A stretch of 48,619 bases of DNA from a virus. Below are positions 1 through 48,619 of the stretch, piece after piece. The DNA lies in the IMG/VR virus record IMGVR_UViG_3300005340_000013, positions 1 to 48,619 of that record; one strand, given 5' to 3'. Each line of letters begins with the position of its first letter. Positions within the stretch are counted from its first letter, which is position 1. Both the position numbers and the translations under genes were made by a program. The notes below the pieces were generated by a model. The model ran no database searches, was not told the DNA's origin, and saw only the letters and a program-made list of their open reading frames with translations.

Positions 1-40
1 AATAGAGCTACAGACTCGAGTGGCTGCCCATCTGGCCCGC
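1..40. repeat. Terminal direct repeat, left copy (circular join)
   Basis: These 40 bases are identical to 48580-48619. A minus-strand reading frame continues through the join without a stop. This indicates a circular or circularly permuted genome of about 48,579 bp whose contig ends overlap by an assembly-length repeat, not a biological long terminal repeat. Confidence 0.95.
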
Positions 41-1367
41 GTGCAGTAAAAGTGAGCTCGCTATACTGGTCACTCATCAACTGCAGCATATCCCGCGACA
101 AAAGCGCACACCCCAACCCAATACCCTCAATCTCCGCGCAGGCATCAGGCCCAGGTGAGATACCCTCAGGCAAAGTGTGGATTGAATACTTGTAAGCCGC
201 GGCATCAGCAGGCGCATCACGATTGGCACCCTGCACACGCCCAAAATCAACTGAATCTCGACGCGGATAAGGTGCTGCCACAAAGTCATGCCCCGACATG
301 AGCATCCCCCTCACGCAATCCGGGGTTACTGCCACATCCGCGTCCAAAAAGAGCAGATGGGTGCATTGCGTCTTTTGCAGGAAATAAGCCACCAAAGCAG
401 AACGAGTGCGTACCACATCCGACTGCCAGCTTTGAACATCATACACCTCACTGGCGAGCTCAAAGTCGCACATCTCAGTCTTCAAAAGCCGCCAGATAGA
501 GGCCGCATACTCCGGATGCACACCACCTCGAGATGGGGTGCAAATCAGAATAGACTTACTAGGCGCCGCTGAGGGTCTAGATGCGAGGGCCGAATGCCTG
601 AGCCGTTTGAGCTCTGCAGCCCCAGTATCCGACATGTAGTCAGCCAGGGTTCCCCCCAGGTTTTCCCCATAAAGTGCGAAAATTGGGGAGAAATCGTGGA
701 TACGGCCGATGTGGGAACCGGGGTCACGCCACCGCATACCGTCTGAATAGCCCCCCAAGCCCTCAACATCCCCCGCCAAAGTCTTCCGCATGGCATGTGA
801 GTCATTACCATAAGTGGACTCCAAAGAGAGGTCATGCTGAATAGGCGTGGGGATAGGGTGCCAAATGCGACGACCAGTGAGCACACACCAAAAAGCGAGC
901 AAAGTGTCCTCAGTTTGAGACTTTACAAAATCTTGGTTGGCCCCAGCTCGCCACTCGTTGAACTCCTTCAACAGCGAGATTGGTAGGATGTAAGCAACCC
1001 CTACCAACCCATCGGCGGTAGTCATCCAACTTTTACCCTCAGCCCTCAGTTGGATAGAGGCCGGGTGGGCAGTCTGGAGACAAATCACCTTATCGGGTTT
1101 ATGGGTGACCATATTGTGGACAATGCCCCAAAACTCAGGATGCAACTTCACATCATCCTGAATGGTAATGAAGTGGGTAGCGTCAAAGCTCACCTCTTCC
1201 CCCCATCGCCACATAGTGTCGGCCCACTGCCAATTGGGCATCTTCTCAGTAAAGGCGCGCAGTGAGGTAACGCACTCAGTCTCAAGAGCTGACTTCATTA
1301 CTGCGGTTGCATTCTCGCCGCGCTTACCTTCACCACATGAGGGGATTCCCAGGCCAAAGGTTACCAT
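1..1367 (-). CDS. Two-domain GT-A glycosyltransferase, N-terminal 455 codons (continues at 48579)
   Basis: This is the first and larger part of a 514-residue protein that crosses the circular join; the remainder lies at 48402-48579. ATG at 1367 follows a GGAGG Shine-Dalgarno and overlaps the epimerase stop by 7 bases. Residues 1-260 look like a GT-A fold with an acidic QDDV motif at about 70-73. Residues 271-500 form a second GT-A unit with DADV at 342-345 and an EDYSFC segment near 468-473, typical of phage-encoded GT-A enzymes. The role inferred is transfer of one or two sugars from nucleotide-sugar donors. The adjacent SDR enzyme and the NDP-heptose genes elsewhere in the genome suggest the donor. 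The acceptor is unknown. No signal peptide or membrane segment is seen, so it should act in the cytoplasm. Confidence 0.82.
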   Translation of the reverse strand, partial: MVTFGLGIPSCGEGKRGENATAVMKSALETECVTSLRAFTEKMPNWQWADTMWRWGEEVSFDATHFITIQDDVKLHPEFWGIVHNMVTHKPDKVICLQTAHPASIQLRAEGKSWMTTADGLVGVAYILPISLLKEFNEWRAGANQDFVKSQTEDTLLAFWCVLTGRRIWHPIPTPIQHDLSLESTYGNDSHAMRKTLAGDVEGLGGYSDGMRWRDPGSHIGRIHDFSPIFALYGENLGGTLADYMSDTGAAELKRLRHSALASRPSAAPSKSILICTPSRGGVHPEYAASIWRLLKTEMCDFELASEVYDVQSWQSDVVRTRSALVAYFLQKTQCTHLLFLDADVAVTPDCVRGMLMSGHDFVAAPYPRRDSVDFGRVQGANRDAPADAAAYKYSIHTLPEGISPGPDACAEIEGIGLGCALLSRDMLQLMSDQYSELTFTARGPDGQPLESVAL

Positions 1368-2260
1368 CCCAACCCCTCCAACGTCTGTTTCACACCATCC
1401 GACACTGAGTGTGAGTAGGAGAAACCCCTTCGTTGAAACGCCCCACCATCAATACGGATTTCATGGTCGCCAGGCCATGCAGACTCACAATCAGCCCAGG
1501 TAGCCTCGACTTTATGCCTTTCGCTCATGATTGAGACAATGTCCCGACATGAGAGATAACCGCCCAAAAGATTGTAGGTACTTCCCCGTAAAGAGGGTGC
1601 TTCAATCAACTTCGCAACGGCTTTGGCTACATCAGCCACATGAACGTGCGGTCGCCTCTCATGTCCGTTCGACAACCCACGAATGGGCCCAATCTTACCC
1701 TGTCTAACAAAGTCCACAATGCAGCCGTGGTGATAGCCCACACCACCCACAACAGAGGGAAGCCTGAGAGTGGTGTGTTTGACCCCATACTTAGCGGCAT
1801 ATGCGCTTTGAATGGCTTCGCAGGCTACTTTCGAGGCCGCGTAGGGGCTTTGAGGGTAACAAGCATCATACTCATCAAACGGTTTGATATGGTGTGAGCC
1901 ATAAACCGCTGCGGTACTCAAAAAGATTACCGGTGTCCCCCGCGCAAACTTCAGCAAATCCTCAGTAGTGTTCACGTTTTCCGAAAAAACACGACGGAAA
2001 GGGAACTCACTGCCAACCCAATTGAATCGCACATCAGCCCAAGCGGCCGCATGCACAATCACATCGTACTTCTCTGGGTGACACTGAAGCGCACTGACCG
2101 GGGTGTCAAAGTAATCCCGCAATCGGTGCACAAAAGGTCGATGTAGGTAGACATCCGAAGATTCATCATCAATGACAGTGATGTCATGATTCAGGTTCAG
2201 AAGGTGGGAAGTGATGTTGGAACCTACGTATCCGGCGCCCCCGGTAACTAGAATCCTCAT
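1361..2260 (-). CDS. Extended SDR NAD(P)-dependent sugar epimerase/dehydratase
   Basis: The 299-residue protein begins with the Rossmann motif TGGAGYVGS (residues 6-14), followed by an acidic VIDD after the second strand. A STAAVYGS segment and a YAASK catalytic Tyr/Lys pair lie near mid-protein. This is the layout of extended short-chain dehydrogenases such as UDP-glucose epimerases and NDP-heptose epimerases. The start at 2260 uses an ATGA overlap with the upstream gene and matches the conserved MRILVTGG beginning. It is translationally coupled to the glycosyltransferase downstream, so it probably converts that enzyme's nucleotide-sugar donor. Exact substrate and reaction (epimerisation, dehydration or reduction) cannot be assigned from sequence alone. 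Confidence 0.85.
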   Translation of the reverse strand: MRILVTGGAGYVGSNITSHLLNLNHDITVIDDESSDVYLHRPFVHRLRDYFDTPVSALQCHPEKYDVIVHAAAWADVRFNWVGSEFPFRRVFSENVNTTEDLLKFARGTPVIFLSTAAVYGSHHIKPFDEYDACYPQSPYAASKVACEAIQSAYAAKYGVKHTTLRLPSVVGGVGYHHGCIVDFVRQGKIGPIRGLSNGHERRPHVHVADVAKAVAKLIEAPSLRGSTYNLLGGYLSCRDIVSIMSERHKVEATWADCESAWPGDHEIRIDGGAFQRRGFSYSHSVSDGVKQTLEGLGW

Positions 2261-2520
2261 TCCTCCCACCCTTCGTTAGGCTTCTCCACAACCGTAATGG
2301 GCCCTGGTTTTCCGCCAAAAGCAGTTACTCGGTGATAGAGCACATAGTGCCTTCTGTCGGTTTTGACAGCTTGGAGTTTACAAAACTCTACAGCCTCAGC
2401 CTCGTGAGTAAAAATCCACGAACGACCGGTCAATTTGGTTACCTCAGCCTGGCCACAATTGAGCGTTACCCTGCCCACATCAACCTCAACTACGCGCCAC
2501 TCACAAGGTCTAGGTGTCAC
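2257..2520 (-). CDS. Hypothetical protein, 87 aa
   Basis: Small mixed-charge soluble protein with no motif I recognise. It sits in a chain of overlapping genes: its start overlaps the end of the DUF3310 gene and its stop shares an ATGA with the epimerase. The tight coupling on both sides is the main argument that it is real. Function unknown. Confidence 0.7.
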   Translation of the reverse strand: MTPRPCEWRVVEVDVGRVTLNCGQAEVTKLTGRSWIFTHEAEAVEFCKLQAVKTDRRHYVLYHRVTAFGGKPGPITVVEKPNEGWEE

Positions 2521-2933
2521 TTGTCACCCCCATCCGGCTTAGTCCTAGCAATCTCACGCTCGAGATACCAAATCGCCTTTTGCAGGTCTTTATGGTAGTT
2601 CTCGTTACCCTTCAAACCCGCGCGCCAAATGTATTGCATCGCACTACCTAGACAGAGGTTCATGTGCTCGGTTATCTCGATGCACTCTACACCGGAGGGG
2701 TGGGAGGTGTAGTGAGCCGGCCGGTTGACATCATCCCCACGCTCTACAATCGCAACTGTCTCATCGCCCAACATCTTCACCTCATCAGCCCGGAGCACGG
2801 CTGTAAAAACCTTCCCATCGGTATTGGCCAAGTGGCCCCACGTGCGGTGTGGACACCTAAGCTCATCCGACACTTCGATATGGTCATCTTCATACTTCCC
2901 GCAAAGTGCGCACTGCAAAGGAAATCCCGTCAC
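2517..2933 (-). CDS. DUF3310 family protein with N-terminal zinc-finger extension
   Basis: The 138-residue protein has the DUF3310 signature in its C-terminal half: a VNRPAHY segment near residue 70, then an ECIEITEHM region and a final helix with DLQKAIWYLEREI. DUF3310 proteins are widespread in phages, usually among replication and nucleotide metabolism genes, and are sometimes annotated as nucleotide kinases without direct proof. The first 30 residues hold CALC and a further Cys/His pair (RCPH), suggesting a small zinc-binding extension. It overlaps both neighbours by 4 bases. Confidence 0.82.
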   Translation of the reverse strand: MTGFPLQCALCGKYEDDHIEVSDELRCPHRTWGHLANTDGKVFTAVLRADEVKMLGDETVAIVERGDDVNRPAHYTSHPSGVECIEITEHMNLCLGSAMQYIWRAGLKGNENYHKDLQKAIWYLEREIARTKPDGGDK

Positions 2934-3334
2934 TTGCCACCCTTAGGCTTCAACCCACACACCTTGCGCACCTTATCGGCAAAGTTACCCATACCGGCAG
3001 TCCCGCCGCATTCAAAATTGGCGAGATACGAGGCGCTGCAACCAATCTTAGCGGCCAACTGAGCCTGGGTGAGCCCCAACTTGGTGCGGGCACGCTTGAC
3101 CGCCCGAGCAAAAGCAGACGGTTCCAACTCTCGTCGGGTGTAGGTTCGCTCAGAAGTTTTCCCCAACTTTCCCCCAGCCTTCAAAACCTTTTTCTTCTTA
3201 GGTTTCGTGGACTTAGCGGGGCCCTTCGCTGCCTTTTCCCCCGCAACCGCCATACCCGTGAGAGCCTCAGGGGTCATCTCCGGGGTTGTCTCACCACCGT
3301 CTCCAGAACCGTCGTATCGCATATCGAACTTCAT
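2930..3334 (-). CDS. XRE-family helix-turn-helix regulator
   Basis: The C-terminal half (about residues 75-130) is a lambda-repressor-like helix-turn-helix: an ARTKLGLTQAQLAAKIG segment followed by a recognition helix beginning CSASYLANFE. The N-terminal 65 residues are low complexity and rich in Lys, Ala and Gly, probably a flexible DNA-contacting arm. It lies directly after the DNA polymerase with a 4-base overlap, not next to a divergent promoter, so it could control distant operators such as the inverted repeats near 14.4 kb (inference). Confidence 0.85.
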   Translation of the reverse strand: MKFDMRYDGSGDGGETTPEMTPEALTGMAVAGEKAAKGPAKSTKPKKKKVLKAGGKLGKTSERTYTRRELEPSAFARAVKRARTKLGLTQAQLAAKIGCSASYLANFECGGTAGMGNFADKVRKVCGLKPKGGK

Positions 3335-4899
3335 AGGTCACTCCAGCGCTCACCCGACTTCAGTTCAATCGGGAGTTTCATCTTGCCTCCAGGCATATCC
3401 ACTTCTGGTGCCCAAGCATCGGCAATCATCCTTTTTACTACCCCAACTTTTCGGTTTGGCACTTCGTAAATGCAAGCATCGTGTATCTGAGAGACTGGTG
3501 AGAGCCCCCTCGCTCTAAGCTCCAAAGTGCGTGCATTCATAATAGCTGCGAGACTTCCCTGAACAGGTGTATTCCCCACCTCAGTGGCTTTAGGCCAGTG
3601 TCCAAACCACCTGAGCCTACCCTTGTCGGAGATAACTCCACCGGGCCCAACAGGCACCCGCATAAAGCCGCATTCCTTCACACGGTTCACATTGGCTTCA
3701 ACATACTGAAAGTAACGCTTATACTGAGCCCGCAACCTGGCTAACCACACTTGAACCAACTGAAAGCGAACGTGGGTAAACCCATTCCGAACCAAGTTGG
3801 CATGCACTGCCTCTGCCTCAGCGAGGTAACAAATCGCGAATCCAAAGTTTTTACTGATGTCACGGAAGGGCTTACCTCTAGCGGGGTCCTTCACCGCATC
3901 GCCTTCAAACCAGCCTCGAGCAGCGATGTCGGGAAACAGGTTCCGAGCATTGCCTAGGTGCATGTCGGATGACTTGGCTGAGGCGATAAAGTTTTCATCA
4001 CCAGACAAGTAAGCCGCAATCCTCATCTCTGCCTGAGAGACGTCAAAGTAGACAAAGGTATGCCCCAAGCGAGGCACGTAAATTTCCCTGACACGCTGGT
4101 CCAAGACTCCGGGCTTGTAACGGGGACAGGATTGTAGTCGGCATGACAACCGACCGCTGACAGTGCCAAAGGGTTTCCAAGCAAAGTGAGCGCGAGGGGC
4201 CCGACCAAAAGCCATAACCGCATCAAACTTGAGTGGTCGGTCCACCCAATCGTCAGAGCCAACATAAGTGCTTCGAACTTTGACAATAGCCCTCCAATCG
4301 AGAAGCAGAGTGGCGAACTTGCCTACCTCAGTATCGTCCGACTTGTAACGCTCCAAAGTAGAGTTGTCAGTCGACGGCATCCCGCCCGGTGTTTGCCCCA
4401 ACTTTTTAGCGCCCAACCGTTCGAACAGTGCTTCTCTAACGTGGGGTAGTCGGCTTGGTTGAAACTGCCCCCACCGAAGCAACCTGCGCATAGAGACTTT
4501 CAACTCGAGCGCGCGGGTTCTCATCTCTCGGCTAAGTTGAATCTTCCTACTGAGGTCTACCCCAATCCCAGAAGAACTCATCTCGGCGCACATGAACGCC
4601 AGTTGTTTATCCTCTTGGTAGACCGCCCATTCCTCTTCTGCGTTGCCAGCCATACGGGCCCAACAGAGGTTGGTTAGGAGGCAGTCGGCCGCGTTATACC
4701 GGGCAAGCTCCAACCCCGGCATGTGCTTGACGGACCCCTTCTCTTCCGCGGCGCCTTCACCACCTCGCCTACCGTGGACTATTTTCCAGGGGGCCGAATC
4801 GCAGTATTCACTTACCAACCAATCTAGTCGCTTCGGAAGATGGGAAGCGAATGAGTGGTGTGCGATTAGAGAATCTTCTACATTACCATACAACCCCAT
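3331..4899 (-). CDS. Family A DNA polymerase (polymerase domain plus end of the 3'-5' exonuclease domain)
   Basis: The 522-residue protein carries the Pol I palm and finger motifs. Motif A is YFDVSQAEMR (about residue 285). Motif B is RDISKNFGFAICY. Motif C is QIHDACIYE, where Ala replaces the usual Glu after the catalytic Asp. Its first 75 residues contain the second half of a DnaQ-like exonuclease, including the Exo III segment YNAADCLL. Exo I and Exo II sit at the end of the upstream gene. The two frames overlap by 17 bases and are offset by +1. ATG at 4899 has a GAGG five bases upstream, so separate translation with reassembly is possible. Expected role: phage genome replication. Confidence 0.9.
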   Translation of the reverse strand: MGLYGNVEDSLIAHHSFASHLPKRLDWLVSEYCDSAPWKIVHGRRGGEGAAEEKGSVKHMPGLELARYNAADCLLTNLCWARMAGNAEEEWAVYQEDKQLAFMCAEMSSSGIGVDLSRKIQLSREMRTRALELKVSMRRLLRWGQFQPSRLPHVREALFERLGAKKLGQTPGGMPSTDNSTLERYKSDDTEVGKFATLLLDWRAIVKVRSTYVGSDDWVDRPLKFDAVMAFGRAPRAHFAWKPFGTVSGRLSCRLQSCPRYKPGVLDQRVREIYVPRLGHTFVYFDVSQAEMRIAAYLSGDENFIASAKSSDMHLGNARNLFPDIAARGWFEGDAVKDPARGKPFRDISKNFGFAICYLAEAEAVHANLVRNGFTHVRFQLVQVWLARLRAQYKRYFQYVEANVNRVKECGFMRVPVGPGGVISDKGRLRWFGHWPKATEVGNTPVQGSLAAIMNARTLELRARGLSPVSQIHDACIYEVPNRKVGVVKRMIADAWAPEVDMPGGKMKLPIELKSGERWSDL

Positions 4900-5863
4900 G
4901 GCGCCTCATGACTGGTAGATCGAACATAACCCCGTTATGTAGCACCACGGTTTTCCTAGTCTTTAGCCACTTTGCTAAGGGTTTCGCATACTCAGGCTTC
5001 CAGGGCCAAATCACCAAACTACGTACCCCGTCCGACAAACCCAGGCAAAGCATCCCACACTCATGAGGCTTCACACCGTCTGTCTCAATATCGCATCCGA
5101 CAATGGGCCCCAACTTGGCGAGTTGAGCCCTGAGGCTACCTCGCTTCGGAGGCGCACCGGGCCAGACACGAAAAGGGGCTGTCTCCTCTGTTGTGGTTAT
5201 TCCTCCCCGGAGGAAACGACCCACCCTAGCCACATCAAGAGACAGGATAGGAGCCCAAGTATCGGCCCGTGCTGCAAATGTGGGGCCCAAAGAAGGGAAC
5301 ACCACCCTAGCCCTGTTACGACGCCTCCAACGAAGTGTCTCACCTTTCAACCTCTTTTTGGCTATCAGCTCGGCTGTTGAGTTCTTGGCGCACTTCTCAG
5401 CCACTTTGATTGCCTTTAGTTTGGGGGCTGTAACCCGCCAAATGAACCCGCGGGCATACAAAAGCTTACTAAACCCAGTTAGAGCGAAAGTTGCCCACCT
5501 ACCGAGCGTCAACGCGGGTACCTCAATAGGAAGTTGACTTACCTCCCTAAGTAACCGAGGCGCACAACATTCAGCCGCTTTCTTGGCATCCTTGTCGTTT
5601 TCGGGCCGACAAAGGCAAGCCGCGGTCCAGTGAATCTCATCGGGTGAGATTCCAGCCTTTGCGAGGTTACCTCTCACAAGCCGACCAGTAAGGGAACCAC
5701 CAGGTAGGAAGTAACCAAACTTTTCATCGGCCCGCTGGCATTCCTCCGACACTACCACCAACCGTAGCTTTCCGTCTTTTGCAGGGGTTGGTGGTGTAGG
5801 TTTTTGGCCTTTCAGGGGGCAGAGGTGGCAATGAGCACCTTCCTTGACTGGGTCATACATCAA
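4883..5863 (-). CDS. Uracil-DNA glycosylase-like domain fused to N-terminal half of 3'-5' exonuclease
   Basis: This 326-residue protein starts with a UDG-superfamily (family 4/5-like) domain. CHLCPLKG resembles the iron-sulphur ligands of family 4, and an ACLCRP segment plus a later ECCAPRLL region match the family pattern. The usual GExPG catalytic motif reads SEECQ, so glycosylase activity is doubtful. From about residue 245 a DnaQ-like exonuclease begins with CDIETDG (Exo I) and LHNGVMFDLPVM (Exo II), then stops. The missing Exo III lies at the start of the polymerase gene. The parts together resemble UDG-exo-PolA chains known in some phages. The break may be genuine or a one-base error in a GGGG run. 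A second ATG lies at 5860. Confidence 0.82.
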   Translation of the reverse strand: MMYDPVKEGAHCHLCPLKGQKPTPPTPAKDGKLRLVVVSEECQRADEKFGYFLPGGSLTGRLVRGNLAKAGISPDEIHWTAACLCRPENDKDAKKAAECCAPRLLREVSQLPIEVPALTLGRWATFALTGFSKLLYARGFIWRVTAPKLKAIKVAEKCAKNSTAELIAKKRLKGETLRWRRRNRARVVFPSLGPTFAARADTWAPILSLDVARVGRFLRGGITTTEETAPFRVWPGAPPKRGSLRAQLAKLGPIVGCDIETDGVKPHECGMLCLGLSDGVRSLVIWPWKPEYAKPLAKWLKTRKTVVLHNGVMFDLPVMRRHGVVW

Positions 5864-5951
5864 ACCTCACCTCACAACGTGTTTCATGAAAGGCATAGTC
5901 AGACCTCGTCACTAGGCTCTCCCTAGGCACCATGCGTTGTAGGTGAGGCAG
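5864..5951. other. Non-coding spacer between tRNA-like element and UDG-exonuclease gene
   Basis: Together with 5952-6040 and 6041-6156 this makes a stretch of about 290 bases without a convincing gene. Apart from the tRNA-like element I see no promoter or terminator that stands out. Confidence 0.5.
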
Positions 5952-6040
5952 TGGAGTCCCACGGATTCGAACCGTGTTTCGCGCCCCTAGACAGGGGGAT
6001 ATTGTCTAGGCGCCGTCCCTCCAAGGGCTACAAAGACCCC
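5952..6040 (-). tRNA. tRNA or tRNA-like element, atypical body
   Basis: A perfect T-arm is present at 5960-5976: stem CACGG/CCGTG around a TTCGAAT loop (B-box consensus). Seven bases 3' of it (GGACTCC) pair with GGGGTCT at 6034-6040 (five Watson-Crick and two G-U pairs), giving an 89-nt type II-length molecule. The middle (5981-6013) folds into a strong hairpin from TAGACA/TGTCTA and flanking GCGC, which does not give a clean anticodon arm. A 71-nt alternative presents CTGTCTA as an anticodon loop with GTC (Asp) but has a poor acceptor. No encoded CCA follows. The amino acid is therefore not assigned. It may be a degenerate or unusual tRNA. Confidence 0.55.
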
Positions 6041-6156
6041 GAAATGGCCGTCTCTCCGGCCTGTCACCGCTCTGTTGGCCTCATCGGTTGTCGGCAGAAT
6101 GTGCGCTTTGGTTCCCGTTGAATCCCTAAGGGACTGGGGTGGCCGCACTCACACCC

Positions 6157-6240
6157 TTAGTCAAAATCGCAAAACAACACCATCCAAAAACTGGCGAATG
6201 CACACCCGACCGCAAAGCCGAGTGCGAACCCCGGTGTCAT
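6157..6240 (-). CDS. Possible 27-aa single-span membrane peptide
   Basis: A short frame starts at an ATGA overlap with the stop of the upstream ssDNA-binding protein gene. It encodes 27 residues that are almost entirely hydrophobic (Gly, Ala, Phe, Val, Leu), ending in an acidic CDFD. It would form one transmembrane helix. The coupling to the upstream gene is suggestive, but such a short frame could arise by chance. Confidence 0.35.
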   Translation of the reverse strand: MTPGFALGFAVGCAFASFWMVLFCDFD

Positions 6241-6764
6241 TCCGCCTTTGCCTTCTTTTTGGTAGCCTTCTTTGCGGCAGGCTTCGAGGCCTTCTCGCCT
6301 ACCTCGACCGCAGCCATACCGCGCGGAGGAGAGTAAGCGACGCGAATCTGAGGCAGTCCGGTATCCTTTCGCGTCTCAGACCGGCAGTAGATAACCGCCC
6401 GAGACCCATTCAACGCCTCGACAAAAGCCGGGATGTCGGCCTTATTCTGCGGGATAGCCACCTTCAGATGATTGCACACATTCTTGAGGTGTTCACGACT
6501 CCAGCGCACACGCTGGTTTGAGATATTCTTTCCCGTCGGAAGAAAATCAATCATGTCCGACACGCGCTCACCAACAAAGGTTTCATTCTCACTATCGTGA
6601 GCCTCTTCTACCTGCCACTCGAGAAAGACGCGCGGGAACCCTTCCTTCGTGGTTGCTTCCTTAGTCTTACAAAGTGCGGTGTAAGCACCGTCTGCAAGCT
6701 GGGGCGGGATTTCGCCATAGTTGTCGCCGTCTTCGGGGGTGTAATCAACTTCTTTGGTGGCCAT
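6237..6764 (-). CDS. DUF669-type single-stranded-DNA-binding protein
   Basis: The 175-residue protein has a compact beta-rich core (residues 5-145, with GAYTALC and VFLEWQVEE strands and a DFLP segment). It ends in a 30-residue Ala/Lys-rich basic tail. It lies just downstream of a P-loop ATPase of the Sak4/AAA_24 type. That ATPase and DUF669 pairing is common in phage recombination and replication modules, where the DUF669 partner is predicted to bind ssDNA. The basic tail is unlike the acidic tip of classical SSB and would favour direct DNA contact. Confidence 0.7.
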   Translation of the reverse strand: MATKEVDYTPEDGDNYGEIPPQLADGAYTALCKTKEATTKEGFPRVFLEWQVEEAHDSENETFVGERVSDMIDFLPTGKNISNQRVRWSREHLKNVCNHLKVAIPQNKADIPAFVEALNGSRAVIYCRSETRKDTGLPQIRVAYSPPRGMAAVEVGEKASKPAAKKATKKKAKAE

Positions 6765-6769
6765 TTCTC

Positions 6770-6964
6770 TTACTTTCCTTCTTTGCGAGACTGGATGTGT
6801 GCTTCACCCTCGAAGATGAGGGCGCGAATCTTGTCGTGGATGTCGGCAAGTACGGGGTCGGACCTACGGAGAACGGCTCTTTCTTCGACCGACCAAATGG
6901 TCTCGTCGTTCCTGGTATGACGCGCAACGTGGCACCATTGGATAACCAAATCTTTGAACATCAT
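6770..6964 (-). CDS. Hypothetical protein, 64 aa
   Basis: Short, charged, mostly helical protein with no recognised domain. It lies between the Sak4-like ATPase (4-base overlap) and the DUF669 protein, so it belongs to the same recombination operon. Start at 6964 gives two adjacent Met codons, and either could be used. Confidence 0.65.
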   Translation of the reverse strand: MMFKDLVIQWCHVARHTRNDETIWSVEERAVLRRSDPVLADIHDKIRALIFEGEAHIQSRKEGK

Positions 6965-7707
6965 TTCCCCACCTTTACCTTTTTCGGTACACCCGCTGCA
7001 CTAGCAATCTTTTTGCAGAGCAAACTGATATCTGCCGGTAACTCATCAACTCCAGGTAGATTCCTAGTCCCCGGCCCCCACACACCATCCAAAGAAAACA
7101 TTAGGAACCTATTGGCGCCACGTTTCTCCAGAAAGGCGACATTGGGAAAAAGTCCCGGAATCTTTTGCCTAGCTGCGCCCGCAACCGCTGGCATGATTCC
7201 TTTCCCCTCTTTTTTGAGTTGGCCTTCAATCTCCGCCCCGGAGTCATAAAAGTGACTCAATACGATGAGGTGAGCGGGTATCAACATAAGTCTTTCTACC
7301 GCGCTAACCAGTCTCTTTGTGTACTCAGGATAGACACGCCTACCGTCGGGGCCTGACCCTTTATCGGTAGCGGCTTCCAACGCATTCAACAGGTGGTAAG
7401 CGTAGGTAGAAAACTCATCCCAGATGATGGTTTTGTACTTGCCAGCCGCAACACCTTCCCTGGCTACCTTCAAAGCCGCTTCAAAACTATTGAGAATCTT
7501 ACTGTCCGTCTGGTTGACGTCATCGAACTCAAAGTCGGTAGTATGCGGCAAGGCACCCTGCCAAGCACCCTCGCCACCCGAGTTGATAAGGTAGGCAGGT
7601 TTTGGACATGTCATCAAAGTTGTGACTGTCTTACCGCACTTTGGGGGGCCAAGGAGTAAAAGCCTTAGGTACGGAGAAATCTTACCTTCACTCGCTTTTG
7701 TGGGCAT
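6961..7707 (-). CDS. Sak4-like / AAA_24 P-loop ATPase
   Basis: The 248-residue protein has a Walker A motif GPPKCGKT near its N-terminus and a Walker B segment TIIWDEFS at about residue 95. A LIVLSHFYD strand follows, typical of RecA-core phage ATPases. Sak4-type proteins are single-strand annealing recombinases or replication factors that work with an SSB, and the DUF669 gene two steps downstream fits this. An upstream in-frame start at 7740 exists. ATG at 7707, 20 bases inside the previous gene, gives a protein that begins close to the conserved core, so I prefer it. Confidence 0.8.
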   Translation of the reverse strand: MPTKASEGKISPYLRLLLLGPPKCGKTVTTLMTCPKPAYLINSGGEGAWQGALPHTTDFEFDDVNQTDSKILNSFEAALKVAREGVAAGKYKTIIWDEFSTYAYHLLNALEAATDKGSGPDGRRVYPEYTKRLVSAVERLMLIPAHLIVLSHFYDSGAEIEGQLKKEGKGIMPAVAGAARQKIPGLFPNVAFLEKRGANRFLMFSLDGVWGPGTRNLPGVDELPADISLLCKKIASAAGVPKKVKVGK

Positions 7708-8011
7708 TTTCCCGTCGCTTTCTCTGCGTAGCTTGCCCACCTTTGCGGCCCGCCTCGACCATATGGGCTTGGTTTTCGCCTAAAGCCCTACCCGCAGTAA
7801 GGCCCCCCTTAGCTGAGTTTTCCCTAAACTTTTGGTCGGTAAAGGGGTCTACCAACCTTTTGGCGTGCAAGGCTTTGGCACCCAAAACCGAAATCTGAGC
7901 CCAATCGACGTCTCTCTTAGGAACGCAGTAACCAAAGTGGCCAACTTTTCGGTTGCAAGGGCGACCACTTTTGCACATTCGCCCACATTTGGGCTTTTCA
8001 ATTGTCGACAT
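7688..8011 (-). CDS. Small zinc-finger-like protein with KGG-type repeats
   Basis: The 107-residue protein has an N-terminal Cys/His cluster (CGRMCKSGRPC followed by GHFGYC), likely one zinc site. Its C-terminal half has repeated KGG-containing segments (AKGGLTAGRALG and GRKGGQATQRKR) that resemble KGG repeats of stress-induced and conidiation-type proteins. It overlaps the gene upstream by 14 bases and the ATPase downstream by 20. A nucleic-acid-binding role is plausible from the basic, zinc-binding character, but this is inference. Confidence 0.7.
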   Translation of the reverse strand: MSTIEKPKCGRMCKSGRPCNRKVGHFGYCVPKRDVDWAQISVLGAKALHAKRLVDPFTDQKFRENSAKGGLTAGRALGENQAHMVEAGRKGGQATQRKRRENAHKSE

Positions 8012-8231
8012 CGGGCCCCACGGAGAATTCAACCTCCTCGACACCCGACTTCCGAGTGGTTGGGCCCACCATCTGGACATCAAGCAAACTCTCCGGATGT
8101 TGTTGAATTGCTTCGACAATCGAGTGGTGGAGAGGGGAGCTCAGAGACCCGTCTGCCTCATCCCAAATGTGCGTGTCGCGGCCCACTTTGACCAAACTAA
8201 ACCCACCGTAACTTACCAACTTTTGGTGCAT
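7998..8231 (-). CDS. Hypothetical protein, 77 aa; first gene after the AT-rich gap
   Basis: Small acidic protein with alternating beta-strand-like and helical segments and no known motif. It is the first gene downstream of the AT-rich, repeat-containing gap at 8232-8509, so it heads the second early operon. The start at 8231 has an AGG eight bases upstream. Confidence 0.65.
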   Translation of the reverse strand: MHQKLVSYGGFSLVKVGRDTHIWDEADGSLSSPLHHSIVEAIQQHPESLLDVQMVGPTTRKSGVEEVEFSVGPDVDN

Positions 8232-8509
8232 CTTTGGTGCCTACTTTGTAGCTGTAATGTTTTGAACTTTTCCCCGGCCACTTTGGTTTGGGGGCGTTTT
8301 GGTGTAGACCCGAGTTCAACGATATCAACAGGTTTGAAGGGTGTAGGGTGGTTCCCGGGTTACCCCCTATATATAACCAAAGTACCAAAGTATACTTACA
8401 AAGTATGTATATATACTACTCTGTATATAGTATACATACTATACATACTCTACACTTGCTTAGTAGTTAGGCATAGTTAGGGGTGAAGGCGACCAAAGTA
8501 GACCCTTCG
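8232..8509. promoter_or_regulatory. AT-rich repeat region; candidate replication origin or operon promoter
   Basis: This 278-base gap holds the most AT-rich stretch I noticed in the genome (about 8370-8455, long runs of TATA and GTATAC). It has a tandem 8-mer ACCAAAGT at 8376-8383 and 8384-8391, another copy at 8492-8499 and an inverted copy at 8280-8287. A tandem 9-mer ATACATACT lies at 8432-8440 and 8441-8449. Iteron-like repeats beside an AT-rich block, next to a helicase gene, suggest an origin. Several TATA-like boxes facing the 8231 gene could equally be promoters. Confidence 0.5.
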
Positions 8510-9823
8510 CTACTCTTCACTTTGCTTGACCCACATCAAGGGGTAGAGAATCCCTGCCTTAGTGCGCTTGGCTTCGTAGCCTAGTTGCCGCAATCGAATC
8601 CCGAACCGCGTTCCTGACACGCTCTTGTGCCTCTGAGTGTCTGCCCAGTCCTTATAGCCCCCGTATAGCGCCGAGCCACTAAGACCCTTCTCAAGTGGCT
8701 TTACGGCCCGGCAATGACTATGCAAAAATTGCACAACTTGGTCGACGTCTAACTGCCATTGCGCTAGCTCAGCCTTATGACCCGCCGGCTCCTCAAACTT
8801 ACCTCTCAAAACCAGACTTTGAGCCCCCCTAATCAACCAACCGACTATCTGGGATTTCTCCTTTGCGATAACTTTTGAGGCAATGTTTACGTCTTTGAGT
8901 ACCTCAGGAAAGGTTTCAACCTTTTGGTCAAACCTCAAAACTAGGAATCTCCGCCAGAAACCTTTGGTGGTGTCATGTGTATCCGGGAGCTCATTAGCCC
9001 CAAAAAGGTGACCAGCCACTGGAAAGTAGTCAAAAGGCGCTTCCCGGATGTGTCTCGCGTCTACCTCGTCGCCGGTTACAAAAGCTTTGAAGATATCGTT
9101 GGCTAGGATTTTGGCGGCGGGAAGCTCAGCCACATAGTTTAGAAGTTTCCCCGACAACCTAGCCCTTCGGTACTCATTACCCCAAAGTTGGGGACTAACC
9201 GCGGTCGTAGTCCCAGGTGGAAACACACTTTTCAGGATTGAAGCCACTGTTGACTTCCCCTCACCGCCAGCCCCCACCATGATAAGCGCCCTTTGGTAGG
9301 TAGTCGCAAGGCCTAGAAGGCAAGCACCCACAAACTCGCGTAATGCGGTAACCTTGGTAGCGTCTCCCCCAAACACCGAATTGAGCATCATAAGGAACAG
9401 CCGGGGGTCCTCTTTGCTATAGGCAAAGTTGAAAGCATGGCGGGCCCTTTGGTCTGGCTTCCTAGGTTGCTTCCTCACCTTTCCGTCTTCGGAAACTGTT
9501 ACAAAGTGGGTGTCAAAAGCTAACCCGGCTGGGGCCCCCGCAAAAAAGGTAGGATTAGCCAATCGGTCGTAAGCCACCCTGATAGCCCCCTGAACATCGG
9601 GCCAATTCACGCAAAGTGGTAGAGGCCTCTTGGTTCTAAGGCAAGGTGCCCCCGAAAACCCCATTACAATCCGGGCCAGCTTATCGGCTGTTACGGGGCG
9701 CCAAAGGTTGTTATTCATCCGGTAGAGTGCACCTTCGGCGTAAACCAATGTTTGGGGGGTCCCCAGCTGGGCTATCAGCCTCGAGGCCAACTCGGTGTGG
9801 TCCCCGGTCGCAAAGGGTTTCAC
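8510..9823 (-). CDS. Superfamily 3 helicase, D5/P4 primase C-terminal type
   Basis: The 437-residue protein has the D5_N plus SF3 helicase architecture of phage/plasmid primases. Walker A is GAGGEGKST (about residue 205), followed by a YVAELP segment, a GDEVDARHI region and GANELPD near the sensor. A winged-helix-like C-terminus follows. No archaeo-eukaryotic primase domain is seen in the N-terminal 150 residues, so it may act mainly as the replicative helicase or contain an unrecognised primase. I chose GTG at 9823, which overlaps the upstream stop as GTGA and has a GAGG seven bases before it. Confidence 0.85.
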   Translation of the reverse strand: MKPFATGDHTELASRLIAQLGTPQTLVYAEGALYRMNNNLWRPVTADKLARIVMGFSGAPCLRTKRPLPLCVNWPDVQGAIRVAYDRLANPTFFAGAPAGLAFDTHFVTVSEDGKVRKQPRKPDQRARHAFNFAYSKEDPRLFLMMLNSVFGGDATKVTALREFVGACLLGLATTYQRALIMVGAGGEGKSTVASILKSVFPPGTTTAVSPQLWGNEYRRARLSGKLLNYVAELPAAKILANDIFKAFVTGDEVDARHIREAPFDYFPVAGHLFGANELPDTHDTTKGFWRRFLVLRFDQKVETFPEVLKDVNIASKVIAKEKSQIVGWLIRGAQSLVLRGKFEEPAGHKAELAQWQLDVDQVVQFLHSHCRAVKPLEKGLSGSALYGGYKDWADTQRHKSVSGTRFGIRLRQLGYEAKRTKAGILYPLMWVKQSEE

Positions 9824-10422
9824 CGTTGTGCCTCTTCGCACTCCTTTTGAAACCTATCGGTCGCATCACTTCGAAGCATTTCCCGGTAGATTTTGGGCGC
9901 CGCGGTAATGATGTCTGCACCCAGGTCGATAGCGTCGATTGCTACCCCAACGGTACGCACTGACCCGACAATGATTTGTCCTCCCCAACCGAACGTCTTC
10001 TTATACTCGAGGGCCTTTCGAAGAAGACAGGAACCATTACCGGTACCACCGTCTTCGGCCCTCCCCCAAAGCAAACTCACAAAGTCTGCCTGGGTTGCCA
10101 TAATAAGCGGAAGTTGCTCGGACGAAGTGACACCGGTTACATTCACAATCCAATCGGTACAATCCCATTCACCCAACTGGTTGGGGTAAATTTTAGGGTT
10201 AGCAAGTTCCGTGGCCCGGGCGTCGACGTAATCAGCATGCAGGTCGGCGGTTGTACCGATAATGTCTTCGATTTCCTTCAACCGAGCCCTTCTGACAATC
10301 TCATTCTGCAACCCCTCTTTTAGCATCAGTAGGTTATTAGTAGTTACGCCTGCGAAACATCCCCACTTCCAAAGTTCCCGAATGTCATCGAGGTTAGCCG
10401 AGTCAATGTAAAACTTGGTCAC
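9820..10422 (-). CDS. talC: Transaldolase-family protein (TalC/FSA type)
   Basis: The 200-residue protein begins with the family pattern YIDSANLDDIRELWKWG followed by GVTTNN (TalC: IDTANxxEI...GVTTNP). It later shows VTGVTSSEQ, DFVSLLWGRAEDGG and a final IIVGSVR...GADIITAAP barrel strand. Lys77 in NPKIYPN aligns best with the Schiff-base lysine of the KIP motif. Such enzymes move a dihydroxyacetone unit between sugar phosphates. Transaldolase makes sedoheptulose 7-phosphate, the entry substrate of the phosphoheptose isomerase encoded at 17710-18354. It is 10-20 residues shorter than typical TalC, so activity should not be assumed. It is coupled to the SF3 helicase gene. Confidence 0.75.
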   Translation of the reverse strand: MTKFYIDSANLDDIRELWKWGCFAGVTTNNLLMLKEGLQNEIVRRARLKEIEDIIGTTADLHADYVDARATELANPKIYPNQLGEWDCTDWIVNVTGVTSSEQLPLIMATQADFVSLLWGRAEDGGTGNGSCLLRKALEYKKTFGWGGQIIVGSVRTVGVAIDAIDLGADIITAAPKIYREMLRSDATDRFQKECEEAQR

Positions 10423-10637
10423 GGGTACACTCCAGGGTCATGAGTTGCGTATGGGGACGGCACCGTTGGCACCTCAGGCTCACAATCCACGTCAACCAGG
10501 ATTTGAGACGAGGGGATTACGTTAGACGGGGGGCTCTCACCATCCGCGTCGTATATCTCAGATAGGAGCCGAGTCGCGTCATTGTAGGAAAAGTGTTCGC
10601 AGAGAACCCTAGCAATGACGTCAATGTGAACCATCAT
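10419..10637 (-). CDS. Hypothetical protein, 72 aa
   Basis: Small acidic protein with an N-terminal helix and a Pro-rich C-terminus, no recognised domain. It overlaps the transaldolase start by 4 bases and begins at the stop of the upstream zinc protein (ATGATG), so it is embedded in the operon. Confidence 0.65.
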   Translation of the reverse strand: MMVHIDVIARVLCEHFSYNDATRLLSEIYDADGESPPSNVIPSSQILVDVDCEPEVPTVPSPYATHDPGVYP

Positions 10638-11020
10638 TTATGGTACCTACAATCTTCCTTCTTCAAACCTACGCCACATGCACACTCACCGGGCCCGATA
10701 CTGGTTTGGGCCCATAGGCGCCAGTCTGAGATGTCCGGCTTACTAGGCGAACCCTTTTTGGTGGGTGTCCTGGTATGGGTACCCGTCGCAAGCCATGTTA
10801 CCCACGGTACATGCGCCTTTAGTACAGTTATGTGCCCAATATGGCACGAGAAATTCCCATTCAGGTCAAACTCCCTCTCAAAACTGCTACGGGAACAGCC
10901 CGAAGTACACTCACCTAGAAAACCACAACAATCTCGGCAGATAAATAGAAAACCCTTCGGGGACCCAAAGGGAATATTGATAAGGGCACGCCCACACGCT
11001 GCACAAAGCGCCGGGCTCAC
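10634..11020 (-). CDS. Cys-rich zinc-binding protein, 128 aa
   Basis: The protein has several CxxC-type pairs. CAACG at residues 6-10 and CRDCCG near residue 28 form one likely zinc ribbon. Further Cys occur at CTSGC, and a final CACG...DCRYH cluster lies at the C-terminus. It starts with GTG overlapping the stop of the SNF2 helicase gene. The family is not recognised. The cysteine spacing suggests one or two treble-clef or ribbon zinc sites, consistent with nucleic-acid binding next to a helicase. Confidence 0.65.
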   Translation of the reverse strand: MSPALCAACGRALINIPFGSPKGFLFICRDCCGFLGECTSGCSRSSFEREFDLNGNFSCHIGHITVLKAHVPWVTWLATGTHTRTPTKKGSPSKPDISDWRLWAQTSIGPGECACGVGLKKEDCRYHK

Positions 11021-12579
11021 ACAACCCCCATATCGCTATAAAGTTGCACCATCATATCCTCCTCCTTACCTCTCAGTTGGGGCCCCAACTCTTCCCCAGT
11101 GGACCCCACCGTAGCCTCAAAAGTGTCCAGCTTAGACACCACGGTAGCAGCCACAACCTCATCCTGGGTGTTATCAGCTATCACGTATTGGATAAGCACT
11201 GGGTTTTGAACCCCAAACCGGTGAGTTCTTGATTCTGCCTGCAGTAGTTTGTGAGGCTCCCAAGTCAACTCAGCAAACACCACGACATCGGCGTAGCTAA
11301 GGTCGATACCGGTTCCGCTGGAGTCTATGGTAGCCGCCAGTACATGGCCCTGGCTAGCTTCTCGAGCCACTTCAACTGACTTTCCCCTTCTCGCCGCGCT
11401 AATACCTCCGTGGACGCAATCGGACGGTATACCAGCAGAGCGCATACCGTTGGTGATGAGCTCAGCCACTTCTCGTCGCCAAGTAAAACACACCACCTTT
11501 TTACCTGACTTCGCATGGTTCTCAACCAGCTCGGATACAATGCCAACTTTTTTGTCGGCGGTTGCGTCAAGTAGACCCCTAATCTCGGTTCGCTTCTTAG
11601 CTAGGCTCCCCTCACCTACGTTGACGTTGATAACTTGCCTAGTCTTTGGGGGAAGTTGCAACGCCACGTCACGCTTCAACCGCCGAAGCATGTAGTGCTT
11701 CAACCGAGTGTTCAGCTCCGACTCGTTAGAGCTCCCACTGAAGTCCCATACCACTTTTTCCGGGGTTACTTGCTTCTTGGTTCCGGCGCAATATCTCAAC
11801 CCATATGTAAAGAAGTTACCTAGTGCGTTGGGTCGGATTGTGTCGACGGCGTTCCAAAGGTCCTTAGGAAAGTTACTCATTGGGGTTCCGGTGAGTAGCC
11901 ACCTATATTCGGCGTCTTTACTTACAATCCGGGCGGCTTGGCTCCTTTGTGACTTTTCGTTCTGGAGTAGGTGCCCCTCATCGAAAATAACCACATCAGG
12001 GTTCCAAGCCCTCAAGTACTCGGCCCACGCATGTAGGATGTCATAGTGAATAACGGCAACCTGGGCTTCAATACCGCAACCTTTGGCCCCTGACAGAGGT
12101 TGGATTTTGCCGTGGCTAGGCCACCATCTCGAGATTTCACCGGGCCTCTTCTCGGTTCCTAGCCACACCCCCCTCACAAAGTTTGGACAAACTATGAGTA
12201 CCTTCCCATTGGTGTTCCCCACTGCGAACTGAGCCGCGGTGACAGCGGTTGCTGTCTTACCCAATCCCATGTCGTCGGCCAGAATCGCATGCTTGTGGTG
12301 AAGTAGAAAGTCAACGCCTTCTCGCTGGTAACGGCGCAACTTTAGGTAGTGACACCTCACCTCAGGCTTGGGGGATTCTCGCCAGTTACTCGCATCCAGC
12401 CTTCCACCAGCATCCTGGAAAGCCTTCATTGCGGCTTCAACCGCATCCGGGGCGCCACACCACGCCCCCTGTCGCCATTTCATCCCAGGGATTTGGCCCG
12501 CGGTGTTTTTCAAAACTGGGTCGAATCGGTCGGGTTGTAGGCCGAATTGGGTACCTAGGCGGATAACCCGGGTAGGCAT
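11017..12579 (-). CDS. SNF2/RAD54-type DNA helicase-translocase (SMARCAL1-like)
   Basis: The 520-residue protein carries the full set of SF2/SNF2 motifs: Q-region LRRYQREGV, Walker A DDMGLGKT (about residue 105), DEGH box, LTGTPMSN (motif III), RRLKRDV, then motif V SSGTGIDLSYAD and motif VI QAESRTHRFGQ-like ESRTHRFG. The N-terminal 80 residues resemble the small HARP/SAP-like region that precedes phage SMARCAL1-like enzymes. It is expected to translocate on dsDNA and remodel forks or displace proteins during replication and recombination. Its stop and start overlap the neighbours in the early operon. Confidence 0.92.
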   Translation of the reverse strand: MPTRVIRLGTQFGLQPDRFDPVLKNTAGQIPGMKWRQGAWCGAPDAVEAAMKAFQDAGGRLDASNWRESPKPEVRCHYLKLRRYQREGVDFLLHHKHAILADDMGLGKTATAVTAAQFAVGNTNGKVLIVCPNFVRGVWLGTEKRPGEISRWWPSHGKIQPLSGAKGCGIEAQVAVIHYDILHAWAEYLRAWNPDVVIFDEGHLLQNEKSQRSQAARIVSKDAEYRWLLTGTPMSNFPKDLWNAVDTIRPNALGNFFTYGLRYCAGTKKQVTPEKVVWDFSGSSNESELNTRLKHYMLRRLKRDVALQLPPKTRQVINVNVGEGSLAKKRTEIRGLLDATADKKVGIVSELVENHAKSGKKVVCFTWRREVAELITNGMRSAGIPSDCVHGGISAARRGKSVEVAREASQGHVLAATIDSSGTGIDLSYADVVVFAELTWEPHKLLQAESRTHRFGVQNPVLIQYVIADNTQDEVVAATVVSKLDTFEATVGSTGEELGPQLRGKEEDMMVQLYSDMGVV

Positions 12580-12983
12580 TAGAGGCTTTTCCCTTGCGCT
12601 TTGTAGAAGTCTCTAACCAACGCGCGAATACGGCCTGCTACTTGTTTGGGCGTAGGCTCTGTTTGGTATGCCAGCAATGAGAACACGTGCTCGGTCTGCC
12701 GCCCAGTAAGCCCAAAAAAGTCACTAACGGCGTCAAATCCGTTGGAGCCTGTAGACCGACAGTACGGTTCGACATCGCCATAGTAGTGGTTAGTGACTAG
12801 GCGTAAACCACTCTTACGAAAAGAGGGGATTTGGCAGCCCCACCCTGCGGCACACCCCGCTGTTGAGCACTTCGCGTCATTACCCCAAGTACCTAAATTG
12901 AACTTTTTACGAGGCACTGTCTCCAAAAAGTCGGCAAGTTTCAAAAGCCGGGCTACTTTCATCTTCGGCTGCATCGTATTCAT
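12579..12983 (-). CDS. Conserved phage hypothetical protein with CSTAGCAAGW motif
   Basis: The 134-residue protein contains a Cys-x3-Gly-Cys-Ala-x2-Trp motif (CSTAGCAAGW) after an LGTWG segment. This pattern recurs in many uncharacterised phage and bacterial small proteins (typically CGTxACxxGW). The C-terminal part is helical, with a FFGLTGRQTEHVFS segment. The start at 12983 uses an ATGA overlap; an upstream in-frame GTG at 12998 is less likely. The function is unknown. Confidence 0.7.
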   Translation of the reverse strand: MNTMQPKMKVARLLKLADFLETVPRKKFNLGTWGNDAKCSTAGCAAGWGCQIPSFRKSGLRLVTNHYYGDVEPYCRSTGSNGFDAVSDFFGLTGRQTEHVFSLLAYQTEPTPKQVAGRIRALVRDFYKAQGKSL

Positions 12984-13156
12984 CGCTTCACCCCCCATCG
13001 CTGCCCATTATGCGGGTCCCCATACGGAAGTGGGGTCATCGGCTTCATTTCATCTCCTTTGGGCCTACTAGGGGTGATGAGTTTCTCCCGAAGTCGGGAC
13101 ATTCCCACTGTTTGCTCGGCTGCCTCTCGAGCCGATAGTTGACGCCAGGGTCTCAT
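12980..13156 (-). CDS. Hypothetical protein, 58 aa
   Basis: A short frame exactly fills the gap between two genes, sharing ATGA overlaps on both sides (13153-13156 and 12980-12983). The product is basic and helical at the N-terminus (a REAAEQTVGMSRLREKL region) and Pro/Gly-rich at the end. No known domain. The perfect double coupling argues that it is translated. Confidence 0.65.
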   Translation of the reverse strand: MRPWRQLSAREAAEQTVGMSRLREKLITPSRPKGDEMKPMTPLPYGDPHNGQRWGVKR

Positions 13157-13371
13157 TCGTCGCCCTCAGCGAGCATTTTGGCGGCCCGTTCGATTGTTCG
13201 GGCAAAAGCCGCAAGCTCTTTGGGGTCAAACTTGACATTGGCAACGTTGCGGCGGCAAGGCATCTTGATGGTTGCACCTTCCTTGGAGACAGATGCTTCC
13301 AACCGCGGGGTCGATTGCCAATCGTACTTAGGCTTCTCAGTGCCCTCAACCACAACAGTAATCTTCAGCAT
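13153..13371 (-). CDS. Hypothetical protein, 72 aa
   Basis: Small protein with an N-terminal beta-hairpin-like half (LKITVVVEG) and a C-terminal amphipathic helix (KELAAFARTIERAAKML). No family recognised. It overlaps the basic 61-aa gene upstream by 7 bases and the 58-aa gene downstream by 4. Confidence 0.7.
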   Translation of the reverse strand: MLKITVVVEGTEKPKYDWQSTPRLEASVSKEGATIKMPCRRNVANVKFDPKELAAFARTIERAAKMLAEGDE

Positions 13372-13550
13372 TTGTGCCCCCGCTTCCCACCGCGTCGGTT
13401 TCGTTTACTGGCCTTCGGTTGGTCACCTTTCGAGCCGCGCCCGGTCGGCGGCATAAGCGCCTCAAATCCTTTTTTGTGGGTGTCAAAATCGCCGGCACAC
13501 CCGGCCTCACCCGCGTAGACACTGCGCAAGAAGCGCCACTTTTGACTCAT
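13365..13550 (-). CDS. Small basic protein, 61 aa
   Basis: The C-terminal 30 residues are very rich in Arg, Lys and Gly (KASKRNRRGGKRGHK), suggesting nucleic-acid contact. The N-terminus has RFLRSVYAGEAGC. ATG at 13550 is chosen for the ATGA overlap with the gene upstream; an ATG two codons earlier (13556) is possible. Function unknown. Confidence 0.65.
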   Translation of the reverse strand: MSQKWRFLRSVYAGEAGCAGDFDTHKKGFEALMPPTGRGSKGDQPKASKRNRRGGKRGHKC

Positions 13551-13750
13551 TCCCATTCCTGCTTTCTACCCGAGTTGATGTAAAGAACCGTCCGCTTGGT
13601 AATCAGGTTTTCGGCGAGAAGAAACTTACGATATCGTTTGCAATCCTCTGCCACCATGGCCAGACAGCCGATTGCCACCATGGCTTGAGCAAACCGCTGG
13701 ACGGGCTTGAGGTTGTTGCCTTCTGGGGTGCTGATTCCGGTTGAGAACAT
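13547..13750 (-). CDS. Hypothetical protein, 67 aa
   Basis: A helical small protein (RFAQAMVAIGCLAMVAEDCKRYRKFL) with no known family. Its first 148 bases overlap the 3' part of the upstream gene in another frame. A weak GAAAG Shine-Dalgarno precedes the ATG at 13750. The composition and ATGA coupling downstream favour this frame as real. Confidence 0.6.
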   Translation of the reverse strand: MFSTGISTPEGNNLKPVQRFAQAMVAIGCLAMVAEDCKRYRKFLLAENLITKRTVLYINSGRKQEWE

Positions 13751-13923
13751 TTCGTATCTTTCGGTTGATAGTTTTTGACAAAGGCTACAAGTCTCGTGGG
13801 GTCTTCGACATAGTTAGACACACCCTCACCATCTTCGACAAACCAACCCCGTTGGTAAGGCGGTCGGTTCCCACGTCGGATGTGAAGTCCCTTGGCTTTT
13901 GCAGCAAGGTGAAGGGGTCTCAT
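13603..13923 (-). CDS. Hypothetical protein, 106 aa; long overlap with next gene
   Basis: ATG at 13923 overlaps the stop of the 52-aa gene upstream. The first 60 residues look like a genuine small basic domain (GLHIRRGNRPPYQRGWFVEDGEG). The last 47 residues lie over the next gene in another frame and have a low-complexity, Trp/Ser-rich sequence typical of an off-frame reading. The true product may therefore depend on a frameshift or simply carry a useless tail. Confidence 0.5.
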   Translation of the reverse strand: MRPLHLAAKAKGLHIRRGNRPPYQRGWFVEDGEGVSNYVEDPTRLVAFVKNYQPKDTKCSQPESAPQKATTSSPSSGLLKPWWQSAVWPWWQRIANDIVSFFSPKT

Positions 13924-14078
13924 CGGCTCACCTCCACTGTCCAGGCTCGACATCGGGGAAGAAGCCCAATCTGCTGGACAACCCCCAACGCAAACTGTCG
14001 GGTTTTGTAGCTTCCGTGGTAGAGTTTACCGGTTGGCTGGTAACTCCAAACTTGAAAGCGGGTCTCGATGGTAGCCAT
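13920..14078 (-). CDS. Hypothetical protein, 52 aa
   Basis: A strong AGGGAGG Shine-Dalgarno precedes the ATG at 14078, and the stop overlaps the next start as ATGA. The product has a TRFQVWSYQPTGKLYHGSYKT beta-like N-terminal region ending in a basic helix. No domain recognised. The ribosome site and coupling make it convincing despite its length. Confidence 0.7.
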   Translation of the reverse strand: MATIETRFQVWSYQPTGKLYHGSYKTRQFALGVVQQIGLLPRCRAWTVEVSR

Positions 14079-14127
14079 GAATCCTCCCTAGGAGCCCCCA
14101 GTTTTGTTGGGAACTCCAGGGGAATAC

Positions 14128-14313
14128 TCAGACTGGGCGGAGAGCCGCTGCCGTGCGAGGCTTGGGGAGCAGACAGTTTTCCTGGACGCGGCGAACCCTA
14201 TAAACCGTCCGGTTGTCGCTATTCTGCTCTTCCCGCATCACAACCACTTTGCAGAGGTTGGTTCCAATATACGTGAGGTAGGTCTCTCCGACTTTGACGT
14301 CTGCTTGTTTCAT
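14128..14313 (-). CDS. Small protein, 61 aa; first gene of the minus-strand early operon
   Basis: ATG at 14313 (MKQADVKVGETYLT...) starts a small beta-barrel-like protein with a VKVGETYL and KVVVMREE pattern that resembles small phage SH3-like proteins. An in-frame upstream ATG at 14358 exists but would extend into the repeat region. It is the first minus-strand gene after the divergent control region at 14314-14548. Confidence 0.65.
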   Translation of the reverse strand: MKQADVKVGETYLTYIGTNLCKVVVMREEQNSDNRTVYRVRRVQENCLLPKPRTAAALRPV

Positions 14314-14548
14314 TGGATACTCCGGGGTTTGCGGCCGCCGCATCATCGCGGCACACAACTGTTATGACTCAAAACTTTTGAAGGGGGGAAAGTTTCGACA
14401 CTCTCAAAACTTTTTGCTCCCACCTACCGCATAGTTAGGCACCTAGAGGGTTGGGATATGGGTGGGAGAAAACTTTTGGCAGACGTTTGTACCTCGCTAG
14501 CAGAGGCGCCATAGTGACGAGTCCACAACGAACCGGGGGGTTCTCATT
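14314..14548. promoter_or_regulatory. Divergent control region with repeated AAAACTTTT inverted-repeat elements
   Basis: This 235-base gap separates the minus-strand early operon from the only plus-strand operon. It has three copies of an odd-length inverted repeat centred on a C: TCAAAACTTTTGA at 14369-14381 (perfect), TCAAAACTTTTTG at 14404-14416, and AAAACTTTT at 14469-14477. A fourth, CCAAAACTTTTGG (perfect), lies at 14646-14658 inside the first plus-strand gene. Repeated near-palindromes in a divergent promoter region look like operators. I could not pick confident -35/-10 boxes. Confidence 0.55.
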
Positions 14549-15076
14549 ATGCTAAACATCATCGCGAACCAAGCCGTCCTCAGCGCCCTCAGAGCTCGCT
14601 TGCCCCATGACGTCGCTACCGCTCTGGTTAGCGGGGCACTCGGGGCCAAAACTTTTGGTGGCAACCCCACCTCGGTTCCCGTATACAAGGGTGAGTCCCG
14701 AACCAACACAAAGCAGGAGTCACTTGTGCGCAAACACCGATGCCCCATCCCCGGCTGTAACTACGTTTTTGAGCACGGCGCTACCGGTTGGGCCAAACAT
14801 GTTGGTAGCCCCTCTAATCATGAGGGGTGGCTTCCCGACACTGCTGGGTCCGATGTGAGGAAAGCTACTTTTGAGGCTCAGTTCCCCGAGTTCTTCAACA
14901 ATGTGCGCCGAGTGACTACCCCACCCCCGGTTGGGCGCCCCATTTCCAACATCGCACCCCCTCGCTTCGCAACCCCCACCCAACCGCCGACGTCAACCCC
15001 CATGTTGGGGTTGGAGGCTATGGTGCGCCGGGTCGTGAGGGAGGAGCTCGCTAAGATGTTGTCAGGGGCGACATGA
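14549..15076 (+). CDS. C2H2-like zinc-finger protein, first gene of the plus-strand operon
   Basis: The 175-residue protein has a single C2H2-type finger at about residues 64-90 (CPIPGCNYVF, then KHVGSPSNH), a Pro-rich linker, and a C-terminal amphipathic helix (MVRRVVREELAKML) suited to oligomerisation. It is one of only two convincing plus-strand genes in the genome. A G-rich stretch lies upstream of the ATG. DNA-binding regulator is the natural guess, perhaps acting on the repeated inverted repeats around its own promoter. This is inference. Confidence 0.75.
   Translation: MLNIIANQAVLSALRARLPHDVATALVSGALGAKTFGGNPTSVPVYKGESRTNTKQESLVRKHRCPIPGCNYVFEHGATGWAKHVGSPSNHEGWLPDTAGSDVRKATFEAQFPEFFNNVRRVTTPPPVGRPISNIAPPRFATPTQPPTSTPMLGLEAMVRRVVREELAKMLSGAT
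14646..14658. promoter_or_regulatory. Perfect odd palindrome CCAAAACTTTTGG inside the zinc-finger gene
   Basis: The fourth member of the AAAACTTTT inverted-repeat set, with six-base arms around a central C. It lies about 100 bases into the coding sequence, a position compatible with an auxiliary operator. Confidence 0.4.
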
Positions 15077-15255
15077 GCGAAAGGTTACCTGGGTTCGTTC
15101 GGTGCCCACATTGCAGTTGGTGTGCGTACGTATCCGGCGAGGATAAGGGGAATACTGAAGTGGCGGCCAAATCTCTTCAGTCACGTCACATACGCGAGAC
15201 ACACCCCACCGAGACTACCGATGTCCCGAGTGAGACTCAGATACTCTCTGAATGA
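15073..15255 (+). CDS. Small C2H2-like zinc-finger protein, 60 aa
   Basis: It starts at an ATGA overlap with the preceding zinc-finger gene. The protein has CPHC at residues 11-14 and a SRHIRETH pair near residue 40, giving a C2H2-like site with a long spacer. The acidic Thr/Ser-rich end has no recognised role. Its 3' end overlaps the end of the convergent phosphoesterase gene by 41 bases. Confidence 0.7.
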   Translation: MSERLPGFVRCPHCSWCAYVSGEDKGNTEVAAKSLQSRHIRETHPTETTDVPSETQILSE

Positions 15256-16207
15256 AAGAGTCTCGTTCCCTAACGCTCATCTTCTGATACTTCTTCCGAT
15301 GAGTCTCGCATAGGCGGACTGTCATCCCACCTCGGCTAGCCTTAGCCACCGAGTCCGCCTCGCACACCCAACAGTTACCGACTGACTCCAAGGTGACCTC
15401 ACCTGGGTTTGTAAGCCACGGTCGCTTAGCGTTGGGGTTTCTTCCCGCCACCGTCTGCTGTTTCTGCTCACCCGCCCCAAACACTCTCCCACCAACCACA
15501 CACGCCCCACCTACAATGGGAACCGGGGTGATGAAAGCCCTCCCATCTGAGAGGATTTCACCTACCCCGAACCCCAGTTGCCACTCACGCGCCTTTTTCA
15601 CTACCTTTAGGTAGTCAGCCTTCGGTGCGGACCCAAGCCACCCAACTGATGCTGCAACGTGGGATGCCCCCGCAGCGGTACCGAAGTAGTGGGTGCCCAT
15701 GCGATGGGTATGTCCAAAGAGGACGCTGGCCTCGAATGCCGCACCAGTGTGGTGAATGGCATACTTACCGGAGTAATCAGCGTCATGTGTGACATAGAGG
15801 TCACCCAACCTCATATGTTGGCCATAGGGGTGAAACTGGAATCCCAGACTACTGAGGTTGGCAACCGCGGGGAAGCTAAGTCCGGGTAGGTCATGTAGCA
15901 CCGTGGTGTTCCGAAGGAAGCGAGTCAGCCGAAACTCATGGTTGCCTTCGACAAAGTGTCTTTCCTTCACACCTTTGATTGAAGCAACTTTCTCTAGCTC
16001 CCTTCTGACTGATTGAATCTCCTCCACTAACCTCAGTGCTCTCCCAGGGTCTTTCTCATGGTCACTCACGGAGTACATATCCGCGAAGTCACCTAGGATA
16101 AGCACAACATCCGGTTGGATGTGGTTAGCCACCTGCAACATGAGGTTGAATGCGCACTCATCGTGATAGGGCGCGTGAGTGTCGGGAATCGCGATGAAAG
16201 TGCGCAT
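15215..16207 (-). CDS. Calcineurin-like metallophosphoesterase with C-terminal zinc-binding tail
   Basis: The 330-residue protein shows the metallophosphoesterase blocks in order: PDTHAPYH (DxH), ILGDFAD (GDxxD), EGNHEFR (GNHE), THDADYSG and GHTHRMG (GHTH). The substrate could be a nucleotide, sugar phosphate or nucleic acid end. The last 60 residues contain CWVC and a later CETH that would bind one metal. The start at 16207 follows an AAGGA and matches the first beta strand; an upstream start at 16231 is possible. The gene stands alone, convergent with the plus-strand zinc-finger genes. It could serve as a sugar-phosphate phosphatase, but nothing proves this. Confidence 0.85.
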   Translation of the reverse strand: MRTFIAIPDTHAPYHDECAFNLMLQVANHIQPDVVLILGDFADMYSVSDHEKDPGRALRLVEEIQSVRRELEKVASIKGVKERHFVEGNHEFRLTRFLRNTTVLHDLPGLSFPAVANLSSLGFQFHPYGQHMRLGDLYVTHDADYSGKYAIHHTGAAFEASVLFGHTHRMGTHYFGTAAGASHVAASVGWLGSAPKADYLKVVKKAREWQLGFGVGEILSDGRAFITPVPIVGGACVVGGRVFGAGEQKQQTVAGRNPNAKRPWLTNPGEVTLESVGNCWVCEADSVAKASRGGMTVRLCETHRKKYQKMSVRERDSFIQRVSESHSGHR

Positions 16208-16410
16208 CGATTTTTTTTCCTTGACAGTCAAAAGTCAGGTGAGACTAAGGCACACCAACTTTGCGGAACCGGAAAGGGGGCCACTACCGATTTTCTAGAA
16301 AAAGGATGGGAGGCCCCAACCCCTTCCCGTTCGTCGATTTGAGTCGAAATCGCCTGTTTTTGGCTCGATTTCCTTCTGAGTGTTTTGGTCTTCGGTAGAG
16401 TGTTTTTGGG
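16208..16410. other. Intergenic spacer with a TTTTCTAGAAAA palindrome
   Basis: A 203-base gap upstream of the phosphoesterase gene. It holds a perfect 12-base palindrome TTTTCTAGAAAA near 16291-16302 and an 8-T run at 16211-16218. A separate promoter for the phosphoesterase gene is plausible, but no clear boxes stand out. Confidence 0.4.
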
Positions 16411-16779
16411 CTACAAATGCGGGTCGTGTAGTACTAATTTTGAAGGGGGTTTTTTGGGTAGGAGAGAGGGGTCGGAGAGCCATGCGGGTGGGGTAAAAGG
16501 CTTGGCTAGGTGCTTTTCCAGGATAGGAGTTTCCCGTGGCTTCCAAACTCGGTGCGGCAGGCCCCATGTCGTAGGGTTCTTCTCAATGTCATTCACCTTC
16601 GCACGCATCATACTTCGGGGGTTACCGAGGGTTCGTTTCTTCCCTCCCCCCAGATATCGCAGCACACCCTCCAGTGTAAGACGTGCCTTCATTTGTAGGT
16701 CATCCCGAGCTAGCAGCGCAGATACGGTGTCAATGTCGCGGTCTCTCCGGCTGGGAAGCTTTGTTCTCACTTTGCCCAC
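16411..16779 (-). CDS. Hypothetical basic protein, 122 aa
   Basis: A basic, mainly helical protein with an N-terminal helix rich in Asp/Leu/Ala and a Gly-Gly-Gly-Lys-Lys turn. No known domain. It starts with GTG overlapping the end of the Cas4-like nuclease gene by 13 bases, so it is the last gene of that operon before a 200-base gap. Confidence 0.65.
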   Translation of the reverse strand: MGKVRTKLPSRRDRDIDTVSALLARDDLQMKARLTLEGVLRYLGGGKKRTLGNPRSMMRAKVNDIEKNPTTWGLPHRVWKPRETPILEKHLAKPFTPPAWLSDPSLLPKKPPSKLVLHDPHL

Positions 16780-17771
16780 AATTCCTCCCTTTCGCCCTCT
16801 TCAATGCATCCAGACTCACGAAGCATGCGGATAACCTCCTCTGCCTTCTCAGGTGGGAGAGCTCGCCTAATGCTGCTCTGACTGAGTGTCGAGTAAGACT
16901 TGGAGACGAATTGGAGCACCTTCCCATCCGGCCTCTCAATATGCTCACCTGCGCGCACCCTCTCCCGGAGTAGTTCACGTGCCCTCTTTGCCAACCGTTC
17001 GTACTCCGCCAACATGAGGTGAACGTGCCCGGGGTCATCCACCTTAGCCAATTGTAGGTTAGCAGCGGGGACCAGTGCTTTGGTACTCCGGAGTAGGCTC
17101 GCATCTTTCGCGGGACAGGACCACTTGGCGGGGCAACGTGTGCAGTGTGCGCCTGGGGTAAGAGAGTGGTCACCCACCCTGTTGAGAGCTCTCACTAGTC
17201 GCTTCCGGTGGGACTCCAACTTCTTTCGGTCGAAAGGTTGGGAGTACACAACGGGGGGAAGTCCCCTAGGTGCGTGTACAATGGCGGCGACATCCGACTT
17301 TGTGGCCAACCCGAGGGTCATAAGCTGAGGCTCCTCAGCGGGTAGGTCAAAAGACCCCCAGTCTCCGGTTTTGTAGTCGACTACAATCTTTTTACCGCCA
17401 ACTGTCAGAAGGTCATACGTGGCGCCGATTTCACCCGGTTTTAGGTCATAGGTGTGTGTCGGAAGGTCAAGTGTGGTAGGGCGGGCTCTATCCTTCTTAG
17501 GGTTATAAGCGAGCGGAGTCTCGCACCCCCACGCCACAACCTTTTCTGTTTCCAGCCACTCCCGCACTATCTCCCACGTTTGCTTCGCATGTTCGTGGTC
17601 TGTAGGTAGACCCTCACCCAACCGTTGCATTTGTAGGTGAAAGTTGGTTCCGTAGTCCCGCTTTTCATCCTGCTCGGGGGTAGTCTCTTCCCTCGTATCA
17701 ACCTCAGGGTCAAAAGGCCTTTGACATACTAGTAAGAGTTTCGTTTTGCTCGCGGTCGGTTGGAGGGCCAT
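16767..17771 (-). CDS. PD-(D/E)XK nuclease, Cas4/RecB-like, with Fe-S cysteines
   Basis: The 334-residue protein has the RecB-family core. A GATYDLL strand supplies the acidic residue, followed by VDYKTGDW (motif III, D-x-K). C-terminal Cys residues in HCTRCPAKWSC, with an earlier Cys in LLVCQRPF, could build a 4Fe-4S cluster as in Cas4 and AddB. A YGTNFHLQMQRLGEG region supplies the typical N-terminal His. Expected activity is 5' or bidirectional DNA exonuclease in recombination. No CRISPR array or other cas gene is present. GAGGAAG six bases before ATG fixes the start at 17771, 62 bases inside the upstream isomerase gene. Confidence 0.82.
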   Translation of the reverse strand: MALQPTASKTKLLLVCQRPFDPEVDTREETTPEQDEKRDYGTNFHLQMQRLGEGLPTDHEHAKQTWEIVREWLETEKVVAWGCETPLAYNPKKDRARPTTLDLPTHTYDLKPGEIGATYDLLTVGGKKIVVDYKTGDWGSFDLPAEEPQLMTLGLATKSDVAAIVHAPRGLPPVVYSQPFDRKKLESHRKRLVRALNRVGDHSLTPGAHCTRCPAKWSCPAKDASLLRSTKALVPAANLQLAKVDDPGHVHLMLAEYERLAKRARELLRERVRAGEHIERPDGKVLQFVSKSYSTLSQSSIRRALPPEKAEEVIRMLRESGCIEEGEREELWAK

Positions 17772-18354
17772 TGTCTTCCTCAAGATGCAATTGGGGGTGA
17801 TTGACTAGTAGGTGGGTGATAACCCCGGCGATACCCTCAACGTGGGGAGTTGTCTCCCCTACTCCGAAGTTAAAGGTGGCCCCGATTCTAACACACACGT
17901 CTGAGTACCTGAGTGCGGCCCCACCGTCCGGGCCCACAATCGAAAGCACTTTGGCCCCCACACCCTTAGCGGCATAGGACATAGCCCGCACCAGGCAAAA
18001 GCTAGTATCGAGGGAGCCTCCCCCAACGCTGAGTACCAATAGGGCATCGCTCGCGTTTAGGTGAGAGGTCTCTAACCAACGAACGAAGACACTATCCCAC
18101 CCGTTATCATTGGTTCGGGCAGTAAGTTCGGCGGAATTGTCGGTAGGCGCATAAGCTTCAATACCGGCAATCTTCCTAAAATCATTTACCGCATGGCTTG
18201 CGTTGGCCGCAGACCCTCCGACCCCCAGGATAAAAAGCCTGCCCCCGCGGTCTTTGAGGTTACTAAGCTCATGCGCCATGAGCTCGATAGCCTCGAGTGG
18301 TAGAGACTGGATAATCGTCGCCGCAACAGTGGCGTAATAACGACTGAAAGTCAT
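17710..18354 (-). CDS. gmhA: SIS-domain phosphoheptose isomerase-like protein (GmhA)
   Basis: The 214-residue protein has one SIS domain. The sugar-phosphate loop GVGGSAANASH is followed by an NDNGWDSVFVRWLE segment that matches the GmhA pattern (ND-x-G-x2-x-VF). VLSVGGGSLDT corresponds to the second phosphate-binding loop. GmhA converts sedoheptulose 7-phosphate to D-glycero-D-manno-heptose 7-phosphate in the cytosol. ATG at 18354 overlaps the upstream stop as ATGA; longer in-frame starts would intrude into the 64-aa gene. It lies one small gene downstream of a GHMP kinase and nucleotidyltransferase, the usual partners in GDP-heptose synthesis. Confidence 0.8.
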   Translation of the reverse strand: MTFSRYYATVAATIIQSLPLEAIELMAHELSNLKDRGGRLFILGVGGSAANASHAVNDFRKIAGIEAYAPTDNSAELTARTNDNGWDSVFVRWLETSHLNASDALLVLSVGGGSLDTSFCLVRAMSYAAKGVGAKVLSIVGPDGGAALRYSDVCVRIGATFNFGVGETTPHVEGIAGVITHLLVNHPQLHLEEDNGPPTDREQNETLTSMSKAF

Positions 18355-18545
18355 GCGTCTTCCGTCCAGTCGAACACAAAGTCGCCGTTGTCGTTCATGT
18401 GACCGACCCCCATCCTTTTGGTCCCCTGGGAGTACCGAAGTCGCCTTGCGAATGCTTGCCCATCTTCCAAGGAATGAGCATGCCCCAACCACTGGCACTT
18501 ACCGCCGTCGAGACAAACAACCACATACTTTGCGCTTTGAAGCAT
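18351..18545 (-). CDS. Hypothetical protein, 64 aa, inside the heptose cassette
   Basis: A small protein with a beta-strand start (KYVVVCLDGG) and a WLGHAHSLEDGQAFARRL helix. No family recognised. It begins directly after the kinase stop (TGA then ATG) and overlaps the isomerase start by 4 bases, so it is co-translated with the sugar enzymes. Confidence 0.65.
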   Translation of the reverse strand: MLQSAKYVVVCLDGGKCQWLGHAHSLEDGQAFARRLRYSQGTKRMGVGHMNDNGDFVFDWTEDA

Positions 18546-19388
18546 TCAACCCTCTTTGTACACAACTTTCACACCTTCAAGGTCGGGCCGGAAAGTCAGT
18601 TGCGGCGCCCCAAAGTTACTCATTGTCTCGATGAGCTTCTCTGCCATGTGAGGGTAAGGGCTCTCAAACAATAGATATCCGGTACCGCCCGCACCCACCA
18701 GTTTACCACCAGTTGCCCACTTACGACCGTGCTCTAGCAATTCTGAGACGCGTTCAGTAGGGGGCCCGGTCATTGCTGTCTTAGCCCGCATTTGCTCGTC
18801 AAATAGGGGGCCGAGACTGCCCCCCGACTTGAGAAGAATGTCGGCCATATCCGCCAGCTTACGGATTTTGTGCATCAGGCTAACGTCTTCCTTACATCTA
18901 TCCTCTTGTTTGGTGAGGTAGGTTTGTGCAGTGCGGGTTTCACCCAGGTTGAAGAGGTAAAGACCGGTGGGGAACTTCACTTCCCGTTCATAGTTGGGAA
19001 GCGCGTAGATGCCACTTTTGCCGTGGTAAATGTCTTGGATGCTACCTAACGCGCACGCATAGTGGTCTTGCCCACCAAGTCTCCTTTCGGTCAGCACCTC
19101 ATCCGCATGTAGGGCGTCGAAAGCTAGGTCTGCTTGGCTCATAGGGCCACACTTGGCCCAATACGAGGCTTGCATTGCAACCCGATATGCGGCCGAACCT
19201 CCCAACCCCACACCCTTCTCGACATTAGAGTGCGAGAACCAAGTATGCCAATTAGTAGTCACATAGACGTACTGATTGATAGCCATGGTGATAGTGCGCC
19301 CGCCATACTCGTCCGCGTAGGCAGGAAGGTCAGACCCTCCCCCGCCAAGTGAGATTCTGAGAGGGCATCGAACGACCAGTAGACTCAT
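18546..19388 (-). CDS. hddA: GHMP kinase, D-glycero-D-manno-heptose 7-phosphate kinase-like (HddA)
   Basis: The 280-residue protein begins with the HddA-type motif 1, RCPLRISLGGGGSDLP, distinct from galactokinases. Motif 2 is VGLGGSAAY (ATP phosphate loop) and motif 3 is VGAGGTGYLLF near the C-terminus. An ERRLGGQDHYACALG segment matches the conserved substrate region (GxQD-x-YA). HddA phosphorylates heptose 7-phosphate at the anomeric position. At 280 residues it is somewhat shorter than typical HddA (about 340). It overlaps the nucleotidyltransferase gene by 4 bases and precedes the isomerase, as in GDP-heptose gene clusters. Confidence 0.82.
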   Translation of the reverse strand: MSLLVVRCPLRISLGGGGSDLPAYADEYGGRTITMAINQYVYVTTNWHTWFSHSNVEKGVGLGGSAAYRVAMQASYWAKCGPMSQADLAFDALHADEVLTERRLGGQDHYACALGSIQDIYHGKSGIYALPNYEREVKFPTGLYLFNLGETRTAQTYLTKQEDRCKEDVSLMHKIRKLADMADILLKSGGSLGPLFDEQMRAKTAMTGPPTERVSELLEHGRKWATGGKLVGAGGTGYLLFESPYPHMAEKLIETMSNFGAPQLTFRPDLEGVKVVYKEG

Positions 19389-20098
19389 CCGGTAAGCCTC
19401 TCTTCCAATTCGGCAAATCCGTTAGGAGAACCCATTTCATAGGGGGGTGCAAGCAGTGGGTGTGCCTTCAATGCATTCTGGTTGATTAGAGAGGCCCACA
19501 AGACTCTAAGGTCAAGAGGCTCATCTCGGTATGGTAGAGTGTAATTGTCCAGTACTTTTCTTCGCAAGGCGATACAACCCGAGTCCTCAAACCCACCGAC
19601 CCCGGGCCCATAGTCTGCCACCGATGCCGCGTCACCCTGGTAAAGGTTTACATTGCCGGACCCTTGAATGGTTTTGGTCATGTGAATAGCCATGACCCCG
19701 GCTGTCTTTTCGTTACTGCGGGCCAACTCGCGCATGGGACCCAACATGTCAAATTGGTGCCATGTATCCCCATAGGTGAGCGTAAAGTTTTCCTCTAGAA
19801 GACCCTTTTTATGGGCATAAACCAATGCACCTAGGGTCCCCAGTTTGTAAGGCTCCCAGCTATATTTTAGGCCGATATCCCGAACGTAGGTAGAGTTGCC
19901 ACTTCCGAGGTGGCTGATAATCTGGCCACCGAACCGGCCCACACAAAGCAGAATGTTATCGATGGGGTGACGTCTAACTCGGGCAAGTTGCCAATCAACA
20001 AAGGGGAATCCCGCGATTGGAAGCATTGCCTTGGCTACCGTGGCAGTAGCGGGAAGCATGCGGGTCCCCTCACCGCCGGCAAGAATAACAACTTGCAT
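19385..20098 (-). CDS. hddC: Sugar-phosphate nucleotidyltransferase, HddC/RmlA-like
   Basis: The 237-residue protein starts with VVILAGGEGTRMLPAT and then KAMLPIAGFPF, the nucleotide-binding signature and catalytic lysine pair of the NTP-transferase family. A TYGDTW segment supplies the metal-binding Asp. The size and pattern match D-glycero-D-manno-heptose 1-phosphate guanylyltransferase (HddC), but sequence alone cannot fix the nucleotide (GTP, CTP or other). The next genes, a GHMP kinase and GmhA-like isomerase, make a heptose 1-phosphate substrate most likely. It starts at the last base of the lysin stop (TGATG), linking sugar and lysis cassettes in one transcript. Confidence 0.82.
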   Translation of the reverse strand: MQVVILAGGEGTRMLPATATVAKAMLPIAGFPFVDWQLARVRRHPIDNILLCVGRFGGQIISHLGSGNSTYVRDIGLKYSWEPYKLGTLGALVYAHKKGLLEENFTLTYGDTWHQFDMLGPMRELARSNEKTAGVMAIHMTKTIQGSGNVNLYQGDAASVADYGPGVGGFEDSGCIALRRKVLDNYTLPYRDEPLDLRVLWASLINQNALKAHPLLAPPYEMGSPNGFAELEERLTG

Positions 20099-20709
20099 CA
20101 GTACACCACCCAGTGAGGCAACCGCCCCAAATGGTCCTGTTGGATTACATCAACGTCTAGAAGAACCCCAGTATCGCGCCAAGTCAGAGAGGGCCAAAGT
20201 TGCAGGCAACAAAAGCCACAATCGGGACCAGAACCCCAAGCGCCATTTCTGTCGACGATTCTAGAGGGGGCTTTCCAATACCGGACGACATGTAGCTTAT
20301 AAAGCTCATGGTCAGTGAATGGCTGAGGGGAACCCACGTAAAGACCGGGTTCGTACCCCGCTGCTTTTACCGTATCGGCCCAAGCGTTGATTTTGTCGGC
20401 CACCATAGGGTCTTGAGTCCCTTCGAGGTCAAGCCAAACAGTGCACCCGGCCGGGATTCCCAACGCCTCACATTGGGCTACGGTCTGAGCGCCATTGTAT
20501 GCCCCTGCAAAAGTCACTGGCATAAAGGCTAATCCGGACGCTAGCATAGCCTTGAGTTTAGGTGCATCTACTGCCCCCAGGTACCCCACGAAGAACTCTA
20601 ACCCAGCTAGCGATAGCTTTTTGGCTTGGTAGCTGGCAACCGTTTTGGCTGTAGAGAAAGGGTATGAATCAAACCCCCTAGCGCCCACCTTTGCCTCTTC
20701 GACCCTCAT
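20098..20709 (-). CDS. DUF1906 glycoside-hydrolase-like endolysin candidate
   Basis: The 203-residue protein matches the Rv2525c-like, glycoside hydrolase-like DUF1906 fold: GFDSYP at the N-terminus, FFVGYLG, a WLDLEGT strand carrying acidic residues, PGLYVGSP, and DVDVIQQD at the end, a GH25-like TIM barrel layout. Position after holin-like, protease and lipoprotein genes supports a cell-wall-degrading role. No signal peptide is visible, so it would need a holin or pore to reach the wall. ATG at 20709 overlaps the upstream stop as ATGA and has GGAG five bases before it; an in-frame GTG at 20715 is less likely. Confidence 0.72.
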   Translation of the reverse strand: MRVEEAKVGARGFDSYPFSTAKTVASYQAKKLSLAGLEFFVGYLGAVDAPKLKAMLASGLAFMPVTFAGAYNGAQTVAQCEALGIPAGCTVWLDLEGTQDPMVADKINAWADTVKAAGYEPGLYVGSPQPFTDHELYKLHVVRYWKAPSRIVDRNGAWGSGPDCGFCCLQLWPSLTWRDTGVLLDVDVIQQDHLGRLPHWVVY

Positions 20710-20981
20710 CGGCACTCCACGCTCTTACAGGCCTCAGCTTCAACCGGAGACCCCGCCGCCATAATGCACGCCGAATTGAAAATCACCCGACCGTTATTGA
20801 GGTCAAAAGTTTCCGCGCAACCAGCCGGTTGAGGGCAGCCAATCGCGGCAAGATGTTGGCAAAAGGCGAGTCCAGTTACCGTTACCTCACCGGGGGGAGG
20901 CTTAGGGGTAGGGTTGTTGCAAGCGGGCCAAGTACACCCACCAATCGCGAGAATCAACACATAGAGTAGACTTCTCATCAT
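20706..20981 (-). CDS. Small lipoprotein of the lysis cassette, 91 aa
   Basis: The first 15 residues form a short lipoprotein signal: MMRS, a hydrophobic LLYVLILAI, then the lipobox IGGC. The mature part is Pro-rich at first (TPKPPPG) and carries eight further cysteines (CNN, FCQHL, IGCPQPAGCAETF, NSACIM, EACKSVEC), so disulphides in the periplasm are likely. An outer-membrane spanin (Rz1-like) role is possible from position, size and Pro content, but no inner-membrane partner is obvious. Two adjacent ATGs (20981, 20978) overlap the protease stop. Confidence 0.7.
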   Translation of the reverse strand: MMRSLLYVLILAIGGCTWPACNNPTPKPPPGEVTVTGLAFCQHLAAIGCPQPAGCAETFDLNNGRVIFNSACIMAAGSPVEAEACKSVECR

Positions 20982-21841
20982 GCCCTCGTCGCGTTCCAGA
21001 CGGTTGCAGCGAAACAAGCCTTTTGAAGCCAATTGGGGGTAGCGCGCCAATACCCATACTTGTAGGTTCCGTCGTAACTTTCGGAGCCCCAGTCACCCCA
21101 ACTATTGGGGCCCGCCAGAACCACACTACCGTCCGCTTTTGAGAACATCTCCGTACAAAGGATTGCATGCCCTCCGCCATTGGGGTCATTGGGGTCGCAA
21201 TCATCCAACGGATTACCCCCATCCCAGTTTTCAAAGATAGTATCAACCTGGACGTCGAGAGCTACGGGGACCCCCGACATCAAAGCCGTTTGCATCTTAC
21301 TGAGCGCAACCTTCAAATCACTCATATCAATGTCATTGGCGTAGGCATCAATCTTGATACCGGCTTTTGATTCGATGGTGAGCTGAGTGATGGTAGGGTC
21401 ATCATTCACGTTCTGGGGGGTACAGTCGGTCCCCAATGAGGAAACCAAAGTACCAATCGGGCGGATACCGATGGTGAGAAGCGCGTCAATCACATCATAA
21501 GTGGCACACCCCTCATCTTGCAACTGGGGGAGTACACCCCTGATTGGGCGCCTCTCAAGGATGCGCGCGTCCCGGTAGATACCGAGTGGCGATGGGGTGT
21601 AACCAAGTGGCTTCTCAGCCGCATGGTCGGCCTTATAGTTGAAACATGTTACAAGCCCTTGGCTGGCCCTATGCCCCTCACACGAACCGGTGTGCCCCTG
21701 GTCAAAAATAGCGCAACCGTATGGGGCGAGGCTGATAAGGCCCGTGCGGATAGAGTCCCCCCGGTTGTGAATAAACGGTTTGTAGGAGAGTCTTTGCGCC
21801 GCGGTATCCCTCTTAGCGCCAAGCCTGGTAACACGGTTCAT
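20978..21841 (-). CDS. Papain-like (C1 family) cysteine peptidase in the lysis cassette
   Basis: The 287-residue protein has the full papain catalytic set: Gln48 and Cys54 in DQGHTGSCEGH (same six-residue spacing as papain Gln19/Cys25), His225 in GGGHAILCT and Asn246 in GPNSWGDWGS. There is no signal peptide or obvious propeptide. A chain of extra cysteines is present. It lies between a holin-like gene and a lipoprotein gene, each with 4-base overlaps. It may cleave peptidoglycan stem peptides or host/phage proteins during lysis, or ride with the tail. C1 enzymes are unusual in phage lysis modules. Confidence 0.82.
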   Translation of the reverse strand: MNRVTRLGAKRDTAAQRLSYKPFIHNRGDSIRTGLISLAPYGCAIFDQGHTGSCEGHRASQGLVTCFNYKADHAAEKPLGYTPSPLGIYRDARILERRPIRGVLPQLQDEGCATYDVIDALLTIGIRPIGTLVSSLGTDCTPQNVNDDPTITQLTIESKAGIKIDAYANDIDMSDLKVALSKMQTALMSGVPVALDVQVDTIFENWDGGNPLDDCDPNDPNGGGHAILCTEMFSKADGSVVLAGPNSWGDWGSESYDGTYKYGYWRATPNWLQKACFAATVWNATRA

Positions 21842-22341
21842 TCACACACCTTTGCCCTTTCTCTAACCACCGCGGCACGATGCACACTAATAAGGTCCAC
21901 AACCTGTCGCCAATCCTGCGCACCGCATTTGATAGCGATTTTCTCTGCCTCTTCCAAAGTCGGCATTCTACCAGGGCTCACCACCCACCACTCATTCAGG
22001 ACACAAGACTCAATGGCTACAATATCGACAACATGCGCAGGTGTGAAGAATGCACATCCTTGGAGCATAGAGGCACAAAGGATAATAACCGGAACAGAGG
22101 CTCGAGCCCCAGCCGAAAACCACGCGGTAAGCACCGTCGCTGCAGCGGTAGCGGCCGCTTCTTGCCATGCAACCCCGGTGTAGAGACCCTGGCAGAGAGC
22201 CTGTAGAGCCCCCAGAGTCAAAGCGATTGCGGCCCTCGTCTTAGTGTCCAACTGCAGAGGGAACGCGGTATTGTCCGGTCGGAAGATACTTACAAAGGCC
22301 CCAATCAAAATGGCGCCCGATGCAAACCAAGTGAGATTCAT
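21838..22341 (-). CDS. Holin-like membrane protein with an internal lipobox
   Basis: The 167-residue protein starts at ATG 22341, nine bases after a GGAAAGG site; a longer GTG start at 22440 is less likely. Residues 4-20 (WFASGAILIGAFVSIF) and about 35-80 (IALTLGALQAL...AAATAAATVLTAWF) are membrane segments typical of small holins. Residues 84-97 then give a second hydrophobic run ending in MLQGC, a credible lipobox, followed by a soluble helical domain of 70 residues. An in-frame GTG before LTAWF could start a separate lipoprotein. The result may be a holin fused to, or overlapping, an o-spanin-like lipoprotein. Confidence 0.6.
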   Translation of the reverse strand: MNLTWFASGAILIGAFVSIFRPDNTAFPLQLDTKTRAAIALTLGALQALCQGLYTGVAWQEAAATAAATVLTAWFSAGARASVPVIILCASMLQGCAFFTPAHVVDIVAIESCVLNEWWVVSPGRMPTLEEAEKIAIKCGAQDWRQVVDLISVHRAAVVRERAKVCE

Positions 22342-22418
22342 GAACGCAAACCTTTCCCCGCACTCCGCACTTAGCAGAGTCATCCCTGAGACGCTTCGAG
22401 ACAACGAAAGTAAGTCCG

Positions 22419-22583
22419 CTACTTCTTCCTGTTTTCCCACTTTTCCCGTATCCAGCTAGACACAAGAGAAGTCGCGACACCCATCAAAAGTGCCAGTAAG
22501 CTATGGGAAAAATCAGTAAGTAGAACAGTCACCCAGCTGGCAACCATGCCCCCGTATATGTCATCGGTCTGCACATCACTCAT
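22419..22583 (-). CDS. Small single-span membrane protein, 54 aa (holin/antiholin candidate)
   Basis: A short frame fills the gap after the second fibre gene. The product has an acidic N-terminus (SDVQTDD), one or two hydrophobic stretches (MVASWVTVLLT and SLLALLMGVATSLVSSW), and a basic end (REKWENRKK). This is the profile of small class II or III holins or antiholins. It sits immediately before the larger holin-like gene. Confidence 0.6.
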   Translation of the reverse strand: MSDVQTDDIYGGMVASWVTVLLTDFSHSLLALLMGVATSLVSSWIREKWENRKK

Positions 22584-22592
22584 TAGACAACC

Positions 22593-24167
22593 TCAGTTAG
22601 TGTAGATACCGGCCCCACGTGTGGGATTAGAAGCGTTACCAGCGAACCCACCCGAACCCAATGCGGCCGCAAAGTTAGCCCAACTCCCGGTCACCGCGGC
22701 TTTATACTGCGGAGGCGAGGCACCCTTATCGAACGGTGTAGCCGCGGTACTGTCCTCCCCTAGGATGAAATCTCCTGAAGACCCAGTGACAGTAAGTGCG
22801 GCGGTCGATTGTACGTCGACTGTATGCGCTGGGAATACATCAAACCCATAACCGGCGTTACCGGACCCATATACAGCTCCCGCCCCATAGGAGTAATTGG
22901 CGACTCTGACGTGCCCGCCGCCTGGAGCCGAGAAGGTAGAGTTTTGCCCGCCGACCACGACTGCAGACCCGCGCGGATTACCCTTTTGGGCGCGCACGAC
23001 ACTGTCAAAAATACCAACTCGCCCCAATACCGCCGAACCCATAGGGATGGTGAGGCCGGCACCACCTTGGATGAGGGCGTCCGCGTCAAGAGTCACCGCG
23101 CCGACTCCCGTTGTCTGGAGAGCCGGTTGTGTCGAGAGGCCCTTGATACCCCCCGCCAACACCAATGTTCCGGCGCCACCCGCAACAGCGAATACAGATT
23201 CCACATATGAATTGGAGAAATTTGTAAACCCGAGACCCGTATTGGCTACCTCCACGACAGAGGAGAAATGGCAACCGCGAAAGGTAACGCTAGGCCCCAT
23301 GCTGTTGACTACAATCGCCGAAGTGTTTTGGAAATCAGCGTCTTGAATCCAGAGTTTACCGTTCGACGATGAGTTAGCGGTCCCGCTGGTCAGTGTAATC
23401 TCGGAGACATAAGCCTTACGCAGGGTCTCCACTTGATACGTGTGCACCGTGCCGAACGTCGTATTGGTCGGAAAATCAGTGAAATCGTCGAACCACGTAG
23501 TCGGCGACGTGAGGCGGACCGCGCCAGAACCAAGGTCTTTCACTGGCCACGCAACAGCGCCGCTAGTGGTGTCGCGAACACGCTTGCCGAGCAGAGTTGT
23601 CCACGAACGCCCAAGTGAGTCGGTCGCCTGGGTTGGGGTGTTCGTCGCTGCGTTCAAGTTCGTGACGCTCGAGAAAGTCCCCGTCTGCACGCTGGTCGAC
23701 CCGCTTCCCATCGTGATATTGGGCGCGAGGTACCAACTCAGCCAAAAGTTGTCATCAGTCGCCAGCGCGAACCGCATTGGGTCCGTCCCGACCATATCGC
23801 TCAGCTCATACAAGTTGACGTAAGACCCAAATCTCGGGTTAGGCCCCCACCTGCGAAGTAACTCGGCATGCGTTCGCAACGCGGTCGTCGACGTATGACC
23901 ATCGTTAGTGTCGCTAGCCGTTCCGCTTGCGTTCGCCGTATCTACGTACCACGCGTCCTGCGCTAGGAAAGTGGCTCCACCGCATGCTTGCCACGTAGTG
24001 CCGTCAAAACACGGTGTTGACCCTGCAGACTGATTGCTTAGTTGAAGCCCTCTTGCGAGCGACACCGTGGTTGCAGGCCCAATTACGGTGCCTTCACCTA
24101 ACTTGGGCTGATTAGACTTACAACTGAGCAAGGCCAGAAGCATTAGGAAAACTGCGAAAAGTCTCAT
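22593..24167 (-). CDS. Fibre-like lipoprotein B with lipobox and beta-helix-like body
   Basis: GAGGTG seven bases upstream sets the start at 24167, giving MRLFAVFLMLLALLSC: a short signal with lipobox LLSC. Immediately after the cysteine comes a KLGEGTVIGP motif shared with the preceding gene product. The remaining 500 residues are rich in Ser, Thr, Gly, Val and Asn in short repeating strands, as expected for a beta-helix or tail fibre/spike, with a WYVDTANASGTASDTNDG segment common at the start of phage pectate-lyase-like repeats. Position among fibre genes supports a fibre role, but a lipidated fibre would be held in a membrane, not the virion. Confidence 0.72.
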   Translation of the reverse strand: MRLFAVFLMLLALLSCKSNQPKLGEGTVIGPATTVSLARGLQLSNQSAGSTPCFDGTTWQACGGATFLAQDAWYVDTANASGTASDTNDGHTSTTALRTHAELLRRWGPNPRFGSYVNLYELSDMVGTDPMRFALATDDNFWLSWYLAPNITMGSGSTSVQTGTFSSVTNLNAATNTPTQATDSLGRSWTTLLGKRVRDTTSGAVAWPVKDLGSGAVRLTSPTTWFDDFTDFPTNTTFGTVHTYQVETLRKAYVSEITLTSGTANSSSNGKLWIQDADFQNTSAIVVNSMGPSVTFRGCHFSSVVEVANTGLGFTNFSNSYVESVFAVAGGAGTLVLAGGIKGLSTQPALQTTGVGAVTLDADALIQGGAGLTIPMGSAVLGRVGIFDSVVRAQKGNPRGSAVVVGGQNSTFSAPGGGHVRVANYSYGAGAVYGSGNAGYGFDVFPAHTVDVQSTAALTVTGSSGDFILGEDSTAATPFDKGASPPQYKAAVTGSWANFAAALGSGGFAGNASNPTRGAGIYTN

Positions 24168-24177
24168 GGCAGGCACC

Positions 24178-25584
24178 TCAGTAGTAAGCAATTTGGCGGT
24201 TAGTCCCACCAATTTTTACGGTCATGTACCCCGCTGGGGTCCCCGGTAAAGCATTTGCGCCTCCAGCTGAGGGCGCGGTTGTCGTCGTAGTCATATTCGC
24301 AAAATCTACGGTGCCAGACTGGATAGAGAATTGTTCGGTTCCGCTTACTTTGCAGCTCACCTTGCCCGCGGTTCCGCCGGACACCGGTGAGGCCACCGCG
24401 AGAACCACGTTGCCCGGGTTCTTGTTGCTGCTCGCGGACGCAAAGGGCGCTTGCCCTTGAATGACGACGTCGTGCGTGGCGATATCCGAGCTGGGGGTCG
24501 CCTTGTTGATTGTTGCGTCCGTGGTGCCATCGTTGAGCGACACGGTTGTGGGGGTGACCGAAAGCCCTCGGACCGTGCCTGAATTGACGAGCGCGACCGT
24601 GGTGCCCGTCAAAAACACCGTGGCGGGGAGCGTCCCCGAAAAACCGGAATTGCTGCCGAAATAGACGTTGTTACTACTGTTGGTTGCAATTAGCGTAATA
24701 TCCGCGCCGTTCGCGGCATTCCGCGCGGTACTGACCACGGTATTATTTGGGAATCGAAGCTGTCCCGTACTTCCCAAAGTCGCGCCACCAAGCGCGATGA
24801 AGTCTGTACTTGCAAGCCCCATTTGTAGCGCAGCGGTTGCACCGACTTTGCCGATAAGAGACCCCGCTGTTGACGTCCCAGTCCCGCTAACCAAAACCAA
24901 GTTACCACCGGTAGCAGCGGTCCCAGTTGCGTTCGCTGCTTGGACAGTAAGTGCCTGGGCAGTTGCGCTGTTGGTAGTGTTATCGGCTTGCTTGAGAGTT
25001 GGTGCGGATGAGCCCGACGCCCACGACATAATTGCGGCGGTTGTCGCGAGGGAGCAGGTCCCCCCGGACCCATCGATGCCTAATACCGTACCAGACGAGG
25101 TGGTTCCACCCAGTGAACCCCCCAGAGATTGGGATGCTTGGTTACCAGTCGGGAGTACGCCCGTAACTGCATTGCTGTTGGCTAGGTCGACGGCGCCGTA
25201 GTCTGTAGCCGAGGCCCCTGTTACCCGAAGCACCTTGCCAGTAGTGAGTGCCCCACCCGCCGAGGAAATAGTGGCGCCGTTGAGTTTTGCGACAGTCGCC
25301 GATGCCGTTGTCCCGGATAGGTCACCCCCAAGTGCCTGCGCTGCCTGGTTACCAGTAGCCAGAATCCCGGTAATATCGGCACTGGCAAGGTCTACTGTCT
25401 TAGCGGCACTGTCGAGCGCCCCACCAGTAATATGGGCGAATCCTGTCCCAGTTGGCGGAGTAAAACTGCTGCCACCAGTGTTGGGCGGTGGACCAATGAC
25501 GATACCGTCGCCTAGTTTCTTGGGTGGTTCGCGGCACCCAACCAGCGCCAGCGCCAGCGCCAGTATCCAGATTTTCAAATCCAC
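24178..25584 (-). CDS. Fibre-like lipoprotein A with lipobox
   Basis: The 468-residue protein begins with a lipoprotein signal (MDLKIWILALALALVGC; lipobox LVGC) and a KLGDGIVIGP motif after the cysteine, matching the next gene. The body is a string of short Ala/Gly/Thr/Ser-rich repeats, including the NQAAQALGGDLSGT and NQASQSLGGSLGGT pair near residues 77 and 127, typical of tail fibre shafts. The C-terminus ends in a VKIGGTNRQIAYY segment. The start is GTG at 25584, overlapping the upstream gene by 10 bases. It may decorate the host surface or be processed for virion assembly. Confidence 0.72.
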   Translation of the reverse strand: MDLKIWILALALALVGCREPPKKLGDGIVIGPPPNTGGSSFTPPTGTGFAHITGGALDSAAKTVDLASADITGILATGNQAAQALGGDLSGTTASATVAKLNGATISSAGGALTTGKVLRVTGASATDYGAVDLANSNAVTGVLPTGNQASQSLGGSLGGTTSSGTVLGIDGSGGTCSLATTAAIMSWASGSSAPTLKQADNTTNSATAQALTVQAANATGTAATGGNLVLVSGTGTSTAGSLIGKVGATAALQMGLASTDFIALGGATLGSTGQLRFPNNTVVSTARNAANGADITLIATNSSNNVYFGSNSGFSGTLPATVFLTGTTVALVNSGTVRGLSVTPTTVSLNDGTTDATINKATPSSDIATHDVVIQGQAPFASASSNKNPGNVVLAVASPVSGGTAGKVSCKVSGTEQFSIQSGTVDFANMTTTTTAPSAGGANALPGTPAGYMTVKIGGTNRQIAYY

Positions 25585-25910
25585 GATTGATTCACTTTCT
25601 GGCCAGTTGCGGAACCCTTTACCCAGAGATTGGCTGGGTCATTGGTGGGGACCAAAACGGACTGTCCCGCGGCCAATGCAGCGAGGCAGAGGTTGGATGC
25701 AACCGTGCTAAGTCCTACGTAGACAGTCCCCGTATTGGTAGGGTCCGCCTGCAACGTGACACCCTGCAACGCTAGGACAGTTGGAGTCGTCCCCCCGTTA
25801 CACTGCACCGCGGCGCTAGAGCCGACAGTGATTTGAGTTCCAACCTGGGGCGCGCCAGCGAGGGCACTAACCACGACTTTAGCACCGACACCCTGAACCG
25901 TAGTATTCAC
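25575..25910 (-). CDS. Small structural protein, 111 aa (fibre accessory)
   Basis: A beta-rich protein with the pattern of small phage receptor-binding or decoration proteins: a VGTQITVGSSAAVQCN region, then TVYVGLSTVASNLCLAAL, SVLVPTNDPANLWVKGS, as in short proteins often found beside tail fibres. It ends with a GTG overlap into fibre lipoprotein A. Function inferred from position only. Confidence 0.6.
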   Translation of the reverse strand: MNTTVQGVGAKVVVSALAGAPQVGTQITVGSSAAVQCNGGTTPTVLALQGVTLQADPTNTGTVYVGLSTVASNLCLAALAAGQSVLVPTNDPANLWVKGSATGQKVNQSWI

Positions 25911-25922
25911 AATAGACCTCGC

Positions 25923-27017
25923 TTATTCCGGCATCACGTCGACACGAAGCCGCTTGAAAACGGCTTTATAATTGGGAGTAGACCCCGACAGAGAGACGGC
26001 GCCCAAGGCGATACCAACGGTGCTATCAGTGGGAAGTTGCGGCGTCGTATTGGCGTAGCTAGGCCACGCGCCGCCCCCTGCCCCTGTCTGCACCTCACCG
26101 AAAAAGAAGGCGCCTAGGTCAACATCCAGTACGAGCACGGTATTGGCACTAGAGAGCGCAAAAGCCTTTGCAACAGCGTATTGCGCACCCCCGTTGAGAT
26201 ATTGCTCTAGTTTGATACCAGCCGATGACACGTTGCCGCGCTTGACGACAGTTCCGACCGTAGGCCCGTTGTCGTCAGTGTCGATAGCGACGAATCCAAA
26301 ATCGCCCGAGTTTTGCTCGTTACCGGAAAGCTCCACGTAGACACGCAACTTTCGGCGACGCATGGCAGTCGGCACGATTTGTGACAGCGTGAGAAAGAAG
26401 ATGGGGGCCGTACGGGCGCCAGTACCGTTATAGTTGCCGCTTCCGTTGCATCCCAATTCTAAGCCGCTACCGTTGGCAATACGCGGAGTCACGCTGCCGT
26501 TGTCGTTAGCAGAGTTCTCCTTTTTCCACGTCAATCCGGCAACCGTATAATTGCCGTTAGAGGTGAGGTTTTGGGTAGATTGCGCCGAAAAGTCCAAGTC
26601 AAGAACCGTTGTAGGGTTCGAGACAGTGGGGATACCGAACACCAAATCGTAGCGATTTGCGTTGGGGTTCCACGCCCACGAATAGTTGACATTGGGCGTA
26701 TCCAGCGTAAGGGTCGAACCGAAAGTCCCAGGGGACCCAGGGTCCTCAATCGTGTATCCAGTTGGGGTGATGATGACGTCACTAAGCCCACCTGCATCGG
26801 GACCTAGTCGGACAGTAAAGAACATCCCATCGGTTGGGGTTACCGGAGTGGCGATGTTGATATCCCCAGCTGCATCAGCCCAATCGCAAACGATGTACTC
26901 AGTCTTAGAGCTGATTGTGTAGTTTTGGCCTGCGACCAAAGTGGCAGGAATGAACGTATAGCCCGCGGCAAACAGGCCGCTCATCCAGTCTCTGATATCT
27001 TGTGCTGAGCCTGCCAT
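25923..27017 (-). CDS. Tail fibre/receptor-binding-type structural protein, 364 aa
   Basis: The N-terminal 20 residues form a helix (QDIRDWMSGLFAAGY). A beta module (about 25-130) follows, ending in SWAWNPNANRYDLVFG, seen in other phage fibre proteins. The C-terminal 230 residues form a jelly-roll-like carbohydrate-binding-module pattern (VLDLDFSAQ start; KRLRVDVMPE end). No enzymatic motif was found. The protein probably belongs to the distal tail and adsorption apparatus. Confidence 0.65.
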   Translation of the reverse strand: MAGSAQDIRDWMSGLFAAGYTFIPATLVAGQNYTISSKTEYIVCDWADAAGDINIATPVTPTDGMFFTVRLGPDAGGLSDVIITPTGYTIEDPGSPGTFGSTLTLDTPNVNYSWAWNPNANRYDLVFGIPTVSNPTTVLDLDFSAQSTQNLTSNGNYTVAGLTWKKENSANDNGSVTPRIANGSGLELGCNGSGNYNGTGARTAPIFFLTLSQIVPTAMRRRKLRVYVELSGNEQNSGDFGFVAIDTDDNGPTVGTVVKRGNVSSAGIKLEQYLNGGAQYAVAKAFALSSANTVLVLDVDLGAFFFGEVQTGAGGGAWPSYANTTPQLPTDSTVGIALGAVSLSGSTPNYKAVFKRLRVDVMPE

Positions 27018-27018
27018 G

Positions 27019-27699
27019 TCACCACTCCAGCCAAGCGCCTAGCGCCAAGTTGTATTTCCACCTGAGGACAATCCCATTGGTGGCGAACGTTGCAGACGAT
27101 GCAAAGGTACCATCGCCTGCTGGGATATCTGCGTAGGCGCTCGACACGGTGAGGTTATGGGTCGCGGCATTGTGTTTGTAGTCTGCAATTACTACTGTCT
27201 CACCATCCAGCGCATCCCAAAGTTGGATAGCAGCACTACCGCCACTCAAGTCAACCGGAATCCAAGGTGCCAACGCGGACGCGGCATAGGTACCGGTTGC
27301 AACCGTACCCCACCCATTTTTGACGGGGCCCGGTGAAGGCACTTGGGAAGTAGCGACAAGCCATGCAGATTCCTCAGTTCGCGCTTGGGAGGCGGCGACC
27401 GAAGTGACAAAGAGAGTCATCCCTTTCGAGGGCACCAGCCCGCCAGGAACCGTAAGCAGCGGTTGCAGCTGATAAGCGCCCGTTGTGTTGAGTTCCAACC
27501 CGGTAAAGGTGTATTGAGCCACCAACTCAGACTGAGTAGCGCTAACGATGGTGCAGGCCCAGGTTGCCGTGCTTCCGTCGCGACGAACCACGTTGAGATT
27601 CACCGCTGATGTCGTCGTCAAATCCGGCCCAATGAGCGGGCTCAGAAATCGGAAGGTGAGTGTCGACGGAGGGCCGATGTTGAGGGGTACAACGAACAT
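27019..27699 (-). CDS. Baseplate/fibre protein, 226 aa
   Basis: Beta-rich protein. The N-terminal 100 residues resemble an Ig-like or BppU-like domain (TLTFRFLSPLIGPDLTTTS, LNVVRRDGSTATW). The C-terminal 60 residues end in IVLRWKYNLALGAWLEW, a closing strand pattern seen in fibre knobs. It abuts the fibre gene downstream and overlaps the 193-aa gene upstream by one base. Role in the fibre network is inferred. Confidence 0.6.
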   Translation of the reverse strand: MFVVPLNIGPPSTLTFRFLSPLIGPDLTTTSAVNLNVVRRDGSTATWACTIVSATQSELVAQYTFTGLELNTTGAYQLQPLLTVPGGLVPSKGMTLFVTSVAASQARTEESAWLVATSQVPSPGPVKNGWGTVATGTYAASALAPWIPVDLSGGSAAIQLWDALDGETVVIADYKHNAATHNLTVSSAYADIPAGDGTFASSATFATNGIVLRWKYNLALGAWLEW

Positions 27700-28280
27700 C
27701 AGACAAACCTCATATTGATAAGGTGGAATGTGTACGGGAAGTCAAATTGTGCCGCCGCGGTCGTGGCGATGTCGCAGATGACATGCAACCGAAAGTTGAC
27801 GCTTCCCGAGGCCGACTGTAGATGATGCCCCGTAATAGTCAGGGGCCTATGTCCGCCGAAAGCAGCATCCGAGGTCTCAGACAGAGTCACAACCGCGCCG
27901 GGGACATCCGCGTAAGAGCCACCGTTCTCCGAGGCTTGTAGGCTGGCGGTGAACCGAACAGACCCGGAGGTTAGGCTGAAAGCAAGGACCGTGGTGGTGA
28001 AGGCGAGCGGGATAAAGTCCCCAACTTGAACCCCAAAGCCCAATCCGGCGAGACTCAAGTTCCCAGTCCCAGTAGTCGCGTTGAAGTCAAGCGACATGGT
28101 ACCGGTAGCGACATTGTAATTGTCGACCCCAATGTCTAACGAACGCCCCCTCAAGAATGTGACGTCATCCTGCAACGCCTCAAACGCCACGTTGACAGAT
28201 GATGCATTTCGAGGGTCCCCGTCATCAGGGATGGTAATGGCAGAGTGGTAAGTGGCGGTTCCCGAATAGGTATGACTCAT
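27699..28280 (-). CDS. Fibre-associated structural protein, 193 aa
   Basis: Soluble, Thr/Ser/Gly-rich, beta-rich protein with an early ITIPDDGDPRNASSVNVAFEALQDDVTFL segment, a start common in phage collar and fibre proteins that set up trimer attachment. No enzymatic motif. It directly follows the gpI-like baseplate gene, where tail-fibre attachment proteins usually sit. Confidence 0.6.
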   Translation of the reverse strand: MSHTYSGTATYHSAITIPDDGDPRNASSVNVAFEALQDDVTFLRGRSLDIGVDNYNVATGTMSLDFNATTGTGNLSLAGLGFGVQVGDFIPLAFTTTVLAFSLTSGSVRFTASLQASENGGSYADVPGAVVTLSETSDAAFGGHRPLTITGHHLQSASGSVNFRLHVICDIATTAAAQFDFPYTFHLINMRFV

Positions 28281-29102
28281 TTACACGCCCTCCCAATAGC
28301 GGCACTCAGTCGTATCTCGGTTTGACGGAATCATGGTCCCCCCTGAGTCTACACCCCATTGGCCCCACCTACCATCGGGCATTTGCAGACCCGTATCCGG
28401 GTCAAACCGGTTAGGGTTGGTTGTCCAGATTACGGCTCGGATGTTGGAATGCGCTGCTTTCCAGTTGCGCATGACCTGAATCGCCGTGGAATACTCTCCC
28501 ATTGAGTCATCGTGGCCAAGCCCCAAAACACCCAAAAAGGGGTCCCCGTCGCCCCAAGTATCTCCCAAAACACCCCAGTTATCGGCAAAAGACCAGGTAG
28601 ACGGGTACACGATGACCCATTCATCGGACCAATAGTTGGTCCTCTCAGGGTTGGAGACTGAGTCCCAATCCCAGGCGAACGTGTTTAGGACAATACTCCC
28701 ATCGGTGTTCAGCGTGGTCCACTGCCCGTGTCGATTCACAACTCGGATGCGAGGGTGGTTAGAGAGAAACTCTTGCAGCTGGCGAGCTATGCCCAGCTGA
28801 GTCCCAGCCTCGCGCCAAAGTACAATCCAGTTTCGGAGCCTCGCCGCAAAGTGGGCATCTGTCTCGGAGGTTCCCCAACCCCGCACCAACCCACGAGATA
28901 AGCCAATCAAGCTAAGAGCGGACGCGTCACCTTTGCCCGGCCATGCTGCTCGCAACCCCTCGAGAGCAAGCTGGACAAAAATGTCGCAAAAAAGCGCGAT
29001 AACCCATAGAACTTTGAAGCCAGTGTTGAGGCCGAGTCTGTTGGAAAGCCAGTTGGGGACGATACTGGAGAGCCCGCCCCTGATGCCACGTGCGCCACTC
29101 AT
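28281..29102 (-). CDS. Tail protein I-like baseplate protein (gpI / Mu gp48 position)
   Basis: The 273-residue protein follows the gpJ-like gene with a 4-base overlap, the place of P2 gpI. The N-terminal half has a long helical region with RLRNWIVLWREAGTQLGIARQLQEFL, as in tail protein I families. The C-terminal half is Trp- and Asp-rich with repeats such as WSFADNWGVLGDTWGDGD. Proteins of this family link the baseplate wedge to tail fibres. Confidence 0.7.
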   Translation of the reverse strand: MSGARGIRGGLSSIVPNWLSNRLGLNTGFKVLWVIALFCDIFVQLALEGLRAAWPGKGDASALSLIGLSRGLVRGWGTSETDAHFAARLRNWIVLWREAGTQLGIARQLQEFLSNHPRIRVVNRHGQWTTLNTDGSIVLNTFAWDWDSVSNPERTNYWSDEWVIVYPSTWSFADNWGVLGDTWGDGDPFLGVLGLGHDDSMGEYSTAIQVMRNWKAAHSNIRAVIWTTNPNRFDPDTGLQMPDGRWGQWGVDSGGTMIPSNRDTTECRYWEGV

Positions 29103-30304
29103 GAGATGTTGACCCCTCCCACGGGTTGGATAAGCCGGGGAACAATGGTGACGGCATCGGCTGCAACCTGAGAGGCAGTCATCGCGAGGTCAGTGGCCCC
29201 AGTAGTGGAGATGAGTTGACCCCCCAGGTTAGCTATGGCGATTGCGATAGAGCCTTTTACGGCATCGCCTAGGACGCCTTGGAACCCAACATTCGGCCCG
29301 GGGTCGCCACCCACCCCATCGTCATCCGCAGTCATCCCCCCAACAGGATAGTTCTCAAAGAAGTCAATCAAAGCCGCGTCGCATGCCGACTTGACTTGAG
29401 CCGCACTTGTCCCGGTAGCGAACTTGCAAAACACGTTGACGGTGCGGGTATAGTTGACTGCGGTTGCCCCGGCGAGGTTGACAGTCACCGTATCGGGCCT
29501 GGCTTTCGCTTCGATATTGGTTCCCACCCCAGTCACATCGTTGGCATCCGGCGCACCTGAGGGAGACGCAACATAGATGGTGACTGTCCCTGTTGACGAA
29601 TTGGGGGAGATGGTAAATCGATTGATGTTGACAAAGTTTCCCGTGACTGGGTTTACCGCGGTCCTAATCGCATATCCGTAGGCGCCTCGAGGCCCGTAGG
29701 CTGAGTTAGCCGCAAGCGAATCAAGACAAAGTTGCCTGAGGTCCGCATCCGTAATGTCATCGGTACCCACCACCGAAGACGCGTTGGTGCACGCAACCCC
29801 GGTTAGCGTAGTGACAACGTTGGTGATGGTGTTGGGTGCCGCGTTGCCGACGGTGCCAATCACAATCGCTTCGATGTCAATCTCAAGCGTGGTGTTGGGG
29901 CCGAGAGTGAACCCCGAAGTGTTGACGTAGTTTTGCTTTGACGTGGGGTTTAGGAACGTCATTGCCCTGGCCGCTTTGACGTAGGTATTCCCCGACGTGT
30001 TGGTGAGGGTCAGCTTTCCGCTCGCAAACGTCGCTGTTGGCGCCGTCACCCCATACATATAGAGCGCCAGATTCACCAACCCGGATGCAGTAGCGAGGGG
30101 CAGAAAGAACCCACTGACAACCGTGGCTATCAAGCTGTTGACCTGAGAGAGAACGATACTAACAACGGTGAGCATCGTTGACGCCACACCGCCAGCCTTC
30201 CAAAGGTCGGCTCTAACACCCAGGTTCACCAGGCTAGTAACCATCCCAGCGCGGATACTGGCAGCCGTCTGAGGCGCAACGATTTGGTCGATAGTGAATG
30301 CCAT
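29099..30304 (-). CDS. Baseplate J-like protein (gpJ / Mu gp47)
   Basis: The 401-residue protein has the baseplate_J pattern: a conserved TLEIDIEAIVIGTVGNAAPNTIT-like region near residue 145, followed by the DITDADLRQLCLDSL segment and GAYGYAIRTAV, all typical of gpJ. The C-terminal domain has the VNYTRTVNVFCKF and FFENYPVGG strands. It forms the baseplate wedge together with the gpW/gp25-like protein encoded directly upstream. Confidence 0.85.
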   Translation of the reverse strand: MAFTIDQIVAPQTAASIRAGMVTSLVNLGVRADLWKAGGVASTMLTVVSIVLSQVNSLIATVVSGFFLPLATASGLVNLALYMYGVTAPTATFASGKLTLTNTSGNTYVKAARAMTFLNPTSKQNYVNTSGFTLGPNTTLEIDIEAIVIGTVGNAAPNTITNVVTTLTGVACTNASSVVGTDDITDADLRQLCLDSLAANSAYGPRGAYGYAIRTAVNPVTGNFVNINRFTISPNSSTGTVTIYVASPSGAPDANDVTGVGTNIEAKARPDTVTVNLAGATAVNYTRTVNVFCKFATGTSAAQVKSACDAALIDFFENYPVGGMTADDDGVGGDPGPNVGFQGVLGDAVKGSIAIAIANLGGQLISTTGATDLAMTASQVAADAVTIVPRLIQPVGGVNIS

Positions 30305-30703
30305 TTAGCCCCCCGTGACCGAGCTGAGAACCAACCCAGCACTTTGCGCCCAACTAAACTCCAGGGTTAGAACCGTGGCAGCGACTCCGATGACGATGAG
30401 GATTAGGTACGTAGAGTCTGTCTGAGCCGTGACAGTACACACCACGCTGTTGACCCTATCGTCTTCCCCAATCTGAGATTCGATGATTTTCGGGAGATTC
30501 TTGAGGTTGTCCAGAGTCCCGCTGAGATATGTCTCGATTCCAACGCCTCGCAAAGGGTCATCGGGGTTGGTGCCAGGGAGCTCCTCCAACAGGTGATTCA
30601 CGTCTTGAACCAAGTTTTGAAAGTCAGAGGTTGTCTCGGCCGCAAAGGGGTCAAGGTCCTCTTCGAAGACGAGGTCCGGATAGGTGAGGGGTAGAGTGCT
30701 CAT
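30305..30703 (-). CDS. gpW/gp25-like baseplate wedge protein (Mu gp46-like)
   Basis: The 132-residue protein has a size and beta-alpha layout consistent with the gp25 lysozyme-like wedge family: a DLVFEEDLDPFAAET start, LVQDVNHLLEELPGTNPDDPLRGVGIETYL in the middle, then a VVCTVTAQTDSTYLI strand. Its position immediately before the gpJ gene supports the call. Confidence 0.72.
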   Translation of the reverse strand: MSTLPLTYPDLVFEEDLDPFAAETTSDFQNLVQDVNHLLEELPGTNPDDPLRGVGIETYLSGTLDNLKNLPKIIESQIGEDDRVNSVVCTVTAQTDSTYLILIVIGVAATVLTLEFSWAQSAGLVLSSVTGG

Positions 30704-32031
30704 TCGGTTTGGAATCCTGGGGAACCGATACCGGGTTGGAGCCCGATGGGGTTGGGTTGTTTGCCTGACAGAGCCGCGTCGATATCAGACTTGGTGGTGG
30801 GAAAGAGAAGGCCCCCACCGCTAACAGGCAATGGCGGAGTAGGAAGGTTGCAGGCTTGGAGCCAAGGGGTCAGAAGCGCAATGAAGTTGGCGGGGAACGT
30901 TGCAGTAAACAAGGGTCCGGTCGGCCCATCGAGTCCAGCGACCCCAGCGTTCTTTAGGAAGTAAACAAAGTTTACAAACATGTTGACCACCCCCTCAACG
31001 GTGGCCACATGACTCTTCGGAACTCGCCCCCCGGCACTGACCAAAAAGTCGCCCGTCGACACAAAAGTCTGCTTAGAGGGCGAGTCTGCCAACGGTGAGT
31101 AGCTAACCAAGTAGGGCTGCCTAGGGTCCGCATTGACAAACCCAACTACGATGTTGGCCCCCGATGCAATCTCAGCTGAGTAGCCAGACAACCCCACCCA
31201 CTGGTCAATGGGATTCAGGTCAGGCGCCCCATCCGAAATAGCCTGCAAACTCAACCCGCCCTGAGAGTCCTCAACAAACGAGTAGACATACGTTCGGAGA
31301 TAGTCGGTTTTGGCCACGCTTCGGACCAATTGGCCAAATACCTCAGTGAGTCTGTTAGCTGGGTTCGCGGAGCAGTAAGCGATAACCTTGTTTCCACTTG
31401 CGCCGAAATGATGCTCCACCTCGCGAACCGTGTAAGAGACCCCATTGAAGCGCTTATCAGTCAAGACGCAACCGGGAAACACCAGCGCCTCGGAACTGAG
31501 CGAAGCAATCAGCTGAATGCAATCGAACTGGAGTACGGTTGACTCGTCTTCGGGTACAGACCCGGGCCAGTCACCAACCTGGGTAATCCCAGTGTTCGGG
31601 TCAACATACCATTGGCGGTCGAGAAACACGTTAGAAGCCGGGCCCGAAACCCGGGCGAAGTCCTGCACTACCTGAGGCGCGGTGTCTACTACCTGCTCGC
31701 CACAAAGCAAGGCAGTCTGAGAGTAGACGTCTTGGGTGGTAAGGGTTCCGGATGGGTCGTCAAATTGCTGGGGCGGAACAGTCACCCCCCAACCGTTATT
31801 CAAGCCCCCCACGACCCGCATCAAAGCTCTGTCCTGAAAGGTAGCGGATGCCTCGGAATCCACAAAGCACACGAGACTCTGCCCGCCTGCAACCAAGACG
31901 CATCGCCCTGTAGGGGCATCGCTAACATCGGTAAGGTCTAGCTCCAAGTCTCCAACCCAGGCGCCCCGCCACACGAAGGTGAGGTCAGCCCGGATGACGC
32001 GAAAGCCGTTGAGGGTAATGGCCGAAGGCAT
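30700..32031 (-). CDS. Baseplate hub/spike protein with OB-fold region
   Basis: The 443-residue protein lies between a tube-initiator candidate and the gpW-like gene, the place of the Mu gp44/gp45 hub and spike. Residues 210-320 have the gp5/VgrG-like OB-fold look (WVGLSGYSAEIASGANIVVGFVNADPRQPYLVSYSP). The C-terminus is Pro/Gly-rich. The N-terminal 200 residues resemble a hub domain (Cys-containing, beta-rich). It may combine hub and spike functions in one chain. Confidence 0.7.
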   Translation of the reverse strand: MPSAITLNGFRVIRADLTFVWRGAWVGDLELDLTDVSDAPTGRCVLVAGGQSLVCFVDSEASATFQDRALMRVVGGLNNGWGVTVPPQQFDDPSGTLTTQDVYSQTALLCGEQVVDTAPQVVQDFARVSGPASNVFLDRQWYVDPNTGITQVGDWPGSVPEDESTVLQFDCIQLIASLSSEALVFPGCVLTDKRFNGVSYTVREVEHHFGASGNKVIAYCSANPANRLTEVFGQLVRSVAKTDYLRTYVYSFVEDSQGGLSLQAISDGAPDLNPIDQWVGLSGYSAEIASGANIVVGFVNADPRQPYLVSYSPLADSPSKQTFVSTGDFLVSAGGRVPKSHVATVEGVVNMFVNFVYFLKNAGVAGLDGPTGPLFTATFPANFIALLTPWLQACNLPTPPLPVSGGGLLFPTTKSDIDAALSGKQPNPIGLQPGIGSPGFQTE

Positions 32032-32615
32032 CAGGTTCCCTTTAGGCTGTTAGCAATAGCGGTTTGGTTTTGGAGCTCCACTTCGGCTGCAGTCAAAGCA
32101 GTGATGGGCGGATTGGTAGTAACGCCGGGAATCGTTTGGTCCGGTTTGTTGGGTGCCAACTGCGGGGCACGATACTGAATCAACTCAATCTCAGTTTCCC
32201 ACATACCCCCGCCACGCTGAATCAAAGCCCCAATCGACGCAATCACAACACTGGTACATCCCATCTCGTTCAATTCAGGATGGTCAATACCCAACGCTTT
32301 GACCGCCATGCTCCCATTGCCGATAAACGCAGGCTTTTTGAGCAACACCTTACGAATTTCACGGAATGATTGCGCGTCTAGATTCCGCCAGATTTCCCCT
32401 TTGAATTTAGGCGTGATTAGCTTTTCACCAGCTGGGAAAACGAAGGCACCAGAGAGCCCATACCCCTGTTGAATCTGCCAACCAAATTGCTTATCCGCTG
32501 ATGTCAGAGTCCACTTGCCAGGCATGATTAGCCCAGCGAGTCCAAAGGTAATGACTGCCGGAAAGTAGGTAATCGCCGGGTTAGGCCCGACTTCTTCACG
32601 GATTCTAGACGGCAT
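32031..32615 (-). CDS. Baseplate/tail-tube initiator candidate, 194 aa
   Basis: AGGGGG seven bases before ATG 32615 sets the start, which overlaps the tape-measure stop by 11 bases; an upstream start at 32663 would overlap by 59. The protein is beta-rich in the centre (PGKWTLTSADKQFGWQIQQGYG) with a long polar Pro/Thr-rich tail. No family was recognised with confidence. Position between tape measure and hub is that of tail-tube initiator or LysM-type hub proteins. Confidence 0.6.
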   Translation of the reverse strand: MPSRIREEVGPNPAITYFPAVITFGLAGLIMPGKWTLTSADKQFGWQIQQGYGLSGAFVFPAGEKLITPKFKGEIWRNLDAQSFREIRKVLLKKPAFIGNGSMAVKALGIDHPELNEMGCTSVVIASIGALIQRGGGMWETEIELIQYRAPQLAPNKPDQTIPGVTTNPPITALTAAEVELQNQTAIANSLKGT

Positions 32616-34503
32616 TCTGAGCCCCCTGGATTGCAATTCCCGCACTTCGGGCCGCGTCCTCAAACACCTTCAGCACCTTCGCTCGGAAGCTTTCCGATTC
32701 CACCTCGGCTTTGACAGACTTCCCATCGGTGGCGTTAGGAAAGCTAAACGTAGCGTTCAGAGTGACGGCGCCCCCTGAGGCTTTCGGTGCTGCACCCCCA
32801 CCCATTGCTTTGCCCATCGAGATAGGCTTAGGGGCCATGTCTCTAACCGCAGCGTCAACCTCGCCCTTGCCAGCTTTGATGCCCTCAGCTGCGCCCTCCG
32901 GTGCAGTGCGGCCAGCTTTGGCAAATTCCCGAGAGGGTGAGTGCGCATCAATCTTCGACCGAAACTCACCAATGCTGCCCGTGGCTAGAGCCCTAACAGC
33001 ACTCTTTAGCGCGTCCCACCCTGACTTGATACCGTCCGCGATACCCTCAACGATATGAGTTCCCACCTCGCTCCAACCCATCGTTTGGAACAGGTCAATA
33101 AGCTCATTTGCCTTCTCACCAACCCATAGGAACGGGCGGGCCATTCCGTAAAGAGCCACTCCCAAAACCGCTACGCCAACCGCAACGGTGCCCATAACCG
33201 CGGCCGCAAGCCCCATCGCGGCTTTGAACCCATCGATAGCCCTCTCAGCAGTGAGCACCCCCTTCAACGGGCCCTTGCCAAACACCTCATTGAACGCGTT
33301 TCGGGTGCGGTAGAAGACAATCTCGAGTTTGACAACCTGGATTAGAAACTGGATAAAGAGCTCCTTAGCGAGTGGCAACGAAGCGAGGAACGCCTTTCCG
33401 AACCCGTCACCCAACCGAGTGAAGATTCCCCGCATCGTCTCCCCGATTACCGTCCCCTTACCGAACCATTCCGTGATTGCCTTCACACCATCGAGGATAG
33501 GAGTGATGTTGATGTCAGTAGTCAACCCACCGAGTGTTTCCTTGAAACGGGTTGCTAGGGTAGGCAGCGAAAGTGACAACTTTTCATTGACACTTCCAAA
33601 GCGCTTCGTTACCGCGTCATTTACAGCCTTTGCCCCATCGTCGATTTTCACCCGACCCATCACCAATTGGTTTCTGGCATCCGCAAGTGAAATCTTTAGG
33701 TTCGCGGCAAGTTCCTTAGCTACGTCATCAAACTTCAGACCCGTACCTGTAAGCTCGAATTGCCCCAACGCGAACCGACCAAACTGCTTGCCTCGGGTGA
33801 TGATATCTTGTAGCGACTTCCCAGCGGAGTCACCCATTGCCGCAGAGGCCTGAGCCACGGCTTTGAAGGTATCAACCATGCCCTGTCCCGAGATACGAGT
33901 GCCTCTTAGGGACTTCTCAATATCGAGTGATAGAGCTTGCAACTCAGCTCTTGGCGTGGCGATGTGCTTAGCCAAGTCATCAATCTGTTCGCCCCAGGCC
34001 TTAGCGTTGGCGGACGAACCCGATGCGGCCTCACGGAAGAGACCCATCGTCCGAAGCATGTCAGCTGTTTCGAGGGCCCACTTAGTCGTGGCAGCAACCG
34101 CGGCGACAACCGCCGTAGTGAACGCGATAGCGGCCGTTGCGACTGTTTCGATTGCGGCTAGGGTTCCTCCTTTGAGGGTACTCCCCAAGTCACTCAGCTT
34201 TTCGCGCCAAGCCGAGGTTTTCCCCTTTGTATCGTTGACAGTCTGCCCCAGCTTACCGAGCGCCAAAGCGTTGCGAGAGATACTATCCCTCTCGGCATCC
34301 AACGCCCCCTTCAACGCCTTCTTGGCAGCCTTCACCTCATCCGACTTACCTCGGAGAGATTGCATCGAGGATTGCAGTTCCTTGATGCGGTCCTTAGAAG
34401 ACTGGATAGAATCGCGTAGCTTTTCGACGGATTTGGCGGCCCCCTCAGCGTTCGTTTCGACGGGGATTTTGATGCCGAAAGTCGCTGTTTTGGTAACCGC
34501 CAT
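32605..34503 (-). CDS. Tail tape measure protein
   Basis: The 632-residue protein begins with a coiled-coil (residues 20-110, heptad-rich LRDSIQSSKDRIKELQSSMQ). A hydrophobic, membrane-active central segment follows (about 115-145, AAIETVATAAIAF and AVVAAVAATT), with another near 430-460. The tail-end motif DAHSPSREFAKAGRTAPEG is typical of phage tape measures. The length predicts a fairly short tail of about 95 nm if each residue spans 0.15 nm. It starts ten bases after the frameshifted chaperone end. Confidence 0.88.
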   Translation of the reverse strand: MAVTKTATFGIKIPVETNAEGAAKSVEKLRDSIQSSKDRIKELQSSMQSLRGKSDEVKAAKKALKGALDAERDSISRNALALGKLGQTVNDTKGKTSAWREKLSDLGSTLKGGTLAAIETVATAAIAFTTAVVAAVAATTKWALETADMLRTMGLFREAASGSSANAKAWGEQIDDLAKHIATPRAELQALSLDIEKSLRGTRISGQGMVDTFKAVAQASAAMGDSAGKSLQDIITRGKQFGRFALGQFELTGTGLKFDDVAKELAANLKISLADARNQLVMGRVKIDDGAKAVNDAVTKRFGSVNEKLSLSLPTLATRFKETLGGLTTDINITPILDGVKAITEWFGKGTVIGETMRGIFTRLGDGFGKAFLASLPLAKELFIQFLIQVVKLEIVFYRTRNAFNEVFGKGPLKGVLTAERAIDGFKAAMGLAAAVMGTVAVGVAVLGVALYGMARPFLWVGEKANELIDLFQTMGWSEVGTHIVEGIADGIKSGWDALKSAVRALATGSIGEFRSKIDAHSPSREFAKAGRTAPEGAAEGIKAGKGEVDAAVRDMAPKPISMGKAMGGGAAPKASGGAVTLNATFSFPNATDGKSVKAEVESESFRAKVLKVFEDAARSAGIAIQGAQNAV

Positions 34504-34512
34504 AACCCACCT

Positions 34513-34683
34513 CTATTCGGAGAGCCCCTCTCCAATCGCTACAATCCAAAGGGCAGCCTTACCGACTATCACTGCCCCCACGGACGCATCCACCGAACCG
34601 TCTCGGTCAAGTAGACTCTCGATACATTCTCCAGCGACCAAAGGGTTACCCTCGGCTTCCTTCAGTCGCCTTAGAATTCCCCC
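34513..34683 (-). CDS. -1 frame extension of the tail assembly chaperone (gpE' type)
   Basis: An open frame shifted by -1 relative to the chaperone continues about 56 codons past its stop and ends 10 bases before the tape measure start. Two G-runs lie just before the zero-frame stop: six G at 34694-34699 and five G at 34679-34683. Slippage of a GGG codon at either would join the frames into a protein of about 190 residues. Chaperone pairs made by -1 frameshift between tube and tape measure genes are common in myophages. No textbook XXXYYYZ heptamer is present, so the exact site is uncertain. Confidence 0.6.
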   Translation of the reverse strand, partial: GGILRRLKEAEGNPLVAGECIESLLDRDGSVDASVGAVIVGKAALWIVAIGEGLSE

Positions 34684-35081
34684 GCTTTGGCAACCCCCCT
34701 GCCTTCGTACATTGCGAGGAGAGCCGCGGCGCATCGAATGAACACACCGAAATGAGTCTCAAGCAAGGGAGTCCAGACAGCGACATCGGGATAGATGATG
34801 TGCGGGCGGACGAACTTTGCGATGTCTTCCTCGCTTCGTTTGTCCAAGGGGACCGCATTGAACTGCTTTGCCACCGTGTAATTGGGCTTTTTGACGCCGA
34901 AGACACCAACGTCAGTGACGATGACCTCGAAGTCAACACCCTGTTGGCCCTCAGACTCGGAGAGTTTTTCTACCAAGTTGAGGGCTTCCAACTCCCGGGC
35001 TTCAGCTTTCTCCTGAGCCTTTCGGTTCCGAAGTGCATCCTTTTCACGGGCGATTTCGAGCGGGGTCTTAGAATCGGACAT
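34671..35081 (-). CDS. Tail assembly chaperone, short form (gpE-like)
   Basis: The 136-residue protein has a charged N-terminal helix (LEIAREKDALRNRKAQEKAEAREL), a FEVIVTDVGVFGVKKPNYTV region, and a helical C-terminus. It occupies the slot between tail tube and tape measure, where phages encode the chaperone that coats the tape measure. The frame ends near a pair of G-runs that could allow a -1 shift into the 34513 frame. Confidence 0.72.
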   Translation of the reverse strand: MSDSKTPLEIAREKDALRNRKAQEKAEARELEALNLVEKLSESEGQQGVDFEVIVTDVGVFGVKKPNYTVAKQFNAVPLDKRSEEDIAKFVRPHIIYPDVAVWTPLLETHFGVFIRCAAALLAMYEGRGVAKAGEF

Positions 35082-35105
35082 TGGGGCTGGTCCTTAGCTA
35101 ACGGG

Positions 35106-35606
35106 TTAGAGCAACTGGCGCGTCTTAGAGAAGAGGCTAAGAGCACCCTGGCGAACGAGGTAAAGTGCAGTGACATCAAAGACAGTCACCAGTGCGCCGG
35201 AACCCTTCTCCTGCTTATCCTCCACTCCGGTAATCCGGCAACCCGAGATGAGAGTCATCTGGGGCTGAGAGGGAACAGCGGTTCCGAACGTGGGTTCGAA
35301 AAGCTGCAAGAGATAGCTGAACTCAGCGTCTCCGTAGCTACCGAGCCCAATCACTGCCAAGTCCTGCATAAAGCCAAGTGCGGTATCCCTCAGCATCGTG
35401 AGCTGAAAGGAATCGATTTTGTACATACCGGAGGTGATGCCCACGGGGACACCACTCTGTTCCGCGTCTTGCACAATCTCAACCTCGCGAGTCTCTTTGA
35501 AGGATGCCGCGGTAAGTCCCTTGTAAGGGAACCCGTTGAGGAAGTGAGAGCACGAAGTCCAACTATAGGGAGTGCGGTTTAGGCGAAAAATATTAGGGTC
35601 GGGCAT
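35106..35606 (-). CDS. Tail tube protein
   Basis: The 166-residue protein directly follows the sheath gene, as tube proteins do. It has a beta-rich pattern with a YSWTSCSHFLNGFPYKGLTAASFKETRE start and a GVPVGITSGMYKIDSFQLTM strand, typical of myophage tube proteins that stack in hexameric rings. No other function fits the position. Confidence 0.8.
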   Translation of the reverse strand: MPDPNIFRLNRTPYSWTSCSHFLNGFPYKGLTAASFKETREVEIVQDAEQSGVPVGITSGMYKIDSFQLTMLRDTALGFMQDLAVIGLGSYGDAEFSYLLQLFEPTFGTAVPSQPQMTLISGCRITGVEDKQEKGSGALVTVFDVTALYLVRQGALSLFSKTRQLL

Positions 35607-35609
35607 GGC

Positions 35610-37085
35610 TCACTGTCCAGGTGAAGTGGTGATGGTTTTGACCCATTGGGCCTGCGTTTGGTAGCCCTTGATATACGCGAGAGACACTCCCGACAAAGTG
35701 GCGGTCACCACAACCGGGTTCGCATTCATGTCATCGGTCCGAGAAAGCTGGAAGGCAAAGTCACTGACTTGACCCTTCAGAGCCGGGAGAACCGCATCGT
35801 TCACCAGTTGCTCAATCTTCGCCGCGTCGGGCTCAAAGATGTAGACCGCGCCAGTGGTAGAGTCTTTCTTGGGGTTCTTACGAACACCGAGACTCAACTG
35901 AGTGGTGAGAATGAACCAAGCGATGGTGCACGCTTTGTTCATAATCCGGATGTGCTGAAGATAGGGCCACGCGCCACCAGTGGGCTGGATGGTGTTGGGG
36001 TTGGTAATGTAAACGCCCTGAGGCCCGCCCGGGGCGAAACTTCGAAGAGTAGTCAACCGGAGAGTATCCAGGTTGGGATACAAGTCCTCGTCGTGGTCAA
36101 AGGGGTTGCCGTTTGCATCGGCAATCTGAACCCCAGGCAGCGGACCCCTAGCAACGTAGGCCGCATCTTCACCGATGGGAATCAACATAGCGCGTGCACC
36201 GAGCAATGCCGCGGTAGGCCGCTTCTGGTTGTATCCAGTGATGAGGCTAGGAACGTGGCCACCATCTGCACCGACACAAACCCGGATAGAGGTTTGGTTT
36301 TGCACCAGAGTCTGCATGCGGGTAGCGTAGGCCGCTTCCGTCTCAGCGCTGGGTTGCGGGTCAGTCTTGTAGGGAGTGTTAACAAGCACAAATTTAAACT
36401 GACCCTTCGCCTCAAGCGCACTGAGGAAAGTATCAATCAATCCCACCGTACTGGTCGTGGCGCTGCAATCAACAAAGGCGCCTTCCCACGGCAGTCGGGT
36501 GAGACTGAGCGCAGTTAGGCTATTGATGACATCCGTGTCATTCAACAGTGGACGTTGGCAGTAGACTTTGACAACATCGCCCGCAACCAAGGTGCCAGAA
36601 CCAAAGTTCCAGGTAATCCCCGAATTGGGAACCGTATAGGTCGTGGCAGTCCCCAGTGCAGTCACACCGCTAGTCGTCTGCCCGTCAAGAGTCCAGGTAA
36701 ACGTAATGCCCGCGGTCCCGATAGTGCCGCCGGTGACAACCGTGAACGTGGCGTAGTATTGGTCGTAGGGGGCTCCACTCATCGTCACTGCAGACGACCC
36801 AGATTTACCAGATGAGTCAACAGTCCCGAAGACTCCGGGGTAGGTAGCGTTACCCTTACAGAGAACCGCGGGATGGTTGTTGACCGCGAGCCCATACGCA
36901 AAGTACTCAGCCAGAGGGCCATACCCATTTGCGGTGACAGCAAGGTCAGACCTAGCAAAGGCCCCAGGTTGATTGACAGTCCCCGTGGAGGAGCATGCAA
37001 CCCAAGCCAGAATGCCAGTCACATCCGGCGGGGCCTGACTCGTCGTAAAGACGTTCTTAGTAATGCCAACTGAAGGGAGACTCAT
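35610..37085 (-). CDS. Contractile tail sheath protein
   Basis: The 491-residue protein starts with the sheath-like segment LPSVGITKNVFTTSQAPPDVTGILAWVACSS. Residues about 95-175 hold an inserted beta domain (VTMSGAP, GTAGITFTWTLDG, SGITWNFGSGTLVAGD) also seen in the connector protein. The C-terminal third has QLVNDAVLPALKGQVSDF and a closing GVSLAYIKGYQTQAQWV strand, as in the family's domain that interlocks neighbouring subunits. The tube gene follows three bases after the stop. Presence of a sheath identifies myovirus morphology. Confidence 0.9.
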   Translation of the reverse strand: MSLPSVGITKNVFTTSQAPPDVTGILAWVACSSTGTVNQPGAFARSDLAVTANGYGPLAEYFAYGLAVNNHPAVLCKGNATYPGVFGTVDSSGKSGSSAVTMSGAPYDQYYATFTVVTGGTIGTAGITFTWTLDGQTTSGVTALGTATTYTVPNSGITWNFGSGTLVAGDVVKVYCQRPLLNDTDVINSLTALSLTRLPWEGAFVDCSATTSTVGLIDTFLSALEAKGQFKFVLVNTPYKTDPQPSAETEAAYATRMQTLVQNQTSIRVCVGADGGHVPSLITGYNQKRPTAALLGARAMLIPIGEDAAYVARGPLPGVQIADANGNPFDHDEDLYPNLDTLRLTTLRSFAPGGPQGVYITNPNTIQPTGGAWPYLQHIRIMNKACTIAWFILTTQLSLGVRKNPKKDSTTGAVYIFEPDAAKIEQLVNDAVLPALKGQVSDFAFQLSRTDDMNANPVVVTATLSGVSLAYIKGYQTQAQWVKTITTSPGQ

Positions 37086-37711
37086 CTAAAATCCTCCGAA
37101 AGTGCGGGCTCAGCCTGAACCGTCTCCAACGTCTCATCGAAGAGGGGGCCCTTCTGAATGAGGGATACAAGTAGTTCCACACCAAAAGAGTTCTCCTCGG
37201 GTGGATTGGTGATTGTGACTTCGCCCCATTCAACAGAGGCTGCGAGAGAATTTCCCTTCCCGTCTGATGCGTAGGTGACGGCTCTGACAACTTGCTCTAG
37301 CAAGTCCTCAGCGACAGCGGTAGCAACCCCGATTTTGTCGACTGCCCCAGGTACCGGAGCCGCCCAAATCGACACGGTAAGCGGCCTATCCCAGGCCAAA
37401 AGCTCTCTAGGATTGACAACAGACGCGGAATTCATCGTTTCTCGCGACAATTTGCCGTATGGGCGAGGTTTTGGCGCGTTTTCACCGGTAAACTCACCGG
37501 GGATGAAAACCACTCGATTTGCGCAATCCGGAGCCTGATTTAGCAAAAAACTGCGGTATTTCAGGCCCACTTCGGCCACCAAAGCAGGGACATTTCGGTC
37601 AGAAAAGTAGTCTGCAACCGCATTTCGAAGCACCAATACGCCACTCCGCGGCAACGGACTCTCATCCGCCGGATACGCCGGAGCATAGTGGGAAGGTGCC
37701 GGATTGGTCAC
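37082..37711 (-). CDS. Tail terminator-like protein, 209 aa
   Basis: Located between the virion morphogenesis protein and the sheath, the position of the tail terminator (Mu gp37, lambda gpU analogues). It has an ALVAEVGLKYRSFLLN helix and a VEWGEVTITNPPEENSFGVELLVSLIQ strand that suits a terminator fold. It overlaps the neighbours at both ends by 4 bases. The call rests on order more than on motifs. Confidence 0.6.
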   Translation of the reverse strand: MTNPAPSHYAPAYPADESPLPRSGVLVLRNAVADYFSDRNVPALVAEVGLKYRSFLLNQAPDCANRVVFIPGEFTGENAPKPRPYGKLSRETMNSASVVNPRELLAWDRPLTVSIWAAPVPGAVDKIGVATAVAEDLLEQVVRAVTYASDGKGNSLAASVEWGEVTITNPPEENSFGVELLVSLIQKGPLFDETLETVQAEPALSEDFR

Positions 37712-38094
37712 TTGAACAAGTCCTCAATCGTGCCCCGGATAGCGTTTTCGATGACTTTGGCAACGTCCGAGGGAATCTCGGCCCCCGCATCGGGAAGCAT
37801 TTGCCGAATTGGGTGGCTGACAGTGCCCTTTTGAGCGAATGCCTCGGGGCCCTCAATCGTGGCAATCACAACATCGCCAGACGAGGTCACGGAGAGCTTA
37901 GCAGCCGCATTTCTGTAAGCGCGACCACCTTCCTTAGTCGGCAACCAAGGCTGTCCCTCGGGAGACACTCCCTTAGTGAGGTTATCGGCAATCAGTTCGC
38001 GCATAGGGTCAACCGCATTGACAGCAATCTTCTGCCCCAACGCCTTAGGGTTCATTCCCTTCAGTGCCAGTACCAACTTATCCAGTGGATTCAT
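37708..38094 (-). CDS. Phage virion morphogenesis protein (tail completion, Mu gpG type)
   Basis: The 128-residue protein shows the family signature: a basic N-terminal helix region, then GVSPEGQPWLPTKEGGRAYR (gpG/S pattern SPxGxxWxPL), and a HPIRQMLPD segment near the end. These proteins complete the head-tail joint or tail. It overlaps the connector and terminator genes by 4 bases each. Confidence 0.85.
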   Translation of the reverse strand: MNPLDKLVLALKGMNPKALGQKIAVNAVDPMRELIADNLTKGVSPEGQPWLPTKEGGRAYRNAAAKLSVTSSGDVVIATIEGPEAFAQKGTVSHPIRQMLPDAGAEIPSDVAKVIENAIRGTIEDLFK

Positions 38095-38882
38095 TCGAAC
38101 CTCGGGTTGTCAATCGCGTCTTGGGCCGAAAAGGCGGTGTCCTCTGCGGTTGCCCTAGCACGCTCTACATCTTGCCAAACGTAGGGCGACGCTTGAGAGC
38201 ACCCCAACGGCCCACCCGTCGTGACCGCACTGTCCTGGTCCTCGGAAGTGGGAAGGTCAAACAACCCATCCTTTGAATCGGCCGCTTCCTTCAACTCAGC
38301 CAATGCAGTGTTGTATTCCTCTACCAAAAGCTGGATTTGAGGGTCCTGCGGATTGACTCCACGCTTTCGGTAACAATCGTAAGTGACCATCGTGACGAGC
38401 CAACCAAGTACCGTCTCGGGTACTGGAGTAGCGGCTGCATAAACGTTGTCGATTGCGAAAGTGCCCGTAGCAGGAAACAAGGCAGTCAGCCCAGTGGACC
38501 CCAACACAACAGACGATGCAGTCATGGCAGTGGTGTACGTTACCCCGTCTGCAGTCCAGCTAAAGGTGGCGACCCCAGTAACCCCACCCAGAGTAATCGA
38601 CAATCCGATTTGAAGAGACCCGAGAGTAGGCCTGCCCGAAAGAGTCACACTCGGCGGACTCGTACCCGCAGCAACCAACGTTGGTGCCTGTTGACCCAAT
38701 GGCAAAGACGAACGTGCACCCGTATTCCCGTATCGCTTTCTCAGACGAGCATTGATGAGACTGGACCTAGAGGCAATACGCTGCTCAATGAAGCCCGGAG
38801 AGTCCTGATTGACATAGTCAACCTCACTCTGAGGCATCATCGTGCGGCGCTTGAAACCTGCTAGGTCCAGATAGGGAAACAT
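38091..38882 (-). CDS. Head-tail connector protein (DUF1320/gp36-like) with inserted beta domain
   Basis: The 263-residue protein directly follows the capsid gene. Residues 1-60 (RTMMPQSEVDYVNQDSPGFIEQRIASRSSLINARLRK) and 155-210 (VLGWLVTMVTYDCYRKRGVNPQDPQIQ) together match the helical connector fold of Mu gp36-type proteins. Between them, residues about 76-150 form a beta domain (VTLSG, GVATFSWTADGV, STGLTALFPATGTF) whose pattern recurs in the tail sheath. The insertion could decorate the neck. Confidence 0.72.
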   Translation of the reverse strand: MFPYLDLAGFKRRTMMPQSEVDYVNQDSPGFIEQRIASRSSLINARLRKRYGNTGARSSLPLGQQAPTLVAAGTSPPSVTLSGRPTLGSLQIGLSITLGGVTGVATFSWTADGVTYTTAMTASSVVLGSTGLTALFPATGTFAIDNVYAAATPVPETVLGWLVTMVTYDCYRKRGVNPQDPQIQLLVEEYNTALAELKEAADSKDGLFDLPTSEDQDSAVTTGGPLGCSQASPYVWQDVERARATAEDTAFSAQDAIDNPRFE

Positions 38883-38888
38883 CTCAAC

Positions 38889-40094
38889 TCACGTCTTGTC
38901 GAAGCGGAAGATGGTATACGGATGCCCCGGCTGCATGCTCATACGGCCTTGGCAGTGATACTCAAATTCGTTCGCGCGGTCCAAAACCGCATCCATGCCC
39001 GTACCGCCATTATCACCCGTGTAGTAAGTGATTTTGAACGGCTTGCGCATGACGTAAAGGAGACCACCAAGGTTGGTAGTCGCGTTTTCCGTGCAAACGA
39101 TATAGTAGGTCGAATCCGAGCCCGTCACCGTATTGGTGAGGAATTTGGTATTACCTGTAGAGGCCTCAACAAACGGGAAGGTACCCTGATAGCTGAAGTT
39201 TGCACCCAGCTCATTGGCGATGAGAGTCTGGCCAAGGCCAAAGCCCTCAATCACTGCCTTCACATCGGCCGAGCCTGCACCCGTACCAGAACCCGCGGAC
39301 TGCGCGATGAACTGGGCATTCAACAGTTCACGCAACCGAGGGGCCATGGCAGGCGGCGCAAGGATATACGCCGGAGTCAAGAACCGCGGGTCCACACCGT
39401 TGGGCATCTTGACGCTACTGATGTAGCTAATCGCCTTGCCAAGGTTTTGGAGCGCAACCTCAACAGTGACAGAGTCATCAATTGGGAGTGCGCCCGGGTA
39501 GAACTGAGTCGCTCCCGATGCTGCAATCGGAGAACCCTTTACCCAGTTGGAGTATCCGCCCAACCCAGGACGATACGGGTTATAGGGGTGACCGATAACG
39601 CTCGTACCGTTGACAGTGCGGGACGTGGTTGCGTCCGCAAAGAAGGGGACACCATCGTATGCATCCGCGGAGTGGTCCGTGGCAGCCGCATTGAGCAGGA
39701 ACTGAGCCGCAAGACGCTGCGGGTAGTAACCAGTCTCATTGCCAATCTGCATAGACCAGTCAGCGAGAATATCCAGACCTGACCCATCAAGGTCCTCAAT
39801 CTGGTCCCGCTGAACCTTGATGCCCTTCCCGTGACGGAACGAGGGGTACTCAACAGTCTGAGACACGAGGTCCTCAAACGTGATTGCGCCCGTTCCCGAA
39901 GGCCCAACAGGTTCAATCTTGGCAGTGTTGAGAAGCCAAGTGATACGCTCAGTCTTCCCGGTGATGTTCATCGTCCGGCAGACCTTATTCCACCAAGTGG
40001 TCTTCGCATTCAACCGACGGAGATACTCCGTCTCAGTAAGCGCCCGCATACGGCGCTCATACTGCATTACAAAACTCGGAGTAATTTCCGGCAT
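38889..40094 (-). CDS. Major capsid protein (Mu gpT-like family)
   Basis: The 401-residue protein has the gpT-family outline: an N-terminal helix with YERRMRALTETEYLRRL, a WWNKVC... TERITWLLN region, a GKGIKVQRDQIEDLDGSGLDILADW segment, and YDGVPFFADA (gpT: YDGQNFFD...HP), then the PPAMAPRLRELLNAQF helix. It forms the HK97-fold shell. Position after the protease/scaffold and decoration genes is standard. No cleaved N-terminal delta domain is obvious. Confidence 0.85.
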   Translation of the reverse strand: MPEITPSFVMQYERRMRALTETEYLRRLNAKTTWWNKVCRTMNITGKTERITWLLNTAKIEPVGPSGTGAITFEDLVSQTVEYPSFRHGKGIKVQRDQIEDLDGSGLDILADWSMQIGNETGYYPQRLAAQFLLNAAATDHSADAYDGVPFFADATTSRTVNGTSVIGHPYNPYRPGLGGYSNWVKGSPIAASGATQFYPGALPIDDSVTVEVALQNLGKAISYISSVKMPNGVDPRFLTPAYILAPPAMAPRLRELLNAQFIAQSAGSGTGAGSADVKAVIEGFGLGQTLIANELGANFSYQGTFPFVEASTGNTKFLTNTVTGSDSTYYIVCTENATTNLGGLLYVMRKPFKITYYTGDNGGTGMDAVLDRANEFEYHCQGRMSMQPGHPYTIFRFDKT

Positions 40095-40109
40095 AGCTAA
40101 TCTCCTAAA

Positions 40110-40535
40110 TCAGACGTCCGAGGAGACGCCAATTCCCTTTTCCGAATCAACCGCCCAAACACGACCAGCGGCCGCATTGGTCCCCGTTGCCATAGTCACC
40201 GTATGGTCGTCGGAGATGTAGCAAGTGGCGAACAGGTTAGACGCCGTAACCGCGTTGGCGCCAGTCACCGTGTCGAACCAACGAATCGTGAGCTCCTTAT
40301 CAAGGAGCACATTCACGAAACTCGTCGCGGTCGAAGCGCTGTTGTCAACACTCTCGGCAAACTCACCAACCCGAATAAGGTTGGCGTTCGATGCGGCGCC
40401 CTTAGTGCAGACGTGAGCCGAGGTATCGATACAGGCCATTCCGCCCTGATAAACCGCAGTCGATGCGGCGAGTGGAAGCGATACATTCTTCCACTTCGTT
40501 TCAACCGCCATACGCGGGCCAGTCATCGCACTCAT
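40110..40535 (-). CDS. Head decoration protein candidate, 141 aa
   Basis: A beta-rich Ala/Thr/Val protein placed between scaffold and capsid genes, where phages encode trimeric decoration or cement proteins. Segments such as VYQGGMACIDTSAHVC and FVNVLLDKELTIRWFD match that class in general character. Its ATG overlaps the scaffold stop. Confidence 0.68.
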   Translation of the reverse strand: MSAMTGPRMAVETKWKNVSLPLAASTAVYQGGMACIDTSAHVCTKGAASNANLIRVGEFAESVDNSASTATSFVNVLLDKELTIRWFDTVTGANAVTASNLFATCYISDDHTVTMATGTNAAAGRVWAVDSEKGIGVSSDV

Positions 40536-41191
40536 CAGACACCACCCTTCGCCTGGAGCTCAGCCCAAGCTTTTGCTGCCTGGTCGGCAGTCATTGCGCC
40601 GAGGGTCATTGCGGTCCCGCCTTGGAGATGTTTGATACCGTCTCCTTCGGGGAGCTTGCCCATCTTTGCGAGGGCAGCCGCCTGCTCGCTATCGAGCCCA
40701 CCACTAGCCTTTGCAGCCGGTGCACCCTGAGTTCCACCCTGAGCCGCTTCCGCCGCATTCACCGCGCTGGCAGCCGGAGACTCAGCACGCTTCCACGTCT
40801 TCACCGCATTCTTGACAAACGCGAGAGGCGTGGACTTGTCGGTGAGAGAGGCGCGAACCTCCGCGGAAAAGTCGGGACGGGTAGAGAGGAGATGAAACTT
40901 TTCGGTCTGCTCTTTAGCAAGCCGATTCTCCACCTCGAGTGCGTGGATACGAGCCGCGAGTTCATGCGGGGCGAGCGTGACAGTGCCCATGGCCGCGGCC
41001 TTAGGCTCTTCCTTCTTCTCGTCTTCCGCCTTTGCTTCCTTCTTGGACTCGGGAGCCTCTTCCTCAGACTTGGCGTCGTCTTCCTCGCCGAACATCTTGG
41101 CGAGCATTTTCTTAGCGACTGCCTTGTCCTCGTCGGAACCGTCTTCCTCAGCAGACTTCTTCAGTGCCAAAGCTTTTTCGTAAAGACCCAT
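40535..41191 (-). CDS. Nested scaffolding protein from internal start in the protease gene
   Basis: An in-frame ATG at 41191 inside the protease gene has a strong AGAGGA Shine-Dalgarno four bases upstream. Translation there gives a 218-residue, highly charged, Glu/Lys/Ala-rich protein with a coiled-coil (HELAARIHALEVENRLAKEQTEK). This is the classic scaffold composition and mirrors the lambda C/Nu3 arrangement. Confidence 0.78.
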   Translation of the reverse strand: MGLYEKALALKKSAEEDGSDEDKAVAKKMLAKMFGEEDDAKSEEEAPESKKEAKAEDEKKEEPKAAAMGTVTLAPHELAARIHALEVENRLAKEQTEKFHLLSTRPDFSAEVRASLTDKSTPLAFVKNAVKTWKRAESPAASAVNAAEAAQGGTQGAPAAKASGGLDSEQAAALAKMGKLPEGDGIKHLQGGTAMTLGAMTADQAAKAWAELQAKGGV

Positions 41192-41968
41192 ACTTTCCTC
41201 TTTTGCAGTGGCCAAAAACTCGGCCCACGAACTCACAACTCGATTTGCCAAACCGGCTTTGACCGCCGCGATACCAAACTCTTGACCACCACCCAACGCT
41301 TCGACTGCCTCGAGGCTCATCCCCCTACGCGAGGCGACTACCTCGAAAAACATCGCTGCCATAGCGTCAACCTGCACTTGCATGTTGGCAACGGCTGCAT
41401 CGGTGATTGGGTTATGGGGATTGCGCTCTGCCTTCTTAGGCCCCGAAGCGACGATTACGATGTTTGCGCCCTGAGCCTTATCCGCTGCAGTGATGTCCAC
41501 CAACTGGCACCACACCCCAACTGAACCAACAAAGGCAGAAGGGGTAATGACGATTTGGTCGCAGGCGCAAGCCAACGCATACGCGGCACTCAAAGCCTGA
41601 GTCTCGGTATAGGCAATCAACGGCTTTCCGGCCGCATCGGCCATAGCCCGGATTGCGCCGACAGACTCGAGGTTCCCGGGAAAGTCTCCACCGGGGGAGT
41701 CCAGCTTTAGGACCACCATCGAAGCAGGGGAAGCCAAAGCGGCTTCAATCTGCCCTAGGATGCAACTGTAGGTGTTACTAATACCGAATAGGTCCGGCTT
41801 TTGAAACAAAGGACCGCAAACATCCACAACCGCTACACTGCCCTGAAGTGTGAACCCGGGCGTTTGGTAGGGTGTGAATAGAAAATCTTGGTCAAAAGCA
41901 GACGGGGGAGCCGAGACAATCTGCCCCCTCGCAACGGTATATCGCGCTCTTAGGTGTGTGGCCGGCAC
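40535..41968 (-). CDS. S49-family (SppA-like) head maturation protease with C-terminal scaffold
   Basis: The 477-residue protein has the phage C-protein layout. The N-terminal 255 residues are a SppA/ClpP-type serine protease: VVLKLDSPGGDF oxyanion region, ALSAAYALA with the nucleophile Ser, and SGPKKAERNP carrying the general-base Lys (lambda C: SGAHKVDGNP). The C-terminal 220 residues are the scaffold domain, also made separately. It should cleave scaffold and capsid during prohead maturation. It overlaps the decoration gene by one base. Confidence 0.88.
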   Translation of the reverse strand: MPATHLRARYTVARGQIVSAPPSAFDQDFLFTPYQTPGFTLQGSVAVVDVCGPLFQKPDLFGISNTYSCILGQIEAALASPASMVVLKLDSPGGDFPGNLESVGAIRAMADAAGKPLIAYTETQALSAAYALACACDQIVITPSAFVGSVGVWCQLVDITAADKAQGANIVIVASGPKKAERNPHNPITDAAVANMQVQVDAMAAMFFEVVASRRGMSLEAVEALGGGQEFGIAAVKAGLANRVVSSWAEFLATAKEESMGLYEKALALKKSAEEDGSDEDKAVAKKMLAKMFGEEDDAKSEEEAPESKKEAKAEDEKKEEPKAAAMGTVTLAPHELAARIHALEVENRLAKEQTEKFHLLSTRPDFSAEVRASLTDKSTPLAFVKNAVKTWKRAESPAASAVNAAEAAQGGTQGAPAAKASGGLDSEQAAALAKMGKLPEGDGIKHLQGGTAMTLGAMTADQAAKAWAELQAKGGV

Positions 41969-42010
41969 CCCCCAATCTTACAATGGGGTCAGTAGGGGGT
42001 CAATACCACT

Positions 42011-43336
42011 CTAGGTAGGAGTCTCTTTATCAGCACTTTCGGAAGGTTGGACTACAATCGGAGCCTCTTCCAAAGGCACATTCCACCGCACGGCAATCTC
42101 ACCCGCGTTTACTCGCTTACCGTAGGGGCCCAAAGCCTCATTCAAAGTAGCGATTGCGGTACCAACATCTCCCAGAGTCTTTGCCTCTTTCTCCCTATCG
42201 GCAGGAGTAGAGGTGTCCCATTCAACCACGGTAGGCGTATGAACCGCCTCCTCACCCCAATGCGTGGCAATGAACCACGGAAGAATCTGGGTGTTGACGG
42301 TATACGCTAGAGTCTCACCGGTGGCGGTAATAAGGTCCCGTCGAATTGTTGCGTGGATATCCGCGTTGGCAAACCCGGAGCCACCCGTAACGGTGACAAC
42401 CTGCCCACACAACGTGACCATGAACTCATTGTCGGAGGTATCAATCTCCCTTTGGAATACCTCCCAGCCACGCCCGTTGGATTCGAGGATTTTGGCCTCC
42501 CAACCAACAGGCATTTCCAAAACCGTATTGGTAGCCCACGCCAGAATCTTGCGGAAAAAGTTCTTCCTTTGTAGTTCGGTTGCCCCAATAGGCGCGTAGG
42601 CAACCCGGGCCGGGTTAGCGAGTTTGGCAGAATAATTAGACCGGTGTGAGATAGCGTGTTCTTTGTTGATGAAAGAACGCCCAAGCGCGGGCCACTGCCC
42701 CCAGTTCCAAGGATTCAACCTACCGCCGGGGACATGCAAAACCCAGCGCCCGTCTCCAGGGGTAATCGGCAATGACCCTGCAACAGAGTTGAAATACCAC
42801 CTATTCTCAGACCAGCGGTATTGTAGGAACTCGGGCTCCAACCTCACCAATACTGGAAAGGTGCGCCCCTTCACTGGCCTCAACTCACCAACAGAGATAC
42901 CCAGCGCAATCCCGTCGGCGGCCATAAGTGCCAGCTCGGCTGGGGGACACATCTCATCAAACACACTCCGGGTGCCATTCCTAGACCGGAGTACGTCAGC
43001 CACTTCCCCATCGGGGTAGAATCTTTTGGGGAGCCTAACCAGTCCGTCGGTTCGGGTAGACATCAAACCGGTGTAGACACCGTCCCTACGCAAAGCTCGG
43101 TAGAGCTGAGCCGGTGTATGCAGATACCCGTTATCTGCCTCTGCCTGCGCAGTCTCTAGGTCCTTTAGGTACCACCTAAGCCGAGTATTGGGCAGAGGTT
43201 GGATGTTACCTCCCATCGCCTTCCGAATGTCTCCGACACTCTCTAGAGTCACCCCGGTGTTTACCGGGGGAGCCTCATAGGTGGAGACACCCAGGATTGC
43301 ATCAATGATGCTACGAAAGCGTTCGGCTAGGGCCAT
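42011..43336 (-). CDS. Portal protein, DUF935 family (Mu gp29-like)
   Basis: The 441-residue protein shows DUF935 features: LYRALRRDGVYTGLMSTRTDGLVRLP near residue 90, WVLHVPGGRLNPW, a GRGWEVFQREIDTSDNEFMVTLCGQVVT region, and the C-terminal helix with NEALGPYGKRVNAGEIAVRWNVP. It follows the terminase gene. It forms the dodecameric portal at the capsid vertex through which DNA is packaged. Confidence 0.88.
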   Translation of the reverse strand: MALAERFRSIIDAILGVSTYEAPPVNTGVTLESVGDIRKAMGGNIQPLPNTRLRWYLKDLETAQAEADNGYLHTPAQLYRALRRDGVYTGLMSTRTDGLVRLPKRFYPDGEVADVLRSRNGTRSVFDEMCPPAELALMAADGIALGISVGELRPVKGRTFPVLVRLEPEFLQYRWSENRWYFNSVAGSLPITPGDGRWVLHVPGGRLNPWNWGQWPALGRSFINKEHAISHRSNYSAKLANPARVAYAPIGATELQRKNFFRKILAWATNTVLEMPVGWEAKILESNGRGWEVFQREIDTSDNEFMVTLCGQVVTVTGGSGFANADIHATIRRDLITATGETLAYTVNTQILPWFIATHWGEEAVHTPTVVEWDTSTPADREKEAKTLGDVGTAIATLNEALGPYGKRVNAGEIAVRWNVPLEEAPIVVQPSESADKETPT

Positions 43337-43363
43337 ACGCCGAAGTGTAGCATAGTCAAGTGG

Positions 43364-45016
43364 TTAGTTGTAAGGGTCGGGCTTACCCCTGGAATTGTAA
43401 GGGTCTATCACCCCATCAAAGTCATCATCGTCGTAGTCGTCCGGCAAAGTAGATTCCCTAACTTTTTCTGCGGCTGCCTTTGCGGGTGTCTGCAACCCCA
43501 TTCGCGCCAACCACTCAGCAGGGTCCCATACCGCCAAAGCTAGCGCGTCTGCTCTATCGGGACTTCTACCGATTTGTTCCCGGATTGCCTTCTTAGGGGT
43601 GGCAGAAAGTTTGGCCCCCCCAGCCGCAATCTTTGTAGTGAACCCTGGCGTGACGAGCTCAGTCTCTAGCTTCCCATCTTTGGGGATAGCCCCTCCGTCC
43701 TTTAGCCACTTAGACAGGCCCGCCCACAACTCATCTCGGGTGCGCTCATACAACTGAGGCTCCCGGGTAGCAGGTTTGGACGCCTTTACGGAGTAGACCT
43801 CATAAAAGTTTTTGGGGTCCACACTCCGCAAATACTGACTACGCGCCTGCAGCTCACCTAGCAACTCAGCCCCGATAGGCCCCTCAGAATCCACCATGAT
43901 TCTAGGGACTTCGTCGTCATGGCGCATCGCTTTTATCAACGCCTCGATATCGCTAACGGCGCCACCGATAGACAGGCCTCGACGGGTAAGAATGGTGAGG
44001 CACTTCTTACCTCTTACGGCCGCAAATCCCCATTCGTCGCCACCGTCACCTTCACCGGCCGGGTCAACCCCCAAGGCCAAGTCTCCGACCCCTTCGGTAT
44101 CCTCCCACCGTTTCTGCGCTTCGATGACCTCGAGAGGTTTGATAATGCGGCCCTCGTTATCAATGCAGAAGTCCCCCCTAACGTGAACGAACCAAAAGTA
44201 GGAGTCCTTAGGGTACTTCTCCGCTTGGTCCTGAATCCACTCTAGGTCAACGATACCTGGGATACTCAACCCCTGCTCTGCCACCCACAAAGCCAGTGTT
44301 TCACTATTGACGTGAAACTTTACATAGTGGGCCGACTTAGAGTGGAATGCGTCATAGAAGGGACCAAACCCACGAGTAGGGTTACTAATCATGATGAGCT
44401 TACAGCGCCCACCCGCCATGTTACCTTCGATTACCTCTAGGTAATCCTGCTCTAGTGAGCTCGCCTCATCCACAATGAACAAAAGCTCGGGGCCCGCAAT
44501 GCCTGCCAAAGCCTCAACATTTCCAGCACTTAGCCCGAAGATACTCCGCATGTCCTCCGAGTGGAGACCCGACTTACAAGAGGGCCCCGGAGCCTCGATT
44601 TGAAAGCCCATCTTGACTGCCTTCCAGATGGTTAGCTTCAGCTCGGTCCAAAGTACCGTATTGATTTGGTCTTCGGTAGTGGCAGTCATCACCACTCTAG
44701 ACCCGGCCGGACGGGTGCAATACCACCATACGGCCAACCAAACTACCAGTTTGGACTTACCTACGCGCCTACCAGACCGGATAGCAAACATCTTACGTTT
44801 GCCTGCCACGGCTCTGAGTATCTCCTCCTGGTGGGGAAGAGGCTTTTCCCTCAGCACATTGCGAACAAAGCCTACGGGGTCGTCGTAGTACTTTGTGTCT
44901 GGCCACGCCTGCCTAAGCAGAGACGAGCACTGAATGTCACATGAACGCAGAAAGCCGGCAAGCACTGAAGCTCTCCGGCCATCTAGCATACTAGGCTTTT
45001 TCGCGGGTCGGGGCAT
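43364..45016 (-). CDS. terL: Terminase large subunit
   Basis: The 550-residue protein has an ATPase domain with Walker A RSGRRVGKSK (about residue 80), Walker B LLFIVDEAS and coupling motif ISNPTRG. The nuclease domain has a DPAGEGDGGD acidic cluster near residue 318, MVDSEGPIGAEL, and a final RADALALAVW helix. This is the packaging motor and DNA-cleaving enzyme. The C-terminus is an Asp-rich tail ending in PDPYN. It overlaps the DNA adenine methylase gene by one base. Confidence 0.95.
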   Translation of the reverse strand: MPRPAKKPSMLDGRRASVLAGFLRSCDIQCSSLLRQAWPDTKYYDDPVGFVRNVLREKPLPHQEEILRAVAGKRKMFAIRSGRRVGKSKLVVWLAVWWYCTRPAGSRVVMTATTEDQINTVLWTELKLTIWKAVKMGFQIEAPGPSCKSGLHSEDMRSIFGLSAGNVEALAGIAGPELLFIVDEASSLEQDYLEVIEGNMAGGRCKLIMISNPTRGFGPFYDAFHSKSAHYVKFHVNSETLALWVAEQGLSIPGIVDLEWIQDQAEKYPKDSYFWFVHVRGDFCIDNEGRIIKPLEVIEAQKRWEDTEGVGDLALGVDPAGEGDGGDEWGFAAVRGKKCLTILTRRGLSIGGAVSDIEALIKAMRHDDEVPRIMVDSEGPIGAELLGELQARSQYLRSVDPKNFYEVYSVKASKPATREPQLYERTRDELWAGLSKWLKDGGAIPKDGKLETELVTPGFTTKIAAGGAKLSATPKKAIREQIGRSPDRADALALAVWDPAEWLARMGLQTPAKAAAEKVRESTLPDDYDDDDFDGVIDPYNSRGKPDPYN

Positions 45017-45750
45017 TACCCCAGATTATGCCACAAAAGCTCTTTAGAGTGGTGGGATTGGTGCGCTTTGCGCCTACTAGTGACAGTTGACCGAAAGTCG
45101 GTGAATGGGAGCCAACAGGGGGCATTCCCAGTCTTGGGGTCTCGGGCCTCAGCGACGATGACTTGACCGCGTACCTTTTTACAAAGGTTTCCCAATGACT
45201 CGTAGTTCAAAACCGACTTTGTACGATATTGGTAATTGTATTGGTAGGGAGGGTCAATGTAGTAAGTAGCGGACAACTTACCAGGCTGCAGAGCCTCCAA
45301 CCCCTCACCACCACAAAAGAGCCAATGGGAGATAAGACAGTGCTCCTCTGCCACTCTAGCCCGAGTGTTGGCAGTCCACTGGCCAGGTTTGTTCCCCCAC
45401 GGAGATATTGTCCAACAATCACCGACATTGTTCGTTCTCTGCCAAGTCTTCAGCAGGGTCGCCTGCCCCCTCGAAAGACCTAACGTTCGGATATCCGTTC
45501 CCTCCGGAATCCCAATAGGGATAGCCCTTATCTTTGCAGGGGTCGCTTTCTCAATGAGCCACTTCCAAAGATATGCCAAGTGCGGGTCAGCCTCATAGAG
45601 ACAAACATCCCGCGTGTGATGTCTCAGGCTATAACCCGCGCTGCCTGCGAAAGGCTCCACCACTGTATGGAACTTAGGGACTGGAAGGTGTTTCGCTGCG
45701 GACCACTTACTACCAAACCATTTGAAGAGAGGGCCCGTTATTCTGTCCAC
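45016..45750 (-). CDS. DNA N6-adenine methyltransferase (Dam/D12 class)
   Basis: The 244-residue protein has the D12-class pattern: LFKWFGSKW (FxxWxGxK, SAM contact), VVEPFAGSAGYSLRHH (FAGSG-like motif I) and YYIDPPYQYNYQY (DPPY catalytic motif). It should methylate adenine in a short palindromic site and could protect phage DNA against restriction or mark it for packaging, given its place just before terL. Length is slightly below Dam (278). It overlaps the 66-aa gene upstream by 13 bases. Confidence 0.88.
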   Translation of the reverse strand: MDRITGPLFKWFGSKWSAAKHLPVPKFHTVVEPFAGSAGYSLRHHTRDVCLYEADPHLAYLWKWLIEKATPAKIRAIPIGIPEGTDIRTLGLSRGQATLLKTWQRTNNVGDCWTISPWGNKPGQWTANTRARVAEEHCLISHWLFCGGEGLEALQPGKLSATYYIDPPYQYNYQYRTKSVLNYESLGNLCKKVRGQVIVAEARDPKTGNAPCWLPFTDFRSTVTSRRKAHQSHHSKELLWHNLG

Positions 45751-45938
45751 GGCACCTCCAAAGTGTTCAGGGCGTACGCCACTAGCTCAGCTTTCTCCAA
45801 GGTTCGACACCTACATATTTCCTCGCATTCCGCGTCTATAACCGCGAAATCAGGGTCCCCATCACACACTAAGAACCTCTTTTCCAACTGTAGGTTCTCA
45901 GTCCAAAGGTCGCACTGGTTAGCCCGCACTATCTTCAT
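45738..45938 (-). CDS. Hypothetical protein, 66 aa
   Basis: Small acidic protein with several cysteines (CDLW, LVCDGD, AECEEICRC) and a helical end. No known family. It overlaps the upstream zinc protein by 4 bases (ATGA) and the methylase downstream, so it is part of the packaging operon. Confidence 0.62.
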   Translation of the reverse strand: MKIVRANQCDLWTENLQLEKRFLVCDGDPDFAVIDAECEEICRCRTLEKAELVAYALNTLEVPWTE

Positions 45939-46093
45939 TCGTTCTCAACCTCCCAATCCGCCAAACAGTCCTCATCACAAAACACATCACCCCTGGAGTT
46001 CTCCACGGTGTCATTGTCTCCGGGTTTACAAGGGGCGCCGCACCATTCGCAGGGTTCTTCGTTATCAGCGGGGGGACGGGGGTTTCGCCACAT
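45935..46093 (-). CDS. Small zinc-ribbon protein, 52 aa
   Basis: A short frame begins at the TAATG overlap with the previous gene and ends with an ATGA overlap. The product has CEWCGAPC followed by FCDEDC, a four-to-five-cysteine pattern for one zinc ribbon resembling small phage zinc proteins (MYM/FCS-like). Function unknown. Confidence 0.65.
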   Translation of the reverse strand: MWRNPRPPADNEEPCEWCGAPCKPGDNDTVENSRGDVFCDEDCLADWEVENE

Positions 46094-46287
46094 TATCGCT
46101 TCTCCGGCGGACCAGCAGGATACGGGTCAACCCATACGGCACCCTGAGGGTAAAGGTACACTGGGTCCAAATGCATCACCTTTGCACGCAAACGAGCATT
46201 AGAAAACCTTGCATCGGTAAGTTCTTGATTCAACCGTTTGGCCAACTTTTGAAACTTCCGAGCTCTGGCACGCAACCAATTACTCAT
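46093..46287 (-). CDS. Hypothetical coiled-coil protein, 64 aa
   Basis: ATG at 46287 lies inside the end of the small terminase gene (8-base overlap). The product is basic and helical (RARARKFQKLAKRLNQELTDARFSNARLRAKV), a likely coiled coil, followed by a Pro/Tyr-rich end. Short basic helical proteins often accompany phage terminases. Function not established. Confidence 0.62.
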   Translation of the reverse strand: MSNWLRARARKFQKLAKRLNQELTDARFSNARLRAKVMHLDPVYLYPQGAVWVDPYPAGPPEKR

Positions 46288-46801
46288 CCAACCCCGCTTC
46301 CTGCCGCAACAATTTCCTACACGCCAACAAGGCATCGGGCCACTTATCCTTCAAAAGTGCGAACATCAAGTCCAACACCCTACTAAAGTGTGGCGACTTT
46401 ACAATCTGCGCTGGTGTAACCTCAAAGGCCCCGGTCAAATCGGCAATCAACTTTTCGGTCGCCAGAATGGCATTGGCGTTTTGAGCCCTAGCCGCCTCTG
46501 CAGCATCAACCGACCGAAGCCTTTGTCTCTCATCGTAATGAAACTGGAGTAACGCCTGAGCCCTCTCGAGTGAGGAGCCACCAACCACAACCGGAGGTTC
46601 CCCCAAAGGGGGAGAAGTTTCTACCTTTGCCTCTGTTGGTGGGGGGGTGAGTAAGCGTTCGAAATGATACCGCATATGCCGAGTCAGCCCCACACGGTTG
46701 ACACCATATTTTCCAGCGGCTTCCCGGTGAGAACCAAGGTGCGCCACCCTTTCGATGTCGTCTCTTTTGGGGTGCTCACACATCAGACATTTGCGGCCCA
46801 T
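46280..46801 (-). CDS. Terminase small subunit candidate (helix-turn-helix)
   Basis: The 173-residue protein starts with CLMCEHPKRDDIE (a possible zinc pair) and a helix-turn-helix (SHREAAGKYGVNRVGLTRHMRYHFERL). A Pro-rich linker and a helical C-terminal half follow, with SLERAQALLQFHYDERQRL. Length and helix-turn-helix plus oligomerisation-helix layout fit small terminases. It lies upstream of terL, separated by four small genes and a methylase. Being first after an intergenic promoter region, it opens the late operon. Confidence 0.65.
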   Translation of the reverse strand: MGRKCLMCEHPKRDDIERVAHLGSHREAAGKYGVNRVGLTRHMRYHFERLLTPPPTEAKVETSPPLGEPPVVVGGSSLERAQALLQFHYDERQRLRSVDAAEAARAQNANAILATEKLIADLTGAFEVTPAQIVKSPHFSRVLDLMFALLKDKWPDALLACRKLLRQEAGLDE

Positions 46802-46906
46802 CGTAACCTCTCGATAATACTACCGCTTTACCCGACCGGACGCAAGATTACAAAACTTTTCAAGTTTATTTTTGGCAGCCCGCGCTCACCGTACTCCCAA
46901 ATACTG
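46802..46906. promoter_or_regulatory. Intergenic region ahead of the late operon with an AAAACTTTT-type element
   Basis: A 105-base gap holds the inverted repeat ACAAAACTTTTCA centred at 46856, related to the elements at 14.4 kb, and the longer arms AAACTT/AAGTTT around it. A possible sigma70-type pair reading toward the small terminase (TTGCGT, 17 bases, TAGTAT) lies at about 46820-46850. Late-operon promoter with a regulator site is a reasonable inference. Confidence 0.45.
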
Positions 46907-47074
46907 TTATTTGCCTACATCCAACTTGGCAATCGTACTTTGGATATCAGTGTAGTCCTTATTCTTCTTATAGGGCTTCAAAGCTTTCATGATTGCTTCT
47001 TTCATTGCATTGGCGCCTAGTTGGTAGGCCTCATCAATCGGTTGGAAGTTGGTGGGGTGGGATATGCGGCTCAT
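46907..47074 (-). CDS. Hypothetical protein, 55 aa
   Basis: Small basic protein (AMKEAIMKALKPYKKNKDY) that overlaps the methyltransferase stop as ATGA. It is the last gene before the late-operon control region. No family recognised. Confidence 0.6.
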   Translation of the reverse strand: MSRISHPTNFQPIDEAYQLGANAMKEAIMKALKPYKKNKDYTDIQSTIAKLDVGK

Positions 47075-47679
47075 CGTCGCACCATCCAAGTGGTATCCTT
47101 CTCACCTTCAATTCGGTAGTTTGCACCGAAGCGTTCCCTCACCGCTTTGCACACACCAGGAAAGTCGCCTTCGTGGTAGTCATCTCCCGCTAGGATGCCC
47201 CCCGGTACAACATGAGGCAGCCATATAGCAATGTCTTGTGCCACTGCCTCGTATTCATGCGAGCCGTCTATCAGCACACCTTTGCAAGGACCAATCATTC
47301 GGCTGGCGAGGGCCGATGTAGTTCTCAACACTTTGATGTATTCGAGGGAGGTGGGTGAATGGGTAAGCATCTGGCGAACAAAGGAGGAAAAAGGCCCACC
47401 TTGGCCTCTGGCCATTTCCGCATACTCGCCCCCCCATCCAGGTCTGGGTGCTTCCTGAGGGTAATCAGCTGGGAACTCCCACCTATCATCAATCCACGGG
47501 TCGACAGCATACACCTGACATCGCTTTCCACGGGAATGCAGCCCCTCAGCTAGGTAAGCAATAGAGCGCCCGAATGCGACTCCAATCTCAACGAAGGCGT
47601 CGCCGTCTTGGGCCATTTCGATGAATCGGTCGTAAGTTTGGGAAAACCCAAACCAGCCTGGGATTTCGCGCCAACTCAT
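47071..47679 (-). CDS. SAM-dependent methyltransferase, Methyltransf_24 type
   Basis: The 202-residue protein has a class I methyltransferase fold: motif I FVEIGVAFGRSIAYLAE, VYAVDPW after strand 2, then VLIDGSHEYEAVAQDIAIWLPHV and GGILAGDDYHEGDF. This DGSHEY...DDY pattern is typical of sugar or natural-product O-methyltransferases. It lies about 0.7 kb downstream of the double glycosyltransferase in the same operon, so it may methylate the transferred sugar. No DNA target-recognition region is present. Confidence 0.78.
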   Translation of the reverse strand: MSWREIPGWFGFSQTYDRFIEMAQDGDAFVEIGVAFGRSIAYLAEGLHSRGKRCQVYAVDPWIDDRWEFPADYPQEAPRPGWGGEYAEMARGQGGPFSSFVRQMLTHSPTSLEYIKVLRTTSALASRMIGPCKGVLIDGSHEYEAVAQDIAIWLPHVVPGGILAGDDYHEGDFPGVCKAVRERFGANYRIEGEKDTTWMVRR

Positions 47680-47852
47680 TTTGCACCAACCTCCTTAGCC
47701 AACTCCACCGATTCATCCCACAACTTGCGATATGCGGCCCTATGGTGCTCAGTGTCTGGTGACGCGGACATTGCTAGCTCCTTCAACCGTCCCATCAGTT
47801 CCAGGATGAAATTGAGGCGTTCCTCGCCACCTTTGTAGGTAATAGGATACAT
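47676..47852 (-). CDS. Hypothetical protein, 58 aa
   Basis: ATGA overlap with the methyltransferase start and direct adjacency to the 45-aa gene upstream (TGA then ATG). The product is helical (EERLNFILELMGRLKELAM). No known domain. Confidence 0.65.
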   Translation of the reverse strand: MYPITYKGGEERLNFILELMGRLKELAMSASPDTEHHRAAYRKLWDESVELAKEVGAK

Positions 47853-47990
47853 TCAACCAACCTGCCAAGTAGGCACACCGGGCTCAGCCTCTTCCAATGT
47901 ACGCAAATGCCCATCGGCCGCCGAGTATGGGGGCCTACGGGAATCCTTATCCTCGCGGACTACCAAATAGTCGAAAGACTTCTCGCCCAT
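47853..47990 (-). CDS. Hypothetical protein, 45 aa
   Basis: TGATG overlap with the membrane protein gene upstream and TGA-ATG adjacency downstream. The product is small and polar with a SFDYLVVREDKDSR start. No family recognised. Confidence 0.58.
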   Translation of the reverse strand: MGEKSFDYLVVREDKDSRRPPYSAADGHLRTLEEAEPGVPTWQVG

Positions 47991-48208
47991 CACACCCCCC
48001 TGTCTGAAGGGTCCGCGTCGTCAGGTTCAATCTGAGGGTGCTCGTACCGCACCTCGGGGCCACTAAACGCAATGCCCCACACAATTGCCGCCCCCATAGC
48101 GCCAAACACCCAACCGATAATCGGGTGATTGTAATTGGCACACACCATACCGACTGCCCACGGAGAGGTAAGGATTGCGGTACCGAACAATGCGCGTGCA
48201 AACTTCAT
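47990..48208 (-). CDS. Small membrane protein, 72 aa
   Basis: Two hydrophobic stretches (FGTAILTSPWAVGMVCA and GWVFGAMGAAIVWGIAFSG), then an acidic Asp/Pro-rich tail (EPDDADPSD), indicate a two-span inner-membrane protein. It follows the glycosyltransferase and a Cys-rich gene. A role in exporting or anchoring the glycan system, or in superinfection control, is possible but unproven. Confidence 0.65.
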   Translation of the reverse strand: MKFARALFGTAILTSPWAVGMVCANYNHPIIGWVFGAMGAAIVWGIAFSGPEVRYEHPQIEPDDADPSDRGV

Positions 48209-48405
48209 GTACCCACCTCACCACCTGGCAAAACCTTATGCGCGGTCCAAGCCTTCAAAGCCTCACCGTTCGCCTTTCTAATCTGACGGACACACACCTC
48301 TAGAGGTGCGACAGTTTCACCGGCACCCCAAATCATGAATCCTTTGGCGTGCATGCATAGACAGCCCTGGCACCAAAACTCATTAGTGCTTGGGTACCAC
48401 CTCAC
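48205..48405 (-). CDS. Hypothetical Cys-rich protein, 66 aa
   Basis: The start is GTG at 48405, overlapping the glycosyltransferase stop by 4 bases. The product has EFWCQGCLCMHAKGFMIW, a CxxCxC-H arrangement that may bind zinc, and a helical end. Function unknown. Confidence 0.62.
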   Translation of the reverse strand: MRWYPSTNEFWCQGCLCMHAKGFMIWGAGETVAPLEVCVRQIRKANGEALKAWTAHKVLPGGEVGT

Positions 48406-48619
48406 CGCTGCACCCTCCTAAGCCCAAACGACTCAATCACACCCCGATACTTATGCTCACCATAGTGGTCTACTGGGGAACCATTACCCAGATACATCAT
48501 GACCTTACCGGTGCGGCGCCAAAGCCTGCAAAAGGAGTAATCCTCTGAATAGAGCTTACCTCCGCTCAGTTCCAGCTGAAATAGAGCTACAGACTCGAGT
48601 GGCTGCCCATCTGGCCCGC
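48402..48619 (-). CDS. Two-domain glycosyltransferase, C-terminal part (continues from base 1)
   Basis: The last 59 codons and stop of the gene that begins at 1367; bases 48580-48619 duplicate 1-40. The frame continues exactly, with SEDYSFC just after the join and a KVMMYLGNGSPVDHYGEHKY end. The complete gene is 1545 bases on the circular map. Confidence 0.82.
   Translation of the reverse strand, partial: GPDGQPLESVALFQLELSGGKLYSEDYSFCRLWRRTGKVMMYLGNGSPVDHYGEHKYRGVIESFGLRRVQR
48580..48619. repeat. Terminal direct repeat, right copy (circular join)
   Basis: Exact copy of bases 1-40, marking the closure of the circular contig. Confidence 0.95.

Follow-up and report, generated by a model that had tools for sequence, protein, structure and literature searches.

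A minus-strand phage operon of GmhA-like, HddA-like and HddC-like genes resembling a sugar cassette of bacteria and uncultured viruses

The window analyzed here (the whole stretch of 48,619 nucleotides, IMG/VR record IMGVR_UViG_3300005340_000013) is a phage genome of 48.6 kb that encodes a GmhA-like isomerase, an HddA-like kinase, and an HddC-like nucleotidyltransferase. Sequence comparison indicates that the window holds a pared-down form of a cassette that is widespread in bacteria and uncultured viruses and encodes a transaldolase, an isomerase, a kinase, a phosphatase, and a nucleotidyltransferase. On balance we favor the view that the operon serves to turn host sedoheptulose 7-phosphate into a nucleotide-activated heptose. 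More tentatively, many bacterial phyla and many uncultured phages may have in common a pathway not described so far, in which a transaldolase feeds the synthesis of an activated heptose or a related sugar, with two interchangeable nucleotidyltransferase modules and an isomerase whose His-Asp-Glu-His site sets it apart from GmhA. A 40-bp repeat is common to both contig ends, so the genome is probably complete, with a circular junction; misassembly of the contig was considered and dropped, as the reading frames and the end repeat agree. The operon comprises the following genes.

20098..20709, minus strand: endolysin-like, Rv2525c glycoside-hydrolase-like domain, first in the coupled operon (PF08924, E=5.9e-8; PHROG endolysin; stop overlaps the next start, TGATG)
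19385..20098, minus strand: HddC/MurU-like sugar-1-phosphate nucleotidyltransferase, 237 aa (PF00483, E=2.5e-12; Arch_glmU, MurU, and HddC models, all below cut-off)
18546..19388, minus strand: HddA-like GHMP sugar kinase, 280 aa (PF00288, E=6e-5; HddA model, E=7.5e-13)
18351..18545, minus strand: 64-aa ORF in the interval between kinase and isomerase (ATGA-coupled to the SIS gene; no family match)
17710..18354, minus strand: GmhA-like SIS isomerase, 214 aa (gmhA model, E=1.3e-12; phosphoheptose isomerases in the PDB)
16767..17771, minus strand: PD-(D/E)XK exonuclease-like, overlapping the SIS 3′ end (PF12705, E=4.6e-11; exonuclease PHROG)

The genes are tightly packed in the order endolysin, HddC-like, HddA-like, 64-aa ORF, SIS, and nuclease, with successive junctions TGATG, ATGA, TGAATG, and ATGA. 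At its 3′ end the SIS gene runs into the nuclease gene, which is next in the operon and outside the sugar route. These junctions, together with this last overlap, make co-translation with the upstream endolysin well supported, as a sequence-only reading of this DNA had proposed. The three sugar genes and the motifs which that reading quoted are present on the minus strand; its isomerase start (GTG at 18498) is wrong, the correct start being the ATG at 18354. Because the GTG lies inside the separate 64-aa ORF, the sugar genes are not strictly consecutive, as they had been described.

Assignment of the kinase as HddA-like is well supported. The closest solved structure to its AF2 model (pLDDT 92) is the heptokinase WcbL (Z 32.0 over 277 residues, 1.9 A), in which R13, D22, Q162, and D163 are essential and Q162 binds heptose (PMC4691232). 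The equivalent R11, D20, Q107, and D108 are all present in the window kinase and are conserved in 104 relatives save for one Q-to-H change. HddA is the nearest curated kinase family both in the window and in relatives, although the score against the curated model (NF049969) is 48.6 bits where the cut-off is 600, and a bacterial cassette member reaches 172.8. The P-loop serines S118-S120 of WcbL correspond to Gly-Ser-Ala, the first Ser being replaced by Gly and the middle one kept. Immediately ahead of the P-loop about 45 aa are missing, a segment that relatives keep, and the window kinase is the sole copy with this gap among about 99 aligned; at 280 aa it is shorter than kinases with a complete N-terminal domain (about 325-345 aa).

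The best PDB matches of the isomerase are phosphoheptose isomerases, to whose solved structures its SIS domain is related, and the gmhA model is matched; its score against the curated GmhA family (TIGR00441) is 48.1 bits, below the cut-off of 209.45, and its metal site differs. The zinc ligands of GmhA are His64, Glu68, Gln175, and His183 in Burkholderia pseudomallei numbering, and Q175E is a mutant that holds unreacted substrate (PMC5705639). In the window the site is H54-D58-E173-H181, with the same four residues in 114/114 relatives; the set is thus His-Asp-Glu-His as against His-Glu-Gln-His, and two of four ligands differ throughout the clade. Judged by these residues the protein is a GmhA-like variant, not canonical GmhA, and it sits on a long branch. 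TAL-effector rows in its profile search were rejected as spurious, with no stretch passing alone.

In the nucleotidyltransferase, the GGxGTR signature, catalytic Lys, and metal-binding acids are in place, with R13, K23, D111, and E221 matching the family, and PF00483 is matched; the score against the curated HddC family (NF049965) is only 42.9 bits (cut-off 300), and MurU and Arch_glmU models score higher. Isomerase, kinase, and nucleotidyltransferase all fall far short of the curated equivalog thresholds of their families (GmhA, HddA, and HddC), and in a bacterial copy of the cassette the three likewise stay below these thresholds.

Relatives of the isomerase were found in 62 viral contigs (38-56% identity) and in more than 570 bacterial genomes. 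Within the available flanks of the 62 viral loci, a transaldolase is present at 54, a kinase at 49, an SDR at 47, an HddC-like transferase at 18, and a GmhB-like phosphatase at 13. A different arrangement, seen in 26/62, has the phosphatase joined in one protein with a HIGH-type transferase, for which heptose-1-phosphate adenylyltransferase is the best model; HddC-like and HIGH-type transferases occur together in one viral locus only. Eighty bacterial loci from many phyla have the recurrent order kinase, nucleotidyltransferase, isomerase, GmhB, transaldolase; one bacterial cassette transaldolase scores above its curated cut-off (329 vs 282 bits), and bacterial neighbors include Gfo/Idh and nucleotide-sugar-dehydrogenase-like proteins. 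The cassette phosphatase matches both GmhB and histidinol-phosphatase models, and the relatives' glycosyltransferases include LPS-type ones (GT group 1 and GT25). Relatives usually have a kinase, a transaldolase, an SDR, a phosphatase, and a nucleotidyltransferase as neighbors, which strongly suggests a heptose route; with these neighbors recurring in 62 viral relatives, the SIS gene and its surroundings are not a chance arrangement. We found no paper on a transaldolase-linked heptose cassette in the open-access literature (most subscription journals lie outside it).

The isomerase clade, kinase, transferase, and transaldolase (4/4) match viral profiles within this one genome; a single-sequence pattern search gave no close viral-contig relatives of the window kinase, nucleotidyltransferase, or transaldolase. 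By portal protein the phage has 19 relatives. The isomerase was not found in the 18 of their records that were searched, but many are fragments, and six that were examined closely have nothing beyond the head and tail module in common with the window, so that this says little on gain or loss.

Elsewhere in the genome lie the further sugar genes that the sequence-only reading had listed, the glycosyltransferase being split by the contig ends (514 aa in all across the circular junction).

9820..10422, minus strand: transaldolase/FSA-like, 200 aa (PF00923, E=1.5e-13; alignment)
47071..47679, minus strand: methyltransferase, Methyltransf_24 / rhamnosyl O-methyltransferase type (PF13578, E=6.3e-17)
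48402..48579, minus strand: C-terminal end of the double glycosyltransferase, ahead of the 40-bp end repeat
1..1367, minus strand: main part of the double glycosyltransferase-like gene (weak PF00535, E=0.003; PHROGs 854 glucosyltransferase and 1574)
1361..2269, minus strand: NAD-dependent nucleotide-sugar epimerase/dehydratase (SDR) (PF01370, E=3.6e-38; PHROG nucleotide-sugar epimerase)

The SDR, double glycosyltransferase, and methyltransferase are grouped across the contig junction, and the transaldolase gene is about 7 kb from the operon. Residues 60-85 of the transaldolase-like protein have AF2 pLDDT under 50; the region is shortened, with no clear VKIP lysine strand. The Schiff-base lysine of barrel strand 4 (VKIP, an argument based on the sequences of relatives) would fall in this low-confidence region, and the Lys in NPKIYP could be a displaced equivalent. 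The alignment and model suggest that the protein lacks the catalytic-lysine strand, and it seems inactive. A search for a GmhB-type phosphatase found none in the genome, either with TIGR01656 (E up to 1) or with a viral GmhB profile. Given these two gaps, the earlier description of a near-complete route is too strong, and the route probably draws on the host for both sedoheptulose 7-phosphate and the phosphatase.

In the proposed route, the SIS protein would isomerize sedoheptulose 7-phosphate, yielding an aldoheptose 7-phosphate. The GHMP kinase would then phosphorylate C1 and a host GmhB-type phosphatase would take off the C7 phosphate, after which the nucleotidyltransferase would attach a nucleotide, in all likelihood GMP. 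This sugar may be modified by the SDR, moved by the double glycosyltransferase onto the host envelope or a component of the virion, and capped by the methyltransferase. The sequence supports this scheme through the enzyme families, the retained catalytic residues, the layout of the operon, and the conservation of its neighborhood; the substrate, nucleotide, host phosphatase, and acceptor we infer.

Transaldolase-family enzymes accept several acceptors, and if the His-Asp-Glu-His isomerase clade and the transaldolase used another ketose or aldehyde acceptor, the cassette could make a different activated sugar, which might be an uncommon isomer of heptose or no heptose at all. The metal ligands unlike GmhA in every relative, the scores below equivalog cut-offs even in the bacterial copy, and the Gfo/Idh and nucleotide-sugar-dehydrogenase-like neighbors all fit such a product. 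We nevertheless consider it unlikely, since the kinase has the Gln that binds heptose in WcbL and is nearest to HddA in window and relatives alike, the phosphatase matches GmhB and histidinol-phosphatase models, and the standard transaldolase product is sedoheptulose 7-phosphate. The kinase gap, found in this copy alone, and the apparently inactive transaldolase-like protein mean that the pathway may be decaying in this phage or may no longer work, as the leftover of an acquired cassette from which the phosphatase, the transaldolase active site, and part of the kinase are gone. The unmodeled transaldolase core, the P-loop Ser-to-Gly change, the failure to find GmhB, and the long isomerase branch point the same way; however, the reading frames, which random decay would be expected to break first, are intact, overlapping, and coupled to the endolysin gene, tested catalytic residues are kept in three enzymes, and the kinase model is confident, so we rate decay as slightly less probable again than a different sugar.

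Besides receptor masking on host LPS and virion glycosylation as possible purposes, the sequence-only reading put forward glycosylation of phage DNA by the activated heptose. Phages are able to glycosylate DNA, and an SDR and a glycosyltransferase are present, but none of the genes examined was recognized as one for a modified hydroxymethyl base, the glycosyltransferase adjoins an SDR and a methyltransferase that fits sugar O-methylation, and the glycosyltransferases of relatives are of LPS type; this fate of the sugar is very improbable. Returning to the favored heptose route, activated heptoses go into LPS, capsules, and S-layer glycans, and phages use these as receptors. A portable set of five genes that includes a transaldolase would free the synthesis of a heptose in phages and bacteria from dependence on the usual GmhA, and a part played by the sugar in blocking rival phages could then be tested directly. 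With a metal site that departs from GmhA in a fixed way, the isomerase clade also offers enzymology a defined target.

The capsule heptose route of Campylobacter jejuni and B. pseudomallei, which includes WcbL, has the same enzyme classes and order of chemistry, and the window kinase is nearest to WcbL (PMC10680097). That route differs in its His-Glu-Gln-His isomerase; relatives of the window have a dedicated transaldolase, and the window itself lacks GmhB and has a shorter kinase. Heptose genes in phages have precedents. The cultured Caulobacter phage Cr30 has neighboring genes for an isomerase, a D,D-heptose 7-phosphate kinase, a glycosyltransferase, and an epimerase, and its phosphoheptose isomerase shares the His-Asp-Glu-His pattern; that isomerase is only about 30% identical to cassette members, the kinase is full-length, and no transaldolase or HddC-like gene is annotated in the 12-kb stretch. 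The open-access literature (again without most subscription journals) yielded no paper on Cr30 and heptose. Synechococcus phage SynMITS9220M01 likewise clusters kinases, a phosphoheptose isomerase, a nucleotidyltransferase, epimerases, and glycosyltransferases, but the cluster is far larger, its isomerase is only distantly related, and no transaldolase is annotated in the stretch examined. Cyanophages and jumbo phages have LPS-type sugar clusters (P-SSM2 type; PMC7824862) that are thought to change the host surface and that resemble the window in phage-borne NDP-sugar synthesis and glycosyltransfer. The kinases and isomerases described for them are of the PfkB and cupin kinds, respectively, whereas the window combines a GHMP kinase and a SIS isomerase in a 48.6-kb phage.

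As the sequence-only reading stated, three putative sugar-enzyme genes lie with the lysis genes; all are on the minus strand, in this operon order:

20098-20709, minus, endolysin-like protein
19385-20098, minus, nucleotidyltransferase
18546-19388, minus, GHMP kinase
18351-18545, minus, 64-aa ORF between kinase and isomerase
17710-18354, minus, SIS isomerase
minus, PD-(D/E)XK nuclease overlapping the isomerase end, next in order

Because the genes meet at TGATG, ATGA, TGAATG, and ATGA junctions, they are probably translationally coupled; the overlaps make the claimed co-translation with the lysis cassette probable. The isomerase start at 18498 is the first in-frame start codon yet lies inside the 64-aa ORF and is replaced by 18354, which agrees with the aligned N-termini of relatives. 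Just upstream of the lysis genes, the product of 20978-21841 has no Pfam match but resembles papain-type cysteine proteases, with a Cys close to its N-terminus and the motifs HAILC and NSWG.

The kinase matches the HddA (heptokinase) model (E=7.5e-13), the isomerase the GmhA (sedoheptulose 7-phosphate isomerase) model (E=1.3e-12), and the transferase groups with MurU, archaeal GlmU, and HddC (guanylyltransferase) models (HddC, E=4e-11); best PDB sequence matches agree (heptokinases, phosphoheptose isomerases, and MurU/HddC-type transferases, respectively), but all three scores fall far under the curated family cut-offs.

The isomerase has 62 viral relatives (38-56% identity) and more than 570 matches in bacterial genomes. 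Genes near the 62 viral loci, counted as lower bounds because many loci are incomplete and gene calling was crude, include a transaldolase (54), kinase (49), SDR (47), and separate GmhB-like phosphatase (13). The transferase takes one of two forms: HddC-like (18), or HIGH-type and fused to a phosphatase (26). Where isomerase, kinase, and transaldolase co-occur, the transferase is HddC-like in 17 loci and HIGH-type in 23; only one viral locus has both, as expected if they perform the same step. The HAD phosphatase-HIGH-superfamily nucleotidyltransferase fusion, which almost never shares an isomerase cassette with the HddC-like transferase, is exemplified by viral loci L014:10797-11528 and L016:10213-10953. 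In one viral locus (L005:8579-9835), a GmhB-like phosphatase and the transaldolase read as a single fused frame. In bacteria the recurrent run is kinase, HddC-like transferase, isomerase, GmhB, and transaldolase, spanning Pseudomonadota, Acidobacteriota, Chloroflexota, Verrucomicrobiota, Planctomycetota, and others. The transaldolase of one bacterial cassette scores above the curated cut-off; its product, sedoheptulose 7-phosphate, is the first substrate in heptose synthesis, which makes the heptose assignment coherent. In bacterial cassettes (L106:5344-6333 and others), a Gfo/Idh/MocA oxidoreductase lies upstream of the kinase, often accompanied there by a gene resembling those for nucleotide-sugar dehydrogenases; this hints at further oxidation of the activated sugar.

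The window carries a reduced copy of this cassette. Its kinase lacks about 45 residues that some 98 aligned relatives have; the AlphaFold2 model is nonetheless confident (pLDDT 92) and superposes 277 of 280 residues on WcbL, the heptokinase of the Burkholderia pseudomallei capsule (Z 32.0, 1.9 A). Loss of catalytic residues had been named as a concern: counterparts of WcbL R13, D22, Q162, and D163, whose mutation abolished activity (PMC4691232), are retained, but the first P-loop serine is not. In the transaldolase-like protein, residues 60-85, where the Schiff-base lysine strand is expected, are not confidently modeled, and activity is doubtful. Profile searches of the genome found no GmhB-type phosphatase, and there is no evidence that a calcineurin-like phosphoesterase (15215-16231), similar to common phage enzymes, fills this gap. 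The suggested near-complete route is therefore overstated; the phage would need its host to supply both sedoheptulose 7-phosphate and a phosphatase.

The zinc ligands of B. pseudomallei GmhA (His64, Glu68, Gln175, and His183) were reported as completely conserved, and crystals of its Q175E mutant contained unreacted substrate (PMC5705639). In the window copy, as in each of the 114 cassette isomerases, the aligned metal-site residues are instead His, Asp, Glu, and His; this difference sets the clade, by sequence, apart from canonical GmhA. Caulobacter phage Cr30 and SynMITS9220M01 have isomerases with the same residues, which extends the variant beyond the clade.

Virus and cell labels on the isomerase tree require seven changes and are strongly clustered, indicating that exchange recurred without being constant. 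The window isomerase forms a long branch of its own, with no clear neighbor; a search of 18 records linked through their portal protein, many of them fragments, did not find this isomerase.

Phage-borne heptose genes are already known. Cr30 has adjoining genes for phosphoheptose isomerase, heptose kinase, glycosyltransferase, and epimerase, and a comparable set occurs in a Synechococcus phage; LPS-type sugar clusters are described in cyanophages and jumbo phages (PMC7824862) and in pelagimyophages (PMC7029224). Among 50,697 phage records, the kinase and isomerase of the bacterial cassette member L106, used as queries, retrieve 12 and 5, respectively (25-42% identity). The open-access literature searched yielded no description of a transaldolase-linked cassette with the His-Asp-Glu-His clade.

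An exact 40-bp direct repeat at the record ends (1-40 and 48580-48619) and a reading frame crossing their junction make it probable that the record holds the entire phage genome, circularly assembled and 48,579 bp long. At 514 aa, the protein encoded by the junction-spanning frame has two halves, both glycosyltransferase-like (weak PF00535 match; PHROG 854 glucosyltransferase, N half; PHROG 1574, C half). The SDR, double glycosyltransferase, and methyltransferase noted earlier are present; on the circular map they adjoin in that order, with two small ORFs just before the methyltransferase, so that the sugar genes fall into two clusters, the transaldolase-like gene standing alone. Taken jointly, the SDR, glycosyltransferase, and methyltransferase point tentatively to the synthesis and capping of a glycan, on a surface or the virion, rather than to DNA modification.

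Elsewhere the genome is typical of tailed phages; the head and tail module is Mu-like, and DNA polymerase A and a P4-type primase are encoded. Beside the terminase gene, 45016-45750 weakly resembles a D12-class DNA adenine methyltransferase gene.
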